A DNA stretch of 59,435 nt, taken from the NCBI GenBank assembly GCA_902802265.1, contig CADCLN010000025.1, forward strand, positions 1 through 59,435, read 5' to 3'. The notes beneath the pieces are model-generated. The model was not told the DNA's origin. It searched no databases and saw only the letters and a list, made by a program, of their open reading frames with translations. Made by a program: the position numbers and the translations under genes. Below, one piece after another: positions 1 through 59,435 of this stretch. This stretch comes from an uncultured Bacteroidales bacterium. GTDB lineage: Bacteria > Bacteroidota > Bacteroidia > Bacteroidales > Bacteroidaceae. How positions within the stretch are numbered: the first letter of the stretch is position 1; the number at the start of each line of letters is the position of its first letter.

Positions 1-53
1 GTTCTACAACGCGGTTTTGGCATCTTGCCGAGGCTAACTGGCTGAAAATCTAA
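1..53 (+). CDS. Possible 3' end of an unidentified gene
   Basis: An open frame enters from the left edge and stops at 51-53; its last residues read RFWHLAEANWLKI. The composition looks protein-like but 16 residues are too few to identify a family. It may be the chromosomal gene next to the accessory element that starts just after it. Low confidence. Confidence 0.25.
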   Translation, partial: STTRFWHLAEANWLKI

Positions 54-524
54 TGCAACTTTTTTGAAAAAAGTTCAAAGCGTCAAAGTTGGGTTAATCA
101 AAGTCCATACCTTTTTGTCTCCAAAGATAAGGATAACAATTCCCAAATATTAAACCCCAATAATCTGGAACACTTATACCACAAGGAATCAGAACTTAAC
201 AAACAACTAAAGGAATTAAACACAAGACGGGAAAAGGCAGGTAAGGCTACATATACCCAAGAGACACCTAACAAAGTAACAGACACTTTTAGAATGCTTT
301 GTGCCATCAAGGGATTTTGCAAGTGTGATGGCTTTAATGGATGGGGGAAAAGGGGCAATGCTAAGAAGAATAGATGCATCTTTGAATGCTTGCAAGTATT
401 TGGTTATACAACAATCAAAAAAAACACAGATGCAATGGAAAAAGCTGACCAAAGGAACTATGAGAAGAATAGAGTAATTGCTGCCGAAAGAAGCAACATT
501 GTATTTATTAGCCCACCATTGTAA
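54..524 (+). pseudogene. 5'-truncated gene remnant at the left end of the accessory element
   Basis: The frame is open from 54 to the stop at 522-524 but has no ATG, GTG or TTG before 294. The upstream part (about residues 20-80) is hydrophilic and helix-like (ELNKQLKELNTRREKAG), which argues that it was once coding. From 294 on it contains a Cys-containing stretch (CAIKGFCKCDGFNGW) and a basic tail. I recognise no family. It shares the AT-rich composition of the genes to its right and is followed by a good terminator at 553. Most likely a gene whose 5' end was lost when the element joined the chromosome; a 76-residue protein from 294 is the alternative. Confidence 0.35.
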
Positions 525-552
525 GTATATAGTTTTGGATTTGCTATTATAT

Positions 553-586
553 GCCCTTTAGGAACATTCCTATTGGGCTTTTTGTT
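553..586 (+). terminator. Rho-independent terminator
   Basis: GCCC (553-556) pairs with GGGC (575-578), an inner AGGAA/TTCCT stem continues the hairpin, and a run of T follows. It would end transcription of the truncated frame upstream. Confidence 0.65.
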
Positions 587-587
587 T

Positions 588-624
588 GGTACTTAATTGC
601 TGCAAAATCTTTTAATTAAGTACC
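588..624. repeat. 11-bp perfect inverted repeat upstream of the replicon operon
   Basis: GGTACTTAATT (588-598) is repeated in inverted form as AATTAAGTACC (614-624) around a 15-nt spacer. It lies 23 nt upstream of the -7 element of the rep operon promoter. It could be an operator for the HTH protein encoded next, or part of a rolling-circle origin. The sequence alone does not decide. Confidence 0.6.
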
Positions 625-647
625 TTTTTATCCCTAAGAAATCCCAC

Positions 648-655
648 TACCTTTG
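648..655 (+). promoter_or_regulatory. Bacteroidetes -7 element (TACCTTTG) of the accessory operon
   Basis: TACCTTTG fits TAnnTTTG and would start transcription near 662, about 40 nt before the ATG at 701. It rules out the longer frame that begins inside it at 653. No clear TTTG -33 box is seen. Confidence 0.6.
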
Positions 656-700
656 CATCAGAATTTTAGAGTAATTTTTTCAATTATAAAAATAATAATT

Positions 701-1006
701 ATGGGAAAAGAAATTATGATGCAACCAACCACAACAATGGTTATGCTCCCACAGACTGAATGGGAGGGTATGAAATCAGACTTGCAAGAACTTAAAGAAC
801 TTGTAAGGGTAAAGAGTAGTGAAGAACTTAATGCCCAGTGGATAGAATCTACTGAAGCAAGGAAACTCTTAGGTGTGAGCCAAAAGACTTGGCAGGGATA
901 TAGAGATAATAGAATTATTCCATTTGTTCAAGTCGGCAGGAAAATCTATGTAAAGAGGGGAGACTTAAACAAGTTTATGCAAGACCATTATATTAATTCA
1001 AAATAA
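701..1006 (+). CDS. Helix-turn-helix DNA-binding protein (excisionase/Hth_17-like)
   Basis: Protein of 101 residues; the start at 701 is chosen because the promoter element lies at 648-655. Residues about 48-96 form a MerR/excisionase-like winged helix-turn-helix: a WIESTEARKLLGVSQKTWQGY helix pair, then the NRIIPFVQVGRKIYVKR wing and a terminal helix. Proteins of this type bind DNA as excisionases or as regulators of small mobile elements in Bacteroidetes. It is the first gene of an operon with two unknown genes and a Rep protein, and the inverted repeat at 588-624 just upstream is a plausible binding site. No integrase is present in the window, so a regulatory or replication role is as likely as excision. 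Confidence 0.75.
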   Translation: MGKEIMMQPTTTMVMLPQTEWEGMKSDLQELKELVRVKSSEELNAQWIESTEARKLLGVSQKTWQGYRDNRIIPFVQVGRKIYVKRGDLNKFMQDHYINSK

Positions 1007-1020
1007 GAAAGGAGGTTATT

Positions 1021-1326
1021 ATGAGTGCCAAAGACTTTATTGATGGAATGCTTGCAGATGCAAAGGAATATGCAAGTATCAGTGTGCCACCATTGGCAGC
1101 AGGACAGAAAGCCAAAAGTTTTTTGTTGGAAGATTTAAGGTTTTCCTTATGTAGTGCTATTTGCCCAAGACTAAAGAAGTACGAAAAATCATCTAAGCCA
1201 ATAAGGGATGAAGTATTACTGCAAGAATTTATTTTGTACTATCACATCTTAGGTTATACAGATGAGGCTGCAAAGGAAAAGATAATATCAATATTAGACC
1301 GAAAGGAGGTGTGGGATGGAGAATGA
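1021..1326 (+). CDS. Unknown small protein of the replicon operon
   Basis: 101 residues starting 9 nt after an AAAGGAGG ribosome site (1009-1016), which is unusually strong for Bacteroidetes. The predicted protein is mostly helical, with a conserved-looking centre (EDLRFSLCSAICPRLKKYEK) and a C-terminal segment (YTDEAAKEKIISIL). No family recognised. It sits between the HTH gene (14-nt gap) and the next frame (11-nt overlap), so its translation is probably coupled to the latter. Function unknown; an accessory replication or maintenance role is only inferred from position. Confidence 0.65.
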   Translation: MSAKDFIDGMLADAKEYASISVPPLAAGQKAKSFLLEDLRFSLCSAICPRLKKYEKSSKPIRDEVLLQEFILYYHILGYTDEAAKEKIISILDRKEVWDGE

Positions 1327-1777
1327 ATTTTTGCGCAAGCAATTGCGGATATGTACCTACCAACTGAAACAAGGTACTAAATCAAGTTACTATTTTAGTG
1401 GTGGGGAAAGATTGCTACCTAATAGAGTAGGCATAACTCCTGATGGCTTTACACAAGTTAGAAAGAAAGGGAGAAATTTACAACCAATAGCAGGGCAGTT
1501 TGTAGCCACTTTCAACAAGAAAGAGGAATCAATGCTAAAACAATATCCTCCTTACATAGTCCGAACACAGATTTGGAAGATAGAAGACTATCCCCAATTT
1601 ATAGGCTATGGCACTTGTGGAATAACCAATGAGAATGGAGAGACACAAGACACTGGAGACTTGATGGTGTTTTGTTCTAACAACAAATGGGAAACAATAA
1701 CTATCTTCTTCTTTATAGGAATGGCTACACCACAATTTCGGGATGAGGCTTTTAGATATGCAGCAAGTATTATATAA
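1316..1777 (+). CDS. Unknown 153-residue protein of the replicon operon
   Basis: Starts inside the end of the previous gene behind another AAAGGAGGT ribosome site (1303-1311), suggesting translational coupling. The protein has a basic N-terminal half (QVRKKGRNLQP) and several beta-strand-like stretches (YIVRTQIWKIEDYPQFIGYGTCGI, in part). It ends in a hydrophobic segment near residues 125-140. In ssDNA phages and rolling-circle plasmids the gene before rep sometimes encodes a single-strand binding protein, but no OB-fold signature is visible, so I leave it unassigned. Confidence 0.65.
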   Translation: MENEFLRKQLRICTYQLKQGTKSSYYFSGGERLLPNRVGITPDGFTQVRKKGRNLQPIAGQFVATFNKKEESMLKQYPPYIVRTQIWKIEDYPQFIGYGTCGITNENGETQDTGDLMVFCSNNKWETITIFFFIGMATPQFRDEAFRYAASII

Positions 1778-1839
1778 CAAACAGACCAATGTGGGGGATG
1801 CTTCACAGCACCCCCACATTGGATATAATTTAATTAGTT

Positions 1840-2808
1840 ATGATTGACTTTATAAGTGCAACCATATCTGGGTGCAAAGATACGATAAATTTTTCACATT
1901 TGGTACTTGAAAGTAATAATTTCAAGTACAACAGAACTTATTATGCCATTGATGGGTGTGAGGAAATGAAAATAATAATCATGCACAACATTGGAGAAAT
2001 AAGGCTGAAAGGTAGTGTGCCATATTTCTTTCAAGGCCATAATTTCACTTTTGACAGAAAGAAGTTTGTGCAAGCCATTGAATATATAAACACCATTACA
2101 AACATAGACTTTTGGCAGTCTGATATTGATGAGTTTGAGTTTGGTGTGATTATGGAAGTGCCCACAACACCCCGAAACTACATAATACACCACACTGCAA
2201 AGCAAGGGGAAAGGCTTACACAGAATGAGAAAGGCAAAGACAAAGGTAAATTTAGATGGTGGGAAGATAAAACCGTATCACTTAAATTGTATGATGCAGG
2301 CAGGAATATCAAGACAAAGCAAAATGAGAATAGAAAACAAGTTATCCGAAATGCAGGATGGGATGATGATAAAGAATATATCAAGTTTGAAATCCACTAC
2401 AAAAAGCCTCATCTTTGCTTAAATAATGGTAAGGCAATGAAACTCTATTGTTTGGCAAATCCTGAGTGGGAAGATAGACTAAAGGAAGATTTGTTTGAAC
2501 AATACCAAAGACTATATCCATACAAGGAAATAGCCATACCAACAGACAAAAAGAACTTTGGAACACCAAACATCTATGCCCATACCCTTACAGAATTAGC
2601 CATCAATATGGACTGCTCCCCCGAAGAAGTAAAAGGAATGTTGTATAATACCATCAACAATGCCACCACCACACTTTCTAAATCCGACAAAGATGCAAGA
2701 AAAAGAGAAGTTACTAAGATACAAGGAACATTGCTAACACCCACTGAAAGCCAATGGGATTTGCGGAATAATCTGCAAGAGGCAATAAACAAAACTTGCA
2801 CCCCTTAA
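1840..2808 (+). CDS. rep: Rolling-circle replication initiator (phage/plasmid gpII/X-like Rep)
   Basis: 322 residues. The order of motifs matches replication proteins of the filamentous-phage II/X family found in Bacteroidetes elements: a GEIRLKGSVPYFFQGHNFTF strand-turn region (about 51-70), then EFEFGVIMEVPTTP (about 98-111), then TVSLKLYDAGRNIK (about 145-158) and EYIKFEIHYKK (about 179-189). Such proteins nick one strand at the origin and drive rolling-circle replication. I infer the family from this pattern; the catalytic Tyr cannot be fixed by eye. It is the last and largest gene of the operon. No capsid or Zot-like gene is present, so the element looks like a small replicon or satellite rather than a complete phage. 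Confidence 0.7.
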   Translation: MIDFISATISGCKDTINFSHLVLESNNFKYNRTYYAIDGCEEMKIIIMHNIGEIRLKGSVPYFFQGHNFTFDRKKFVQAIEYINTITNIDFWQSDIDEFEFGVIMEVPTTPRNYIIHHTAKQGERLTQNEKGKDKGKFRWWEDKTVSLKLYDAGRNIKTKQNENRKQVIRNAGWDDDKEYIKFEIHYKKPHLCLNNGKAMKLYCLANPEWEDRLKEDLFEQYQRLYPYKEIAIPTDKKNFGTPNIYAHTLTELAINMDCSPEEVKGMLYNTINNATTTLSKSDKDARKREVTKIQGTLLTPTESQWDLRNNLQEAINKTCTP

Positions 2809-2911
2809 AATGCACACAAACACCCCTACAACCACTTTTCTTTTGTTGGGTGCATACTTTATCAAGAAAGCAAATTCAAAGGCTTGTAAGGCATTATTCC
2901 GAAAACCACAC

Positions 2912-2937
2912 AAGCATAATAATTCTTATGCTTTTAT
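2912..2937 (+). terminator. Terminator after rep
   Basis: AAGCATAA (2912-2919) pairs with TTATGCTT (2926-2933) around a 6-nt loop and runs into T residues. It lies 104 nt after the rep stop codon. Confidence 0.5.
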
Positions 2938-3011
2938 CACACAATAAAAGAGGTATGTCAGTATCAAGCAAACATTCATAGCCATAAAATAACAAAGACA
3001 CATACCCCACA

Positions 3012-3070
3012 CTATATTTAGTAATTAATTCTCTATATATTAATTAATATAATATAATTAATTATTTATA
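3012..3070. other. Very AT-rich segment at the right end of the accessory element
   Basis: About 60 bases with almost no G or C, containing near-palindromic TTAATTAAT/ATTAATTA blocks. It separates the element's genes from the structured RNA gene. It may be the element's right junction or an origin-like unwinding region; there is no direct proof. The sequence 2938-3011 shows nothing recognisable. Confidence 0.4.
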
Positions 3071-3163
3071 CCTAATAGGAGGCTCTTTTTATTGGAAATG
3101 TTAAAAATGATGCCAAATAGAAAGTTATTTTGGAATATTCCAAGTTCTTTGAATTATTTTGTG

Positions 3164-3171
3164 TACATTTG
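3164..3171 (+). promoter_or_regulatory. -7 element (TACATTTG) of the structured RNA gene
   Basis: TACATTTG fits TAnnTTTG and is followed within about 10 nt by the first hairpin of the RNA. A TTTG at 3148-3151 is closer than the usual 20-nt spacing, so the -33 element is uncertain. Confidence 0.55.
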
Positions 3172-3175
3172 CACT

Positions 3176-3348
3176 TGCATCGTAATGATGCAGACATATT
3201 GCTCGATTGCCTTTGAAATCACCACCTCAAACAAAGAGAGCAAACAGAACATGGATAGAGCCGAACCAGTATTGGCGTAGGCTTTTCCGTATCATGTTCG
3301 AGTTTGTGGTGAACCTCAAAGGCGTATGGAGTAGTTCTGCGCCTTTTT
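3176..3348 (+). ncRNA. Structured non-coding RNA, 6S-like candidate
   Basis: About 170 nt between a promoter and a terminator, with no convincing reading frame. A 5' hairpin pairs TGCATC (3176-3181) with GATGCA (3187-3192). A long outer stem pairs about 3208-3232 with 3301-3324, with a few mismatches. Inside it GAACATG (3247-3253) pairs with CATGTTC (3293-3299), ATA (3255-3257) with TAT (3290-3292) and GAGCC (3258-3262) with GGCTT (3280-3284). The unpaired stretch 3233-3246 makes an internal bubble. A long interrupted rod with a central bubble and this length is typical of 6S RNA, which mimics an open promoter and binds RNA polymerase; Bacteroidetes have divergent 6S RNAs (6S-Flavo, perhaps Bacteroidales-1). 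Class assignment is inference. Confidence 0.55.
3320..3348 (+). terminator. Terminator of the structured RNA
   Basis: AGGCG (3320-3324) pairs with CGCCT (3340-3344) and a T run follows. The left arm is also the end of the RNA's long outer stem, so the terminator and mature fold are alternative pairings. Confidence 0.6.
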
Positions 3349-3433
3349 CTTATGGAATTTGCAGATGCTTAAATGAATATAGTATTAACAAATAGAGCCG
3401 ATGGGTGATGGCATATAAATACCCAAAACAACA

Positions 3434-4039
3434 ATGAAGAAAGTGATTTTACTTTTATTGGCAATACTGCCTTATGTGAGTGCGATGTCACAAAAAGATG
3501 AGGAAGGTTATTTTGATATAACCCAAAAGCAAGACAATGGTATTATTTTACGTCATCTTCAAACGCCATATCAACGCATTAAAAAGCAGGTAATAGTAGA
3601 GCCTAAAAACTTAGATACGGATATATTTGTATCATATTACAATGTTTTAACCTCAGAAACTTTTAAGAATGGAAAGAAAAGAATTCTATATAAATTGGGT
3701 TTTGCAATAGATGACCATATTGATTTTCACATTGTAAAAAATAGTCGGTTGCTAATTAAACTGACCAATGGACAGACTATAATGCTTAAAACAACTCAAG
3801 ATTGTCCTGCACGTTATATGTCCGATGATTTGTATCATGCAAGTGTAAGTTATGTTATAAATGCGCAACAACTCAATAATATTATAAAAACTGGAGTTTC
3901 GAAGTTTAGGATAGAGACATTGGGTAGAAATCTTGATGTCGAAGCCGATTTTGATGTTAGTGAAATAACTAAAGAATACAAAACAGGCTTGTATGACAGA
4001 CTTAAGAACAAAAAAGACTCCTTTTTGTCTGATTTCTAA
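3434..4039 (+). CDS. Exported protein of unknown function
   Basis: 201 residues with a clear signal peptide (MKKVILLLLAILPYVSAMSQ, cleavage near residue 19-20), so it is periplasmic or surface-exposed. The mature part alternates polar and hydrophobic strands (RLLIKLTNGQTIMLKT, near 116-131) and ends in a charged helix (YDRLKNKKDSFLSDF). I recognise no domain. It has low GC and no clear promoter in the 85 nt after the RNA terminator. The next gene encodes another small exported protein in the same direction, 93 nt away, so they may form an accessory pair. Confidence 0.7.
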   Translation: MKKVILLLLAILPYVSAMSQKDEEGYFDITQKQDNGIILRHLQTPYQRIKKQVIVEPKNLDTDIFVSYYNVLTSETFKNGKKRILYKLGFAIDDHIDFHIVKNSRLLIKLTNGQTIMLKTTQDCPARYMSDDLYHASVSYVINAQQLNNIIKTGVSKFRIETLGRNLDVEADFDVSEITKEYKTGLYDRLKNKKDSFLSDF

Positions 4040-4132
4040 AGTAGTAAGTTATATTTGAGACGATGGGTATTAATTAATGAAAAAGTGTGGGTATAAACAT
4101 GAATATGATGGGTGAACCAAAATAAGATTGAT

Positions 4133-4576
4133 ATGAAAGCGAAGATAATATTTGTAATGCTTGCGCTAATTCTTTTTGCTACGCAAGGAAGTTCACAGAA
4201 AACAAAGATGACTAATTATAGACAATCTGATATAAAAGGAATGTGGTTAGCGTCCTTTGTTTATGATGAACATGCAAAGGATTGGGTTAGTATTTCTGCA
4301 AGCGAAATAGGTTGTTTCGCATTTTCAGACGTTAAAAATAACGGGAAACCAATAGCCATTATGAATAATGGAAATGGGGTTGTGAGGTTTTCTTATGTGC
4401 TTACAAATAATACTATCCACATGTATGATATAGAAAATCACTCATTGGAGTTGATTACTATCAAAATGGTATCAATGAGCCGTGGAATTAATTTTGTAGG
4501 TGTTATGCAAACTTATAATGGGACTCATAAGGCAAAAGTCAAATTCTTATATCTTGGAGATGGCTCTGATGATTGA
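4133..4576 (+). CDS. Small exported protein, unknown function
   Basis: 147 residues from the ATG at 4133, chosen over an upstream GTG because the signal peptide MKAKIIFVMLALILFATQGSSQ starts there. The mature part has a GMWLASFVYDE strand near the start and further strands (ITIKMVSMSRGINFVGVMQTY). This pattern is vaguely like small lipocalin-type or beta-barrel proteins of Bacteroidetes, but I do not assign a family. The gene stands alone before a region of hairpins. Confidence 0.65.
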   Translation: MKAKIIFVMLALILFATQGSSQKTKMTNYRQSDIKGMWLASFVYDEHAKDWVSISASEIGCFAFSDVKNNGKPIAIMNNGNGVVRFSYVLTNNTIHMYDIENHSLELITIKMVSMSRGINFVGVMQTYNGTHKAKVKFLYLGDGSDD

Positions 4577-4589
4577 TTTTTGGCTTCAT

Positions 4590-4738
4590 TTTTAAAATTT
4601 TCGCTTCGGCCAATTATGCCCACCCAATAATTGGCAACAAGTTCGATAAGCCCCCCACGGGGGGGTAAGAGTCTCTACCCATCTTCACAGAAAGTAGGGA
4701 CTTTAATTATGAGTAAAGAATAACAACTATCCATCAAA
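4590..4738 (-). ncRNA. Possible small RNA driven by an orphan minus-strand promoter
   Basis: A canonical promoter at 4778-4746 points left into a stretch with no minus-strand gene. The predicted transcript holds three hairpins in a row: 4702-4694 with 4678-4670 (AGTCCCTAC/GTAGAGACT, one mismatch), the C6/G6 stem at 4665-4651, and GCCAATTA (4635-4628) with its inverted partner (4616-4609). The last is followed by an A/T-rich tail. It could be a regulatory RNA or the leader of a lost gene. No homologue recognised. Confidence 0.35.
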
Positions 4739-4745
4739 TTAAGTG

Positions 4746-4778
4746 CAAAGGTAAGCATTTTCTACGAAAAAAGACAAA
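4746..4778 (-). promoter_or_regulatory. Canonical Bacteroidetes promoter, no gene downstream
   Basis: On the minus strand TTTG (4778-4775), 21-nt spacer, TACCTTTG (4753-4746). Transcription would start near 4738 and run left, away from the lyase gene. Two direct copies of GTTGCACCAA (4781-4790, 4792-4801) lie just upstream; their role is unknown. Confidence 0.55.
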
Positions 4779-4806
4779 TTGTTGCACCAATGTTGCACCA
4801 AAATAA

Positions 4807-4843
4807 ATAAAATCTATTGTAAATATTTGATTACAATAGATTT
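4807..4843 (-). terminator. Terminator of the lyase operon
   Basis: A perfect 13-bp stem pairs 4831-4843 with 4810-4822 around an 8-nt loop. On the minus strand it is followed by TTTTATTTATTTT. It lies about 85 nt after the stop of the lyase gene. Confidence 0.65.
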
Positions 4844-4928
4844 AAAACATTTTCATAGTATTCCCATGAAGAGTACGGTCGCTACTTTGTTGCCAGCAGC
4901 AATGTTTGGGGAACTATGTACCATATAA

Positions 4929-6836
4929 TTATTCTTTCATGTCCGATGCAAAATAGCGTCCAGGTTCACGGGGCTGGTTGTAGCCCACGTTTTCGGTGGC
5001 TACGCTGAGACGGTAGGGTATGTCGTGCATCCAGCAGGGGAAGCGTCGGTCGGTGGGCAGGGTGGTGTGGTAGATGCGCAGTTCGCTGCTGTCGCGGGTG
5101 CGCACAATGACTTCTTCGCGCCAGTCGCCGAGGATGTCGGCTGCAAGACAGGGGTTGGATTTGGATCCGTTGTTGAATTCGCAGCCGTCAAACTGGAAGA
5201 TGCGGTCGATGCTGTTCTGCTTCCAGTTGTATTTGCTGATGGCTCCACGGTCGAGCAGTTCGCGGCAGAGGTCGCCATCCCACCATACGGCAGAGTTTTG
5301 AGGAATCCAGAAGTCGGTCGGGTGCAGTTGCCCCTTCACGTCGAAGTAGCCACGCTGGCTGGATGACCACATTTCCAGCCCTGGGTTGGTGGGGTCGATG
5401 TCGGCTGCCATGCCTCTGCCCACGTCGCTGTTGTCTTTTATCTGGAAGATGATGCGCCCTGTGTGTGCGTCGCGGAAGTCGCTGCCGTCGCGACGGTTTT
5501 CATGCACATCCCACACTTGCAGTTGGGTGGAGTCGGGGTAGAACGCCATGAGGTGAATGGCATCGCCGTGTCCCATGCCTGTGGTGTAGAGCGGTGTGCC
5601 GTCGTGGTCCACAGCCATGGATCCGTAGGTGATTTCGTCGCAGCCGTCGCCATCGACGTCGGCTACGCGGAGGTTGTGGTTGCCTTGTCCGGAATAGGGC
5701 AGGGCGTGAGGGTCGGCGGTGCGCCGTTCCTGGTCAACGGCTTCGGAGTCGAAGAGCCAGCGCAGGGTAAGGGCTTTGCCGTCCCAGTCGAAGGCTGCGA
5801 GATAGGTTTTGGTGTAGTAGCCTCGGCACATGATGACGGAGGGGTGGATGCCGTCGAGATAGCCCACACAGGCGAGGAAGCGGTCGCAGCGGTTGCCGTA
5901 GGAGTCGCCCCAGCTGCTGACGTTGCCTCGGGCTGGGATGTAGTCCACGGTGGAGAGGGCTTCACCCGTGAGTCCGCTGAAGACGGTCAGGTATTCAGGA
6001 CCTTGCAGGATGCGCCCGCTGACACGTTGGCGTTGGCGGATGCCCTTTCCTTCGATTTCTTTGTCAATGTCTTGGTCTATGCGGTAGTCGGCGGTGGAGT
6101 CGCCGATGACGGTGCCACGTCCATCGCGCGTGCCGTCGGCTGTCTTGCAGACTACTTCTGCCCGTCCGTCGCCGTCGAGGTCATAGACCATGAACTGGGT
6201 ATAGTGTGCACCGGCTCGGATGTTCTTACCCAAGTCAATGCGCCAGAGGTGTTCGCCTGTGAGCTTGTAGCAGTCCAGATGGACGTTGCCGGTGTAGCCT
6301 TCGTGAGAATTGTCGTGGGCATTGGAAGGGTCCCATTTCAGGATGATTTCGTATTCGCCGTCACCGTCCACATCGCCGACACTGGCATCGTTGGCACTGT
6401 AGCGGTAGCGTTGTCCGTTGGGGGTAATCCCGCCCGCAGGCTGTTGCAGGGGTATGCTGAGGTATGGGCCTGTGGAGGATGATTTCAGCGTGAATGTGCC
6501 GTCTTTTCTCCCCGATTCCTTGCCGTCGTCAAGCGTGGCTACGCGGTAGGTTGCAGTTTGTTTTTCTGCTTTAGCTTTGATGAAGGTGGAGTTAATTAAA
6601 GGTTTGGCATTTAGTTTCTTATTGTTGCAATAAACGTTGAATGCTGTCTGTGCTGTATCGTCGTTGAGCAGCCGCCAAGAGATGACTACACTGTCGCCGT
6701 CACGAACACAGATGAGTCCGCGCCCCAGGTCTTCGGTCTGTATGCGTGAATAGTCGTAGGCAGGTTGTGCTGCCAGTGGAACGCAGAGCAAAGTCTGCAG
6801 CAGGATGCTGTGTATGCGGTGCAGGATTGTCTTCAT
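4929..6836 (-). CDS. Rhamnogalacturonan lyase, polysaccharide lyase family 11
   Basis: 635 residues with a signal peptide (about 1-23, ending VPLAAQ). The mature protein starts with a fibronectin-like N-terminal domain (YDYSRIQTEDLGRGLICVRD ... VVISWRLL) and continues as the PL11 beta-propeller. The propeller carries repeated calcium-binding loops of the DVDGDGEYEI / DLDGDGRAEV / DVDGDGCDEI type. Enzymes of this family (YesW, YesX) cleave the rhamnose-galacturonate backbone of pectin by beta-elimination. It was probably secreted to the periplasm or surface for pectin use. The lipoprotein gene 29 nt upstream is likely co-transcribed. No SusC/SusD pair is next to it, so it is not within a full utilisation locus here. 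Confidence 0.9.
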   Translation of the reverse strand: MKTILHRIHSILLQTLLCVPLAAQPAYDYSRIQTEDLGRGLICVRDGDSVVISWRLLNDDTAQTAFNVYCNNKKLNAKPLINSTFIKAKAEKQTATYRVATLDDGKESGRKDGTFTLKSSSTGPYLSIPLQQPAGGITPNGQRYRYSANDASVGDVDGDGEYEIILKWDPSNAHDNSHEGYTGNVHLDCYKLTGEHLWRIDLGKNIRAGAHYTQFMVYDLDGDGRAEVVCKTADGTRDGRGTVIGDSTADYRIDQDIDKEIEGKGIRQRQRVSGRILQGPEYLTVFSGLTGEALSTVDYIPARGNVSSWGDSYGNRCDRFLACVGYLDGIHPSVIMCRGYYTKTYLAAFDWDGKALTLRWLFDSEAVDQERRTADPHALPYSGQGNHNLRVADVDGDGCDEITYGSMAVDHDGTPLYTTGMGHGDAIHLMAFYPDSTQLQVWDVHENRRDGSDFRDAHTGRIIFQIKDNSDVGRGMAADIDPTNPGLEMWSSSQRGYFDVKGQLHPTDFWIPQNSAVWWDGDLCRELLDRGAISKYNWKQNSIDRIFQFDGCEFNNGSKSNPCLAADILGDWREEVIVRTRDSSELRIYHTTLPTDRRFPCWMHDIPYRLSVATENVGYNQPREPGRYFASDMKE

Positions 6837-6865
6837 GCGATTAGTTTGTTATGATGATTTCCTTT

Positions 6866-7306
6866 TTAATAAAATCTGTAATCGTATTGACTGATGATGT
6901 TATACTCTGTGGATGGTACGTAGGAGGTGTGCAGCGTGATGTGTACGGTAAACGGGGAAAGCGTTGGAAGGTTTGCTTTCGTCCGAATGTCGGAGAGGTG
7001 TACGTTGTTCAGCATGCTGTTGAAGGTTTGCTTTGCCTTTTCGTCGCAGAGCCAAACGGCATCTGGTATGTGTGTGGTTTCGGCTTCAGCCTTGATGTTG
7101 AACGGGGTACTGATGATACCTAACTCCTTCAGGGCTGCATTCACTTTGTCGTAGTGGATGGCGTCGGCTTCTTCGTCCCAGGTGATGCTGTCGAGTGTGG
7201 GGTAGTAGCCGATGTCGGCTGTGGCGTTTTCTTTTTTACTGCAGGATGCCAAGAGCAGCAGGGCGGTGCTCAGCAAGACTGTGAGGCGGAAAATGGGTTT
7301 TCTCAT
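6866..7306 (-). CDS. Lipoprotein of unknown function
   Basis: 146 residues with a lipoprotein signal (LLLASCSKKE, lipidated Cys near residue 22). The mature part is rich in acidic residues at first (DSITWDEEADAIHYDK) and then in beta-strand-like segments ending YDYRFY. No family recognised. It precedes the rhamnogalacturonan lyase gene by 29 nt on the same strand, so the two probably share a transcript; whether it helps bind pectin fragments is only a guess. Confidence 0.7.
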   Translation of the reverse strand: MRKPIFRLTVLLSTALLLLASCSKKENATADIGYYPTLDSITWDEEADAIHYDKVNAALKELGIISTPFNIKAEAETTHIPDAVWLCDEKAKQTFNSMLNNVHLSDIRTKANLPTLSPFTVHITLHTSYVPSTEYNIISQYDYRFY

Positions 7307-7376
7307 CTTTTTCTCGGTTATGTGGTTGTTTTAGAAAATTAGCGCAAAATAACGAATAAAAATCAACATTACCAAT

Positions 7377-7384
7377 CAAAAATA
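7377..7384 (-). promoter_or_regulatory. Possible -7 element (TATTTTTG) for the lipoprotein-lyase operon
   Basis: TATTTTTG on the minus strand fits TAnnTTTG about 70 nt before the lipoprotein start. No -33 TTTG is visible, so this is tentative. Confidence 0.35.
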
Positions 7385-7448
7385 GAAAAAAGCTTGTGTT
7401 TGGGGCGAAAAAAACATTTTTAGTTATTGCCTTGTGGAAAATAATGGC

Positions 7449-7456
7449 TAACTTTG
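7449..7456 (+). promoter_or_regulatory. -7 element (TAACTTTG) of the RND efflux operon
   Basis: TAACTTTG lies 38 nt before the ATG at 7495. It shows that the longer frame from 7396 is not the true start. Confidence 0.6.
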
Positions 7457-7494
7457 CCCCGTTTTTTTGTGATGTTACATATTTTTTAAAAGAA

Positions 7495-8565
7495 ATGGGA
7501 AAATTAAACAAGACTATCTTTTGTGTGATTTTTGTCGCCACACTTTGCGGTTGTGGAAATCAAAGTGTGAAAACAGAGGAACTGAAGTGTGTGAACGTGA
7601 TTGTGGCTCGCGATGCCAACGAATTGCCTCCGCAGTCATATACGGGCAGGACCAAGGCTGCCGAGGAAGTGAATGTGGCTTTTCGCGTGGCTGGTCCACT
7701 TTTGCGCGTGTTGGTGAACGAAGGTGACTATGTGCGTCAGGGTCAGGTTTTGGCAGAAATGGATCCGCGTGACTATCAGGTTCAGCTGACAGCAACACAG
7801 GCTGAGTATGAACAGATTAAGGCAGATGCTGAGCGAGTGATGGCTTTGTACAAGGAGCAGAACACGACGGCACAGAATTATGACCGTGCCCGCTATGGAC
7901 TGGACCAGATTACACAGAAACTGAATCATCACAAGAATCAGCTGTCCGACACAAAGCTGCGTGCTCCGATGTCGGGCTATATCAAGACAAAAATCTTTGA
8001 GGGTGGCGAAACAGTGGGGGCTGGTATGCCTGTGCTGGTAATGAGTAGTGCCGGAGATATTGAGGTGGAGATCAACCTGCCATCTGCGGAATATATCCAG
8101 ATGGACAAATACACGGGCTTTTATTGCACGTTCAACATTACGGGCGACACTCGCTATCCGCTGCAAGTGGTTCGCACCAGCCAGGAAGCCAATGCGAACC
8201 AGCTGTACAAGGTGAGCCTGAAGATGAAAGGCGATTACGACAGAAAGAAGATTACACCAGGTATGACTACAATGGTTTATGCTCAGGTGAAGGAGGAAAC
8301 GTCGGGCAACATCCTTGTGCCTGCCTCTGCCATTATCGGGAAAGACACTCAGTCCAGCGTGTTTGTCTATGATGCTGCATCGGGCACCGTGAAGTCTCGC
8401 CCTGTGGTGATTGAGTCGATTAATCCTGACGGCACGGTGACGATTACAGACGGACTGAAAGTGGGTGAAAGGATTGTTTCCACGGGTGCTCATCACGTGG
8501 TGGACGGACAGAAGGTGGAAGTGCTGAAGCCTGCGTCAAAGTCGAATGTGGGTAATTTGTTGTAA
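7495..8565 (+). CDS. RND efflux periplasmic adaptor (membrane fusion lipoprotein)
   Basis: 356 residues from 7495. A lipoprotein signal ends at VATLCGCGN, so the protein is probably anchored in the inner membrane. It has the adaptor order: beta-barrel start and lipoyl half (AEEVNVAFRVAGPLLRVLVNEGDYVRQGQVLAEMDP, in part), a short coiled-coil hairpin (about 100-150), the second lipoyl half (KLRAPMSGYIKTKIFEGGE), then beta-barrel and membrane-proximal domains. It links the inner-membrane pump to the outer-membrane channel. The pump gene follows 21 nt later and the channel gene after that, giving a complete tripartite operon. The substrate cannot be told from sequence. Confidence 0.93.
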   Translation: MGKLNKTIFCVIFVATLCGCGNQSVKTEELKCVNVIVARDANELPPQSYTGRTKAAEEVNVAFRVAGPLLRVLVNEGDYVRQGQVLAEMDPRDYQVQLTATQAEYEQIKADAERVMALYKEQNTTAQNYDRARYGLDQITQKLNHHKNQLSDTKLRAPMSGYIKTKIFEGGETVGAGMPVLVMSSAGDIEVEINLPSAEYIQMDKYTGFYCTFNITGDTRYPLQVVRTSQEANANQLYKVSLKMKGDYDRKKITPGMTTMVYAQVKEETSGNILVPASAIIGKDTQSSVFVYDAASGTVKSRPVVIESINPDGTVTITDGLKVGERIVSTGAHHVVDGQKVEVLKPASKSNVGNLL

Positions 8566-8586
8566 AAACGTAATAAGGAATAAATA

Positions 8587-11500
8587 ATGATGAATTATAG
8601 TAAATGGGCACTTGACAATCGGAATTTAATCAACTTCTTGGTTCTCTGCCTTGTCGTTGGAGGTTTCTTTGCCTACAATGCAATGAGCAAACTGGAAGAC
8701 CCAGAGATTAAAGTTCGTCAGGCGATGGTGGTGACAACCTATCCTGGTGCTTCGGCACATCAAGTGGAACTTCAGGTGACAGACCCACTGGAAAAGTCCA
8801 TTCGCGAAATGGCTGCGGTGGATTATGTGCAGAGCCAGAGTTATGCTGACCTCAGTTTGATTACGGTGGAATTGAAGACAACCACGCCTCCTGGCGAAGT
8901 GGAGCAGGAGTGGGATATGTTGCGCCGAAAGGTGAACAACGCTCAATCGCAGTTGCCTGCCGACGCTTCCACCTCTGTGGTGAAAGACGACTTCGGCGAT
9001 GTCTATGGTATGTTCTATGCCTTGACAGGTGATGGACTGGACGACCGTCAGCTGTCGGACTATGCAGAGTTGATTAAGCGTGAAGTGGCAGAAATTGAGG
9101 GCGTAACCCGTGTGAGCATTTATGGAAAGCGCAATGAATGTATCAACATTGAGATGCTGGAGGACAAGATGGCAAATCTGGGTGTGATGCCTACAGAGGT
9201 GCTGCTAACCATCAGTAATCAGAACAAGACGAGCTATGCGGGATATTACAACAATGGCAATCGGCGTGTACGTGTGACGGTGAACGACAAGTTTGACAAT
9301 GTGGAGGATATTCAGAACATGGTCATTCAGGGACATGAGGATGACCAGCTGCGGCTGAAAGACATTGCCAAAGTATATGAGGGATATGAAAGCGTGACTC
9401 GCAACGAGATGGCTTACGACGGCACTCGTGCGCTGGGTATTTCCATTGCCTGTTCTTCACAGTTCGACATTGTGAAGGTGGGGAAGAAAGTGGAGGAAAA
9501 GGTGGAGGAATTGGAAGGCCGTATGCCTGCCGGTGTGGAATGCGAAAAAGTGTTTTTCCAGCCAGAGCGAGTGAATGCTGCCATCAGCACATTTTTAATC
9601 AACCTGCTGGAGTCCGTGCTCATCGTGGTAGTGGTTCTCATCTTCTTCATGGGACTGAAGAGTGGCATCATCATCGGCACCAGTCTGGTGGTGATAGTCT
9701 TTGGCTCCTTCCTCGTGTTGAAAGGTTTTGACGGAACGCTGCAACGTGTTTCGTTGGCAAGTTTTATCTTGGCAATGGGCATGTTGGTGGACAATGCCAT
9801 CGTGATTGTCGACGGAGTGTTGGTTGACCGCAAGATGGGCAAGCCGAGGATTGAAACTTTGACCTCCATCGGCACAAAGACTGCCATGCCGTTGCTGGGT
9901 GCCACGTTGATTGCTATCTTGGCATTTTTCCCCATCTTCCTCAGCCCTGACACGGCTGGTGTGTATGTGCGTGACTTGTTTATCGTGATTGCTGTTTCTC
10001 TGTTTCTCAGTTGGGTGCTGGCTTTGGTTCATGTGCCCATTATGGCAGACAACTGGCTGTTGCCCAAGAGTTATCAGGGTGGCACGGCTGCTGAAGGCGG
10101 TGATGCGACGGGCAGCGATTTATACAAGGGAGTGGCTTACGATGTGTTGCAGAAAATCATGAGTTTCGGACTGTCGCACCGCTGGACCATGGTGGTGCTG
10201 GCTCTTATTATGCTGGCAGTCAGCGGAATTTCCTATAAATTTGTTGACCGTGCCTTCTTCCCCGATATGGAGTATGACCAGCTCTATATGGAGTATAAAT
10301 TGCCCGAAGGAAACAATTACAAGCAGACGGAGCAAGACCTCATTTCCATCTCTCAAATTTTAAAGAAAAAGGATTACATCAAGCACATCACTGCATCGGT
10401 GGGCGGTGCTCCCAGTCGCTATAATCTGGTGAGAAGCATGCCGACCCCATCGTTGGCTTACGGCGAACTTATCATCGACTTCAATTCTCCTGCCGATTTG
10501 GTGGCACATATCGATGAATTGCAGTCAGAGATTGACCGCTTATATCCGGATGCATACGTGAAATTTAAGCGTTACAACTTGATGTACAAGAAATATCCCA
10601 TCGAAGCCTGCTTCCATGGTCCAGACCCCGCCGTGCTGCATCGGCTGACCGACAGTGCGATGGCGATTGTTCGCCGCAGCGACAAGGTCTATCTGCCTAC
10701 CAGTGACTGGGAACCACTGGTGCCCGTGCTGTCGGTGGACTATAACCAGCAGATGGCGCGTGCACAGGGCTTGTCTCGTTCTGATGTGTCTCTGTCTATG
10801 ATGACCTATACCAGTGGTATTCCGATTGGTAGTTTCTTCGACGGCATTCATCCTGAGAATATTTATATCAAATGTACAGACCCACAGGGTGAAGATGTGC
10901 GCCGACTGACGGGTGTCGAACTGTTTAGCACAATGCCCAACGTGACCCAGTTCCTCAATCGCAGCACTGTGATGCAGCTGATGTCGGGCAACCTAACAAA
11001 GGCAGATATCATCAAAGCCATTACCAAGACAACGCCCCTGCTGCAGGTGGCCAACGACATCGACATCGTGTGGGAAGAACCCGTCGTCTGCCGATACAAC
11101 GGTCAGCGTACACAACGCGTGCAGTGCAGCCCCCGTCCAGGAGTGGGCACAGAACTGGCTCGCCAGGCCATTGCAAAAGAAATAGAAAAGATAAAGTTGC
11201 CTGCAGGCTATTCGCTCTCGTGGGAAGGTGAAAAGAAGGCCAGCGACCAGTCCATGAAGTATCTGTTCAATGCCTTTCCGTTGGCCATCTTCTTGATGGT
11301 ATTGATCCTCATCCTTTTGTTTAAGGATTACAAGAAGCCTACCATTATTTTCTGTTGCATTCCGCTCATTCTGATTGGTGTGATTCCGTCGGTGCTTGTT
11401 TCAGGAAAACCATTTGGCTTTGTCGCCATTGTGGGTGTGCTGGGATTGATAGGTATGATGATAAAGAACGGCATCGTGCTGATGGATGAAATTAATCTGG

Positions 11501-11730
11501 AGATAACTCAGGGAATAGAACCTCGCACGGCACTGATACAGAGTTCCAAGTCGCGCCTGCGCCCTGTAATGATGGCAAGTCTTACCACCATTCTCGGTAT
11601 GGTTCCCCTGGTGCCCGATGCCATGTTCGGTTCGCTGGCAGTCACTATCATGGGCGGACTTTTTGCGGGCACCATCATCACACTTATCTTTATTCCTGTG
11701 CTCTACGCACTGTTCTTCAAAGTAAAATAA
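8587..11730 (+). CDS. RND-family inner-membrane efflux pump (AcrB/MexB type)
   Basis: 1,047 residues, the usual length for the family. Twelve membrane segments are arranged as one N-terminal helix, a large periplasmic loop, helices 2-6 (about 337-500, with FILAMGMLVDNAIVIVDG in the proton-relay region), a helix at about 535, a second periplasmic loop, and helices to the C-terminus (GLIGMMIKNGIVLMDEI). It exports small molecules using proton import, with its adaptor and channel encoded on either side. The presence of IKNGIVLMDE and a second-half porter domain is more like drug pumps (HAE1) than metal pumps. It probably uses the promoter at 7449. Confidence 0.95.
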   Translation: MMNYSKWALDNRNLINFLVLCLVVGGFFAYNAMSKLEDPEIKVRQAMVVTTYPGASAHQVELQVTDPLEKSIREMAAVDYVQSQSYADLSLITVELKTTTPPGEVEQEWDMLRRKVNNAQSQLPADASTSVVKDDFGDVYGMFYALTGDGLDDRQLSDYAELIKREVAEIEGVTRVSIYGKRNECINIEMLEDKMANLGVMPTEVLLTISNQNKTSYAGYYNNGNRRVRVTVNDKFDNVEDIQNMVIQGHEDDQLRLKDIAKVYEGYESVTRNEMAYDGTRALGISIACSSQFDIVKVGKKVEEKVEELEGRMPAGVECEKVFFQPERVNAAISTFLINLLESVLIVVVVLIFFMGLKSGIIIGTSLVVIVFGSFLVLKGFDGTLQRVSLASFILAMGMLVDNAIVIVDGVLVDRKMGKPRIETLTSIGTKTAMPLLGATLIAILAFFPIFLSPDTAGVYVRDLFIVIAVSLFLSWVLALVHVPIMADNWLLPKSYQGGTAAEGGDATGSDLYKGVAYDVLQKIMSFGLSHRWTMVVLALIMLAVSGISYKFVDRAFFPDMEYDQLYMEYKLPEGNNYKQTEQDLISISQILKKKDYIKHITASVGGAPSRYNLVRSMPTPSLAYGELIIDFNSPADLVAHIDELQSEIDRLYPDAYVKFKRYNLMYKKYPIEACFHGPDPAVLHRLTDSAMAIVRRSDKVYLPTSDWEPLVPVLSVDYNQQMARAQGLSRSDVSLSMMTYTSGIPIGSFFDGIHPENIYIKCTDPQGEDVRRLTGVELFSTMPNVTQFLNRSTVMQLMSGNLTKADIIKAITKTTPLLQVANDIDIVWEEPVVCRYNGQRTQRVQCSPRPGVGTELARQAIAKEIEKIKLPAGYSLSWEGEKKASDQSMKYLFNAFPLAIFLMVLILILLFKDYKKPTIIFCCIPLILIGVIPSVLVSGKPFGFVAIVGVLGLIGMMIKNGIVLMDEINLEITQGIEPRTALIQSSKSRLRPVMMASLTTILGMVPLVPDAMFGSLAVTIMGGLFAGTIITLIFIPVLYALFFKVK

Positions 11731-11739
11731 AGGAAAGAT

Positions 11740-13194
11740 ATGAAAATTACACATTATATATTTTCACTTGCAGTAGTCGCTTTCGCATTTGGCAATGGTC
11801 AAGTCGCCCATAGTCAAGTCGCTCAAAAACTGACGCTGGAGCAGTGTCGCGAGCAGGCTCTACAGCACAACAAGACGCTCTCTACAGCCAAACTGCAAAT
11901 CAAAAAGCAGGAAGCTGACTTGAAAGCCATGAAGACGAATTTCCTGCCGAATTTCAACTTGATGGCAACAGACTTCTACAATACAAGCAAAGTGAACCTG
12001 AAGCCAGACCTGAACGGCATTCTTCCTGGCGGAATGGCTGGCTTGAATTCCTTGCTGGCTCAACTGGCAGCGTCACCTGTCTATGCACCGCTGATCACTG
12101 GTTTGCAAAGCTATGCCCAGAACATTCAAATGCCCGACGATTTCTTTGAATTCAAAGTGGGAAACGTCTTTGGGGGTAGCATCATGTTGACCGAACCGCT
12201 CTACATGGGTGGAAAAATTACGGCAGGCTACAAGATGAATCAGCTGGGTGTGCAGATGGCAAATACCAATGTGCGTCTGAAGGAATCGGACGTCTTGCTC
12301 CAAACCGACCAGGCATACGTGCTTTGCATCCGTGCCAAAGAACTCGGCGAGGTGGCACGCAGTTACCGCACTCTTTTGCTGGAACTTCAGAAGAACGTGG
12401 AGGCTGCTGTCCGGCACGGCATGAAGACCCGTAACGATGCCTTGAAAGTGCAAGTGAAACTGAACGAAGCAGAACTGAACATCGTCAAGGCCGACAATGC
12501 CTCTCGTCTGGCACAGATGAACTTGGCGCAAATCATCGGACTGCCACTTACACAGCAGATAGATGTCACCGATTTGTCAGAGTTCTCCGAACTTTCAAAC
12601 TCTTCAGATTATTCTAAAAACACAGGAAACTCTGCTTTGTTTGACATCACTCGCCGCCCTGAATACTCTTTGCTCAGCGACAAGACCGATATGGCCCGCC
12701 TGCAAATCAAACTGACACGCAGCGACTTTCTGCCAAATGTGCTGCTCTTCGGATCGTACAGCTACCTGCACGGCATGAAACTGCTGGGCAAAACGCTCTT
12801 CAAAAACGGTTCTGCCACAGTGGGTGTCATGCTGAAAGTGCCTATCTTCCATTTTGGAGAAGGTCCACAGAAAATCCGTTCAGCCAAGGCTGCCTATCAG
12901 ATTGCACTCTTAGAGCAGGAGGATTTGAACGAAAAGATGCAGCTCGAAGCCCTGCAAGCCAGCAACAACTTGCGCGAAGCCGCATTGGAGATAGACCTTA
13001 CCCAGAAGTCCGTGGAACAGGCCGCCGAAAACATGAGAATGTCGAAACAGCAATACGAAGTAGGCACCGAACCGCTTTCAGACTATCTGGAGTCTCACGC
13101 CAATTGGCAACAAGCCTCCGCCAGTGCCGTCGAAGCCCGCTGCGCCTACTTACTTGCCTACTCAAAATACCTAAAAGCCATTGGTGAACGCTAA
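11740..13194 (+). CDS. TolC-family outer-membrane efflux channel
   Basis: 484 residues with a signal peptide (about 1-26, ending VAHSQ). It contains the TolC-type repeats: LTLEQCREQALQHNKTL at the start of the mature protein, long amphipathic helices in two halves (about 50-75, 190-260, 320-345 and 390-470), and strand regions between them. Trimers form the channel that spans the periplasm and outer membrane for the pump encoded just upstream. Starts 9 nt after the pump gene. The next gene is convergent, so the operon ends here. Confidence 0.93.
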   Translation: MKITHYIFSLAVVAFAFGNGQVAHSQVAQKLTLEQCREQALQHNKTLSTAKLQIKKQEADLKAMKTNFLPNFNLMATDFYNTSKVNLKPDLNGILPGGMAGLNSLLAQLAASPVYAPLITGLQSYAQNIQMPDDFFEFKVGNVFGGSIMLTEPLYMGGKITAGYKMNQLGVQMANTNVRLKESDVLLQTDQAYVLCIRAKELGEVARSYRTLLLELQKNVEAAVRHGMKTRNDALKVQVKLNEAELNIVKADNASRLAQMNLAQIIGLPLTQQIDVTDLSEFSELSNSSDYSKNTGNSALFDITRRPEYSLLSDKTDMARLQIKLTRSDFLPNVLLFGSYSYLHGMKLLGKTLFKNGSATVGVMLKVPIFHFGEGPQKIRSAKAAYQIALLEQEDLNEKMQLEALQASNNLREAALEIDLTQKSVEQAAENMRMSKQQYEVGTEPLSDYLESHANWQQASASAVEARCAYLLAYSKYLKAIGER

Positions 13195-13213
13195 ATGTTG
13201 AACGCCCAGGACA

Positions 13214-13681
13214 CTAAGCTTTCTCCCCAGGCACAACGATTTGCCCCTTGTCGCTGATTACCGTGCCGCGGCGAACAATACGTGCCGGATTACCTGCCAC
13301 AATGCAGTGATCCGGCACATCTCTTGTCACAATGCTGCCGCCCCCCACATACACGTGGCTGCCGATGCGCACACCTGGCATAATCATTGAGCGGCCACCA
13401 ATGACGCAGTTGTCACCGATGTACGTATCACACCACATGCTCTTGCCCTCCAGCGCACCGCGCGAATAGTCATGAGCCAATACCCAAGCCTCGATAAGCA
13501 CGCGGCAATTCTTCCCGATATGTACCCCACGCGGGTGTGCACGGTCTATCAGCGCACTTCTCGATATCTTTGTGTTCTCCCCAATGTCGCATCCGCGCAT
13601 CCGGTGATACGACGTAACGAGTTCGTTCAGTCTTTTCGATAATTTCTGCCTTAATGATAACTTCTCCATTTTTTCAGTCAA
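13214..13681 (-). CDS. Hexapeptide-repeat acyltransferase (LbH family)
   Basis: 155 residues. After a basic helical start the protein is a left-handed beta-helix made of hexapeptide repeats (IGKNCRVLIE, IGDNCVIGGRSMIMPGVRIG), ending in the GGGSIVTRDVPDHCIVAGNPARIV motif seen in WcaF/MaA-type sugar and small-molecule acetyltransferases. It would move an acetyl group from acetyl-CoA to a hydroxyl or amino group. It is only 6 nt from the DUF4886 gene upstream, so the two are co-transcribed. Close to a polysaccharide locus, a role in glycan decoration is plausible. Confidence 0.8.
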   Translation of the reverse strand: MTEKMEKLSLRQKLSKRLNELVTSYHRMRGCDIGENTKISRSALIDRAHPRGVHIGKNCRVLIEAWVLAHDYSRGALEGKSMWCDTYIGDNCVIGGRSMIMPGVRIGSHVYVGGGSIVTRDVPDHCIVAGNPARIVRRGTVISDKGQIVVPGEKA

Positions 13682-13687
13682 AATAAT

Positions 13688-14650
13688 CTAATAACTTAGT
13701 GAATACGGATTTTGGCAGGCTTTGTAGGCACAGTCAATGCAGAGGCTGCGGTTTTCGTCCGTCACGGGGACAGACGAGTCCTCGATGATGGCGGTGGAGG
13801 TCAGTTCCCAGTTTGCCAGCGGATGGTTCACCGTGTTGTCCAAAATGGATATGTTGAATACGGGAGCAAACAGCGTCTGCACCCAGGCCAAGGCAGCAAT
13901 GTGGCGCCCTGTACCGTAACAGAGGTGCGTATAATCGCGAGTCAGCTCCGCAGGGGTATGCAGCGATGTGTTGCGTGCATTCTGGATGGCCGTGCCCGTA
14001 GGGATGATGATGTCAATGCCCACTTTCTCCTGCACATCTTTGGTGGCATTCGCAATCGCCTCCCATCTCTCTTCCCCCGCAAGTCCCTTGTTCAGATAAT
14101 ACTTCGTGCTGTAGGCATGAACCATTTGCCAAGCGAAGCTGATCTGCTCATTCGTGCAGTTAGCCTTGCAAAAGCTCAGCAGATGGTACAGGTAAGGAAC
14201 GTAGGTGGAAAACTGAGGGGCATACGAGCTGTACTGCTGCATCACGATGACATCCCAATCCTGAGCAATTAGTTCCGTCATCGTACCCTTCACCACTGGC
14301 ATCTTCAGTGAGCCAGCCATCAGAGTCAGCGAATCCACAGCATTTGCGGTGATCCGCTCGTCCCAATACTCCAGCGCTGCCCCTCCATGATTCAATATGT
14401 ACACGCAATAATCCTCGTTCTTTATGCTCGTGCCCCCAATGATGTGCTTGATGCAAGCCGTTCCGTCTGTCGTGTAGCTGTTGCCGATGGCCAGCACCTT
14501 CAGGTTCTTCTTCCCGATGGGTAGGGGCGTGTTCTTGATATATTGCAACTCAACACTGTCTGCACTTTCTTTGCTGCACCCCGTCAACACGATGCAACAC
14601 GCTGTAATACAAAGCGCTTTCGATAACGAAATAAAAAATCCTTTTTCCAT
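13688..14650 (-). CDS. DUF4886 lipoprotein, SGNH-hydrolase-like
   Basis: 320 residues from the ATG at 14650, chosen because a lipoprotein signal (ITACCIVLTGCSKES) begins there; an ATG at 14686 would add 12 residues. The protein carries LKVLAIGNSYTTDG (Ser block), a VIVMQQYSSYAP segment and a DYTHLCYGTGRHIAALAW block near the end, the Asp-x-x-His pattern of SGNH esterases. DUF4886 proteins are common in gut Bacteroidales and are thought to remove acyl groups from carbohydrates. It is co-transcribed with an acyltransferase 6 nt downstream. The promoter is at 14722-14715. Confidence 0.8.
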   Translation of the reverse strand: MEKGFFISLSKALCITACCIVLTGCSKESADSVELQYIKNTPLPIGKKNLKVLAIGNSYTTDGTACIKHIIGGTSIKNEDYCVYILNHGGAALEYWDERITANAVDSLTLMAGSLKMPVVKGTMTELIAQDWDVIVMQQYSSYAPQFSTYVPYLYHLLSFCKANCTNEQISFAWQMVHAYSTKYYLNKGLAGEERWEAIANATKDVQEKVGIDIIIPTGTAIQNARNTSLHTPAELTRDYTHLCYGTGRHIAALAWVQTLFAPVFNISILDNTVNHPLANWELTSTAIIEDSSVPVTDENRSLCIDCAYKACQNPYSLSY

Positions 14651-14714
14651 ATTTAAATAATGTAGATTATCTGAGTCCACTGCCATCTTGGGGCGAGTGA
14701 ACTCATTTCGGCTG

Positions 14715-14722
14715 CAAAGTTA
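14715..14722 (-). promoter_or_regulatory. -7 element (TAACTTTG) for the DUF4886 operon
   Basis: TAACTTTG on the minus strand (14722-14715), giving a start near 14707 and a leader of about 57 nt to the ATG at 14650. No clear -33 box. Confidence 0.5.
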
Positions 14723-14819
14723 AGCAATAATTGCCACAGATAATTCCTAAAAACCGATTTTTTTTCATTTTTTTCAAATAGGCTGAACCGAAATCCTTAG
14801 GAAATTGTACTGAAAACTT

Positions 14820-14903
14820 AAAACAACGCCGATGTTTTTAAAAACGTCGTCGTTGTTTTTAAAAACATCGCCCTTGTTTCTATAAACGTCGCCGATGTTT
14901 TAA
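14820..14903. repeat. Array of four imperfect 21-bp units (copy A)
   Basis: Four tandem units of the form AAACAACGCCGATGTTTTTA, each a near-palindrome with an A-rich left and T-rich right end. The array lies in the divergent intergenic region before the polysaccharide locus. A second array with the same unit occurs at 57163-57246. The right flank (14897-14917, GTTTTAAGTTTTT ... TGCAGT) is the inverse of the left flank of the other copy (57147-57167) with one mismatch. Function unknown. Confidence 0.75.
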
Positions 14904-15175
14904 GTTTTTGGTGCAGTTTTGATTTTTGTCTAATGAACAAATTCCAAAAACATGTCGGTTGGTTCTTGAAAAAGGACTGTACTGATGCTGAAAAAGGACA
15001 GTTTTGCCAATTTGAAAGCGAGGTTCTTTGCCGACATGGTGTGTGTATGTTTTTATCGTTGACATTTTAACGGAACCCCGCTCATTTTTAACAATAAATC
15101 CCGCTTTCCTACGTTTTTATAGGTGTATAAGCAAAAAACTTTCAGGTTCATGCCCTTTATGAAGAAATTTTTGCT
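14904..15175. other. Intergenic region without a gene
   Basis: No coding frame is convincing. CATGTCGG (14952-14959) has an inverted copy CCGACATG about 80 nt downstream (15031-15038), enclosing two AAAAAGGAC direct repeats. This could be a structured RNA or chance. Confidence 0.3.
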
Positions 15176-15183
15176 TAACTTTG
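15176..15183 (+). promoter_or_regulatory. -7 element (TAACTTTG) of the polysaccharide/acyl operon
   Basis: TAACTTTG with a predicted start near 15190, about 55 nt before the first gene of the locus. The same-strand genes from 15246 to 26614 have mostly short gaps, so this may drive all of them. Confidence 0.6.
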
Positions 15184-15245
15184 CAAGTTGAAACGTGAAT
15201 GGAAGTGCTGTTGTGACTTCTTTTTCGTAACATTTTTAGTCAAGA

Positions 15246-15893
15246 ATGATGAAAGATATTGCAATATATGGCGCGGGCGGCTTTGGCCGAGAAGTCTTCT
15301 GCCTAATCAATAAAATCAATGCCGTAGAGGCGACATGGAATGTGATTGGCTTTTTTGATGACGGCAAGGAAAAAGGCGCACCCGTGGGACACTACGGCAC
15401 GGTGCTGGGAGGCATCAGCGAAGTGAATGCGTGGCCCAGTGAATTGGCGTTGGTGGTGGCTGTTGGCAGTACTGCCAATATGCTGAAAATCACTGCTGGA
15501 GTCACCAATCCTAAAATTTCATTCCCCAATATCATCCACCCCGAAGTGGTGTTCTCTGACCGCGACTCCATGCAGATGGGGCAGGGCAACATTGTGCAGC
15601 GTGGATCGGCCTTTTCGTGCGATGTCACAATAGGCGATTTCAACGTGTTCAATGGTGGCACGGTGCTGGGACACGATGTGCAGATGGGCTCGTGCAACGT
15701 CCTGATGCCCGCCGTGAGAATCTCTGGTGAGACACGTGTGGGCAACGGCAACTTCTTCGGCATTGCATCGATTGTGCTGCAAGGGCTGAAAGTGGGCAAC
15801 GGAGTCACCCTCGGCGCTGGCAGTGTGCTGCTCACAAAGCCGAAGGACGGCAAACTTTACATGGGCAACCCAGCAAAGAAGACGGAATTTTGA
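15246..15893 (+). CDS. PglD/NeuD/VioB-type sugar N-acyltransferase
   Basis: 215 residues. The N-terminal Rossmann-like domain binds the nucleotide sugar (IYGAGGFGREVFCLI, residues 7-21). The C-terminal half is a left-handed beta-helix with the LGHDVQMG motif; His143 corresponds to the catalytic base of PglD. The family puts an acyl group on the amino group of a UDP- or dTDP-4-amino-4,6-dideoxy sugar. It is the first gene of the locus, and the next genes encode a carrier protein, two ketosynthases and reductases. The donor may therefore be an acyl-ACP or acyl-CoA other than acetyl. Matching aminotransferase and dehydratase genes are at 25370 and 26815. Confidence 0.85.
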   Translation: MMKDIAIYGAGGFGREVFCLINKINAVEATWNVIGFFDDGKEKGAPVGHYGTVLGGISEVNAWPSELALVVAVGSTANMLKITAGVTNPKISFPNIIHPEVVFSDRDSMQMGQGNIVQRGSAFSCDVTIGDFNVFNGGTVLGHDVQMGSCNVLMPAVRISGETRVGNGNFFGIASIVLQGLKVGNGVTLGAGSVLLTKPKDGKLYMGNPAKKTEF

Positions 15894-15923
15894 TTATTAA
15901 CTTTATAAAAACAATTTTAGATT

Positions 15924-16154
15924 ATGAATCTCGAAGAATTTATCCAGAATTTTGCAGAACAGTTTGACGACACAGATGCCAGTGAATTCAAGGCCGGTAC
16001 AGTATTTCATGAACTGCCCGAATATAGCTCGCTGATAGCTCTCTCCATCATTGCCATGATTGACGAGGAGTATGACGTGACGCTGAAGGGTGATGACATG
16101 AAGAGTGCTGTGACCATTGAAGATTTGTTCAACATTGTCAAGAGCAAGCAATAA
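15924..16154 (+). CDS. Acyl carrier protein (first copy)
   Basis: 76 residues, acidic and helical, the size of an ACP. The phosphopantetheine site is EYSSL, with Ser36 in the place of the Ser in the usual DSL; the following helix (IALSIIAMIDEEYDVTL) matches the ACP recognition helix. It holds the growing acyl chain as a thioester. The stop overlaps the start of the ketosynthase gene (16154), typical of coupled translation. Its divergence from housekeeping ACP suggests a dedicated partner for the neighbouring enzymes. Confidence 0.85.
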   Translation: MNLEEFIQNFAEQFDDTDASEFKAGTVFHELPEYSSLIALSIIAMIDEEYDVTLKGDDMKSAVTIEDLFNIVKSKQ

Positions 16155-17185
16155 TGGCATATCTGAGTTTTAACAATGTGCGTGTAGCGGGATTTGCCAC
16201 CGGCGTTCCAAAGACTGTGCTGACCAACGAGTCGATGGACGAAGGGCAATACAGCGCATCGTCCTTCATCCAGTCCACAGGTGTGAAGAATCACCGCGTG
16301 TCGGAAGAATACACGGCTGGCGACCTTTGCTATGCCGCTGCCGAACAGCTGATTGCAGACCTGGGCTGGGACAAGAAGGAAATTGAGGCGCTGATATTTG
16401 TGTCTCAGCACGCAGACTATATCCTGCCAGCTACAGCCTGCATTTTGCAGGACCGACTGGGTCTCTCGAAGGAGTGTTATACGGCAGACCTTTCGCTGGG
16501 TTGTTCGGGTTGGGTCTATGGCATGAGTACGGTTGCCGGACTGCTTGCATCGGGCGGTGTGAAGAAAGCATTGCTGATGAGCGGAGATGGCAAGCGTCGC
16601 ATCAATTATGTGGACCCTCTCTTCGGACATGCAGGAGCCGTAACAGCCTTGGAGTATCAGGAAGGTGCACCTGCCATGCAGTTCTACTTCGGTACGGATG
16701 GTAGTGGTTTTGACGCCCTCATCATTCCTGATGGCGGCGCACGCAACCAGTTCTCCGACCAGTCTTTTGTTCCGGAGGATGTGGATGGACACATGCTGAC
16801 CCGTCTGCAGTCTCGCATGAAGGGCATGGACGTGTTTGCTTTCGGCATTTCATGGGGACCCAAGTCTGTGAAGCGTCTTGCAGAGCATTTCGGCTTTGAT
16901 TATCAGGACCAGGATTATTACATTTTCCATCAGGCAAACCTGCTGATGAATGAGAAAATCCGCACGAAACTGAAGTTACCAGCCGAGAAAGTTCCTTACT
17001 GCTTGCAGGATTTCGGAAACACCGCTTCTGCCTCCATTCCGTTGACCATCGTTTCTCAGCTGCGCGGACAGTTTGAAGAGCGCCGCACGAAGTTTATCGG
17101 TTGCGGTTTCGGTGTGGGACTTTCTTGGGGTGCTGTGCATTTTGAGACCGAAAACATTGTAGTTTCAAAATTGGTAGAAATCTGA
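16154..17185 (+). CDS. 3-oxoacyl-ACP synthase III (FabH-like, first copy)
   Basis: 343 residues, normal for the family. The catalytic triad is visible: Cys117 in LGCSGW, His259 in FHQAN and Asn289 in FGNTAS. Enzymes of this type condense an acyl-CoA or acyl-ACP with malonyl-ACP to a 3-oxoacyl-ACP. It starts inside the stop codon of the carrier-protein gene and is followed 3 nt later by a ketoreductase-like gene. This makes a module for a short 3-hydroxyacyl chain. It is not the housekeeping FabH by context: it sits in a polysaccharide locus and has a paralogue at 23552. Confidence 0.87.
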   Translation: MAYLSFNNVRVAGFATGVPKTVLTNESMDEGQYSASSFIQSTGVKNHRVSEEYTAGDLCYAAAEQLIADLGWDKKEIEALIFVSQHADYILPATACILQDRLGLSKECYTADLSLGCSGWVYGMSTVAGLLASGGVKKALLMSGDGKRRINYVDPLFGHAGAVTALEYQEGAPAMQFYFGTDGSGFDALIIPDGGARNQFSDQSFVPEDVDGHMLTRLQSRMKGMDVFAFGISWGPKSVKRLAEHFGFDYQDQDYYIFHQANLLMNEKIRTKLKLPAEKVPYCLQDFGNTASASIPLTIVSQLRGQFEERRTKFIGCGFGVGLSWGAVHFETENIVVSKLVEI

Positions 17186-17188
17186 CGT

Positions 17189-17944
17189 ATGGCATACAAT
17201 CCGTATTCTCTTGAAGGCAAGACCATTCTGGTGACAGGTGCAGGTTCGGGCATCGGACGTGCCACGGCTGTGGAGTGTTCTCGGATGGGTGCACGCCTTG
17301 TCCTGGTTGACATCAACGAGGCTGCGCTGAATGACACGCTCGCCATGCTGGAGGGACAGGACAGGGAACACCTCTGCTGTGTGGTCAACCTGTGTGACGA
17401 ATCTGCCATTGAGGCGATGGCGAAGCAACTGCCACAGATAGATGGATGTTCGCACAATGCCGGCATTACCAATCTGGTGCCGATACAATTTATCACGGCA
17501 GAGGAGGTGGAACGCATTCATCGCGTCAACCTGTTGGCTCCCATTTTGCTTACTAAATACTTGGTCAAGAAAAAGAAACTGAACCGTCCGTCGTCCATTG
17601 TGTTCACGGCTTCGGCTGGTGGCGTGTTCTGTGCCTCTGTAGGCAACGCCATCTATGCAACGTCGAAATGTGGTATAGATGCCTATATGCGGACAGCGGC
17701 ACTGGAACTTGCTCCAAAGGGAATCCGCTGCAACAGCGTGAACCCAGGCATGGTGGAAACACCCCTGATCAATCGTGGACAAGTTTCACCAGAACAGCAT
17801 GAGAAGGACAAAGCAAACTATCCGCTGGGACGTTACGGACGGCCAGAAGATGTAGCCCATGCCACTATCTTCCTGCTTTCTGACGCTTCTTCCTGGATGA
17901 CGGGTACGGCGCTGAAAATTGACGGCGGATTGACATTGAGATAA
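17189..17944 (+). CDS. Short-chain reductase, FabG-like (first of three)
   Basis: 251 residues of the classical SDR fold. Cofactor motif TGAGSGIG (16-23), NAG (90-92), and catalytic Ser142, Tyr156 and Lys160 (YATSK). Likely reduces a 3-oxoacyl-ACP to the 3-hydroxyacyl form with NAD(P)H. It lies 3 nt after the ketosynthase gene and 1 nt before a close paralogue, so the two reductases arose by tandem duplication. The unusual SHNAG context and KKKKL segment before the Ser strand are shared with the paralogue. Reduction of a sugar intermediate is the alternative role. Confidence 0.85.
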   Translation: MAYNPYSLEGKTILVTGAGSGIGRATAVECSRMGARLVLVDINEAALNDTLAMLEGQDREHLCCVVNLCDESAIEAMAKQLPQIDGCSHNAGITNLVPIQFITAEEVERIHRVNLLAPILLTKYLVKKKKLNRPSSIVFTASAGGVFCASVGNAIYATSKCGIDAYMRTAALELAPKGIRCNSVNPGMVETPLINRGQVSPEQHEKDKANYPLGRYGRPEDVAHATIFLLSDASSWMTGTALKIDGGLTLR

Positions 17945-17945
17945 T

Positions 17946-18701
17946 ATGATGAACGAAAATCCTTTTACCCTGGAAGGTAAAACCATCCTGATAACAGGCG
18001 GTGCCGGTGGCATTGGCAGCGAGGTGGCAAAAGTGTGTGCCCAGTCGGGCGCACGTGTTGTACTTACTGATATACGTGAAGATGTGTTGCAGGAAGTCCT
18101 TGCATCCCTGCCCGCAGTGGGCTGTGGCGAACATCTTGCGGTGAAGGCAGACCTGACGAGGGCCGAAGAATTGCAAGCGTTGGTGGATGCCTGTCCTGCC
18201 CTGGATGGCTTTGTGTGCAATGCCGGTGTGATGAAGCTCACACTTACACAGTTCATCACCGAAGAAGAACTCACCCGCATTCAGCGTATTAACCTGAATG
18301 CGCCTATTTTGCTTACACGCACATTGCTGAAGAAAAAGAAAATCAGCAAGGGCGGTTCCATCGTCTTCACAGCTTCGGCCGCCGGTGTCTATCGTGTATC
18401 GCTTGGCAATGCCATCTATGCTACGACGAAATGCGGCATTGATGCTTTCATGCGCACGGTGGCTCTGGAGTTTGGCCCCAAGGGTATTCGTTGCAACAGC
18501 GTGAATCCAGGCATGGTGGAGACAGCCCTGATAGGTGGATTTACAGAAGAAGAGAAGGCGCGGGAAATGCAGAATTATCCTTTGCGTCGTTTTGCAAAGC
18601 CTCTTGACATCGCATTAGGCATTGTTTATCTGTTGTCAGACGCTTCGTCTTTCGTCACGGGCACAGCCTTGAAGATTGACGGCGGAATGACACTCAGCTA
18701 A
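17946..18701 (+). CDS. Short-chain reductase, FabG-like (second, tandem paralogue)
   Basis: 251 residues, the same architecture as the preceding gene: TGGAGGIG cofactor loop (17-24), CNAG (91-94), Ser144, Tyr158 and Lys162. The two share the LLKKKK stretch and the GNAIYATxKCGIDA catalytic helix, which points to recent duplication. Two reductases behind one ketosynthase may mean two substrates, for example the 3-oxo group and another carbonyl, or a heteromer. Same operon, 1-nt gap. Confidence 0.83.
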   Translation: MMNENPFTLEGKTILITGGAGGIGSEVAKVCAQSGARVVLTDIREDVLQEVLASLPAVGCGEHLAVKADLTRAEELQALVDACPALDGFVCNAGVMKLTLTQFITEEELTRIQRINLNAPILLTRTLLKKKKISKGGSIVFTASAAGVYRVSLGNAIYATTKCGIDAFMRTVALEFGPKGIRCNSVNPGMVETALIGGFTEEEKAREMQNYPLRRFAKPLDIALGIVYLLSDASSFVTGTALKIDGGMTLS

Positions 18702-18716
18702 TAGTTAATTTTTTTT

Positions 18717-19880
18717 ATGAATAGAAAAGCAAGAGTAATCGCCCTATACCTTCCGCAGTTTCACCCCATCCCAGAGAATGACATGTGGTGGGGAAAGGGT
18801 TTTACGGAATGGACCAATGTGGGTAAGGCAAAACCCCTGTTCAAAGGACATTATCAACCAAGAGTTCCTGCCGATTTAGGTTATTATGACCTCCGTATGC
18901 CAGAAGTGCGCGAAGCCCAAGCCGAAATGGCACGTGAAGCAGGCATCGAAGGTTTCTGCTACTGGCACTACTGGTTCGGTGGTGGCAAGCAATTGCTGGA
19001 ACGTCCCTTCAATGAGGTTTTGGCCAGCGGTAAGCCCGATTTCCCGTTTGCTTTGGCTTGGGGAAATCATTCATGGCGCACAAACACCTGGACGAGTGGT
19101 GGCAAGAAGCAAGACGCCATGATGGTGGAGCAGAAGTATCTTGGTGAGGATGATTACAGAAAGCACTTTGAATACGTGCTTCCTGCTTTCAAGGATAAAC
19201 GTTACATCACGGTAGATGGAAAGCCGCTTTTCTTAATCTTCGACCCTGTGGCTGTTCCGCGCGACTTTGTTCCTTTATGGCGTAAATGGGCCATTGAAGC
19301 AGGATTGCCAGGCATTCATTTCGTGGGCAATATACAAAATTGCAATAATCGCCCATTGAAAGATGCCAATGGAAATGATTACACTAAGGGCTATTTCACC
19401 ACAAACGAGGCTGGCAAGTATTACGATTATGTCACCAAGGAACTGGGTTACGATGCTGCAGCAAGCATGGGCACATGGCGTGCGGAAATCTGCACGAAGA
19501 ATCGCTATTGGTTTGCTCTGCAGCGTCAGCTGGTTTATCGTCTGAACATGAAGGTTTCCAATATCTACGATTACCGTAAGGTGATGCGCCATTACTATGT
19601 TCCGGAAGATGCTCGTGAGAATGTTTATCCCAGTTTGTTACCTCAGTGGGACCGCAGTCCCCGTTCTGGCATAAATGGAATTTATCACAATTCGCGTCCA
19701 GAGTATTTTAAGGAAACAATAAAAGAGGCTCTTGAACTCATCAAGAATAAGCAGGATGAACACAAGATTCTTTTCCTGAAATCCTGGAACGAGTGGGCTG
19801 AAGGTAATTATGTGGAACCCGACTTGCGCTTCGGACATGGATATCTGGATGCAATTCGTGACTGTATAAAGGTTGAATAA
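18717..19880 (+). CDS. WbsX-like glycan enzyme (GH99-like domain)
   Basis: 387 residues. The start (VIALYLPQFHPIPENDMWWG, then GFTEWTNV) and GFCYWHYWFGGG are diagnostic of the WbsX family, which is found in O-antigen and capsule loci and is related in fold to GH99 endo-mannosidases. It is often annotated as a glycosyltransferase, but the activity is not established. No signal peptide, so cytoplasmic. It lies 15 nt after the reductase and 14 nt before a GT4 transferase. Probable role in assembling the repeat unit. Confidence 0.85.
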   Translation: MNRKARVIALYLPQFHPIPENDMWWGKGFTEWTNVGKAKPLFKGHYQPRVPADLGYYDLRMPEVREAQAEMAREAGIEGFCYWHYWFGGGKQLLERPFNEVLASGKPDFPFALAWGNHSWRTNTWTSGGKKQDAMMVEQKYLGEDDYRKHFEYVLPAFKDKRYITVDGKPLFLIFDPVAVPRDFVPLWRKWAIEAGLPGIHFVGNIQNCNNRPLKDANGNDYTKGYFTTNEAGKYYDYVTKELGYDAAASMGTWRAEICTKNRYWFALQRQLVYRLNMKVSNIYDYRKVMRHYYVPEDARENVYPSLLPQWDRSPRSGINGIYHNSRPEYFKETIKEALELIKNKQDEHKILFLKSWNEWAEGNYVEPDLRFGHGYLDAIRDCIKVE

Positions 19881-19894
19881 TAGATTATTGTAGT

Positions 19895-21043
19895 ATGCGA
19901 ATTTTTATTATATCGCGTGGATATCCGTCAAAGAGAGAACCGCAAAGGGGATGTTTTGAAAAAGATCAGGCTGAGGCACTGGTGCGGATGGGGCATGAAG
20001 TCGCCATGTTGAGTGTGGACAGACGATTTCGCTTTTTTTGGCGGCATATAGGAATAACAAAAAAACAAGGAAACGGTGTTACATCATACGATTCTTTCAT
20101 TGTTCCAGGAAAATTGATTGATTTATTTGGAAAACGTTTTTCTCAATACACAAGGAATAAACAATTGGATTTGGTCTATCAAGCAGCCGTGAAAGATTAC
20201 GGTAAGCCAGACCTTCTTTATAGCCATTATTTATACAATAGTTATTATGCCTTGTATTTAAAGAAAAAATATAGTATTCCGCTTGTTGGCATAGAACATT
20301 GGTCGGAACTTGTGAAAGAAAATCTTTCGCCTCGCATAGATTTCTGGGGCCATAGAACTTATTCAAACCTTGACTTGCTGATAACTGTATCGCCTTTTCT
20401 TCAGAAAAAAATTAAAGAGAAGTTTGGGGTGGATTCTACCGTAGTGTATAATATGGTAGGAAAGGAATTTCTTTATAATCCTTCCAAGCAAACTTCTAAA
20501 CAGAAACGTTATATTTTTGTGGGAAGTCTGTTGCCGATTAAACGTGTGGATTTAATCATTGAAGCTTTTGCTAAATCTGGAATTCCACAAGAAGATTGGT
20601 TGCTTTATATTGTAGGAGATGGAGAGCAGCGGAAATTTTTGGAAGATTTATCTGAACGTTTAGGCTTAAAACAGAATATTCTTTTTCTGGGAAAAAAGAA
20701 GAAGGAGGAAATAGCAGAGTTGTATCAGAAATCGGATGTAATGTTGTTGGCTTCTGATATTGAAACTTTTAGTGTGGTTTGTATTGAGGGGCTTGCTTGT
20801 GGCTTGCCTGTGATAGCAACGAAATGTGGCGGTCCAGAAAGTTTTATAAATAAAGAAAATGGATTGCTGTGCCAGACCAATGATGTGGTTGCGTTTGCAA
20901 GGGCATTGAAGCAAATGCAGGAAACATCAAAACAATATGATCGTCAGAAAATAGCAGATGATTGTCAAGCGCAATTTTCCTCTCAAGTCATAGCTCAGCA
21001 ATTGACAGAATTATTTGAACAAGTTTTGACGAAAGAGAAATAG
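19895..21043 (+). CDS. Glycosyltransferase family 4
   Basis: 382 residues with a GT-B fold. The C-terminal half shows IFVGSLLPIKRVDLIIEAF (about 208-226) and the donor-binding ETFSVVCIEGLACGLPVIATKCGGP motif (in part, about 291-313) with its two glutamates. Transfers a sugar from a nucleotide donor to the lipid-linked repeat unit on the cytoplasmic side. The gene is more AT-rich than the flanking acyl genes, hinting at a different origin within the locus. Confidence 0.88.
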   Translation: MRIFIISRGYPSKREPQRGCFEKDQAEALVRMGHEVAMLSVDRRFRFFWRHIGITKKQGNGVTSYDSFIVPGKLIDLFGKRFSQYTRNKQLDLVYQAAVKDYGKPDLLYSHYLYNSYYALYLKKKYSIPLVGIEHWSELVKENLSPRIDFWGHRTYSNLDLLITVSPFLQKKIKEKFGVDSTVVYNMVGKEFLYNPSKQTSKQKRYIFVGSLLPIKRVDLIIEAFAKSGIPQEDWLLYIVGDGEQRKFLEDLSERLGLKQNILFLGKKKKEEIAELYQKSDVMLLASDIETFSVVCIEGLACGLPVIATKCGGPESFINKENGLLCQTNDVVAFARALKQMQETSKQYDRQKIADDCQAQFSSQVIAQQLTELFEQVLTKEK

Positions 21044-21074
21044 AACGATTGATAAAAAGGAAAATTAAAACAGA

Positions 21075-21833
21075 ATGGAACGACTTTTACAAAATAAAAT
21101 TTGCATCATCACGGGTGCAGCGCAGGGCATCGGGCGGGCGATTGCTGAGCAGTTTGCCATTGACGGTGCGGTGGTGTATGCCACGGACATGAAGGAGGGC
21201 ACGATGGATGTGTGGGCCGAGCAGCTTTCTGCAAAAGCCCAGACGCGCGTGGTGCCTTTGTATTTTGACGTGACAGACGCTGCGGCGGTGAAAGCGGCCT
21301 TTATGCAGGTGCATAAGACTGAAGGCAAGATTGACGCGCTGGTCAATAATGCTGGCGTGGTGTTTAATCGAAAGATGGGCATGATTGTGCGTCCGGAGAC
21401 GGAGCTGATGTTCCGTGTCAACGTGATTGCCGTCATTGAGATGATTCAGCTTGCAAGCCGACTGATGGCACGCACTGGGGGTGGCTCCATCGTAAACATA
21501 GCTTCGGTCACAGCGGTATTGGGTTCGCCTGGGCAGGTTGCTTATTCTGCCACGAAGGGAGCTATCATTGCCATGACAAAATCGGCTGCTAAGGAACTGG
21601 CTCCACAGGGCATCCGTGTGAACGCTGTGGCTCCAGGCATCGTGAAGACCGAGCGTTTTGCTGAACTCTACGAGGCCAGCGGCGACAAGATAGACCAGCG
21701 CATCCAGAAGATAGCCCTTGGCAGACTGGGCACGCCGCAGGATGTGGCCAATGCCTGTGCTTTTATGGCAAGCGACCGCTCCAGCTACATCTCCGGTCAG
21801 ATTTTGGGCGTAGATGGTTGTGCTTCGATTTAG
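21075..21833 (+). CDS. fabG: Short-chain reductase, FabG-like (third)
   Basis: 252 residues. TGAAQGIG (13-20), NNAG (91-94), Ser144, Tyr157 and Lys161 are in place, and the ending YISGQILGVDGCASI is that of FabG ketoreductases. It is closer to housekeeping FabG than the pair at 17189-18701. It opens the second acyl module (reductase, AMP ligase, ACP, ketosynthase). Likely reduces the 3-oxoacyl-ACP made by the ketosynthase at 23552. Confidence 0.87.
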   Translation: MERLLQNKICIITGAAQGIGRAIAEQFAIDGAVVYATDMKEGTMDVWAEQLSAKAQTRVVPLYFDVTDAAAVKAAFMQVHKTEGKIDALVNNAGVVFNRKMGMIVRPETELMFRVNVIAVIEMIQLASRLMARTGGGSIVNIASVTAVLGSPGQVAYSATKGAIIAMTKSAAKELAPQGIRVNAVAPGIVKTERFAELYEASGDKIDQRIQKIALGRLGTPQDVANACAFMASDRSSYISGQILGVDGCASI

Positions 21834-21849
21834 TTTGAAAGACAAAGCA

Positions 21850-23259
21850 ATGTTGATAGATTTAGACAAAATACCCGCTGAGCGCATTGCCGCGCTCGAT
21901 TCAAGTGGCAACAAAGTGTCCTATGGCGACATCTGCACACTTTCTGCTGCTGTCAAACAGTCTGTTGGCGAGCGTAGCCTGTGCTTCATGCTGGTGGAAA
22001 ACACCGCTGGCGCTTTGGCATGGGTCATGGCTTCATTAGCCAGTGAAACACTGGTGCCACTCATCCTCAATGTGAAAACCGAGGCAGGATTGCTTCAGTC
22101 GTTGATGGATACTTACAAACCTGCTTATCTTTGTGTTCCTGAAACTTTTGCACTGGAACAGACTTGTGACAGCAACGAAGTGAAAGCTGAGTTCGGCTAC
22201 AGACTTATCCGCACGGCGAATCCGCTTTGTGCGCTTTACCCAGAACTTTCCCACCTGTTGCCTACCAGTGGCAGCACAGGCAGTCCGAAGTTGGTGCGCC
22301 ATAAGTATGCGAACATCGAAGCCGCAGCTCTCAATATCTCCACTTTCTTTGAACTAAAAGCCAGCGACCGCCCTTTGTTGGTGTTACCACTCTACTATAC
22401 GATGGGACTTTCTGTGGTGTTCAGTCACCTGAAAGTGGGTGCAACCGTGCTGATTACAGGTCTCAACATGACTGACCGCCTCTTTTGGTCGTTCATCAAG
22501 ACAGAACGTGCAACCAGCTTCACCGGTGTACCCTACAGCTTCCACATCCTCAACCTGATGCGATTTATGCGCATGGATTTGCCCGACATGGAACTGCTCA
22601 CGCAGGGTGGAGGCAAGATGCCTACCGACTTGAACCTCAAGTTCGCAGAATTCTGTCAGCAGCACGGCAAGCGTTGGATTGCTACTTACGGCCAGTCGGA
22701 GTGTACTGCTCGCATGGCATGGCTTCCCCCAAAATGGGCCATCGAAAAGGTGGGCAGCATCGGCATAGCCGTTCCCAACGCAGAACTCTCTCTGCAAGAC
22801 AGCGACGGCAACGAAATCCTGACTCCCCACACAGAGGGTGAAATGTGCTACCGAGGCAAGAACGTGACGATGGGCTATGCACGCCAGCAGAGCGACCTTG
22901 CCCTGGGCGACGAGCGCGGAGGCTTTATCCGCACGGGCGACCTTGCATACCGCGACGAAGACGGCTGCTACTACATCGTTGGCCGCATGGGGCGTTTCCT
23001 CAAACTCTTCGGAATGCGGGTCGGTCTGGACGAATGTGAACAGATTGTGCAGACCGAGACAGGAGCCGAGTGCGCCTGTGTGGGCACCGACGAAAAGATG
23101 ATTGTCTATATCACCGAAGCCCAAAAGCAGGAGCAGGTGAAGCAGGTGCTGGTGGAGAAAACCCACATCGTTGCTACAAGTTTCGAGGTGCGCATCATCC
23201 CTGAGATTCCAAAGAACGAGACGGGCAAAAAGCTTTTCAAACAGTTGCCCAATAAATAA
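21850..23259 (+). CDS. AMP-binding acyl-activating enzyme (acyl-CoA/acyl-ACP synthetase)
   Basis: 469 residues from the ATG at 21850, 16 nt after the previous stop. An earlier ATG at 21814 lies inside the reductase gene. The ANL-family motifs are present: TSGSTGSPKLV (ATP loop), TYGQSECTARMAW, GDLAYRDEDGCYYIVGR and a near-terminal KNETGKK with the adenylation Lys. It activates a free acid as acyl-AMP and loads it on CoA or the carrier protein encoded 37 nt downstream. It is shorter than fatty-acid CoA ligases. It offers a route for a preformed acid to enter the pathway. Confidence 0.87.
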   Translation: MLIDLDKIPAERIAALDSSGNKVSYGDICTLSAAVKQSVGERSLCFMLVENTAGALAWVMASLASETLVPLILNVKTEAGLLQSLMDTYKPAYLCVPETFALEQTCDSNEVKAEFGYRLIRTANPLCALYPELSHLLPTSGSTGSPKLVRHKYANIEAAALNISTFFELKASDRPLLVLPLYYTMGLSVVFSHLKVGATVLITGLNMTDRLFWSFIKTERATSFTGVPYSFHILNLMRFMRMDLPDMELLTQGGGKMPTDLNLKFAEFCQQHGKRWIATYGQSECTARMAWLPPKWAIEKVGSIGIAVPNAELSLQDSDGNEILTPHTEGEMCYRGKNVTMGYARQQSDLALGDERGGFIRTGDLAYRDEDGCYYIVGRMGRFLKLFGMRVGLDECEQIVQTETGAECACVGTDEKMIVYITEAQKQEQVKQVLVEKTHIVATSFEVRIIPEIPKNETGKKLFKQLPNK

Positions 23260-23296
23260 AGATGAAAGATTTACACATTATATATAATATATACAT

Positions 23297-23536
23297 ATGA
23301 ACAATTTAGAGAAATACAACGAGATTTTTGCAAACGTGTTTGGAGCGCAGCCCGATCAGCTTGGTGCTAACTACTGCAAGGAAAACGTGTCCGAATGGGA
23401 CTCTGTGCACCAGCTGAATATCATCTCTGAGATGGAAGATGCCTTCGACCTCATGCTCGACCCCGAGGACATCGTGGCTTGCACGTCTTACGAAGCAGGC
23501 AAGGATATTCTGCGCAGAAACGGTGTCGAAATCTAA
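23297..23536 (+). CDS. Acyl carrier protein (second copy)
   Basis: 79 residues with the site EWDSVHQL; Ser36 carries the phosphopantetheine. The following acidic helix (ISEMEDAFDLML) fits the family. It differs clearly from the first copy (EYSSL), so each probably serves its own module. It lies between the AMP ligase and the second ketosynthase (15-nt gap). Confidence 0.87.
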   Translation: MNNLEKYNEIFANVFGAQPDQLGANYCKENVSEWDSVHQLNIISEMEDAFDLMLDPEDIVACTSYEAGKDILRRNGVEI

Positions 23537-23551
23537 ATAGTAAATAAAACT

Positions 23552-24613
23552 ATGGCTCGTTGGGAAATAAAGAATGTACGCTTTGCCGGCGTTTCAGCCT
23601 GTGTGCCTAAGCAGATTGTCAAGACTGCTGACTACGACATTTTCACACAGGAAGAAGCCGATACATTCGATAAGACTGTGGGCATCTGTGAACGTCGCAT
23701 TGCCCCCGATGACATCTGTGCGTCTGACCTGTGTCAGGCTGCTGCCGAGCGACTCCTTGAAGAGTTAGGGTGGGAGAAGGACACCGTCGATGCACTTATC
23801 TTTGAATCTGTTACAGGCGACTATCGCACACCGCCCACTGCTTGCCTCTTGCAAGACCGCATGGGACTGAGTGCCGACTGCTTCTGCCTCGACATTCCGA
23901 TGGGATGCTGCGGTTGCATGTACGCGCTCGTTGTGGGTGGCAATTTGCTCACCACTGGTAATGTGCATCGTGCCCTCCTGTTGGTAGGCGACACAGCGCT
24001 TCGCATGGGTAGCATGAAGGATAAAAGCCGCGTGCCCCTCTTTGGTGATGCTGGCACAGCGATTGCTTTAGAGTTTGACACCGAGGCTGAACCCATCGTC
24101 ATCGACTTCCACACCGACGGTGCAGGCTATACGGCTCTGCACACGCCTCACGGTGGATTCCGTCATCCGTTCACTGCGGAGTCGCTTGTCTATGAAGACT
24201 TTGGCCACGGCATTGTGCGTGCTCCCATGCACACTATGATTGACGGCATGTCGGTCTTTGCCTTTGCCATCAGCAAGCCGCCACGTTCTGTCAGCCAGTT
24301 TATGACTGACTATCAGCTCGACAAAGACACGGATATCGATTACTTCCTCATTCATCAGGCCAACAAACTCATTGTGGACCGCGTGGTGAAGAAGCTCAAG
24401 TTGCCGCTGGAGAAAGTGCCTTACAATCTGGAAGAGTTCGGAAATCTGGGTGGTGCAAGCATCCCTTCGCTCATGGTCACACGCATTCGCGAGCGGCTGC
24501 AGGGTGGGGAACCAACCCGCTTGCTCTGTTCTTCCTTCGGTCTGGGACTCAGTTGGGGCACCATGCTGCTGAACTTGAAGAACGTTACCATTCCGGAATT
24601 GGTGGAAATTTAA
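23552..24613 (+). CDS. 3-oxoacyl-ACP synthase III (FabH-like, second copy)
   Basis: 353 residues, with Cys119 in PMGCCGC, His268 in IHQAN and Asn298 in FGNLGG forming the triad. It is a paralogue of the protein at 16154, and both end in a near-identical tail (VELVEI-like: ...PELVEI and ...SKLVEI). It condenses an acyl starter with malonyl-ACP. The unusual Cys-Cys at 119-120 next to the active site is not in the first copy. Duplication of carrier protein plus ketosynthase suggests two rounds of extension or two different acyl products. Confidence 0.85.
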   Translation: MARWEIKNVRFAGVSACVPKQIVKTADYDIFTQEEADTFDKTVGICERRIAPDDICASDLCQAAAERLLEELGWEKDTVDALIFESVTGDYRTPPTACLLQDRMGLSADCFCLDIPMGCCGCMYALVVGGNLLTTGNVHRALLLVGDTALRMGSMKDKSRVPLFGDAGTAIALEFDTEAEPIVIDFHTDGAGYTALHTPHGGFRHPFTAESLVYEDFGHGIVRAPMHTMIDGMSVFAFAISKPPRSVSQFMTDYQLDKDTDIDYFLIHQANKLIVDRVVKKLKLPLEKVPYNLEEFGNLGGASIPSLMVTRIRERLQGGEPTRLLCSSFGLGLSWGTMLLNLKNVTIPELVEI

Positions 24614-24642
24614 TCATGTACCATCAGAGAATGAAGAATACA

Positions 24643-24713
24643 GGTTCTCCCCCTGAGGGGGAGTGAGAGGGGGTCTAAATGGTAAATAGTAAATGGTAAA
24701 TAGTAAATAAAAA
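24643..24713. repeat. GC hairpin and TAAATRG tandem repeat
   Basis: CTCCCCC/GGGGGAG forms a 7-bp hairpin, followed by five degenerate heptamers (TAAATGG/TAAATAG, about 24676-24710) directly before the ATG at 24715. The heptamer is the same family as TGGTAAA at 28881 and 31509. No TAnnTTTG is seen here, so the repeat would lie in the mRNA between two genes. Confidence 0.55.
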
Positions 24714-24714
24714 G

Positions 24715-25323
24715 ATGTACAAAAACTATCTGAAACGAGCCATAGACTTCACGTTGGCTCTCGTTGCCCTTCTTTGCATTGGCTGGTTCATTCTGCTGGT
24801 TGCATTCTGTCTGCACTTTGCCAACCGTGGCGATGGGGCATTCTTCACACAGATAAGGCCAGGAAAGGACGCCAAACCCTTCCGTCTGGTCAAGTTCAAA
24901 ACCATGAACGACAAGCGAGGCCCCGATGGTGAACTGCTCGAAGACAAAGACCGCCTCACGCCTGTAGGTCGCGTTGTGCGCTCGCTTTCCATCGACGAAC
25001 TGCCGCAGCTGTGGAATGTGCTCCGTGGCGATATGGCTCTGATTGGACCACGCCCCCTGTTGATGGACTATCTCTCCCTTTACACCCCAGAACAGATGCG
25101 CCGCCACGAAGTCCGTCCAGGCATCACGGGCTGGGCACAAGTCAATGGCCGTAACGCCATCAGCCACACCCGCAAGTTTGAGTTGGACGTCTGGTATGTT
25201 GACCACCTCACCTTCTGGCTCGACCTGAAGATACTTTTCCTTACTGTGAAGAAAGTCCTTGTGCGCGAAGGAATCAGTGCCGAAGGTCAGGCAACCATCG
25301 GTAAGTTTGATGGAACGAATTAG
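24715..25323 (+). CDS. PglC-type initiating sugar-phosphate transferase
   Basis: 202 residues, the size of the minimal monotopic enzymes such as PglC. One membrane-associated hydrophobic segment (about 12-32) is followed by the polyprenol-phosphate glycosyl-1-phosphate transferase core: FRLVKFKTM, SIDELPQLWNVLRGDMALIGPRP (in part) and RPGITGWAQVNGRN. It moves a sugar-1-phosphate from the UDP sugar to undecaprenyl phosphate and starts the repeat unit. With a PglD-, PglE- and PglF-type set in the same locus, the expected substrate is a UDP-N-acylated 4-amino-4,6-dideoxy sugar. Confidence 0.9.
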   Translation: MYKNYLKRAIDFTLALVALLCIGWFILLVAFCLHFANRGDGAFFTQIRPGKDAKPFRLVKFKTMNDKRGPDGELLEDKDRLTPVGRVVRSLSIDELPQLWNVLRGDMALIGPRPLLMDYLSLYTPEQMRRHEVRPGITGWAQVNGRNAISHTRKFELDVWYVDHLTFWLDLKILFLTVKKVLVREGISAEGQATIGKFDGTN

Positions 25324-25369
25324 TGAACATACATAAAAATAGCATAACCTCAAAACCGTATAACTATAT

Positions 25370-26614
25370 ATGAGAAATAGAATTTATCTGTGCCTTGCCC
25401 ACATGTCGGGCAATGAGCAAAAATACATCCAAGAGGCTTTCGACACCAACTGGGTAGTGCCTCTTGGTCCCAACGTGAATGCGTTTGAAGAAGACCTGAA
25501 ACAGTTTGTTGACCCTACGAAAGAAGTGGTTGCCCTGTCTGCCGGTACAGCTGCAGTCCATCTGTCGCTGATTGCCTGTGGAGTGAAACGTGGTGACGAA
25601 GTGCTCTGCCAGGACTTTACGTTCTGTGCATCAAGCAATCCCATTACCTATCAAGGTGCAACGCCCGTGTTTGTTGACAGCGAAGCCGACAGCTGGAACA
25701 TGGATCCTGAACTGCTCGAAAAAGCCATCATCGACCGTCAGCAAAAAACGGGTCGTCTGCCGAAAGCCATCATGATGGTCTATCTCTATGGAATGCCTGG
25801 TCGCATTGACGAAATCATGGCGATAGCAGAAAAATATCAGATTCCGCTTATTGAAGATGCTGCTGAAGGACTTGGCTCCCGTTTCGACGGCAAGGTAGTG
25901 GGCAGCTTTGGTCAGTACGGCATACTCTCGTTCAATGGCAACAAGATGATTACCACCTCTGGAGGCGGTGCATTGGTTTGTCCCGATGCAGCTTCGAAGC
26001 AGGAAGTCATGTTTTATGCCACTCAGGCACGCGAGGCTTATCCATACTATCAACATGAGAAGATAGGCTACAACTACCGCATGTCGAACATCTGTGCAGG
26101 CATCGGACGTGGTCAGATGACTGTGCTCAACCAGCACATTCAGCATCATCATCACATCGCAGCCCTCTACAAGGAGGCATTCGCTGCAGTGCCAGGCATC
26201 ACTTTCCACGATAATCCTTCTCCACGTTACGACTCCAACTTCTGGCTCAACACCATCCTGCTCGACGAAGACTTGAAGGTGAAAGGTCAGGAGCAGGCAT
26301 ACGCCACAGCTGTGCAAGGTGCCGTGGGCGGTGCTGCAGGTGTTACTCATGCAGCCTCGTCGCTCCACACCGCTGTGGAACCAAATGCCAACGTGGAAGC
26401 CATGCGTATTTGTCTTGACAAGGCAATGATTGAATCCCGTCCTTTGTGGAAGCCCATGCATTGCCAGCCAGTCTATCGGGACAATCCTGCCTATGTCAAC
26501 GGAGTCTCGGAGTCCCTCTTCCGCCGCGGTCTCTGCCTGCCTTCTGGTCCCATGGTCACAGACGACGACGTGCAGTATATCATCGAAAATATATTGGCAT
26601 CCATTGAACGATAG
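25370..26614 (+). CDS. PglE-type sugar aminotransferase (DegT/DnrJ/EryC1)
   Basis: 414 residues. PLP-dependent aminotransferase of the sugar family: ALSAGTAAVHLSL (57-69), IEDAAEGLGSRFDG (161-174) and the PLP-binding Lys192 in FNGNKMITTSGGG. It aminates the 4-keto sugar made by the dehydratase encoded at 26815, giving the 4-amino sugar that the acyltransferase at 15246 would modify. Last gene of the plus-strand run; a bidirectional terminator follows at 26713. Confidence 0.92.
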   Translation: MRNRIYLCLAHMSGNEQKYIQEAFDTNWVVPLGPNVNAFEEDLKQFVDPTKEVVALSAGTAAVHLSLIACGVKRGDEVLCQDFTFCASSNPITYQGATPVFVDSEADSWNMDPELLEKAIIDRQQKTGRLPKAIMMVYLYGMPGRIDEIMAIAEKYQIPLIEDAAEGLGSRFDGKVVGSFGQYGILSFNGNKMITTSGGGALVCPDAASKQEVMFYATQAREAYPYYQHEKIGYNYRMSNICAGIGRGQMTVLNQHIQHHHHIAALYKEAFAAVPGITFHDNPSPRYDSNFWLNTILLDEDLKVKGQEQAYATAVQGAVGGAAGVTHAASSLHTAVEPNANVEAMRICLDKAMIESRPLWKPMHCQPVYRDNPAYVNGVSESLFRRGLCLPSGPMVTDDDVQYIIENILASIER

Positions 26615-26712
26615 TTTATCGTCGATTTAACAGCAGTTAAGTTTTGAATCGACAAGCGCTGTGTTTTGAATTTTCAACAGCTCAGTTTTAGCTTGAAAAT
26701 AGATGATAAATG

Positions 26713-26755
26713 TAAAATGCTAACTTAGAACCGATGGCTCTGAGTTAGCATTTTA
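26713..26755. terminator. Bidirectional terminator between convergent genes
   Basis: TAAAATGCTAACT (26713-26725) pairs with AGTTAGCATTTTA (26743-26755), extended by TAGA/TCTG pairing. T-rich ends lie on both strands, separating the aminotransferase and dehydratase genes. Confidence 0.8.
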
Positions 26756-26814
26756 TATGAATTTTAAGGAGAATCCGAAAGTCCCCGCGTTTTTACATTT
26801 TTGCGTTCTTACGG

Positions 26815-28767
26815 TTACTCCTTGTCCAACCGCTCGTATGGCGAGTTCTTGCTCTTAAACTCTGGAACGATGTCCTTCATCTTCTGGACGGTGACGAAGG
26901 GTTTGTTGCCTTGTGCCAATGCGATGAGTTCGAGGATGTCTTTCTTTACCTGTTTGTATTCGTATTCGCGCACCTTGGCAACCATGATTTTCTCGTTCTG
27001 CGTGGGTAGGGTAGTCTCTTTCTGGTTGAGCAACTCTTCGAAGAGTTTTTCTCCTGGACGCAGTCCTGTAAATTCTATCTCAATGTCTTTGCCAGGTACC
27101 AATCCAGCCAGGCGAATCATGTTCTTTGCCAAGTCGAGAATCTTGACGGGCTTGCCCATGTCGAAAACAAAGATTTCGCCGCCGTTGCCCAGTGTGCTGG
27201 CTTCCATGACAAGTGTACATGCTTCGGGAATGGTCATGAAGTAGCGGATAATCTCTGGGTGGGTGACGGTGACAGGACCGCCAGCGGCAATCTGCTTCTT
27301 GAAGTAAGGGATGACGGAGCCATTGCTGCCCAGCACATTGCCAAAGCGCGTGGTGATGAATTTGGTCTTTGTCTGTTGCTTGGCAAGACTTTGCACATAG
27401 ATTTCTGCCAGTCGCTTGCTGCAGCCCATCACGTTGGTGGGGTTGACGGCTTTGTCTGTAGATACCATGACGAAGCGTTCCGCTCCGTACTTTACAGCCA
27501 TGTTTGCCATGTTCATCGAACCGAGCACATTGGCGCAAATGGCTTCGTTGGGGTGGTCTTCCATCAGGGGCACGTGCTTGTAAGCTGCGGCGTGGTAGAT
27601 GACAGTGGGGTTGTATTCTTTCATGACCTCTTCGATGCGTTCTTCGTTGCGTACATCGCCAATGCGTGGTACAAGCTTCTGGTTGGGGAACTGGGCTTTG
27701 AGGTCGAGTGTGAGGTCGTGCAGAGGTGATTCTGCCATTTCGTAGAGGATGACAGCTTCGGGACCGTAGGGGATGATTTGTCGAACCAGTTCTGAACCGA
27801 TACTGCCCGCAGCTCCCGTCACCATGACGATTTTGCCCTGAATAGTTTGTCGCACGTTCTCCGTATCGATATTGATGACAGGGCGATCCAGAAGGTCTTC
27901 AATCTTGATGCTGTTGATTTTTGTCATGATGAAGGCCTGTGTGTCGATGTCGTCCACATCGCTCCATTCTTCGAAATCGCCTACGGTGTAGATATTGATA
28001 TTCTGTTCAAGCAGATTGTTCAGTTCTTTGTCGGCATTCAGTTCTTTCACTTTTGATTCGGGAATGATGATGCCATCGACCATGTCGCGCTTCATGCGTT
28101 TTGCCAGTTTCTCGTCGAGCTTTGTGACGTGCAGTCCTGCCATGTCGTGCGCTTTAAAATCCTCTCCGTTGTCAATGAAGCCCACGACCTTGTATTTGGT
28201 GTAGATGTCGCTGCGGAGCATTTTTGCCAGCGCAACACCTTTGGCATCGGCTCCGTAGATATATACACGCTTGCGGTTGACCATTTTGTGGGAAAGCATT
28301 TCGAAGACCGTCTTTGCGCCCACACGCAGACTGAACAGCAGGAGGAAGCAGAGTCCCATGTAGAAGACCACGGTGCTGTTCATCAGCAGTTTGTAGTCCC
28401 ATACATTTTCGCAGGTGAAGTTGAGAGCCAGCATGAGAATGGCGCCAGTCACCACAGCACCGAGCACTTTCAGCGTGTCGATGAAGGTGGAGAAGCGCAG
28501 CACGCCTGCGTAGGTGCGGAACAAGAGGAAGCAGCACAGCTGTACAAACAACACGATGGGCAACTGTTCGTGCAGCTGCAGATTCATCAGCGAACTTTTG
28601 TATGAGAATATGCCATTGGCAGCCCAGAAACTCATCACGAATGCCGCACTCGCAAGACACAAATCCACAGCCAGCACTCCCCAGCGAGGCAGATAGCTGC
28701 TTGACAGGGCTAATGAAGCAAATTTATAGACAGGTTTGTCGCTGTTTTTGTTCAAAAATTTATCCAT
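26815..28767 (-). CDS. PglF/WbpM-type membrane UDP-GlcNAc 4,6-dehydratase
   Basis: 650 residues. Four N-terminal membrane helices (about 25-125) lead to a first nucleotide-binding domain (RVYIYGADAKGVALAKML) and then the catalytic SDR domain (MVTGAAGSIGSELVRQI; AAAYKHVPLME; STDKAVNPTNVMGCSKR). This is the full-length WbpM/PglF architecture. It makes the UDP-4-keto-6-deoxy sugar, the first step before the aminotransferase and acyltransferase encoded at 25370 and 15246. Convergent with the aminotransferase; no clear promoter was seen in the 177 nt upstream. Confidence 0.93.
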   Translation of the reverse strand: MDKFLNKNSDKPVYKFASLALSSSYLPRWGVLAVDLCLASAAFVMSFWAANGIFSYKSSLMNLQLHEQLPIVLFVQLCCFLLFRTYAGVLRFSTFIDTLKVLGAVVTGAILMLALNFTCENVWDYKLLMNSTVVFYMGLCFLLLFSLRVGAKTVFEMLSHKMVNRKRVYIYGADAKGVALAKMLRSDIYTKYKVVGFIDNGEDFKAHDMAGLHVTKLDEKLAKRMKRDMVDGIIIPESKVKELNADKELNNLLEQNINIYTVGDFEEWSDVDDIDTQAFIMTKINSIKIEDLLDRPVINIDTENVRQTIQGKIVMVTGAAGSIGSELVRQIIPYGPEAVILYEMAESPLHDLTLDLKAQFPNQKLVPRIGDVRNEERIEEVMKEYNPTVIYHAAAYKHVPLMEDHPNEAICANVLGSMNMANMAVKYGAERFVMVSTDKAVNPTNVMGCSKRLAEIYVQSLAKQQTKTKFITTRFGNVLGSNGSVIPYFKKQIAAGGPVTVTHPEIIRYFMTIPEACTLVMEASTLGNGGEIFVFDMGKPVKILDLAKNMIRLAGLVPGKDIEIEFTGLRPGEKLFEELLNQKETTLPTQNEKIMVAKVREYEYKQVKKDILELIALAQGNKPFVTVQKMKDIVPEFKSKNSPYERLDKE

Positions 28768-28880
28768 TGCTTTATTTTTTGTAATATTATTAAATTCTAT
28801 TATATTTAACTAATTTTCCCTCTTTTTATTGCACTTCTGGGGTGGTTTTTCAGATGCTTATCATAAAAAATGCACAAAAA

Positions 28881-28923
28881 TGGTAAATGGTAAATGGTAA
28901 ATGGTAAATATTTCGTACTTTTG
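28881..28923 (+). promoter_or_regulatory. TGGTAAA x4 heptamer array joined to a -7 element
   Basis: Four perfect TGGTAAA copies (28881-28908), then 7 nt, then TACTTTTG (28916-28923). The array covers the place of the -33 box, which is not TTTG here. The same arrangement with the same 7-nt gap precedes the flippase gene at 31479. Confidence 0.7.
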
Positions 28924-28944
28924 CAGACATAAACCGTATGAAAC

Positions 28945-29976
28945 ATGTACGAATTTGATATAAAAACACTGCTGAGAAATTTGTGGAATGCTCGCCGCCG
29001 CATCGTGACAAACTGTGTCATCGCACTGTTTGTCGGGTTGGTGATTGCGTTTAGCATTCCGAAGCAATATGTTGCCCAATGCACCTTGGCATCGGAAGTG
29101 CAGAGTGAGGATATAGGTGGCAATCTTGGTGCGTTGGCTTCCATTGCGGGTATCAATGTGGCGAACAGCAGTGATGCCATAGGTCCCGACCTCTATCCCA
29201 GTGTCGTTTCTTCGCGCAGCTTTCTGGTTGATTTGCTCTATGTGGAGGTTACGACTGAGGAGGGTGAACGCCTGACCTACTACGACTATCTGAAGACGAA
29301 GACACGTTTGCCGTGGTGGGGATTCATCACAAAGGCCATCGGCAAGACACTGAAATCCATCTTGCCTGACGAAAAGAAGAAGTCTTCAGAGGAAGGTGAA
29401 CGCATTGACCCTGAGCACATGACTCGTGAAGAAGAATCGTTGGTGGAGGGAATGAAAAGCCTTATCAGTTGCAAAATCAATCAGAAAGACTTTACCATCA
29501 ATCTGGCGGTATATGCCCAAGACCCCAATGTGTCGAAGACAATGGTCGATACGGTGATGGTGCATTTGCAGAACTTCATTACGGCTTATCGCACGAACAA
29601 GGCTCGCAATGACCTGCAATTCTATCAGAAAATGGAAAAAGAAACCAACCAGAAATATATTGAATCGCAGAAAGTGTATGCTGACTATTGCGACTCGCAT
29701 CAGGGCATCATTCTTCAGGCTTATCAGACGGAACTGGAACGACTGGAGAACGAACTGCAGGTGGCTCTTTCTGCCTATACGCAAATGAAACAGCATGTGC
29801 AGATGGCTGAAGCTAAGGTGCAGGAGAAGACTCCAGCCTTCACGCTGATTGAGAAGTCCACCGTGCCCAACAAGGCTTCTTCGCCGAAAAAGTTATTGAT
29901 ATTGATAGCTTTCCTGTTCCTGAGTTTCACGGGAACGTGTGGTTGGTTATATGTGAAGCTTTTGTTTCAGCGGTAA
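28945..29976 (+). CDS. Wzz-type chain-length / polysaccharide co-polymerase
   Basis: 343 residues. One membrane helix near the N-terminus (VTNCVIALFVGLVIAFSI), a large periplasmic region with coiled-coil stretches (about 205-290), and a second helix at the C-terminus (LLILIAFLFLSFTGTCGWL). This is the Wzz topology; it sets the chain length made by the polymerase. An IAGINVANSS segment follows the first strand region, as in Bacteroidetes members. No C-terminal kinase domain. The last 30 nt overlap the end of the convergent flippase gene. Confidence 0.88.
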   Translation: MYEFDIKTLLRNLWNARRRIVTNCVIALFVGLVIAFSIPKQYVAQCTLASEVQSEDIGGNLGALASIAGINVANSSDAIGPDLYPSVVSSRSFLVDLLYVEVTTEEGERLTYYDYLKTKTRLPWWGFITKAIGKTLKSILPDEKKKSSEEGERIDPEHMTREEESLVEGMKSLISCKINQKDFTINLAVYAQDPNVSKTMVDTVMVHLQNFITAYRTNKARNDLQFYQKMEKETNQKYIESQKVYADYCDSHQGIILQAYQTELERLENELQVALSAYTQMKQHVQMAEAKVQEKTPAFTLIEKSTVPNKASSPKKLLILIAFLFLSFTGTCGWLYVKLLFQR

Positions 29977-31479
29977 TAAGAATCCAAGGATTGCCGCTTT
30001 TTCATCCTTGTTCAAAATTAGATAATAAGAAAGTCCGCACAGCAGCACTGTGCTTGCAGCCGTTACTGACAGCAGGCTGAGCCAACCTGTGCCGCACCCT
30101 GAATGAATCAGCATGCAGAGAAGGGTCACGGCGTAAACCAGCATGACGACGGGCAGGATGTTGCCTATGAGCAGTGTCCTGCGACCGATGCCAGTCTGCT
30201 GATGAGCTACCTGTGTACGTATGAAGATGCCCAGCAGTTCTTCTGCTATGATGCAGAGCATGATGCTTACGGGCGGCAACCCCATGCGGAAGGCTACATA
30301 GCCCAGCGGCAATGCCATAAGATGCAGTGTGCCCATGATGCTTTGCAGCCAGCGGATGCGTCCTGTGCTCTCGATGGCAATTTGCAGACCGATGGTCAGT
30401 TGGTTGATAAAGGCTATGACCAGGAAACTGCGGCAGAAGAGGATGCAGTTGCTGTCAACTTCTTTGCCCAGCCAGAGTCGGAGCACGAAGGGGATTTCAA
30501 TAAATAGAGGTACGGCTATGAGTGCCACCATCAGGGACGTAATGGTGCTGGTGGTGGTTGACAGGCGGATCATGCGGCTGTGCTGTCCAGCACCTTCGCT
30601 TTTCATGATTTGTGGACGCATGGCTCGGACGATGGTGTTGGCAAAGAAAACGATGAGTCCGTTTACTTGCTGTGCCACACCGTAGGCGGCATTGATGAGG
30701 ATGCCGAAGGCTTGGTTCAGAATCATGGCTGTGCCCTGGTAGCGTGCCATTCCACACCCTGTGCCGAAGAAGTTCCATGCAGCAAATGTGGCTATTTGTT
30801 TCATTTGCTTAGGGTCACGAATCTTGTGCCATCGGTAGTGCGATTCGGGATAATGCATCAGGCAATAGACTCGTTTTGCTACCAATACAATGATGAGGCT
30901 CGACATGGTCAGCACACCGTAAACAATGAGGCGGTCGCTCGTGGTGTAGCGGATGTAGAGGGCTGCTGCGAGTTTCATCAGCGAATCCAGAATGTTCAGT
31001 CCTGCAATGACTCCCATGTTCTCGTTAGCATTGATGTCCGCTTCGTAGGGCACGGTGATGATATTGACAAAGGTGCTGGCAGTGATGCAGTGAAGCAGGA
31101 TGAGGGCAGCTCCGATGCGGTCGGTGGGGGCTTGCAGCAAGTGGCTCACATAGTAGCTGCCGCCTGCCTCCAGTGCCACGACAATTACAAGGCCAATGGT
31201 GAGGTGCAGCAACAAGCTGTTATAGAAAGTCTCCTTGATTCTGTCTTTATTGCCACGACCTAATTCGTAGGACAGAAATCGTTGTGTCGCCGCACTCATG
31301 GCAATGTTCATGAAGGCAAACAGGGCTACCACACCCGCTACAAGGTTGTAGAGTCCGTAATCGACCAGTCCGAAGGCTTTCAGCAAAAGGCGCACCGCGA
31401 TGAGTTGCACCACGATGTTCACCCCCATGTTGGCATAGAGGAAAAGTGTGTTCAGTATGACACGTTGACTGTTGTTCAT
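29947..31479 (-). CDS. Wzx-type lipid-linked oligosaccharide flippase
   Basis: 510 residues with 12-14 hydrophobic helices spread over the whole length (first pair about 10-60). The N-terminal VDYGLYNLVAGVVALFAFMN is typical of the Bacteroidetes branch of the polysaccharide-transport (MATE/PST) family. It moves undecaprenyl-linked repeat units to the periplasm. Single-gene transcript from its own promoter at 31501-31494. Confidence 0.9.
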   Translation of the reverse strand: MNNSQRVILNTLFLYANMGVNIVVQLIAVRLLLKAFGLVDYGLYNLVAGVVALFAFMNIAMSAATQRFLSYELGRGNKDRIKETFYNSLLLHLTIGLVIVVALEAGGSYYVSHLLQAPTDRIGAALILLHCITASTFVNIITVPYEADINANENMGVIAGLNILDSLMKLAAALYIRYTTSDRLIVYGVLTMSSLIIVLVAKRVYCLMHYPESHYRWHKIRDPKQMKQIATFAAWNFFGTGCGMARYQGTAMILNQAFGILINAAYGVAQQVNGLIVFFANTIVRAMRPQIMKSEGAGQHSRMIRLSTTTSTITSLMVALIAVPLFIEIPFVLRLWLGKEVDSNCILFCRSFLVIAFINQLTIGLQIAIESTGRIRWLQSIMGTLHLMALPLGYVAFRMGLPPVSIMLCIIAEELLGIFIRTQVAHQQTGIGRRTLLIGNILPVVMLVYAVTLLCMLIHSGCGTGWLSLLSVTAASTVLLCGLSYYLILNKDEKAAILGFLLPLKQKLHI

Positions 31480-31493
31480 AAGTAATTTGGGTG

Positions 31494-31536
31494 CAAAGAT
31501 AAAAATTATTTACCATTTACCATTTACCATTTACCA
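31494..31536 (-). promoter_or_regulatory. TGGTAAA x4 array joined to the flippase -7 element
   Basis: Read on the minus strand: four TGGTAAA copies (31536-31509), 7 nt, then TATCTTTG (31501-31494). Array, copy number and spacing match the Wzz promoter at 28881. Confidence 0.7.
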
Positions 31537-31550
31537 TTTTTGTAAAAATT

Positions 31551-31595
31551 ATTCTTCATTCTTCATTCTTCATTCTTCATTTTTTCTTACCTTTG
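31551..31595 (+). promoter_or_regulatory. ATTCTTC x4 array joined to the polymerase -7 element
   Basis: Four perfect ATTCTTC copies (31551-31578), 9 nt, then TACCTTTG (31588-31595). The repeats again occupy the -33 position. The two arrays lie back to back in the divergent flippase/polymerase region. Confidence 0.65.
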
Positions 31596-31629
31596 CAGTC
31601 AAATTAACTTCGTTGAGCTTCTTACTTTA

Positions 31630-32817
31630 ATGACTATCGACCTCCGCCAGCAGACGGGCAACGCACTTTTCTTTTTGCTCATTCTGGTCATCATGTTGGA
31701 CCCTACCAACACGGTGCTTCACCTGAAGGACGTATTCTTCATCCTGCTTGTGGGCTACAACATAGTGTGCTTCAAGCCTGACTGGAAGTTCCTTCCACAC
31801 ATTTGCATAGTCTTTGCTGTGGTTACCATAGGTTACCTTATGGCAGAGGTGCAGCAGAACACAGTGGATGGGGAGCGGTTGCTGGGTGTGTACAAATCCA
31901 TCGCCCCTTTGGTGCTGCTGCTGTGGGTCAGGTATTATGATGTGCTTCGGCTTTCTGTGGTTCCTGCTGTGTTGACATGCCTATTGATTGTCGTGCTCTA
32001 TGTGATGGCTTCTGCTTCTGAGTCGTATGAATACGCCATGTACGTTTTCTTCAGTGAGCATAACGATATGGTGATGATGACGCAGCGCAGCTTCTTGGGT
32101 ATCCCGCTTTTTGGCATGTACTACAAATCGTTTGTAAGCCTATCTTTCGGGATGTACTTCGTTTTTTATCAGTCAGCCTATGCCTGCTCACGGTGGAAAC
32201 GTGTAGGTTACTGGCTGTTGTCGCTGCTTTTCTTTGTGGCATTCCTAATGAGCGGCACACGTGGTACGATGCTGTTGCCTTTCTTCATGGTGGCAGTGGT
32301 TTCTTTCTCCTTGTTGAAGGGGATGGGGCGGATGCGCTACGTGTTGTACCCACTGCTATTGCTTTTCGCGTTGTTCGTCGTGGGGGTGATTCTGCTTTTA
32401 GCATCGGAAACGGAGGAAGCTTCCAATACGATTAAGTATGCCCACATAGCGTCGTACATGAAGCTCTTTTCCGACCATCCGCTTTACTTGTTGATAGGAC
32501 AGGGAACGGCAACTTCGTTCTATACGGAGGGCTTGCGGCGCATGATGACAGAAACGGAATGGAGCTATGTGGAGCTTGTGCGTAATTACGGCGTGCTGTC
32601 GCTGCTGATTGTCGCTGTGTTGCTCTATCCCTTGAAAACGTTGTGGGCACAGGCACGAAGGGATGATTTTGCAATGGGGGTTCTGGCTACATATGTGGCT
32701 TACCTGCTGGTTGCAGGCACGAATCCACTGTTGTTTTCCTCTACAGGTATGTTGATGATATGGATCGCTTATTCTTATTCGGAATATACCGCACAACCTC
32801 TATCCTCTCACCCCTAA
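31630..32817 (+). CDS. O-antigen polymerase-like protein (Wzy)
   Basis: 395 residues with about 10-12 membrane helices and a larger periplasmic loop near 245-310 (ETEEASNTIKYAHIASYMK), then GQGTATSFYTEG and a final helix pair. The loop and ligase-like DHPLYLLIGQG segment fit the Wzy/O-antigen ligase superfamily. It joins flipped repeat units. It starts 35 nt after its promoter. The sequence is too divergent for sure separation from a WaaL ligase, but next to flippase and co-polymerase genes a polymerase is more likely. Confidence 0.8.
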   Translation: MTIDLRQQTGNALFFLLILVIMLDPTNTVLHLKDVFFILLVGYNIVCFKPDWKFLPHICIVFAVVTIGYLMAEVQQNTVDGERLLGVYKSIAPLVLLLWVRYYDVLRLSVVPAVLTCLLIVVLYVMASASESYEYAMYVFFSEHNDMVMMTQRSFLGIPLFGMYYKSFVSLSFGMYFVFYQSAYACSRWKRVGYWLLSLLFFVAFLMSGTRGTMLLPFFMVAVVSFSLLKGMGRMRYVLYPLLLLFALFVVGVILLLASETEEASNTIKYAHIASYMKLFSDHPLYLLIGQGTATSFYTEGLRRMMTETEWSYVELVRNYGVLSLLIVAVLLYPLKTLWAQARRDDFAMGVLATYVAYLLVAGTNPLLFSSTGMLMIWIAYSYSEYTAQPLSSHP

Positions 32818-32829
32818 CTTCTCACCCCA

Positions 32830-33672
32830 ATGAAATACAAGTCGCCTACACCCATAGCCATTCTGCTTGCCACGTACAATGGCGAGAAGTATATCGGAGA
32901 GCTGTTGTTGTCGCTGCAACAACAAACCATGTCTGAATGGACGCTGTTTGTTCAGGACGATGGTTCGGACGACGGTACGGTGCATATTTTGCAAAATGTT
33001 GCAACAAGGGATGGCAGAGTGATTGTAGTGGAACCAGAATGTTATGTGGGGGGGGCCATGAGGAATTTCATGTCGCTGCTGGAACGGGTCGAAGCGGATT
33101 ATTATATGTTTTGCGACCAAGATGATGTTTGGTTGCCAGAAAAGATTGCTCTTACTTATGGAGCCATGCAGCGTCTTACTTCGGAGCGGCGGGAGCTGCC
33201 CATTGCTGTATGTACAGATTTGGTGGTGGTCGATGCCGGTCTTAATCCTATTTCTCAGTCTTTCTGGAAAATGTCGGACATCAAGGCGGCGTTGTTGGCA
33301 GGGAGTCTGCAAATGCTGTATGTACACAATTTAGCCACAGGCTGTACACTGATGATAAATCATGCAGCCAAAGTGTGCTCCTTGCCGTTGGACAAAGTTG
33401 CCATGATGCACGACAGTTGGATTGTGCTCTGTGTAGCAGCAAAAGGCGGGGTTATCGAAGCTTTGCTCGAACAAACGGTGCTTTACCGCCAACACGCAGC
33501 CAATGTGTTGGGTGCAGAGAATCACCGTGGCTTGGGTCATGTGCTGGCTCGACTGGCTTCTTTGCGGCGTGTGTTTAGGCTAAATATGGCACGCTACAGA
33601 CTTGCCCGCCATTTTGGTTTGAAATCCCCCTTTTCCTATTTTTATTATAAATTACGCTATGCTTTCAGTTGA
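32830..33672 (+). CDS. Glycosyltransferase family 2 (rhamnosyltransferase-like)
   Basis: 280 residues, GT-A fold: AILLATYNGEKYIGELLLSL (about 8-27), FVQDDGSDDGT, and YYMFCDQDDVWLPEK with the metal-binding DQDD. Adds a sugar to the repeat unit in the cytoplasm. It starts 12 nt after the polymerase gene and overlaps the end of the convergent GT gene by 16 nt. Related in its motifs to the protein at 34646. Confidence 0.9.
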   Translation: MKYKSPTPIAILLATYNGEKYIGELLLSLQQQTMSEWTLFVQDDGSDDGTVHILQNVATRDGRVIVVEPECYVGGAMRNFMSLLERVEADYYMFCDQDDVWLPEKIALTYGAMQRLTSERRELPIAVCTDLVVVDAGLNPISQSFWKMSDIKAALLAGSLQMLYVHNLATGCTLMINHAAKVCSLPLDKVAMMHDSWIVLCVAAKGGVIEALLEQTVLYRQHAANVLGAENHRGLGHVLARLASLRRVFRLNMARYRLARHFGLKSPFSYFYYKLRYAFS

Positions 33673-34481
33673 GCCAGGACTTGACGGTTCAGCTTGTGCC
33701 CTTGCAAGTCAAGGAATCCCCATTTCCAGAAGAATTTGAATGCGGAAATGATGAAGAGGAAAAACAGTCGTTTTTCTTTTGAGGCTCCGTTGCCATAGTC
33801 GTGATAAACGTGTGCAAGGGGATAATAGATGGTGCGTTGGCATTCGTGGATTTTGCGGCTAAGATCGGTGTCTTCAAAGTACATGAAATAGCGGTCGTCA
33901 AATCCTCCAACCTGCCACAGTGTAGTCATTCTATATATTGCAAAGCAGCCCGTCACATGAAGTATGTCATAGGTTCTGTCTTGTTTCATTCCACGCATTT
34001 CAAAACGGTCTGTGACTCTTCTGTGCAGAGTTTGGGGCCACGGACATTTGCGCCAGAACAATTTCCAAGGCGATGGAGTCAGTTTGGGTAAGTATTGTAG
34101 AGTGCCATCAGGATTCAGAATTTGCGGCATCATGGCTCCCACATCGGAATGGATGTTCATGTAGTGGGTCATCGGGGCAATAACGTCAGTGTGATAAAAT
34201 ATGTCGGGGTTGACAATCACATGATATTTGCTGCCCCATTCGTGGGCTTGACGGATTGCAATGTTGTTTGCTTTGCCAAAACCGAGATTCTGTCCCAACC
34301 ACAGGTAAGTGATGCTGGTGTCTAAGGACTGCAAAACTCTCAGCCTGTCGGTGTCGGAATTGTCAATGAGATAGATGCGCTTCTCGTATTCATAAAGCAG
34401 GATGGAACTGATGACTCTTTTCAGTTCCTCAAGGGGTTGCTTGTACAATACAATACAGAATGAAACTTTGTAATCTATCAT
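33657..34481 (-). CDS. Glycosyltransferase family 2 (WbbL-like)
   Basis: 274 residues. GT-A motifs SFCIVLYKQPLEEL (start), LIDNSD, NLGFGKANNIAI and VNPDIF, the last being the DxD-like site. This set fits rhamnosyltransferases of the WbbL type. Adds a sugar to the lipid-linked repeat. It is transcribed alone from its own promoter (34505-34498), and its 3' end overlaps that of the plus-strand GT by 16 nt. Confidence 0.88.
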   Translation of the reverse strand: MIDYKVSFCIVLYKQPLEELKRVISSILLYEYEKRIYLIDNSDTDRLRVLQSLDTSITYLWLGQNLGFGKANNIAIRQAHEWGSKYHVIVNPDIFYHTDVIAPMTHYMNIHSDVGAMMPQILNPDGTLQYLPKLTPSPWKLFWRKCPWPQTLHRRVTDRFEMRGMKQDRTYDILHVTGCFAIYRMTTLWQVGGFDDRYFMYFEDTDLSRKIHECQRTIYYPLAHVYHDYGNGASKEKRLFFLFIISAFKFFWKWGFLDLQGHKLNRQVLAQLKA

Positions 34482-34497
34482 TGCCTGAAATTTTCTG

Positions 34498-34505
34498 CAA
34501 ATTTA
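34498..34505 (-). promoter_or_regulatory. -7 element (TAAATTTG) for the WbbL-like gene
   Basis: TAAATTTG on the minus strand, about 17 nt from the ATG, so the leader is very short. Confidence 0.5.
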
Positions 34506-34621
34506 CTTCATTTTTCTGATATGAACATTCGTTCTGGATGGAAAGTTGTAAAAAACGGTGGCGAAAGTCTGCCTTTTTGTAAATAAAATGTAGAATTGTT
34601 GCATACGTTTCGTGAAATACC

Positions 34622-34629
34622 TAATTTTG
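34622..34629 (+). promoter_or_regulatory. -7 element (TAATTTTG) for the GT2 gene at 34646
   Basis: TAATTTTG lies 16 nt before the ATG. Back to back with the minus-strand promoter at 34498, giving a divergent pair. Confidence 0.5.
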
Positions 34630-34645
34630 CGGAAAATTTTTCCAA

Positions 34646-35365
34646 ATGATTTCTGTTTGCATTGCCACATACAATGGTGAAAAATACATCAAGCAACAGC
34701 TCGACTCAATATTGCAGCAACTATCCGATGAGGACGAAGTAATCATTTCGGACGACGGCTCTGCTGACGCCACGAGGGAACTGATTGGCGGTTATGCGTC
34801 TCCGCAGATACATCTCTTGGATGGGCCATGTCAGGGGGTGGTAAGGAATTTTGAAAATGCGCTGAATCATGCCAAGGGTGATTACATATTCCTCGCTGAC
34901 CAAGATGACAAATGGCTACCAGACAAAGTGAAAATATCGCTGGAATACCTCAAACGGTACGATTGCGTCGTCAGTGATTGCTATGTAACGGACACAGACC
35001 TTCATGTTGTTTATGAATCATTTCAGAATCTGCTGGGTAAACACAAGGGAATGTTTTACAATCTGTTTATTCGAAACTGCTATATAGGCTGCTGTATGGC
35101 TTTCAATCGGCGTGTTCTGGAAAAATGCCTGCCTTTTCCCCCTGCTATCCCGATGCACGACATCTGGATTGGCAATGTGGCAGCCTGCCTGTTTCGTGTA
35201 CATTTCTTACCAGATCGTCTGGTCTATTTTCGTCGTCACGAGGGCAGTGCGTCTTCTTCGGCACATTCCAGCCAATATACTCTTCTCCAAAAACTTCGCT
35301 TTCGCTACCGTATGGCAGTGGAATTACTGAAGCTTCTGTTTTTTAATCGTCGGCATCATCACTAA
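34646..35365 (+). CDS. Glycosyltransferase family 2
   Basis: 239 residues. SVCIATYNGEKYIKQQLDSI (about 3-22), EVIISDDGSADATRE and YIFLADQDDKWLPDK mark a GT-A inverting transferase; MHDIWIG follows in the acceptor part. Close in motif to the gene at 32830, so both arose from one family. Short (239 against about 280-300), lacking the usual C-terminal extension. Transfers a sugar in repeat-unit assembly. Confidence 0.88.
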   Translation: MISVCIATYNGEKYIKQQLDSILQQLSDEDEVIISDDGSADATRELIGGYASPQIHLLDGPCQGVVRNFENALNHAKGDYIFLADQDDKWLPDKVKISLEYLKRYDCVVSDCYVTDTDLHVVYESFQNLLGKHKGMFYNLFIRNCYIGCCMAFNRRVLEKCLPFPPAIPMHDIWIGNVAACLFRVHFLPDRLVYFRRHEGSASSSAHSSQYTLLQKLRFRYRMAVELLKLLFFNRRHHH

Positions 35366-35431
35366 TTTCAATTTTCAATACTTAATCTTCAATCTTCAAT
35401 TTTCAATCATCCTGACTATACTCATTGCTAT
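35366..35431. repeat. Degenerate TTCAATN heptamer repeat between genes
   Basis: Several TTCAATT/TTCAATA/TTCAATC units in about 45 nt before the acetyltransferase start at 35432. A third heptamer family in this locus, less perfect than those at 28881 and 31551. No TAnnTTTG was seen. Confidence 0.5.
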
Positions 35432-36133
35432 ATGAACAATTTTTTCGATAGACTTCGCATCTTTATTTATACCCAGTTCAAGTGTTATTTCCGAAACTGC
35501 AACCCTCGCAACTATGCTGCCTGCGGGAAACATGTCCATCTCTTTGGGCCTCTCAATCTGGAGCCAAGCCTTGTCTATCTGGATGACCATGTGCGTCTGC
35601 AGCCAGGTATTCGTATGATTTCCACGAATGGAAAACTGCGCGTTGGAAAATATACGGCCATCGGTGCCGACTGTACCATTGTTCCTGGAGCACATGTCCC
35701 GACGGTGGGCATTCCGCAATTCCTTTCCATTTACCACATCAACGATGCCGACGGCGACATTGTTGTGGAGGAAGACTGCTGGGTGGGCGCAGGTGCCTAT
35801 CTTCTTTCTCATGCCCACGTGGGGCGTGGTGCCATTGTGGCAGCAGGTGCCATTGTCACGAAGCAAATACCGCCATACGCAGTGGTGGCTGGCAGTCCTG
35901 CCAAAATCATTGCTTCACGTTTCACCATCGATCAAATTATAGAACACGAAAGCATCCTCTACCCATCCGAAGAGCGCATGAGCCGCACCGAACTGGAACA
36001 GCTTTTCAATGAATATTATACAGACAAGAAGTCGCTCGGTGTCAGCACCATATCCCCCGAAGCCCAAGCCATGTTAGCCAAAGCTTGTTCAGAAAATGAT
36101 ATACCCGTTTTCAATAGTTCGCCAGAAAGTTGA
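35432..36133 (+). CDS. Hexapeptide acetyltransferase (WcaF/NodL-like)
   Basis: 233 residues. An N-terminal part with NYAACGKHVHLFGP leads to a left-handed beta-helix: VRLQPGIRMI, VGKYTAIGADCTIVPGAHVP, VEEDCWVGAGAYLLSHAHVGRG (in part) and the closing AIVTKQIPPYAVVAGSPAKII. His residues near the turn (SHAHVG) fit the active site. Probably O-acetylates a sugar of the surface glycan. C-terminal tail of about 50 residues is charged. Its end overlaps that of the convergent SGNH gene by 23 nt. Confidence 0.85.
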   Translation: MNNFFDRLRIFIYTQFKCYFRNCNPRNYAACGKHVHLFGPLNLEPSLVYLDDHVRLQPGIRMISTNGKLRVGKYTAIGADCTIVPGAHVPTVGIPQFLSIYHINDADGDIVVEEDCWVGAGAYLLSHAHVGRGAIVAAGAIVTKQIPPYAVVAGSPAKIIASRFTIDQIIEHESILYPSEERMSRTELEQLFNEYYTDKKSLGVSTISPEAQAMLAKACSENDIPVFNSSPES

Positions 36134-37040
36134 TAATGGCGGGAGTTATTCGGTCATATCCTCTCGGATTGAGGTGAGTGCCGTCAAGATGGGTGGTGTA
36201 CCAAATGCCTGTTACTTTGTCAGGGTCTGTCCAGTTGCCGATGGTCAGTCCGCTGTTCGAGAAAAGATCAAGAAATGGCACACCATGATAGTTTGCCACT
36301 TCATGGATAGTTTTTACAATAGAGTATAAAGATTGTCTTTGTTCGCCCTCCAAACCGTAACCATAGTCAGCAAAAATGTATCCAGGGTCATCTTTACTGA
36401 ACTTGTACAGGAAACAGCGTGAAGGGGAAATGATGCAAATGCGTCCATCATAATTAAGACCAACAAGCTTATCAATGACATAGCTCAGAGCTCCTGTGAA
36501 AGATTGCTGATCTCTCTTTACGTCATCGAGGGTTGCTTTATCCGACACATCCCCAACGCCATTCCGCATACCCATTGTACTTGTCAGGTCATTCGTCTGT
36601 AGCCAAATGATGTAGAAGTCGTGCAGTTTTCTGTCTTCCCCCATCATTTCAGCCTGACGGCAAATATTCGGGGTTTCGTGAGAATAGACTGGCGTTGTCA
36701 AACCTGCCCCATCCCTTGCCATTACTCGGATTTCACTTACACCCAGTTTCTCCAAAGCTTCACGCAAAGGAAAGCGGTCATACATTTCTGAACCTCCAGC
36801 TTCAAAGGCGTGATAACATTGGCTTCCTCCCAGAAATGCCATGCTTTTCCCTTTGAGTGAAGATGCGTAAATATAATTGATTTCAATAGTATCAGTTTTA
36901 TTTGCGTTGTTTGTGCCCGCATTGTCTGTGTTCATGCTGTCACTTTCCGTCATCTCCGTATCGTCCTTTTGATTACAGCCAACACAAAGCTGTATCGTCA
37001 AAAGACTAAGCAACAAATGAATGAGAATTTTTTTTGTCAT
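36111..37040 (-). CDS. SGNH-hydrolase-like lipoprotein
   Basis: 309 residues from the ATG at 37040, chosen because the lipoprotein signal (MTKKILIHLLLSLLTIQLC, then VGCNQKD) starts there. After an acidic, Asn/Thr-rich linker come FLGGSQCYHAF (nucleophile block), WLQTNDLTS (block III) and DGTHLNPRGYDRITP (Asp-x-x-His block), the SGNH esterase pattern. GGSQ replaces the more common GDS. It would remove acyl groups from a carbohydrate at the surface. It follows the CotH gene by 28 nt on the same strand. Confidence 0.8.
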   Translation of the reverse strand: MTKKILIHLLLSLLTIQLCVGCNQKDDTEMTESDSMNTDNAGTNNANKTDTIEINYIYASSLKGKSMAFLGGSQCYHAFEAGGSEMYDRFPLREALEKLGVSEIRVMARDGAGLTTPVYSHETPNICRQAEMMGEDRKLHDFYIIWLQTNDLTSTMGMRNGVGDVSDKATLDDVKRDQQSFTGALSYVIDKLVGLNYDGRICIISPSRCFLYKFSKDDPGYIFADYGYGLEGEQRQSLYSIVKTIHEVANYHGVPFLDLFSNSGLTIGNWTDPDKVTGIWYTTHLDGTHLNPRGYDRITPAIINFLANY

Positions 37041-37068
37041 AATAAATAATGTTATTAAAAAGTTCTTT

Positions 37069-38418
37069 TTATAAATTACCATAATATTCTTTTAACCATT
37101 CAAGTCTTTTAAGAATCCAAGATTTCAGATAATCGACTTCTTCTTCATAAGTGTCATACCACACAGGATTAGGCCATACGTATGTACCAAATGTTTTCCA
37201 GATTTTATTGTTGATATAAGCAGGATTCCTCAATAATCTTGATTGTGAATCTATGCGGTCAATAATATTTTCTTTGTTACTGTAAAAGTGTTCGAATCGT
37301 TCTTTGGTTTTGTTGACAAAATTCCTGTCTTTAAGCAGTCTTTGGAACCATATTGTTTTTTCCCCAATCCACAATCCCTCTGGAGAGTCATTATCATTGT
37401 AGTTTACATTGCCCCAAGCAATATCGAAATCCCATAGTGGTCCCATTTTTAACTTTCCACCACGAGCCAGACTCATATAGCAACTTGAATAGAAAATGGC
37501 ATCATTGTTTTTTGCTATCTCATTGATGAGCATCCAATCGACAAAAGAATCCGTATCAAGATATTTGGCATATCCTTCTTCTGTGTCAGTATAGTTGAAA
37601 CTAAACAGGACAGAGTCCACGGTGTTTACAAATTGGGCACAGTATGCGGAATCAGCTTTATTCAGTACATCTGTGCTTTGGTCTTTAATGACAATAGGAT
37701 AGTGGCAGTGTGGAATGCTGAAATGAACATCCTCGTCTGTTGCTCTTGCATCAATTTCCATCAAGAAGCCATCCTCTTCAACATTGACACGGTAGGGTGC
37801 AATCTTCACTTGCTCTGCCACTTGATAAAGCCCCAGAAACTTATCATTTAGAATCAGACCAATAAAATGCGAACTACTGGTATAATCCAAATTGCTTAAT
37901 TTGCGTCCCATCCAGAAGGCAAGGTCGTTTCTTAAAGCAGTCTTGTCATTGTAATTGGCCAGTAAAACCCACGTTTTATCTTTGGGTTCACCAAAGAGCG
38001 ATTGCTTTTTGTTAAATTTTATTTTGTAGGATTTCTTAGGGAAATGGCTCCAGCTTGTATTTCCTCTGCCTCGAACTTGTGCAGTGCTTTTTATCAATAT
38101 TTCACCATTGGAGTCATAAAGAGTAATCTCTACATCATCCATGTAATCTCTTCTGTTTGTAATATCATCACCATTAGGGGTAATGATTTCCATGACTGGC
38201 AATTGGCAGAAATGCGATATGACTGCTTTCGGGGATAAATCATAATTGTCTATATCAATGCTGTCTTTCGAACCATCTGTTTCCAAATAATAATCTATAA
38301 GCATGGTAATGTCTTCAATGTCAATGGTTCCATTTTCATTTATGTCTCCTTTCAGGAACTGAGCTTTGACATTCATGATTATTAGCAAGAAACAGAAAGC
38401 GGATAAAAGACGTTTCAT
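37069..38418 (-). CDS. CotH-kinase-family protein with N-terminal dockerin-like module
   Basis: 449 residues with a signal peptide (about 1-19). Right after it comes a dockerin-like calcium loop (GDINENGTIDIEDITMLIDYYL), then a linker and the CotH domain: QVRGRGNTSWSHFPKKSYKI (in part), ALRNDLAFWMGRK, FLGLYQVAEQVK and GPLWDFDIAWGN. CotH proteins are atypical kinases that phosphorylate secreted proteins; in Bacteroidetes their targets are unknown. A single dockerin half-module at the N-terminus is unusual. It lies 17 nt after the LRR gene on the same strand and 28 nt before the SGNH lipoprotein, so a surface-protein operon is likely. Confidence 0.87.
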   Translation of the reverse strand: MKRLLSAFCFLLIIMNVKAQFLKGDINENGTIDIEDITMLIDYYLETDGSKDSIDIDNYDLSPKAVISHFCQLPVMEIITPNGDDITNRRDYMDDVEITLYDSNGEILIKSTAQVRGRGNTSWSHFPKKSYKIKFNKKQSLFGEPKDKTWVLLANYNDKTALRNDLAFWMGRKLSNLDYTSSSHFIGLILNDKFLGLYQVAEQVKIAPYRVNVEEDGFLMEIDARATDEDVHFSIPHCHYPIVIKDQSTDVLNKADSAYCAQFVNTVDSVLFSFNYTDTEEGYAKYLDTDSFVDWMLINEIAKNNDAIFYSSCYMSLARGGKLKMGPLWDFDIAWGNVNYNDNDSPEGLWIGEKTIWFQRLLKDRNFVNKTKERFEHFYSNKENIIDRIDSQSRLLRNPAYINNKIWKTFGTYVWPNPVWYDTYEEEVDYLKSWILKRLEWLKEYYGNL

Positions 38419-38435
38419 TATGTGCTAAAAATGAA

Positions 38436-41400
38436 TTATTTGACCAAAACTTTCCTGGTAGTACCATCGCTCATGTGCAGAATGTTGATGCCACGTTGTG
38501 GCTCAGTAATGCGCTGTCCTTTCATATTGTATCGTGCTATAATCGTAGGTGCATCGGCAAGAACATCGTTAATGCCCGACATATCCTGGCCAATGTGGAA
38601 AACTTGTATCTCACCGTAAAACGTTTCACCTTCAGATGTAGTGACAAATGCTACGTAGCAATAATCAGAATCATAGTCCAGTTTCGTGAGGTTTGCACTC
38701 ATTATCTGTCCTTTTGCTTCAACAGTCTGTGCGTTGTTGGGTACTGAGACCATTTCGCCGTTTCGTTCCTTGACATTCATATCCTGCTTCCAGTACTTGA
38801 ATCCCTGAATCGTAATATTGTCTGTCCCTCTCAGGGCATAGCCTTTGATAAGAGCAGTGTTTCCTTCAATCAGAATGTCTGAATATGTATGCACTGTAGG
38901 TTCAAAATAAGATGTGTTCGTCGGGTCAATACCTAACCATTCCCCATAATGATAGACTCCTGAATCGGACAAATAATAGGGACGGAACTTCCAAAGTTTC
39001 TCGATATAGAGATTACGGATGTATCCCTCCATTTCTTGATTGAAAAGATATGCAGCTCCAGTATTTGATGCAAACTCTTCCGTCCAGTCTGTGCGTCTCC
39101 ATTCAAAGCCCACATTGGTTTCAGTATTATCCAAATTCGTCTGAGCAGAAACAATAACATTCCCTATGCTGATGACTTTTGGCTGAGCCGACTTGAATAC
39201 AAGAGGTTCGGTCATGATGGGTATTTCTTTGCGGTAAATCCAATCATCCCCATTCTCATTATTAACCTGAATGGAGTATGTTGCCATGTATTGTTTATTG
39301 GGGTCAAGTCCAGTCACCATGCATTCATTATTATCCACAGTCTTTCCGTTGATGGTCACTTCTTGTAATGTCACTTCGGCATCTCCCTCTATATATGAAC
39401 CCTTCAGCGAAATGGACGAAGCCGTTTTCGTTGCACTGATAGATGGAGAAATGCTGTTTGTCCAATATTTTTGCGATGTTGAATATTGGGTGTTGTCCAA
39501 AGAAACTGTCAATGTCAGCGAATGTTCTGCTTCTGGCTTCAATCCTGTCAAAGTCAATTCTTCGTCAGTGAATATTTCCCCATTGAACTTGTAGGTAAAT
39601 TCTTCATACCTGTTATCTATCTTTGCCTTTGCTGTTGTCTGTGTAGTGGACAGCAGATTGATGGATGGGGGAACCAGTTTGTTTTCTGTTCCCATTTCAT
39701 ACGGGATATATCCTCTATTCCATAAAGAAAACAGACTGATGGTTCCACGGTTCACGTTCAATACATTTCTGCAACCTTCAAAAGCGGAATACCCAATATC
39801 TGTTATGTTATCAGACAAAATAATAGATGTGAGGTTATTGCAGCTACTAAATGCCTCATCGCCAATGGTTGTGACATTGTTGGGAATTGTCACTGAGTTC
39901 AGACCGCTGCACCAAGCGAATGCAAAAGCGCCAATGGTTGTGACACTGTTGGGAATTGTCACGGAAGTCAGGCCGTTGCAACCTTTGAATGCAAAATTAC
40001 CAATGGTTGTGACACTGTCACCAAGAATAACTTCCTTAATAGACGTGTATCCGCTAAACCACGAACCGACGTTTTTACATAGAATCGTCACTGAGTTCAG
40101 GTCGCTGCAACCATAGAATGCCTCATTGCCAATGGTTGTGACACTGTTGGGAATCGTTACGGAAGTCAGGCCACTGCAATTATAGAATGCCACATCGCCA
40201 ATGGTTGTGACACTGTTGCCAATTATTATGGACTTCAGGCCGTAGCAATTCTGGAATGCCCCACCGCCAATGGTTGTGACACTGTTGGGAATCGTCACTG
40301 AGTTCAGGCCGCTGCAACCACAGAATGCAAAAGCGCCAATGGTTGTGACACTGTTGGGAATCGTCACGGAAGTCAGGCCGCTGCACCATTCGAATGCCTC
40401 ATCGCCAATGGTTGTGACACTGTTGGGAATCGTCACTGAGCTCAGGCCCCTGCAATAATTGAATGCAGAAGCACCGATGGTTGTGACACTGTTGGGAATT
40501 GTCACTGAGTTCAGGCCGCTGCAACCTTTGAATGCATAATCGCCAATGGTTGTGACACAGTTGCCAATCGTTACTGAGTTCAGACCGCTGCAACCTTTGA
40601 ATGCATAATTACCAATGGTTGTGACACTGTCACCAAGAATAATTTCCTTAATAGACGTGTTCCGCTGCACCAAGCGAATGCATAATCGCCAATGGTTGTG
40701 ACATTGTTGGGAATCGTTACTGAGTTCAGACCGCTGCAACCAGAGAATGCCTTATCGCCAATGGTTGTGACATTGTTGGGAATCGTTACTGAGTTCAGAC
40801 CGCTGCAACCTTTGAATGCATAATTACCAATGGTTGTGACACTGTCACCAAGAATAATTTCCTTAATAGACGTGTATCCGCTAAACCACGAACCGACGTT
40901 TTTACATAGAATCGTCACAGAGTTCAGGTCGCTGCATTCAGAGAATGCCTCATCGCCAATGGTTGTGACATTGTGACACAGTTGCCAATCGTTACTGAGT
41001 TCAGGCCGCTGCAACCTTTGAATGCCGCATTACCAATGGTTGTGACACTGTCGCCGAGAATAATTTTCTTAATAGACGTTTTTCCGCTAAACCATGAACC
41101 GATGTTTTTACATAGAATCGTCACGGAGTTTAGGCTGCTGCAATCAACGAATGACTCATCGCCAATGGCTGTGACATTGTTGCCAATTGTCACCGAATTC
41201 ATGCCGCTGCAACCCCTGAATGCATTATCGCTAATGGTTGTGACACTGTCACCGAGAATAATTTCCTTAATAGACGTATTTCCGCTAAACCACGAACCGA
41301 CGTTTTTACATAGAATCGTCACTGAGTTCAGGCCGCTGCAACCATAGAATGCCTCATCGCCAATGGTTGTGACATTGTTGGGAATTGTCACTGATTTCAG

Positions 41401-42306
41401 CCAGCTGCAATTATAGAATGCCTCATCGCCGATGGTTGTGACATTGTTGCCAATTGTCACTGAGTTCAGCCAGCTGCAATCTTTGAATGCCCCATAGCCA
41501 ATGGTTTTGACACTGTTGGGAATTGTCACTGAGTTCAGCCTGCTGCAATTTTGGAATGCCTCATCGCCGATGGTTGTGACATTGTTGCCAATTGTCACTG
41601 AGTTCAGCCAGCTGCAATTTTGGAATGCCTCATCGCCGATGGTTGTGACATTGTTGCCAATTGTCACTGAGTTCAGCCTGCTGCAACCTTTGAATGCATC
41701 ATCGCCGATGGTTGTGACACTGTTGGGAATTGTCACTGAGTTCAGGCCGCTGCACCAAGCGAATGCATAATCGCTAATGGTTTTGACACTGTTGCCAATT
41801 GTCATTGAGTTCATGCCGCTGCAACCCCTGAATGCCCAAGAGCCAATTGACGTGACACTGTTGGGAATTGTCACTGAGTTCAGCCTGCTGCAATATTCGA
41901 ATGCAGAAGTACCGATGGTTGTGACATTGTTGCCAATTGTCACTGAGTTCAGGCCGCTGCAACCACAGAATGCCCAAGAGCTAATGGTTTTGACACTGTT
42001 GGGAATTGTCACTGATTTCAGCCTGCTGCAATTTTGGAATGCCTCATCGCCAATGGCTGTTACTTTCAACGTTTTTCCATTGTAAGTAACGGTATCGGGA
42101 ATAATAACATCGCCTGAATATTCACTCGAATTGGAATCGTAAGAGGTTCCCCGATAACTGACAGACAATTCCGTATAAAAGAAGTTGTTTATGTAATTAT
42201 AATAAATAGTTACGCCCTCCTTATTGGGAACTTCAATATCGTGTGCGGATGCAGTTGTAGAGACCATACCCATAAGGGCGATGAGAAGGAGACAAAGGTG
42301 TTTCAT
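38436..42306 (-). pseudogene. BspA-like LRR surface protein gene with two frameshifts
   Basis: The gene reads in three frames. The 5' part (42306 to about 40975) has a signal peptide (MKHLCLLLIALMGMVSTTASA) and 23-residue LRR_5 repeats (SVTTIGDEAFYGCSGLNSVTIPN-like). The middle (about 40975-40665) and the 3' part (about 40665-38436) continue the repeats. The 3' part then adds Ig-like/fibronectin-like domains and a tail (IIARYNMKGQRI ... GTTRKVLVK) like a secretion-sorting C-terminus. The first shift is a tandem duplication of TGTCACAA (8 nt) near 40967-40982. The second is a repeat-to-repeat junction at about 40661-40668 that fuses AGCGG of one unit to ACACGTCT of another. Intact it would be about 1,290 residues. 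It may be a pseudogene, switchable by recombination, or a sequencing/assembly error in near-identical 69-bp repeats. Confidence 0.8.
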
Positions 42307-42407
42307 GTATGTATAATTTTTTAGATGATTGAAATTCTTAATTATTGGTTCACTTTTTTGGATGGGAAAATCTGTGTAATCAGCATAATCTTCGTAATCT
42401 GTGGTAT

Positions 42408-42470
42408 TTAATCATCGTCGAGTTTGAGCACAGCCAGGAAGGCTTTCTGCGGAACCGAGATATTGCCGAT
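42408..42470 (-). pseudogene. lepA: lepA 3'-end fragment
   Basis: On the minus strand the frame reads IGNISVPQKAFLAVLKLDDD and stops at 42408-42410. This is the C-terminus of the translation factor LepA/EF4. The match begins abruptly at about 42470 and the frame is closed upstream by a stop. So only the last 20 codons are present, joined to a different sequence. A recombination scar next to the LRR gene. Confidence 0.6.
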
Positions 42471-42576
42471 TAAAGGTTATTTTATTGCCGTTTTCAATTT
42501 TACAGGTTATCTCAATTGTTTCTGCATTGATTAACATTGGCAATAGAGCCAATAGTATAATAATAAAATTTCTCAT
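42412..42576 (-). CDS. Chimeric small exported peptide (54 aa)
   Basis: ATG at 42576 opens a signal peptide (MRNFIIILLALLPMLINA) and a short strand region (ETIEITCKIENGNKITF). It then runs out of frame through the lepA fragment and stops at 42412. The signal and strand look real, so this is probably the 5' end of a lost exported-protein gene fused to foreign DNA. It is transcribed from the promoter at 42853-42822, ahead of the LRR gene. Confidence 0.45.
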   Translation of the reverse strand: MRNFIIILLALLPMLINAETIEITCKIENGNKITFNRQYLGSAESLPGCAQTRR

Positions 42577-42821
42577 AATCTTTGTTTTTAGAAATGAGAA
42601 TTAGACTATTCAGCGAATTGGCTTTGACAATATTTGATTTATAATTGCTTTTTATTCAATATTCACGCTTTTTTGTTATTGTTGCATTTTTCTTGGCGAA
42701 TACTCTGGAACTGATAGATTCCAGAATGTCAAGCATAAAGCGTCAAGTAACACCTTTTCTTATATGAAGATTCCCTCCCACAAATCCACTTCTGATAGAG
42801 GAGTTTCGGCAAGAGAATGTG

Positions 42822-42853
42822 CAAAGGTAAAGAATCTTTAGGAAAGATACAAA
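42822..42853 (-). promoter_or_regulatory. Canonical promoter for the LRR region
   Basis: Minus strand: TTTG (42853-42850), 20-nt spacer, TACCTTTG (42829-42822). Start near 42815. The leader to the small ORF is about 240 nt and contains a 7-bp hairpin (TCTGGAA/TTCCAGA, 42704-42725). Confidence 0.65.
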
Positions 42854-43203
42854 TATTTATGGCTTTTTTTACAAAATGCCATGCCTACGTAATAGTTCAG
42901 CGAATCATGTTCATTACGTCTTTTAGTGTTCCTTTCGGGGCAGAAATCGTTCAAATCTAACAAATCTGCCCAATTTTTAAAGAAGGAATTTTAAAAAATT
43001 TGAAAGAATCGGTTCCGTTGAGATAAAAGATTTTCGCCGTAGGCAATTACCATTGCAAATTCGCTGAATAGTTACCTGGCTTAAAACATTTGGCTTTGCT
43101 AAGCCTCTTACATACTCTCAAAAATCTAAGCCTATACCCGATCTCGTGCTTTTCCGAAGCCTCGCCGCTATAGCTGCGATATCTTCGGAGCACTGAGACC
43201 AAC

Positions 43204-43242
43204 GGCTGAGACAAAACAATATATTCATGTTTTGTCTCAGCC
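43204..43242. repeat. Perfect 15-bp inverted repeat
   Basis: GGCTGAGACAAAACA (43204-43218) with its inverse (43228-43242) around a 9-nt loop. A T-rich GATTTTTATG follows 8 nt later, so it might act as a terminator, but no gene ends here on either strand. Confidence 0.65.
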
Positions 43243-43277
43243 GCGGCTTGATTTTTATGTCGTCTATTTCGGGGGTT

Positions 43278-43371
43278 GTACCAAGTTATTTTTCAACTGC
43301 TACTAAGCAACCCATCACCTTCGTTGAACAGATAGACATACTGAAACAGCGAGGTTTTTTTGGAGGTGCAT
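43278..43371 (+). pseudogene. Possible N-terminal remnant of an Abi-like protein
   Basis: The frame reads SYFSTATKQPITFVEQIDILKQRGF. The part TKQPITFVEQIDILKQRG resembles the conserved start of Abi (AbiD/AbiF-type phage abortive infection) proteins. It runs directly into the 22-bp tandem array and loses all similarity. Too short for certainty. Confidence 0.3.
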
Positions 43372-43547
43372 TGCCACTGCCGTGGGAGAACTTTGCTACC
43401 GCCGTAGTAGAACTTTGCTACCGCTGTGGCACTGCATTGCTACCGCTGTGGCACTGCATTGCTACCGCTGTGGCACTGCATTGCTACCGCAGCGAGAGAA
43501 CTTTGCTACCGGAGTGGCAATGCAGTGCTACTGTGGTGGCGGAAGAA
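43372..43547. repeat. 22-bp tandem array, eight units
   Basis: Units begin at 43372, 43394, 43416, 43438, 43460, 43482, 43504 and 43526, exactly 22 bp apart. The left half is TGCTACCGC-type. The right half comes in two forms, GGCACTGCAT and GAGAACTT-like; the three central units are identical. A frame through it (43227-43586) is low-complexity and not a gene. Too regular and without distinct spacers, so not CRISPR. Confidence 0.8.
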
Positions 43548-43739
43548 CTGAATTTGTTACATCTTTCACAGGCTTGCTTCCTATAGGGAAATCTCTTCTA
43601 TACGAGTTTTTACATGTATGCCATTTGGGGTGCAATCTGTACAAAGGAAGTGTACCATCCCAAAAACAAAGAGCCAATTAGACGGTACTTATACGGTTAC
43701 GTTTATTGGTCACAAAGCATTTGAAGGAGGGCAATCATC

Positions 43740-44813
43740 CTATTTCGTTTCTCCGATTTTATATGCACTCCAGATGATGGAGATGTAGATGAGGGTGTCG
43801 AGTAGAACAATCCAGGTGCTGGAGATGCCGCTTAGGTAGAGTCCCCAGTTGATGACGCAGAGCATAGCAAAGAGCAGAATGATGGTGAAAAGTGCTTGGT
43901 GCATGGAGAGTCCCATGTGCATGAGGAGGTGGTGAATGTGTGTCTTGTCGGCAGCAAACATCTCCTTACGATTGATGAGACGGAACAAGGCAACGCGCAC
44001 TACATCGATGCAAGGCAAGAAAACCAGCGTGATAGAAGTAAGCAAGGCTTCTTCGCGGTAGCCTACATTTTCCCAACTGCTCATTTGGTACTTGATGGCG
44101 AGGTAGGCAATGACAAACCCAATGAACAGGCTGCCTGTGTCGCCCATGAAAATCTTGTGGCGTCCGATGCTGCCAAAGAAATTGTAAATGAAGAAGCCTA
44201 AGAGCGTAGCACAGAGGCTGACGGACAATAGCACGTATATGGGGGCACCAAGTTGCCAGAACAAGTAAGCAAAGATGAGCAGGATGAGCATGGCAAGTCC
44301 CGAAGAAAGCCCGTCGATGCCGTCGATAAGATTCATGGCATTCACGATGAGCAGGATGGTCAGCACAGTAATGATGTAACTCAGCCAGAAAGGCAGTTCA
44401 TAAAATCCGAACAGTCCGTGCAGATTGTCAATCATCATGTTACATGCAGGAAACATCAATGCAGCAGCAACTTGCACAATGAATTTGTGTGTGGCTTTCA
44501 GCCCACGCAGGTCGTCGAGCAATCCAATCAAATAAATGAGCATGGCACCTACGACAATGAGGACGGTGGAGAGGAAGATGTTCAGTTCCTTGTTCTCTCC
44601 GCCGCTCATCACACCCAGGCCAATCATGATGCCAATGGCTGTGATGGGCATGAAGATGATGCCTCCCAGTCGGGGAATGGCATACTGATGCACCTTCCGC
44701 GAATTGGGCTGGTCGTAAAATTCATGCTTGTTGCACAGCCTGATGATGTAGGGTGTCAGCAACAGGCTGATGCCAAAACAGAGCAGGAAAGGTATGGTAA
44801 ATTGCAGGTACAT
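43740..44813 (-). CDS. WecA/TagO-type undecaprenyl-phosphate GlcNAc-1-phosphate transferase
   Basis: 357 residues with about 10-11 membrane helices. Family motifs: NSRKVHQYAIPRLGGI (38-53), VNAMNLIDGIDGLSSG (in part, with the catalytic Asp residues) and HKIFMGDTGSLFIGF. It transfers a HexNAc-1-phosphate to undecaprenyl phosphate to start a polysaccharide. This is a polytopic initiator, while a monotopic one (PglC type) is at 24715, so the region codes for two separate initiation routes. Followed in reading order by nothing; preceded by the lipoprotein and Wzi genes on the same strand. Confidence 0.92.
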   Translation of the reverse strand: MYLQFTIPFLLCFGISLLLTPYIIRLCNKHEFYDQPNSRKVHQYAIPRLGGIIFMPITAIGIMIGLGVMSGGENKELNIFLSTVLIVVGAMLIYLIGLLDDLRGLKATHKFIVQVAAALMFPACNMMIDNLHGLFGFYELPFWLSYIITVLTILLIVNAMNLIDGIDGLSSGLAMLILLIFAYLFWQLGAPIYVLLSVSLCATLLGFFIYNFFGSIGRHKIFMGDTGSLFIGFVIAYLAIKYQMSSWENVGYREEALLTSITLVFLPCIDVVRVALFRLINRKEMFAADKTHIHHLLMHMGLSMHQALFTIILLFAMLCVINWGLYLSGISSTWIVLLDTLIYISIIWSAYKIGETK

Positions 44814-44829
44814 ATATTCTTGTTTGTTC

Positions 44830-45276
44830 TCAGAACTTTCGGTAAGTCACGCGTGCTGAGTCCGACTGAAGTATCATCTCCTGTTTGGTCAGCCGTTCAA
44901 TGCGAAACACCTCGTTCAGTGTGTAGTAGCCCCAGCGGTGCAGCGTTTCGGCACTTCCGAGCGGACGGTTGTCTGTGGTTTCAAGGTCGTTCTCGGCCAT
45001 GTCAGAAAACTGGCGGAACACGATGGTACTTTCACCCTTGTCAAAATAGCCATAATAACGCTGGCGGTCGCCTGTGACACTGAGCTGGAACAAATCCAGC
45101 TGGATGGAGAGAAAGAGCTGCTGTCCTTTCACGTCTGTCGTTTCGCCCTTATGTTCGATGGTCAGCAGCTGCCAGTTGCCGTCCAAGTCGCCATTCTTTG
45201 GCCATTTGTTTTCGCAAGAAAAACAGAGGGCGCAGAGCAGGCATAGGGTATAGAGGTATCTGTTGAAATGCTTCAT
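44830..45276 (-). CDS. Lipocalin-like lipoprotein
   Basis: 148 residues with a lipoprotein signal (CALCFSCENKW). The mature part starts GDLDGNWQLLTIEHKG and goes on as a chain of strands with a YYGYFDKGESTIVFRQF segment, similar to small lipocalin-like/DUF4488-type proteins of Bacteroidales. Function unknown. Its ATG overlaps the stop of wzi by 4 nt, and the TagO-type gene starts 16 nt downstream. This tight order suggests a role in building or anchoring the same surface polymer. Confidence 0.75.
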   Translation of the reverse strand: MKHFNRYLYTLCLLCALCFSCENKWPKNGDLDGNWQLLTIEHKGETTDVKGQQLFLSIQLDLFQLSVTGDRQRYYGYFDKGESTIVFRQFSDMAENDLETTDNRPLGSAETLHRWGYYTLNEVFRIERLTKQEMILQSDSARVTYRKF

Positions 45277-46826
45277 TTTCTGGTGTATATATTATACTTA
45301 AACGTCAGTTGCGTACCGAAGGAATTGCCCAGCAAACCTCCGTGGTCATAGCCAAAGCCAATCTTTCCGCTCCAGCCGCGCAGGAATTGAGGCGTCCAAC
45401 CCACTTCAGCCAAATAGTATTGCTGTTTCTGCTTGTCGGGCAGTGGGCTGTCATACGTGCCCCAGTTCTCCGAAAGTGTCAGCATCAGTCGCCAGTGCAG
45501 TTGTGGAGTAGGGTCTCCGCTCAGTCCGAAGTGCCATGCTTTCAGACGGTTGTTGTAGAACGTGAGGGTATGGTCGTCGTTATATACAGGACTGATGAGC
45601 AGCGGATTGCCAATGCCCATGCCCCAATGTTGCCAGCCTGAATAGATGCCGTGGTTATAGTAGTTGTCACGTCCGTTCATCTTGTCTGGAATCGACTTGG
45701 TCTGGTCGTGATACACAGCTCCCGACTGGTCACGCGTGCTGATATGCTCCATGCAGACAGCCGACAGATAGGGATTCTCAGGCAACGTGGCATCCAGGCC
45801 GATGAGGTGGTCTTGAATGCCATATTGCAGGGTAAGCATAGATTGGTCTTCGAAGAAACGTTCAAAGTAGGCTCCCACCGTCCATCGTTTTCCACCACTT
45901 GTCCGTCCGTTCCACCGCAGCCGCATATTGTAGCTGCCCAGCGTGTTGCCATGAGCATTGCTCTCAGTGAAGTCCGTCGCATCGCGGCCTTTACCTGTCG
46001 TGGCGTTCCAGAATGCTTTTAGGTTTTCAGGCAAATCCATGTCGGCGAGTTCCTTGCTGTCGCGAGCCAACACGTTGTATGCTTTTCCGCCAAACTGTGT
46101 AGCCATTTGCAAACCGATTTCAAAAGTGAGCGGCACACAGCGGGCATCCTCCTTGCCAAACTTCCAGTAGAGTGATTTGTCGTGATACAGCGTGTTCGAA
46201 GTATATTTGCCATGCAGCTTCACCCAGTCCTTTTGCCAACACCCGTCGGTTGTCATGCCGTAAGCAATGTGCAGTTTCCACTTCCACCAGCCATTGGTAA
46301 ACGGAATGCTGAAATAGTCCACCGCCACGCGAGCCATCGGGATAGGTTGTGCATTGATTCCAAGACTCATGCAACCGCTTGTCAGTTCGTTGTTTCTCAG
46401 TTCTATCGGCCGTTCTTTTGAACCAACACTTAAATTCAGCTTTTTCCATTCCACTTCGAAAAAAGCCTGATGCACCATGAATCGTGAAGGGGCATTCTGG
46501 CTGAGCATCAAGTCCAGCCCATAGCCCCTGCGCCACTGTCTTGCGGAGTCCGTTTCGAGGGATCGGAAAGCCCCCACACGTTCATACGCCGCATGGTCGT
46601 AAGGGCTTGTTACCCCATACCGATTGCTCGACAGCCACAACGGAGCCATGCTGCCACTACTCAGCTGACCACCCACTTCCGCATCAATGCGCAACCCTGA
46701 ATCCAGACTTTGAGCCGTCACGCCGATGAATCTCGCTGTCAGCATCAGAGCCAGGAGGCCAGCTTTTCTCATTATGCCTATCATTCTTCCTTTAAATTCT
46801 TTTTTGTAATTTAAACGCAAATTCAT
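45273..46826 (-). CDS. wzi: Capsule assembly protein Wzi (outer-membrane beta-barrel)
   Basis: 517 residues. A signal peptide (MRKAGLLALMLTARFIGVTA) begins at an internal Met (46772), so the true start may be there rather than 46826. The mature protein shows the Wzi-family pattern MAPLWLSSNRYGVTS, then NLSVGSKERP and many amphipathic strands ending in a GFGYDHGGLLGNSFG-type region. Wzi is an outer-membrane lectin that holds capsule at the surface. It is the first gene of an operon with the lipocalin-like lipoprotein and TagO-type transferase. Confidence 0.87.
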   Translation of the reverse strand: MNLRLNYKKEFKGRMIGIMRKAGLLALMLTARFIGVTAQSLDSGLRIDAEVGGQLSSGSMAPLWLSSNRYGVTSPYDHAAYERVGAFRSLETDSARQWRRGYGLDLMLSQNAPSRFMVHQAFFEVEWKKLNLSVGSKERPIELRNNELTSGCMSLGINAQPIPMARVAVDYFSIPFTNGWWKWKLHIAYGMTTDGCWQKDWVKLHGKYTSNTLYHDKSLYWKFGKEDARCVPLTFEIGLQMATQFGGKAYNVLARDSKELADMDLPENLKAFWNATTGKGRDATDFTESNAHGNTLGSYNMRLRWNGRTSGGKRWTVGAYFERFFEDQSMLTLQYGIQDHLIGLDATLPENPYLSAVCMEHISTRDQSGAVYHDQTKSIPDKMNGRDNYYNHGIYSGWQHWGMGIGNPLLISPVYNDDHTLTFYNNRLKAWHFGLSGDPTPQLHWRLMLTLSENWGTYDSPLPDKQKQQYYLAEVGWTPQFLRGWSGKIGFGYDHGGLLGNSFGTQLTFKYNIYTRK

Positions 46827-46868
46827 TTATTTTATTGTAAGTGTGTGGTTTTTCTTTCACAAAACACG

Positions 46869-46907
46869 CCCGTCCTAACCATTCCATCGCGGAAAGGTTA
46901 GGACGGG
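46869..46907 (-). terminator. Terminator after the LRR-dockerin gene
   Basis: CCCGTCCTAACC (46869-46880) pairs with GGTTAGGACGGG (46896-46907), 12 bp, around 15 nt. On the minus strand it is followed by CGTGTTTTGTG. It lies 36 nt after the stop of the gene at 46943. Confidence 0.7.
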
Positions 46908-46942
46908 AGAAAGCGTCTTATTGTTCGTTGTTAAGACTATTT

Positions 46943-49219
46943 TTATTCGCCCAAATACTTGTCGATGAGTTTGGTGATGTCGCCCACGGTGATGATTTCA
47001 TCGCCGTCCATATCACCCTCTATATAGGCAGGACCTACAGCCATGATGGAAGAACAGCCTCCGATGTTGGATTGATTACCACCTACATAGCCCATGATGA
47101 AGTCTTTCACCTCGATGCCATAGTTACCCATTTCCATTTCTGGGTCAATATAGAGATAGAGGTAAATCAGTTCGCCGCTGACACCACTGAACGTTGCCGA
47201 GCTGGGCGAAAGTGCCTTCACGCGATACTGGTTGTTGCCCGTTGGATAGAATGACCACAGATGGTCTTCAGCCCTGCGGTAGCTCAATGGGCTTCCTGTC
47301 AATGTCACGCCTGCTGGCAGTGTCACGTCAAATTGGAAGGAAGTAAATTCGTCCACATTTTGAACCAAGAGCGTCAGGATAGCGAAATCGCCTCTGCGAC
47401 CATAGCAACTGGGTGTTTCAATACCATTGTTCTCCAGCGTCTTGATTTCTTTAAAATTGCTCCAGAGTGATGTGGTCTGGTACTGGCCAAGTAGTTCTGC
47501 GGGCACATAAAGTGTTGCATTGAAGTAGTCAAATGCTCTACTGGCTGTAACGGGCACTTTTTCGCTGGTAATGGAAATGCTTTCCAGTGCCGAGCAACCA
47601 TAGAAAGCGTAGGTGCCGATGCTTTCCATCTTCTTACCCAATGTCAAAGAAGTGAGGCTGGTACAGTAACGGAAGGCGTAGCTGCCCACTTCCTTCACGC
47701 CGTCGCCGATGGCTGCGCTGACCAAAGCTTTGCAGCCGTCGAAAGCATAGCTGCCTAACGTAGTTACGCTGTTGGGGATAACGATGTTTTGCAGACTGAT
47801 ACAGCCACTGAAAGCACTATTTCCGACGACCATACATCCCTCATTGATGGTAACCTTTGTCAATCTGATACAGTCCTCAAAAACATCGCCACCCATTGAC
47901 TGCAGGTTTGCGCTCAATTCAACATTGGGCAAAGATTTACAGCCTGCAAAGGCTCTCTCGTACAGTTTCTTGATGTTGTTGGTCCAATTAATATCTGCCA
48001 GATTATTGCAATTGTAGAAAGCATAGTTTCCGATTTCTTCCACCTTCGCGCCAATATGCACTGTTTTCAAGTCAGTACAGCCACGGAATGCATATTGATT
48101 AATTACCTTGATGCCGTCACCGATGCTTGCACTGGTTAAGGCAGTACAGCCGTCAAAAGCATAAGCGCCAATACTGGTCACGCTATTGGGAATGCTGACT
48201 TCTTTCAGACTAATACAGCCTGAGAACGCACTGTTCCCAACGACCATACATCCCTCATTGATAGTGACTTTTTCTATTTTGATGCAATTTTCAAATACAT
48301 CACCGTTCATGCTTTCCAAGTTTGCGCTCAGTTCAACATTGGACAAGGATTTACAGCCAGCAAAGGCTCTTTCGTACAGTTTTTTGATGTTGTTGGTCCA
48401 ATTAATATCTGTCAGATTATTGCAATTGTAGAAAGCATAATTTCTTATTTCTTCCACCTTCGCGCCAATATGCACTGTTTTTAAATCAGTACAGCCACGG
48501 AATGCATATTGATCAATTACTTTGATGCCGTCACCAATGCTCGCACTGGTTAAGGCTGTACAGCCGTCAAAAGCATAAGTGCCTAAAGTGGTCACGCTAT
48601 TGGGAATGCTGACTTCTTTCAGACTAATACAGCCCGAGAACGCACGGTTTCCGACGACCATACATCCCTCATTGATAGTGACTTTTTCTATTTTGATGCA
48701 CCCTTCAAATACATTGTAATTCATTGTCTGCAAATTTGCGCTCAGTTCGGTACTGGATAGGGACGTACATTTGGCAAAAGCACTTTCGCCCAACTTTGTT
48801 ATGTTGTTGCTCCAGTTAATATTTTTTAGGTTGTTGCAATTATAGAAAGCATAGCTTTCGATAGTTGCCATTTTTGCTCCCAATTGCACTGTCGTCAAGT
48901 CCGTACAGTTGCGGAATGCGTAAGAGTCTATGGTTGTTACTTCATCGCCTATACTGACGCTGGTCAGGTGCTGATTGCCGTCAAAAGCATATCTCCCAAT
49001 AGCGTTGACCGTATAGGTGTTGCCTTCGTAGGAAACAGTTTTAGGAATCGTCACACTGCCAGTGTAGGGATTGGTGCCTTTATCCACATATACCGTCGTG
49101 CTTGTACTGCTGGGTTTTGAGTAATAAATGCCATCGACTTCAAAATTGTAAGCCGCCGCAGGAATAGCGGTGAGTGCTACTACCAAGAGTGCACACAGTT
49201 TTTTACAGGTCATTTTCAT
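46943..49219 (-). CDS. BspA-like LRR surface protein with cohesin-like and dockerin-like domains
   Basis: 758 residues. Signal peptide (about 1-23), then about 20 LRR_5 repeats (residues about 70-570) containing a larger block repeated three times (KVTINEGCMVVGNxAFSGCISL and following). A domain starting RRGDFAILTLLVQNVDEFTSFQFDV (in part, about 600-725) resembles the cohesin/carbohydrate-binding fold. The end is a dockerin-like loop (DMDGDEIITVGDITKLIDKYL). BspA-type proteins bind host proteins and cells. It has a canonical promoter at 49304-49273. Same C-terminal module as the protein at 57475. Confidence 0.88.
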   Translation of the reverse strand: MKMTCKKLCALLVVALTAIPAAAYNFEVDGIYYSKPSSTSTTVYVDKGTNPYTGSVTIPKTVSYEGNTYTVNAIGRYAFDGNQHLTSVSIGDEVTTIDSYAFRNCTDLTTVQLGAKMATIESYAFYNCNNLKNINWSNNITKLGESAFAKCTSLSSTELSANLQTMNYNVFEGCIKIEKVTINEGCMVVGNRAFSGCISLKEVSIPNSVTTLGTYAFDGCTALTSASIGDGIKVIDQYAFRGCTDLKTVHIGAKVEEIRNYAFYNCNNLTDINWTNNIKKLYERAFAGCKSLSNVELSANLESMNGDVFENCIKIEKVTINEGCMVVGNSAFSGCISLKEVSIPNSVTSIGAYAFDGCTALTSASIGDGIKVINQYAFRGCTDLKTVHIGAKVEEIGNYAFYNCNNLADINWTNNIKKLYERAFAGCKSLPNVELSANLQSMGGDVFEDCIRLTKVTINEGCMVVGNSAFSGCISLQNIVIPNSVTTLGSYAFDGCKALVSAAIGDGVKEVGSYAFRYCTSLTSLTLGKKMESIGTYAFYGCSALESISITSEKVPVTASRAFDYFNATLYVPAELLGQYQTTSLWSNFKEIKTLENNGIETPSCYGRRGDFAILTLLVQNVDEFTSFQFDVTLPAGVTLTGSPLSYRRAEDHLWSFYPTGNNQYRVKALSPSSATFSGVSGELIYLYLYIDPEMEMGNYGIEVKDFIMGYVGGNQSNIGGCSSIMAVGPAYIEGDMDGDEIITVGDITKLIDKYLGE

Positions 49220-49272
49220 AAGTTTTTTGTTTTGAGTTTTATATTATTAATTAAAGAAGTGTTTTTTCGCCA

Positions 49273-49304
49273 CAAATTTAATGTTTAACAATATAGTGTC
49301 CAAA
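49273..49304 (-). promoter_or_regulatory. Canonical promoter of the LRR-dockerin gene
   Basis: Minus strand: TTTG (49304-49301), 20-nt spacer, TAAATTTG (49280-49273). Start near 49266, leader about 47 nt. Confidence 0.7.
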
Positions 49305-49345
49305 TGGTTTGGTGACAAACACGTCGCTTTTTCTGAAATATTAAC

Positions 49346-49384
49346 AAAAAAGGGCTACCCCGTCGCTCACGCGAAAGAATAGCC
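49346..49384 (-). terminator. Terminator after galE
   Basis: GGCTA/TAGCC stem (49384-49353) with an inner CGCG-GCG pairing and a run of T on the minus strand (49351-49346). It lies about 70 nt after the galE stop. Confidence 0.7.
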
Positions 49385-49453
49385 ACAACACAAACACAAA
49401 ATAAAACACGACAAAACTACATTAATAAATGTAGTTATGGGGAGATTACGAAA

Positions 49454-50488
49454 TTATTGGATCCCGTCTTCACGGAGTTTCTTTTGCCAATTCCATGCAG
49501 AACGGAGGATGTCGTCGAGCGGTGTGTCGGCAGACCAGCCGAGCACTTTGTTTGCTTTGTCCACATTGCCCCAGATGGCTTCGATGTCACCCTCGCGGCG
49601 AGGTGCGTATTCCCAGGGGAGTTTCACACCTGTGGCACGCTCGAATCCTTCTACGATTTCGAGGGTGGAGTAACCGTGTCCTGTACCGATGTTGAACACT
49701 TCTACGGGGTCGGTTTCCTGGTCGAGCACGCGGGTCATAGCTTTGACGTGTGCTTTTGCCAAATCTACGACATAGATGTAGTCGCGGATGCAAGTCTTGT
49801 CTGGAGTATTGTAGTCGTTACCGAAGATTTTCAGCTGCTTGCGGATGCCAATGGCTGTCTGGGTAACGAATGGAATCAGGTTCATGGGCACGCCGTTGGG
49901 CAGTTCGCCAATGAGTGCTGATGGATGTGCGCCGATAGGGTTGAAGTAGCGAAGAATGATGGACTTGATGGGTGCTCCTGAGTGGATGTAGTCCTGGATG
50001 ATTTCTTCGTTGATTTGTTTGGTGTTGCCGTAGGGCGAAAGTGCCTTCTGGATAGGTGCCTGTTCGGTGACGGGCAGGTTTTCGTCGGTGGGCTGACCAT
50101 AGACGGTGCATGAAGAGGAGAAGATGATGCCTTTTGCACCATATTTGGGCATCAGCTCCAGTACGTTCATCAGTGAGTTGAGGTTGTTGCGATAGTAGAG
50201 CAGTGGCTTTTCCACTGATTCGCCAACAGCCTTGGATGCTGCGAAATGGATGATTCCCTGGATGGGATATTTTTTGAATACGGCTTCTACTTTGTCAATG
50301 TCGTTCAAATCTACCTGCTCAAAAGCTGGACGGATGCCTGTGATTTTTTCGATGCCGTCAACTACATTGGCGTTTGAGTTGGAGAGGTTGTCGATGATGA
50401 CTACATCGTAGCCTGCCTGTTGAAGTTCTACTGTGGTGTGTGATCCGATAAAGCCTGTGCCACCGGTCACAAGAATGGTTTGTTTCAT
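49454..50488 (-). CDS. galE: UDP-glucose 4-epimerase
   Basis: 344 residues, normal length. NAD-binding VTGGTGFIGSHTTVEL at the start, SSSCTVYGQP with the catalytic Ser, and SPYGNTKQINEEII with the YxxxK pair. It interconverts UDP-glucose and UDP-galactose, supplying galactose for surface glycans and for galactose use. Transcribed alone from a canonical promoter (50598-50567) with a leader of about 70 nt made of GCGTTTTT-type repeats. Confidence 0.95.
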   Translation of the reverse strand: MKQTILVTGGTGFIGSHTTVELQQAGYDVVIIDNLSNSNANVVDGIEKITGIRPAFEQVDLNDIDKVEAVFKKYPIQGIIHFAASKAVGESVEKPLLYYRNNLNSLMNVLELMPKYGAKGIIFSSSCTVYGQPTDENLPVTEQAPIQKALSPYGNTKQINEEIIQDYIHSGAPIKSIILRYFNPIGAHPSALIGELPNGVPMNLIPFVTQTAIGIRKQLKIFGNDYNTPDKTCIRDYIYVVDLAKAHVKAMTRVLDQETDPVEVFNIGTGHGYSTLEIVEGFERATGVKLPWEYAPRREGDIEAIWGNVDKANKVLGWSADTPLDDILRSAWNWQKKLREDGIQ

Positions 50489-50494
50489 GTCGTT

Positions 50495-50552
50495 TTTGTG
50501 CGTTTTTGCGTTTTTATGTTTTTGCGTTTTTGTGTTTTTGCGTTTGTATGTT
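50495..50552. repeat. GCGTTTTT-type simple repeat in the galE leader
   Basis: Six to seven units of roughly nine nt (GCGTTTTTG/ATGTTTTTG) between the galE promoter and start codon. Imperfect, so it may be a slippage-prone leader without function. Confidence 0.5.
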
Positions 50553-50566
50553 TACTTTTTCGTGGG

Positions 50567-50598
50567 CAAAAGTAGGAAAAACATTTAATATGGACAAA
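50567..50598 (-). promoter_or_regulatory. Canonical promoter of galE
   Basis: Minus strand: TTTG (50598-50595), 20-nt spacer, TACTTTTG (50574-50567). Confidence 0.7.
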
Positions 50599-50669
50599 AC
50601 TTTTTGTGCTAATTTTTTGTTTTAAGTCAATTTTTGAAAGTAATAGAGCAAAAAGAGCCATAAAATAAG

Positions 50670-50699
50670 AAAAAGAATCCGAACAATTAGCTCGGATTC
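50670..50699 (-). terminator. Terminator after secA
   Basis: GAATCCGA (50699-50692 on the minus strand) pairs with TCGGATTC (50682-50675), followed by TTTTTCTTA. It begins 8 nt after the secA stop. Confidence 0.8.
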
Positions 50700-50706
50700 C
50701 TTTTCT

Positions 50707-53700
50707 TTACAGACCTCTGCCGTGGCAATTTTTATATTTTTTACCACTGCCACAAGGGCAAGGATCGTTGCGCCCGATTTTGGGTGCGGTGTTCACGAGT
50801 GGCTGCATGGGGGTGCGTTCCCGTGTGTCGCGTCGTGCAGCGGCTTGCTGTTCGGCATCGCTCTGCATCATGTTCTGGCGCGGGTCGTCTGGGTTTTGCT
50901 TGTTCTCGGTGAGTCGCTGGCGTGGTGCTTCGGGCATCTGTGCCGGTGCTTCCTTCACTTCTTCGGGGTCGGCGATGGGGATGGAGCAGCGCATCAGGGT
51001 GGAGATGGTGCGGTCGTTGATTTCGTTGACCATGTTGTCGAAGAGGTTGACCGACTCCAGCTTGAAGATGAGGAGCGGGTCTTTCTGTTCGTAGCTGGCG
51101 TTCTGTACGGACTGTTTCAGTTCGTCGAGTGCACGCAGGTTTTCCTTCCATGCTTCGTCGATGGTGTGGAGCAGAACGATTTTCTCGAAGGCGATGAGGA
51201 TGGACTTGGCTTCCGATTCGTAGCATTCCTTGAGAGGCACGCTGATTTGGTAGATGCCGCGTCCGTCGCTGATGGGGACAAGGATGTTTTCGTACATGTG
51301 GCCTGCTTCTTCATAGACACGCTTAATCGTTGGGTAGGCTGTCGAGGCCAGGCGTGCGGTGCGCTCCTTGAAGTGCTTCATCACGTTGTCGAAGGTCTGG
51401 TCTTCCAGTTTCTGACGGTTCTCGTTCTCGTAGGCTTCGCTTGTGAAGGGCACTTCCATGGCGAAGATTTTCAGGAAGTCTTCTTTGCAACCTTCGTAGT
51501 CGTTGCCTTCCATGATGTGGAGCACTCGGTCCCAAATCATGTTGGAGATGTCCATGCCGATGCGTTGTCCCATGAGGGCGTGGCGGCGACGTTCATAGAT
51601 GACCTTGCGTTGCTTGTTCATCACGTCGTCGTATTCAAGCAGACGCTTACGGATGCCGAAGTTGTTTTCTTCTACTTTCTTTTGCGCGCGCTCGATACTT
51701 TTATTTATCATGGGGTGTTCAATCATTTCTCCTTCCTCGAATCCGAGTCGGTCCATGATTTTGCTGATGCGGTCGCTGGCGAAGAGACGCATGAGTTTGT
51801 CTTCGAGTGAAACGTAGAACACGCTGGAACCTGGGTCGCCCTGACGTCCGGAACGTCCACGGAGCTGACGGTCCACACGGCGGCTTTCGTGTCGCTCGGT
51901 ACCGATGATGGCAAGACCGCCTGCGGCTTTCACTTCGTCACTGAGCTTGATGTCGGTACCACGACCTGCCATGTTGGTAGCGATGGTCACGATGCTGCGC
52001 TGACCGGCTTGTGCCACGATGTCGGCTTCCTTCTGGTGGAGTTTGGCGTTGAGCACGTTGTGTTCGATGTGTCGCAGCTGGAGCATCTTGGAAAGCATTT
52101 CCGAGATTTCCACCGAGGTTGTGCCGACAAGCACTGGGCGGCCAGCCTTGACCATGCGCTCGATTTCCTCGATGACAGCCTTGTATTTTTCGCGGTTGGT
52201 CTTATAGACGCGGTCGTTCATGTCGTTGCGGGCAATGGGGCGGTTGGTTGGAATTTCTACCACATCCAGTTTGTAGATGTCCCAGAATTCGCCTGCCTCG
52301 GTGATGGCTGTACCCGTCATACCTGCGAGCTTGTGATACATGCGGAAGTAGTTCTGCAGGGTGATGGTGGCAAAGGTCTGTGTGGCGGCTTCCACCTTGA
52401 CACGCTCCTTGGCTTCCACGGCCTGATGCAGACCGTCGCTCCAGCGGCGACCTTCCATGATACGGCCCGTTTGCTCATCGACAATCTTCACTTCGCCGTC
52501 CATGACCACGTAGTCGTCGTCCTTGACGAACATGGTGTAGGCCTTGAGCAGTTGCTGGATGGTGTGCACACGTTCTGCCTTGACGGCGTAGTCCTGCATC
52601 AGAGCATCTTTCTTGGCAAGGCGTTCTTCGTCGCTGAGGTTTTCGTTCTCCAGCAATGAGAGTTGGGTGGTGATGTCTGGGAGCACGAAGAACTGGTCGT
52701 CCTTCACGATGTTGGCAATGAGCTGGTTGCCCTTGTCGGTCATTTCTACTGACTTCTGCTTTTCATCCACTACGAAGAAGAGCGGGTCGGTTGCTTCGGG
52801 CATTCGGCGGTTATTGTTCTCCATGTAGGTTTCTTCGGTCTGGAGAAGTCCCGACTTGATGCCTGGCTGAGAGAGGTATTTGACGAGGGCGTTGTTCTTT
52901 GGCATACCCTTAAAGGCACGGAACAGGCTGAGGAATCCTGCTGTCACGTCGTCCTTATTGTCGCTTTCGATGAGTTTCTTAGCCTCGGTGAGGTAGTTCT
53001 GGGTGAGACGTCGTTGGGCTTCGACCAGTTGCTCCACGATGGGGCAGTACTGTTCAAACATCTGGTCATCGCCCTTGGGCACGGGTCCGCTGATAATAAG
53101 AGGTGTACGTGCATCGTCGATGAGCACGGAGTCAACCTCATCGACAATGGCGAAATTGTGCTGGCGCTGTACCAGGTCTTCGGGTTTCATCGCCATATTG
53201 TCGCGCAGGTAGTCGAAGCCGAATTCGTTGTTCGTACCGAAAGTGATGTCTGCCTGATAGGCGCGACGACGGGCTTCGCTGTTGGGCTGATGCTTGTCGA
53301 TGCAGTCAACGGAGAGTCCGTGGAACATATAGAGCGGTCCCATCCATTCGGAGTCGCGCTTGGCGAGGTAGTCGTTCACGGTTACGACGTGCACACCGTT
53401 GCGGGTGAGGGCGTTGAGGAAGACGGGCAGGGTTGCCACAAGGGTCTTTCCTTCACCGGTAGCCATTTCTGCGATTTTGCCCTGGTGCAGGACGATACCG
53501 CCGAAGAGCTGCACGTCGTAGTGTATCATGTTCCAGACGGTGTCGTTACCTCCGGCAATCCAGTGGTTGTGCCAGATGGCTTTGTCGCCGTCGATGTCGA
53601 GGAAGTCGCGTCCTTCACCTGCCAGCTGACGGTCGAAGTCTGTGGCTGTGACGACAACGCCTTCGTCGCCGCATTCTGCAAATCGGCGGGCGGTGTCCTT

Positions 53701-54048
53701 CACGATGGCATAGACGGTGGGGAGCACTTCGTTGAGTTCTTCTTCAAACTTTTCGAGGATTTGCTCTTCAATCTTGTCTATTTCGTCGAAGATGGGTTTG
53801 CGTTGATCGATGTCTGTCTTTTCAATTTTAGCGTTCAGTTCTGCAATTTTGTCGCGGTATTCTTTCACTCCTTCTTGCAGCTGAGCCTTGATTTCTTCGG
53901 TCTTTGCGCGAAGTTCATCGTTTGACAGGTTCTTGATGGAGGGTTCGATAGCCAGCACTTTGTCCACGATGGGGCGAATCTCCTTGATGTCGCGCGTGGC
54001 TTTGTTTCCAAAGATGCTGCTGAGAAAAGCGTTTAATGAAAATGCCAT
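50707..54048 (-). CDS. secA: Preprotein translocase ATPase SecA
   Basis: 1,113 residues, longer than E. coli SecA (about 900), as usual in Bacteroidetes because of inserts near the helicase domains. Walker [15 protein letters not shown], Walker B/DEAD-like [21 protein letters not shown] (in part), [13 protein letters not shown] and the C-terminal zinc site [14 protein letters not shown]. It drives export of unfolded proteins through SecYEG, including the many signal-peptide proteins here. No promoter of its own was seen in the 47 nt upstream, so it may be read from the 56904-54096 genes. Confidence 0.98.
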
Positions 54049-54095
54049 ATTTTTATTTGATTACGATTTTACTTAATGATGAATGGGGAATGATC

Positions 54096-55688
54096 TCAGA
54101 ATAGGGGTGGAGTGTTGCAGCCATTCGGTGCCCTGATTCTGATGTGGTGGGCAATGGTGGGTGCGATGCAGTCCACGGTGACAGGTGTGGAGATGCGTTT
54201 GGGCTCCAGGTTGTAGCCGTAGAAGATGAGCGGAAACTCAAAGAAGGAGTCGCGCTGCATCTTTCGGCTGCCGCGTTCTTCGTTGACCAGGTTCCAGCCT
54301 GGCACCACTTGGATAGTTATGTCGCCCGAACACTTTGGGTTGTAGCCGTTGCGCACGCTGCTGATGCCTGGGGTCCATGCGCCCTGCGTCATGCGGGTAG
54401 AGGTGTAAACATCTCTGACACCTGAGAACTGGAAGAGGAAGTCTTCGCAATGGGCAAGCACTTCAGACAGTTTCAGCTGTTTCTGCTCCAGGAATTTGTG
54501 GTTTAGGTAAATCTGATTGCCGTAGTAGGCTTCTACATACTGCCCGTTGCCATACATGGCCACGAGGTACATGTTGAGCAGGGCTGCGCAGCGATTGATG
54601 GCAAAGTTGCCCGTCGGAATGTTATATTTCGAAATGGATTCGTCGTCGGTGTGGGATTCGTAGCCTGTGGAGGTCAGGTAGATGAGCGTCTTGTCCAGAC
54701 CCACCAGTTGGTCGATGGTATTCAGCAGTTTTTCTATTTCTGCATCCAGTCGTTTGTAGGTGTCTTGCAGTTCGGTCGTGGTCTCTGAAAGCGACTTCCC
54801 GTCCCAGTTTCCTGCGTAGTAGCAGATGGAAACAAAGTCTGTGATGTTGTCGGCGCCGCCCAGTCCGCTGTTCAGACAATAGCTGGCGGCACGGGTAATC
54901 TCTTCGTTGACCAGGGCGGAACGCTTAAATTGGCGGAAGCTACGGTCTTTGTCGAAGGAGTGTGAGAAGGTTTTCTGATTGGTGGCGAGGTAGTAGTTGT
55001 ACGTACCCGCGAATTCACTTGCGGGCTTCCACTTCAGTTCGGCAATCCGCTTTTGCAGGTTCGACGTTTCGTCAAGACGCTTGAACCAGAAAGGTGCCGA
55101 ACCATAGTAGGTGGTGCCAGCCCAGTGTCCGTTGTAGCTGTCAATCCACATCGCCCAGTCCGAGGCATGACCCGCAGCCAGAATGGCTTCCTCCTTGTTG
55201 GGGGCTACGGAGAAGACAAAACTTTTGCCCGCTGTGGCCATCTTCAGTTCGTCGCCAATGGTGGACACGAGCAGATTCTTGGGCGAGGCGCAGTCGGGTG
55301 TGTTCACACCTCTGTAGGCTGGGTCGTCCACACAATGCATGGGCTGCAACGAGTTGCGGTCCATCCAGTCTTCGCTGATGATGCCATGGTTGTAGGGCAC
55401 AGAACCCGTCACGATGGAGGCAATGGCAGAGGCTCGGTCGATGTCTTTCGATGCATACTGCACGTTGCTATAGACTTGTCCCAGCGAGAGCAACTTCTTG
55501 AATCCTTCTTCGCCATAGAGCGGCGCGAAAGCCTCCAAGTAGTCCGTGCGCAACTGGTCAATGGCGATGCCGACCACAAGCCGTGGAGTTTCCACAGCCG
55601 ACACCTGTGCCATCGCACTCATCATCGCAGCATACACCACGATGGACGTTATCAGTTGTTTTTTATGTTGGTTTTTATGCACGGGCAT
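54096..55688 (-). CDS. PafA-like alkaline phosphatase family protein, apparently inactive
   Basis: 530 residues from the ATG at 55688, the start of a signal peptide (ending MSAMAQVSA). An ATG at 55721 is upstream, but this start already overlaps the previous gene by 14 nt. The fold is that of the PafA phosphatases: GIAIDQLRTDYLEAF with the first metal Asp, then SIVTGSVPYNHGIISEDWMD. But the nucleophile Thr position (TAPGHASI in active members) is Arg (RASAIASI). The usual DH pair is replaced in IYLTSTGYESH, the DxxGH site in YYAGNWDGKS, and the late THG/DTH sites in NEERGSRKM ... DSFFEF. So metal binding and catalysis are probably lost. It may bind a ligand or partner in the periplasm. Confidence 0.78.
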   Translation of the reverse strand: MPVHKNQHKKQLITSIVVYAAMMSAMAQVSAVETPRLVVGIAIDQLRTDYLEAFAPLYGEEGFKKLLSLGQVYSNVQYASKDIDRASAIASIVTGSVPYNHGIISEDWMDRNSLQPMHCVDDPAYRGVNTPDCASPKNLLVSTIGDELKMATAGKSFVFSVAPNKEEAILAAGHASDWAMWIDSYNGHWAGTTYYGSAPFWFKRLDETSNLQKRIAELKWKPASEFAGTYNYYLATNQKTFSHSFDKDRSFRQFKRSALVNEEITRAASYCLNSGLGGADNITDFVSICYYAGNWDGKSLSETTTELQDTYKRLDAEIEKLLNTIDQLVGLDKTLIYLTSTGYESHTDDESISKYNIPTGNFAINRCAALLNMYLVAMYGNGQYVEAYYGNQIYLNHKFLEQKQLKLSEVLAHCEDFLFQFSGVRDVYTSTRMTQGAWTPGISSVRNGYNPKCSGDITIQVVPGWNLVNEERGSRKMQRDSFFEFPLIFYGYNLEPKRISTPVTVDCIAPTIAHHIRIRAPNGCNTPPLF

Positions 55689-56904
55689 GATTGGTTTCCA
55701 CTTGAACGACGCTTCTGACAAACAAAATGGCAGCTATCAGATAGACAGCGGTATTGAACACCTGCTGCTTTCCCATCAAAAGCACGATGAACGCGATGCA
55801 GACAATCGTGTTGAAAACAGCCAGTCGGTTTCTTTTCTGTCTGAAATGGCAGACGGCTATCCACAGGGCATAGCAGAGCGCCACGGGGTTGAATATCCAC
55901 ACCAGCAGGTTGCTGTCCACGCCAGGATGTTTGCTGAAGAAGAACAGATAAGCAATAATGATGCCAGCCAAGCCTTGCAGCGTGTGGAGTGTCACGTCGA
56001 ACCAGACGGTTTGTCGTTTCTTCTTGAAGTCGTAATACGAAATGACCAGGGTTATCAGCAAGAGCAATCCGAACACGACCACAGGGGAGAGCAGGGAAGC
56101 CTTCTCCTGAACCGTGGGCTGCAACAGCTGTCGGGTGGCTTTTACCATGGGGCGGCGCGAACCGTCTGCATTCACGATGAAGGCTGAGTCAATCTCTGCC
56201 TGGAAATAGTCGGGTATGAACATCTGCACACGGCGTTCTGCCAGTTTGTCAATCTCATCCCCCAGCACCATGTCAATGCCGAACTTCAGCCACGGAGCCT
56301 TCTCCAGCTTTTCGTGCAGCATCTGCCGCACAGTCACCACACGTTCCGTCCGCGTATAGACCACCTTTCCATCTACAGCCCGTTCTATGACATCGCGGGC
56401 ACGCTCCGTACAGTTGTCGTACAGCCAGTTGTACAGATAGGTCTGGTTCTCGGGCCGTATGTTCTCCAGAAGCAACTTCATCAGCCGTTTCTTTTCCTCC
56501 GCAGTCAGGTTCAGTTCCTGTTCTGTCACGCCATTGCCGCTTTCGCTGTATCGCCACAGAAAGAACTTCCGCGTTTCGGCATCCAGTTGGTAGTTGGTAT
56601 CGCCCTTCACAAAGTTCATCACAAAGTTCTTCTGCGTAGCATCGAAACAGCCGTAGTTGAACACGGCAGTTTTCCCCGATATTTCGTCCTCTGCCAAAAT
56701 GGCAGTATGTCCGAAGTGTGCATACGCATCCGTCCCAGGCGTGCAGGTCAGCAACGAGAATCGCAGCCCGTCGTCGTAGGCTGAGCCTTCCTGCCCGATG
56801 GAGTCTTGAGCGTTCTCGACCGTGTCTTGCGCATAGCCACTCAGTGGTAATGCCATCATGGCAAACCACATCATCCTGAATATGTATCTCTCTATTAACT
56901 GCAT
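55675..56904 (-). CDS. DUF4105 (Lnb N-terminal periplasmic) membrane protein
   Basis: 409 residues from the ATG at 56904, chosen because the promoter element is at 56922-56915; an ATG at 56874 starts an equally good signal peptide (MMWFAMMALPLSGYAQ) with a longer leader. Family motifs: SLLTCTPGTDAYAHFGHTAI with His residues, FNYGCFD, and YNWLYDNCTERARDVIE. Four helices follow at the C-terminus (about 275-400). DUF4105 is related to the periplasmic domain of lacto-N-biosidase-like and NlpC-like proteins; its role is not known. It overlaps the PafA-like gene, so the two are co-transcribed. Confidence 0.85.
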   Translation of the reverse strand: MQLIERYIFRMMWFAMMALPLSGYAQDTVENAQDSIGQEGSAYDDGLRFSLLTCTPGTDAYAHFGHTAILAEDEISGKTAVFNYGCFDATQKNFVMNFVKGDTNYQLDAETRKFFLWRYSESGNGVTEQELNLTAEEKKRLMKLLLENIRPENQTYLYNWLYDNCTERARDVIERAVDGKVVYTRTERVVTVRQMLHEKLEKAPWLKFGIDMVLGDEIDKLAERRVQMFIPDYFQAEIDSAFIVNADGSRRPMVKATRQLLQPTVQEKASLLSPVVVFGLLLLITLVISYYDFKKKRQTVWFDVTLHTLQGLAGIIIAYLFFFSKHPGVDSNLLVWIFNPVALCYALWIAVCHFRQKRNRLAVFNTIVCIAFIVLLMGKQQVFNTAVYLIAAILFVRSVVQVETNHARA

Positions 56905-56914
56905 AAATCGGCTG

Positions 56915-56922
56915 CAAAGGTA
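56915..56922 (-). promoter_or_regulatory. -7 element (TACCTTTG) for the DUF4105 operon
   Basis: TACCTTTG on the minus strand. A start near 56908 would leave almost no leader before the ATG at 56904, or about 35 nt before that at 56874. Confidence 0.55.
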
Positions 56923-57162
56923 CGAAAAAATAGGGAATGAAGCACGAAGAATGTGGAATAAAGCACACAGAATAGGCTTTTTTTGCATTTTCCCTTTGTT
57001 TTTCTTACAGAAAAGCCCCTTTCGGAGCGCAAATGAACAGCATGAATTTGCCTGTCGGACATCATCGTTTTCCTCTCCGCAGCGTGCACATATCCTTTCC
57101 ACAGAAATCAATAAAACGTCCCGCTGATAACAAAAAAATCATCCACACTGCATCAAAAACTT

Positions 57163-57246
57163 AAAACATCGCCATTGTTTTTATAAACAACGCCGATGTT
57201 TTCAAAAACAACGCCAATGTTTATAGAAACAACGCCGATGTTTTAA
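57163..57246. repeat. Array of four imperfect 21-bp units (copy B)
   Basis: Four units of the AAACAACGCCGATGTTTTYA type, the same family as 14820-14903. It lies between divergent genes, 127 nt before the promoter of the LRR gene. Left flank 57147-57167 is the inverse of the right flank of copy A, so the copies are in opposite orientation. The rest of the interval 56905-57348 shows no gene. Confidence 0.75.
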
Positions 57247-57348
57247 GAATTTTTCAAAGTGGAAAGAAAAATGTTTTTTCAGTTTCATCAGTTTCATATT
57301 GTTATTTGTTACAATCTTTGGCAGTCTGCTACAAAAATAGGATAGAAG

Positions 57349-57380
57349 TTTGTCAGTAATAATAATTATGTGTATCTTTG
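57349..57380 (+). promoter_or_regulatory. Canonical promoter of the LRR gene at 57475
   Basis: TTTG (57349-57352), 20-nt spacer, TATCTTTG (57373-57380). Start near 57387, leader about 88 nt with direct repeats of TTAACTAA before the ATG. Confidence 0.75.
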
Positions 57381-57474
57381 CCGCGAAATGGATTCTGTCA
57401 ATCTGAATTTGAAATTCTATTTCATTCCATAACTATCTTAATTAACTAATTAACTAATTTAAAATCAAAGAGAA

Positions 57475-59211
57475 ATGAAGAAACTATTACTTTCTGTCCT
57501 GATGGCATTGCCTCTGATGGCAAATGCATATACAGGTGTAACCGTTGTTGACGGTATTACGTATTATGTTGTTACCAAGGCAAAGACAGCCGAAGTTAGA
57601 GCAAATTCCAGTAGTTACTATTCTGGCGACATTGTGATTCCAGGAACCATTGAGGTCGAAGGCGTTCCTTGTACGGTGAAATCCATTGCAAACGAGGCGT
57701 TTTATAACTGCTCTTACTTGTATTCTGTATCCATTCCTAATACGGTGGAATCTATTGGAGAAGATGCTTTTTACTATTGTCGTAATCTGACTGCCATAAA
57801 GATTCCTGGCAGTGTTAAAACCATTGGTAAAGAGGCTTTTGCTTCGTGTTCGAATATGGCTTCTGTTACTATTGCTGAAGGAGTTACTTCCATTGGAGCT
57901 TATGCCTTTGTGAATACTGGCATTAAATCTATTGTTGTTCCAAACTCTGTTACAGAAATCGGAGAAAATATTTTCAGCAACTGTTCCTCTCTTGAATCTG
58001 CTCACCTCGGTTCTGGTATAACGGCTATTCCCGAAAACGCATTTAGTGCTTGCTCGCAACTGGCTTCTGTAGATTTGCCAGAGGCTCTTAAGACTATTGG
58101 AGAGTTTGCGTTCCAGAACTGTAAATTAAAGGCTGTAGAGATGCCATCCGATGTCATTGAGATAGGCACATGTGCTTTCCAATATTGCAAGTATATGGAA
58201 ACTTTGAAGCTGGGCAGTAGCTTGAATTTCATCGGAGAATCAGCTTTCTTTGGATGTGAAAGTCTGCAAACGGTGGTATTCCCTGATGCTCTCACAACGA
58301 TTGAAGATAAAGCATTTTCCAGATGTACGCAATTGTCTGCCGTGACATTTGGCAAAAGTATAGCTTTGGTTGGAGATTATGTTTTTTCTGGTTGTAACAA
58401 TCTGACTTCAATTTACATTTCTGATTTGGCAGCATGGTGCAAAATTGATTATGGTAGTAGTCCTTTTGTTGCTTATCATAAACTGTATCTGAATGGTGAA
58501 CAGATTACGAACTTGTTCATACCTGCTGGCATCATAGAGATTCCATTCTTTGCTTTTGCGATGTGTGATGGCATAGAGACTATTGTGATTCCAGATGGCG
58601 TTACAACCATTGCACAGTCGGCTTTTTACGAATGCCGCTCAGTAAAATCAATTTACATTGGAAAAGATGTAGATAAGGTTTATAGCTCAGCTTTTGCTTA
58701 TTGTGGTGACATTACCGATGTCTATTGTTACGCGGTGAATGTTCCAAGAACTGGTTCTAATGTGTTCTCTGGCGATGAACCAGAATACGCCACCCTGCAT
58801 GTGCCCGCAAATTCAATCAAAGCCTACCATGACGATGAAGCATGGGGTGTCTTTGGTGACAATATTGTAGCACTTGACGGAGAAATGCCAGTTAATCCAG
58901 ACCAGCCTAAGTGCGCTGCTCCGACCATTGCTGTTGAGAACGGCAAGGTGAAGTTCTCCAGCGAAACAGAGGGCGCAGAGTTCGTCAGCAAAATTGTTGC
59001 TGTAGGTTCAGGCGACTACACCACCAATGAAGTTTCGTTGGTTCCCACCTTTGAAGTTACTGTCTATGCTACAGCTACTGGCTATCAACCTTCCGATACC
59101 GTGAAAGAGACCATTTCCTTGACTGGCACAGGTAGTCTCGACATTGACGGTGACGGTGAACTCACCGTGAGTGACATCACCAAACTTATTGATGCTTATC
59201 TCGAAAAGTAA
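57475..59211 (+). CDS. BspA-like LRR protein with dockerin-like C-terminus
   Basis: 578 residues. Signal peptide MKKLLLSVLMALPLMANA, then LRR_5 repeats (about 60-440; SIANEAFYNCSYLYSVSIPN type), a strand-rich domain (CAAPTIAVENGKVKFSSET, about 480-555) similar to the chitobiase C-terminal-like modules found in such proteins, and a dockerin-like loop (DIDGDGELTVSDITKLIDAYL) at the end. Likely displayed on the surface and involved in adhesion. The dockerin-like end closely matches that of the protein at 46943. Confidence 0.88.
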   Translation: MKKLLLSVLMALPLMANAYTGVTVVDGITYYVVTKAKTAEVRANSSSYYSGDIVIPGTIEVEGVPCTVKSIANEAFYNCSYLYSVSIPNTVESIGEDAFYYCRNLTAIKIPGSVKTIGKEAFASCSNMASVTIAEGVTSIGAYAFVNTGIKSIVVPNSVTEIGENIFSNCSSLESAHLGSGITAIPENAFSACSQLASVDLPEALKTIGEFAFQNCKLKAVEMPSDVIEIGTCAFQYCKYMETLKLGSSLNFIGESAFFGCESLQTVVFPDALTTIEDKAFSRCTQLSAVTFGKSIALVGDYVFSGCNNLTSIYISDLAAWCKIDYGSSPFVAYHKLYLNGEQITNLFIPAGIIEIPFFAFAMCDGIETIVIPDGVTTIAQSAFYECRSVKSIYIGKDVDKVYSSAFAYCGDITDVYCYAVNVPRTGSNVFSGDEPEYATLHVPANSIKAYHDDEAWGVFGDNIVALDGEMPVNPDQPKCAAPTIAVENGKVKFSSETEGAEFVSKIVAVGSGDYTTNEVSLVPTFEVTVYATATGYQPSDTVKETISLTGTGSLDIDGDGELTVSDITKLIDAYLEK

Positions 59212-59240
59212 ACATCATTCATTAACAGAAAAGAAATGAT

Positions 59241-59276
59241 ATGAGCGAAGCTACATTATCAGGACTGCGCGACTAA
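59241..59276 (+). pseudogene. Possible 5' fragment of a small gene cut by an insertion sequence
   Basis: ATG at 59241 opens MSEATLSGLRD and stops after 11 codons, just where IS-like sequence appears to begin. The start resembles small Bacteroidales proteins that open with similar residues, from memory only. It lies 29 nt after the LRR gene. Confidence 0.3.
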
Positions 59277-59292
59277 CATCATGATTACATAA

Positions 59293-59330
59293 AAATCCCC
59301 ACAGCTGGACTTTTTTTGCTGTGGGGATTT
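59293..59330. terminator. Strong hairpin terminator before the IS transposase end
   Basis: A 13-bp stem (59293-59305 with 59318-59330) around 12 nt, T-rich on both sides. It would serve both the plus-strand LRR gene and the minus-strand transposase, 10 nt from its stop. Confidence 0.75.
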
Positions 59331-59340
59331 TATTTTTGGT

Positions 59341-59435
59341 TCATCCGACAAATGCATAGGTCTTATCGTGTAGAGAAAGGATTTTGAGTTCAAAGAACTT
59401 CTCGTCTCTGTATCCATATGCTTGTCTCTTCATTG
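59341..59435 (-). CDS. IS transposase, C-terminal end (partial)
   Basis: The minus strand encodes MKRQAYGYRDEKFFELKIL and a short tail, with a stop at 59343-59341, and is open to the window edge. The KRQAYGYRDxxFFxLKI end is that of ISL3-like DDE transposases in Bacteroidetes. Only about 31 residues are visible. The rest of the element lies beyond the window. Confidence 0.65.
   Translation of the reverse strand, partial: MKRQAYGYRDEKFFELKILSLHDKTYAFVG

Follow-up and report, generated by a model that had tools for sequence, protein, structure and literature searches.

A putative two-carrier acyl cassette in a capsule-type glycan locus of Bacteroidales

A capsule-type locus poses an acyl-donor question

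Why would a capsule-type glycan locus carry two acyl carrier proteins (ACPs), two FabH-like ketosynthases (KSs), three SDRs and an AMP ligase among its amino-sugar genes? This combination, together with PglD, PglC and PglE types, lies on the plus strand of a 59,435-nucleotide stretch from an uncultured Bacteroidales bacterium (contig CADCLN010000025.1; hereafter, the window), and PglF lies on the minus strand of the same locus (Table 1). Judged by its genes, this is the portion of a capsule-type glycan locus that starts the sugar. A sequence-only reading had described it as a duplicated ACP system, new in Bacteroidales, that serves a hydroxyacyl amino-sugar pathway. Its gene inventory was borne out, as every gene that it named is an open frame at the coordinates in Table 1, and the Pfam families agree.

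Table 1. Features of the locus, in window coordinates
Feature	Coordinates	Strand	Evidence or remark
PglD/NeuD-type hexapeptide N-acyltransferase	15246..15893	+	Pfam PglD_N 41.2 bits, Hexapep
ACP1, putative module A carrier	15924..16154	+	Ser36 in EYSSL
KS1, FabH-like ketosynthase, putative module A, optional	16154..17185	+	Pfam ACP_syn_III
SDR1, ketoreductase type, putative module A	17189..17944	+	Pfam adh_short
SDR2, tandem relative of SDR1 (56% identical)	17946..18701	+	Pfam adh_short
WbsX-type glycosyltransferase, between the two acyl modules	18717..19880	+	PF14307 425 bits
GT4 glycosyltransferase, between the two acyl modules	19895..21043	+	Pfam
SDR3, putative module B oxidoreductase, own lineage	21075..21833	+	Pfam adh_short
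LIG, AMP-forming acid ligase, putative module B; start overlaps SDR3 end	21814..23259	+	PF00501 131.6 bits
ACP2, putative module B carrier	23297..23536	+	WDS invariant
KS2, FabH-like ketosynthase of the A+B cassette	23552..24613	+	Pfam ACP_syn_III
PglC-type phosphosugar transferase (initiator)	24715..25323	+	Bac_transf 199.8 bits
PglE-type 4-aminotransferase	25370..26614	+	DegT 297 bits; LegC model 347.9 bits (below cut-off 420)
PglF-type membrane 4,6-dehydratase	26815..28767	-	Polysacc_synt_2 395.7 bits
Wzz-like chain-length protein (context)	28945..29976	+	GNVR 31.4 bits; Wzz 24.1 bits, below cut-off
MATE-fold protein, Wzx-like flippase (context; Wzx is our label)	29947..31479	-	MatE 27 bits
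Wzi capsule assembly protein (context)	45273..46826	-	PF14052 62.9 bits

The family matches for PglF, PglE, PglD and PglC types occur together, as in the Pgl amino-sugar pathway, and Pfam, with the nearest solved structures for PglE and PglD, recovers the four classical sugar steps that the sequence-only reading had named. By family, PglF and PglE would produce a UDP-4-amino-4,6-dideoxy sugar, PglD would acylate its 4-amine, and PglC would load the sugar onto a lipid carrier. The solved aminotransferases closest to the window PglE are 1o61 and 4ztc, the latter of which we take to be Campylobacter PglE (its table title reads "Aminotransferase homolog"), which makes a QuiNAc4N-type sugar likely. 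PglD scores 150.6 bits against the NeuD/PglB/VioB model, below the cut-off of 160.8; its nearest solved proteins are the pilin glycosylation protein 4m98, perosamine N-acetyltransferase and VioB, and all 56 aligned rows, that of the window among them, keep His143 of its GHD motif.

The two carriers and the two ketosynthases belong to different lineages

With 18.2 and 15.0 bits, both carriers stay under the Pfam PP-binding cut-off of 20.8. However, the first match of their family profiles is the solved ACP 2lml (E = 6.2e-5 for ACP1 and 1.9e-7 for ACP2), and the ACP1 model (pLDDT 92) is a four-helix ACP, with a TM-score of about 0.8 to solved ACPs, in which helix II begins at Ser36. This serine is invariant in both alignments (the window plus 20 of 57 listed relatives for ACP1, and plus 19 of 54 for ACP2), and the residue before it is an invariant Asp in ACP2 and mostly Ser or Thr in ACP1. 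Both proteins are therefore ACPs despite their Pfam scores, on the strength of profile matches for both and of a structure model for ACP1, and the earlier identification of two ACPs holds.

The claim of a duplicated system does not. ACP1 and ACP2 are 22.7% identical, KS1 and KS2 are 42.4% identical, and the ketosynthases fall into separate clades of 15 (KS1) and 56 (KS2) rows, each with an SH-aLRT of 100. We therefore rejected simple duplication: identities and clades place the halves in different lineages, and they act like two modules. Among the paired genes, only SDR1 and SDR2 look like tandem duplicates by sequence, being 56.2% identical to each other, with SDR3 at 31-32% to both (32.1% to SDR1).

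The catalytic residues seen by the sequence-only reading are present throughout. Cys, His and Asn are conserved in all 112 aligned KS rows of at least 300 residues (24 K1, 57 K2 and 31 others, window included), where the K1 rows were assigned by score, some lying outside the 15-row KS1 clade, and one K2 row lies outside the 56-row KS2 clade. Trp32 and Arg36, presumably the CoA-holding residues of FabH, are present in one ordinary FabH compared and in 0 of 24 K1 and 0 of 57 K2 rows, which fits an ACP-bound starter; since they are also missing from the 31 other KS rows, KS2 is not singled out by this. The Ser...YxxxK pattern, read by eye, is found in all three SDRs; the spacing in FabI is Tyr-6-Lys.

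The LIG model (pLDDT 87) resembles MenE and other adenylate-forming enzymes with TM-scores of about 0.6-0.76, generic relatives that do not reveal the substrate acid. LIG is a complete adenylate-forming enzyme with a carrier gene adjacent to it, and its ATP-site motif and C-terminal Lys are invariant in 24 aligned rows (the window plus 23 of 45 listed). In all 64 LIG loci whose flanks were long enough, an ACP2-type gene lies no more than 6 kb from LIG, though the acceptor of LIG could be CoA instead of ACP. In agreement with the earlier reading, a search of the whole genome bin gave no match to the dehydratase family PF07977; the bin is 85.65% complete and may be missing a housekeeping copy, and the same family gave matches in 9 of 14 controls.

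Gene neighbourhoods suggest two modules and a bridging ketosynthase

The neighbourhoods of related genes suggest a module A of ACP1, SDR1 and an optional KS1, a module B of SDR3-LIG-ACP2 that occurs without a ketosynthase too, and a KS2 that accompanies the two modules together. Of the 52 KS2 loci that have 6.5 kb or more of upstream sequence, nearly all from Bacteroidales, 51 contain a six-gene core (ACP1, SDR1-type, SDR3, LIG, ACP2 and KS2), which does not support the earlier impression that the cassette is new in this order. Left out of this count were L088 and L090, where KS2 was not the best match, and L035, L063, L064 and L091, which have less than 6.5 kb upstream (L063 has the complete core). 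In the KS2-locus cassettes, SDR3, LIG, ACP2 and KS2 are consecutive among recognised genes, and KS1 is present in 13 of 52. One locus, L034, has WbsX at the same position as in the window.

The cassette is sporadic: of the 399 genomes of the family, 17 have a LIG relative at E ≤ 1e-80. Culturable commensals are among its carriers, for example Bacteroides cellulosilyticus DSM 14838 (L072) and Bacteroides fluxus YIT 12057 (L070). A family search around genome G111 gave no additional LIG locus (1 of 15, G111 itself), and a KS2 scan of viral contigs found no relative. At least two KSs, two ACPs and two SDRs surround a LIG in 23 fetched records, or 20 non-redundant ones (L131-L133 repeat L044, L089 and L038).

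Among 64 unique LIG loci with enough flank, 59 have ACP1, an SDR1-type gene and a KS, 5 have none of the three, and no locus is mixed. These loci are related to one another rather than independent samples, so that a Fisher value computed over them does not amount to a probability, and 49 of them were taken from the KS2 scan, so that a KS is there by construction. The 15 loci fetched via LIG, outside that scan, divide into 10 with all three genes (including L113, a KS2 match in another search) and 5 with none. The count used a LIG limit of 450 bits, which excluded L118 (232 bits) and L119 (223 bits), and dropped 6 duplicates and 9 short-flank rows. Three of these short-flank rows have all three genes (L055, L061, L068), two have none (L116, L117), and four look mixed: L035 at a contig edge; L090, whose ACP1 is just beyond reach although the locus contains all three genes; and the two LIGs of L144, the first with a KS and no ACP1 within reach, the second with ACP1 and a KS and no SDR1-type gene. 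In addition, 12 of the 24 loci around more distant KS matches, L110 included, have a distant ligase match (30-140 bits), and therefore the KS-ligase pairing is wider than the LIG family.

PglD lies immediately 5' of ACP1 in only 32 of the 52 cassettes and is therefore not always the user of the acyl group. A family of about 210 residues, which we named GNAT10 by eye, occurs in 11 of the 20 cassettes without PglD beside ACP1 versus 2 of the 32 with it (Fisher p = 1.4e-4, ignoring the relatedness of loci). It could be an alternative acyltransferase, but no Pfam family matches its representative at 1e-4.

A proposed assembly line for a short hydroxylated acid

Taken together, we consider it an even chance that the window encodes a two-module acyl donor, in which LIG charges ACP2, KS2 bridges to ACP1, the SDRs reduce, and PglD acylates the 4-amino sugar. 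In module B, SDR3 would make or adjust a small hydroxy- or keto-acid, which LIG would activate with ATP and load on ACP2, as the conserved LIG-ACP2 neighbourhood suggests. In module A, ACP1 would bear the malonyl extender and then the product. KS2 would condense the acyl group from ACP2 with malonyl-ACP1, SDR1 and SDR2 would reduce beta-keto groups, and KS1 would permit an extra round. Because no dehydratase was found, a hydroxyl is expected to remain after every round; a short hydroxylated acid is thus the likely product class, predicted to range from a 3-hydroxyacyl to a 3,5-dihydroxyacyl group or longer, which PglD would transfer.

We hold the broader proposal somewhat less firmly, at a little under even. 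It describes a glycan mini-polyketide line, in which a free-acid starter would be ligase-loaded on its own ACP and extended by a FabH-like bridge on a second ACP, and the polyhydroxy acid would pass to an amino-sugar transferase. Bacteroidales would then vary their surface glycan by exchanging starter modules (a ligase alone, with a transketolase, or with LuxE/LuxC) and additional extension enzymes. Such a scheme would turn the vague annotation "fatty-acid genes in capsule locus" into a testable modular logic of starter carrier versus extender carrier. If it is true, gene content would predict which acyl group decorates the surface sugars in many Bacteroidales of gut and rumen.

Known systems resemble one module or the other

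The Campylobacter Pgl pathway (PglF, PglE, PglD, PglC) has its four sugar steps in common with the window. The donor of its PglD is acetyl-CoA. Unlike this enzyme, an acetyltransferase according to PMC6519341, the window PglD is tied to ACP genes by gene position.

Module A has closer precedents. In Pseudomonas syringae, an N-(3-hydroxyacyl) amino sugar is made by a VioB-type transferase together with an ACP, a reductase and a FabH-like synthase, and deletion of vioR removes the modified viosamine (PMC3927599); flagellin-glycan islands of Pseudomonas that make hydroxybutyryl-viosamine were the precedent named by the sequence-only reading. The P. syringae island (vioA, vioB, vioS, vioR, acp, vioM, vioT) is of the module A kind, makes a 3-hydroxybutanoyl group, and shares with the window a 4-aminotransferase, a NeuD/VioB-type N-acyltransferase, a FabH-like synthase, a ketoreductase and an ACP in one locus. 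It differs in having one ACP, one KS and one reductase, a dTDP-sugar and a flagellin target, and its gene table contains neither the ligase nor the second carrier that the window has (PMC3927599). In Flavobacterium psychrophilum, likewise by the available part of the source, wfpC-G are assigned to the 3,5-dihydroxyhexanoyl-Qui2NAc4N of the O-antigen, with the structure determined by NMR and the gene roles predicted, and R-group gene differences accompany antigenicity differences (PMC6519341). Compared by gene content rather than sequence, this set (a PglD homologue, one ACP, two KSs, one reductase) is also of the module A kind and appears there without a ligase or second ACP, unlike the window with its two ACPs, three SDRs and ligase (PMC6519341). 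The gene set of L103 resembles wfpC-G.

For module B, the likeness is one of gene content alone: flagellin glycosylation islands of Aeromonas and Enterobacteriaceae combine an ACP, a 3-oxoacyl-ACP reductase and an AMP-synthetase, with LuxE/LuxC present and no KS named in the accessible portions of the papers (PMC7874193, PMC4875605). Our search of open-licence papers found no account of this two-carrier cassette. The hydroxyacyl amino-sugar pathway proposed by the sequence-only reading is favoured by precedents and neighbourhoods; its simple duplication and its novelty in Bacteroidales are not supported, and it gives no reason for a second ACP and a ligase.

Alternative readings of the acyl genes

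The F. psychrophilum system suggests an alternative, in which KS1 and KS2 perform two ordinary acetyl-CoA-primed rounds that lead to a 3,5-dihydroxyhexanoyl group on QuiNAc4N, while the ligase does no more than reclaim released acid, with the second ACP as a spare. The window does have two KSs and no dehydratase, and this acyl group was assigned there to two KSs with one ACP, one ketoreductase and a PglD homologue (PMC6519341). Yet 38 of 51 cassettes have no KS1, and hence a single KS, while retaining both ACPs and the ligase, and L112 and L135 keep LIG-ACP2 and PglD with no KS in the locus, so that LIG is not merely recycling. We consider this alternative unlikely, although the strongest of those weighed here. 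Alternatively, KS2 could be an acyl transferase rather than a condensing enzyme, one that takes the acid made by LIG off ACP2 and passes it to ACP1 or some other acceptor. Acyltransferases with the FabH fold exist, and the KS and second carrier co-occur or are co-absent. However, Cys, His and Asn, the decarboxylative set of condensing enzymes, are conserved in 57 of 57 K2 rows, and each of the 59 loci with a KS also has an SDR1-type reductase, as expected if a beta-keto group is formed, which leaves an acyl-transferring KS2 improbable.

It is far less probable still that the acyl genes make an unrelated product (an aryl polyene, a flexirubin-type pigment or a lipid) and sit in a glycan locus by chance. 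The one hint in this direction is a weak match of KS2 to the StlD and DarB models, which scores 22-23 bits where the cut-offs are far higher (450 and 550). FabZ-type dehydratases are a feature of aryl polyene and flexirubin-type clusters, but the incomplete bin (85.65%) has no FabA/FabZ family gene by PF07977, and the KSs of the locus are of the FabH type; with the weak StlD/DarB scores, this led us to reject an aryl polyene or pigment cluster. Moreover, 56 of 58 KS2-scan loci have a PglC, PglE, PglF, Wzx, Wzy, LicD or ATP-grasp-type match of at least 60 bits, under profile names assigned partly by eye.

Individual loci separate the modules

For the two-module donor, nature offers a control in the KS-free loci L112 and L135, where the sugar is expected to bear the very acid that the ligase makes. 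Both lack ACP1, SDR1 and KS2 and retain PglD-SDR3-LIG-ACP2. In the LIG tree they occupy two separate positions within the A+B part, and it therefore looks as if ACP1-SDR1 from one flank and KS2 from the other were lost jointly on two occasions, though a B-only locus could instead stem from transfer of SDR3-LIG-ACP2. In the genome of L135 (G1010), a different glycan locus carries an unlinked set of ACP, SDR and KS genes. L112 carries a hexapeptide-AMP-ligase fusion besides.

Conversely, L094 and L103 have module A and PglD with no LIG match. L110 was dropped as an example of module A alone, because the locus contains a distant ligase match of 50 bits with an ACP-like frame beside it. A malonyl-transferase-like gene accompanies the module in L074, L075 and L110 (Pfam-checked in L075), and Bacteroidales LIG relatives occur with LuxE and LuxC in L115-L117 and L146 (Pfam-checked in L115). 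Two genomes outside the order (L129, L130) have two ACPs, two KSs, two SDRs, LIG and PglD in a different gene order.

Two modules of separate descent

The sequence-only reading treated the acyl genes as a duplicated acyl-carrier-protein system. Pairwise identity argues against this: the carriers ACP1 and ACP2 share 22.7%, the FabH-like ketosynthases KS1 and KS2 42.4%, and the short-chain oxidoreductases SDR1 and SDR3 32.1%; SDR1 and SDR2 (56.2%) are the only ACP, KS or SDR pair to look like tandem copies. In a tree (quick method) of 114 KS proteins (112 plus two more KS III from the window's genome), KS2 falls in a 56-member clade and KS1 in a separate 15-member clade (SH-aLRT 100 each). Low ACP, KS and SDR1/SDR3 identities, together with the distinct KS clades, therefore exclude simple duplication. 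We distinguish module A (ACP1, SDR1, optionally KS1) from module B (SDR3, the AMP-forming acid ligase LIG and ACP2).

Other elements of that reading held: both carriers are upheld by profile, and ACP1 also by predicted fold, while alignment of catalytic residues bears out the intact Cys-His-Asn of the FabH-like synthases. Judged by gene content, the locus is capsule-type, since it has Wzz-like, Wzx-like, further glycosyltransferase and Wzi genes. Its nearest named relative, L034 (Bacteroidaceae bacterium, roe deer abomasum), has almost the same gene order and a KS2 93% identical.

In type of chemistry, module A resembles the systems of P. syringae (PMC3927599) and F. psychrophilum (PMC6519341), which in the cited excerpts provide experimental and structural precedent, respectively. 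Module B resembles in gene content the sets that the excerpts on flagellin islands list without function (PMC7874193; PMC4875605). Since the modules have these separate precedents and no description of the combined A+B cassette was found among the matches listed in open-licence literature, the combination appears new, but module A chemistry and module B gene content are already known.

Recurrence of the cassette

Scanning named genomes with KS2 recovered 58 loci. Six were left unjudged: two lacked a KS2 best hit and four had less than 6.5 kb upstream. The six-gene core (ACP1, SDR1-type, SDR3, LIG, ACP2, KS2) is present in 51 of the 52 judged, with SDR3-LIG-ACP2-KS2 consecutive among recognised genes; the remaining locus, L087, has a KS that shares only 46% identity with KS2. 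Some cassettes carry insertions: WbsX and GT4 in the window and, in L055, five genes that separate LIG from ACP2. KS1 occurs in 13/52, and a PglD-type N-acyltransferase gene lies immediately upstream of ACP1 in 32/52.

LIG searches, counting the window's own genome, matched 8 of 393 order genomes (E <= 1e-100), 17 of 399 family genomes and 3 of 395 class genomes (both E <= 1e-80). Because the 17 family matches include no second genome of the window's genus, the cassette's distribution is sporadic. Weaker, wider KS2 relatives (E <= 1e-45) occur in 75 of 393 genomes sampled from the order.

A family of about 210 residues (cluster 10), whose representative has no Pfam match, occurs in 11 of 20 cassettes without PglD beside ACP1 versus 2 of 32 with it, and is possibly an alternative acyltransferase. 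A GloB-like metallo-hydrolase (cluster 14; 61.4 bits, under the model's cut-off), often near PglC or PglE in cassette loci, is possibly a thioesterase.

Loci carrying one module

Pooling the KS2 loci with LIG loci chosen independently of KS2 gave 73 unique loci of at least 450 bits (six duplicates removed), 64 with sufficient flank. ACP1, SDR1-type and KS are all present in 59 of these and all absent from five, counts that describe related loci, many recruited by KS2, labelled from profile scores; for the 15 reached through LIG, the split is 10 to five. Nine rows had short flanks, and four of these seemed mixed: L035 and L090 owe this to short reach, and two rows in L144 may be genuine exceptions.

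The five lacking all three genes comprise L112 and L135 (PglD-SDR3-LIG-ACP2 alone), L114 (with transketolase), L115 (with transketolase and LuxE/LuxC) and L146 (with LuxE/LuxC). ACP1-SDR1 and KS2 flank SDR3-LIG-ACP2 from opposite sides, and in the LIG tree L112 and L135 take separate positions inside the A+B set, which suggests that ACP1-SDR1 and KS2 were jointly lost, twice. Transfer of the middle block SDR3-LIG-ACP2 alone is a possible alternative origin. In whole-genome searches, the source of L112 yielded a single distant KS (30% identical) and a single weak ACP1 match. The source of L135 yielded four weak KS matches, one of them alongside ACP1-like and SDR genes in a different, pseudaminic-acid-type locus (L148; sugar genes named by eye), a set which suggests that the product there is a nonulosonic acid with a hydroxyacyl group. 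Among LIG-ACP2-SDR3 relatives, associations with split transketolase (L088, L090, L095, L114, L115, L117, L141-L144) and LuxE plus LuxC (L115-L117, L146) point to other acid- or aldehyde-making variants.

Conversely, 12 of 24 loci around more distant KS matches have no LIG match (L094 and L103, with PglD, among them), so module A can occur without the LIG family, though other ligase kinds are often nearby; the remaining 12 have distant ligase matches (30-140 bits). Another glycan-type locus of the window's own genome, L147, has module A alone, with a KS 29% identical to KS2 and no ligase match.

Coordinates of the features in the window and compared loci
Feature	Location	Strand
PglD, ACP1, KS1, SDR1, SDR2, WbsX, GT4, SDR3, LIG, ACP2, KS2, PglC, PglE, in order	window, within 15246-28767	
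PglF	window, end of 15246-28767	opposite to PglD...PglE
Wzz-like, Wzx-like, more glycosyltransferases	window, after 15246-28767	
Wzi	window 45273	
BspA-type leucine-rich repeat proteins (four)	window 38436-40739, 40924-42306, 46943-49219, 57475-59211	
Rhamnogalacturonan lyase family 11 protein	window 4929-6836	-
Cluster 10 family (and 11 more)	L080:19201-19857	
Cluster 14 hydrolase (and 10 more)	L050:15314-15931	
816-aa fusion, hexapeptide-repeat region with AMP ligase, beside PglC and PglE	L112:5175-7622	-
ACP1-SDR-KS set directly between GNAT-like and NeuB/PseI-like genes	L148 (G1010:C65:48000-61886), 9917-11910	+
Unrecognised 90-residue ACP-like frame (by eye) adjoining distant AMP ligase, PglD-FabD-ACP1-SDR-KS locus	L110:9178-9447	-
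ACP1-like, SDR1-like, KS set	L147 (G000:C2:58000-77000), 8813-10805	-
NRPS-like gene elsewhere in the window's genome; 2444-residue open frame with two PP-binding domains	G000:C11:48361-51606	-

Proposed mechanism

From the two-module and module-A-alone locus patterns, we propose that LIG and ACP2 would supply the starter, that KS2, bridging the modules, would carry out chain extension, and that ACP1 and SDR1 would be required only where extension occurs. Trp32 and Arg36, the CoA-binding positions of FabH, are absent from all K1 and K2 rows and from the 31 other KS rows of the alignment; the single ordinary-looking FabH in the comparison has both. Their absence fits, but falls short of showing, an ACP-bound starter. 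Consistent with the earlier reading, no dehydratase was found in the genome bin (2.88 Mb, 85.65% complete) of which the window (G000:C25) is one entire contig, so hydroxyl groups should remain on the product. The acceptor of PglD is probably a UDP-QuiNAc4N-type sugar, since the GHD histidine of the enzyme is kept in 56/56 rows (the conservation alignments cover part of the available rows) and since PglE is nearest to the solved 1o61 and 4ztc.
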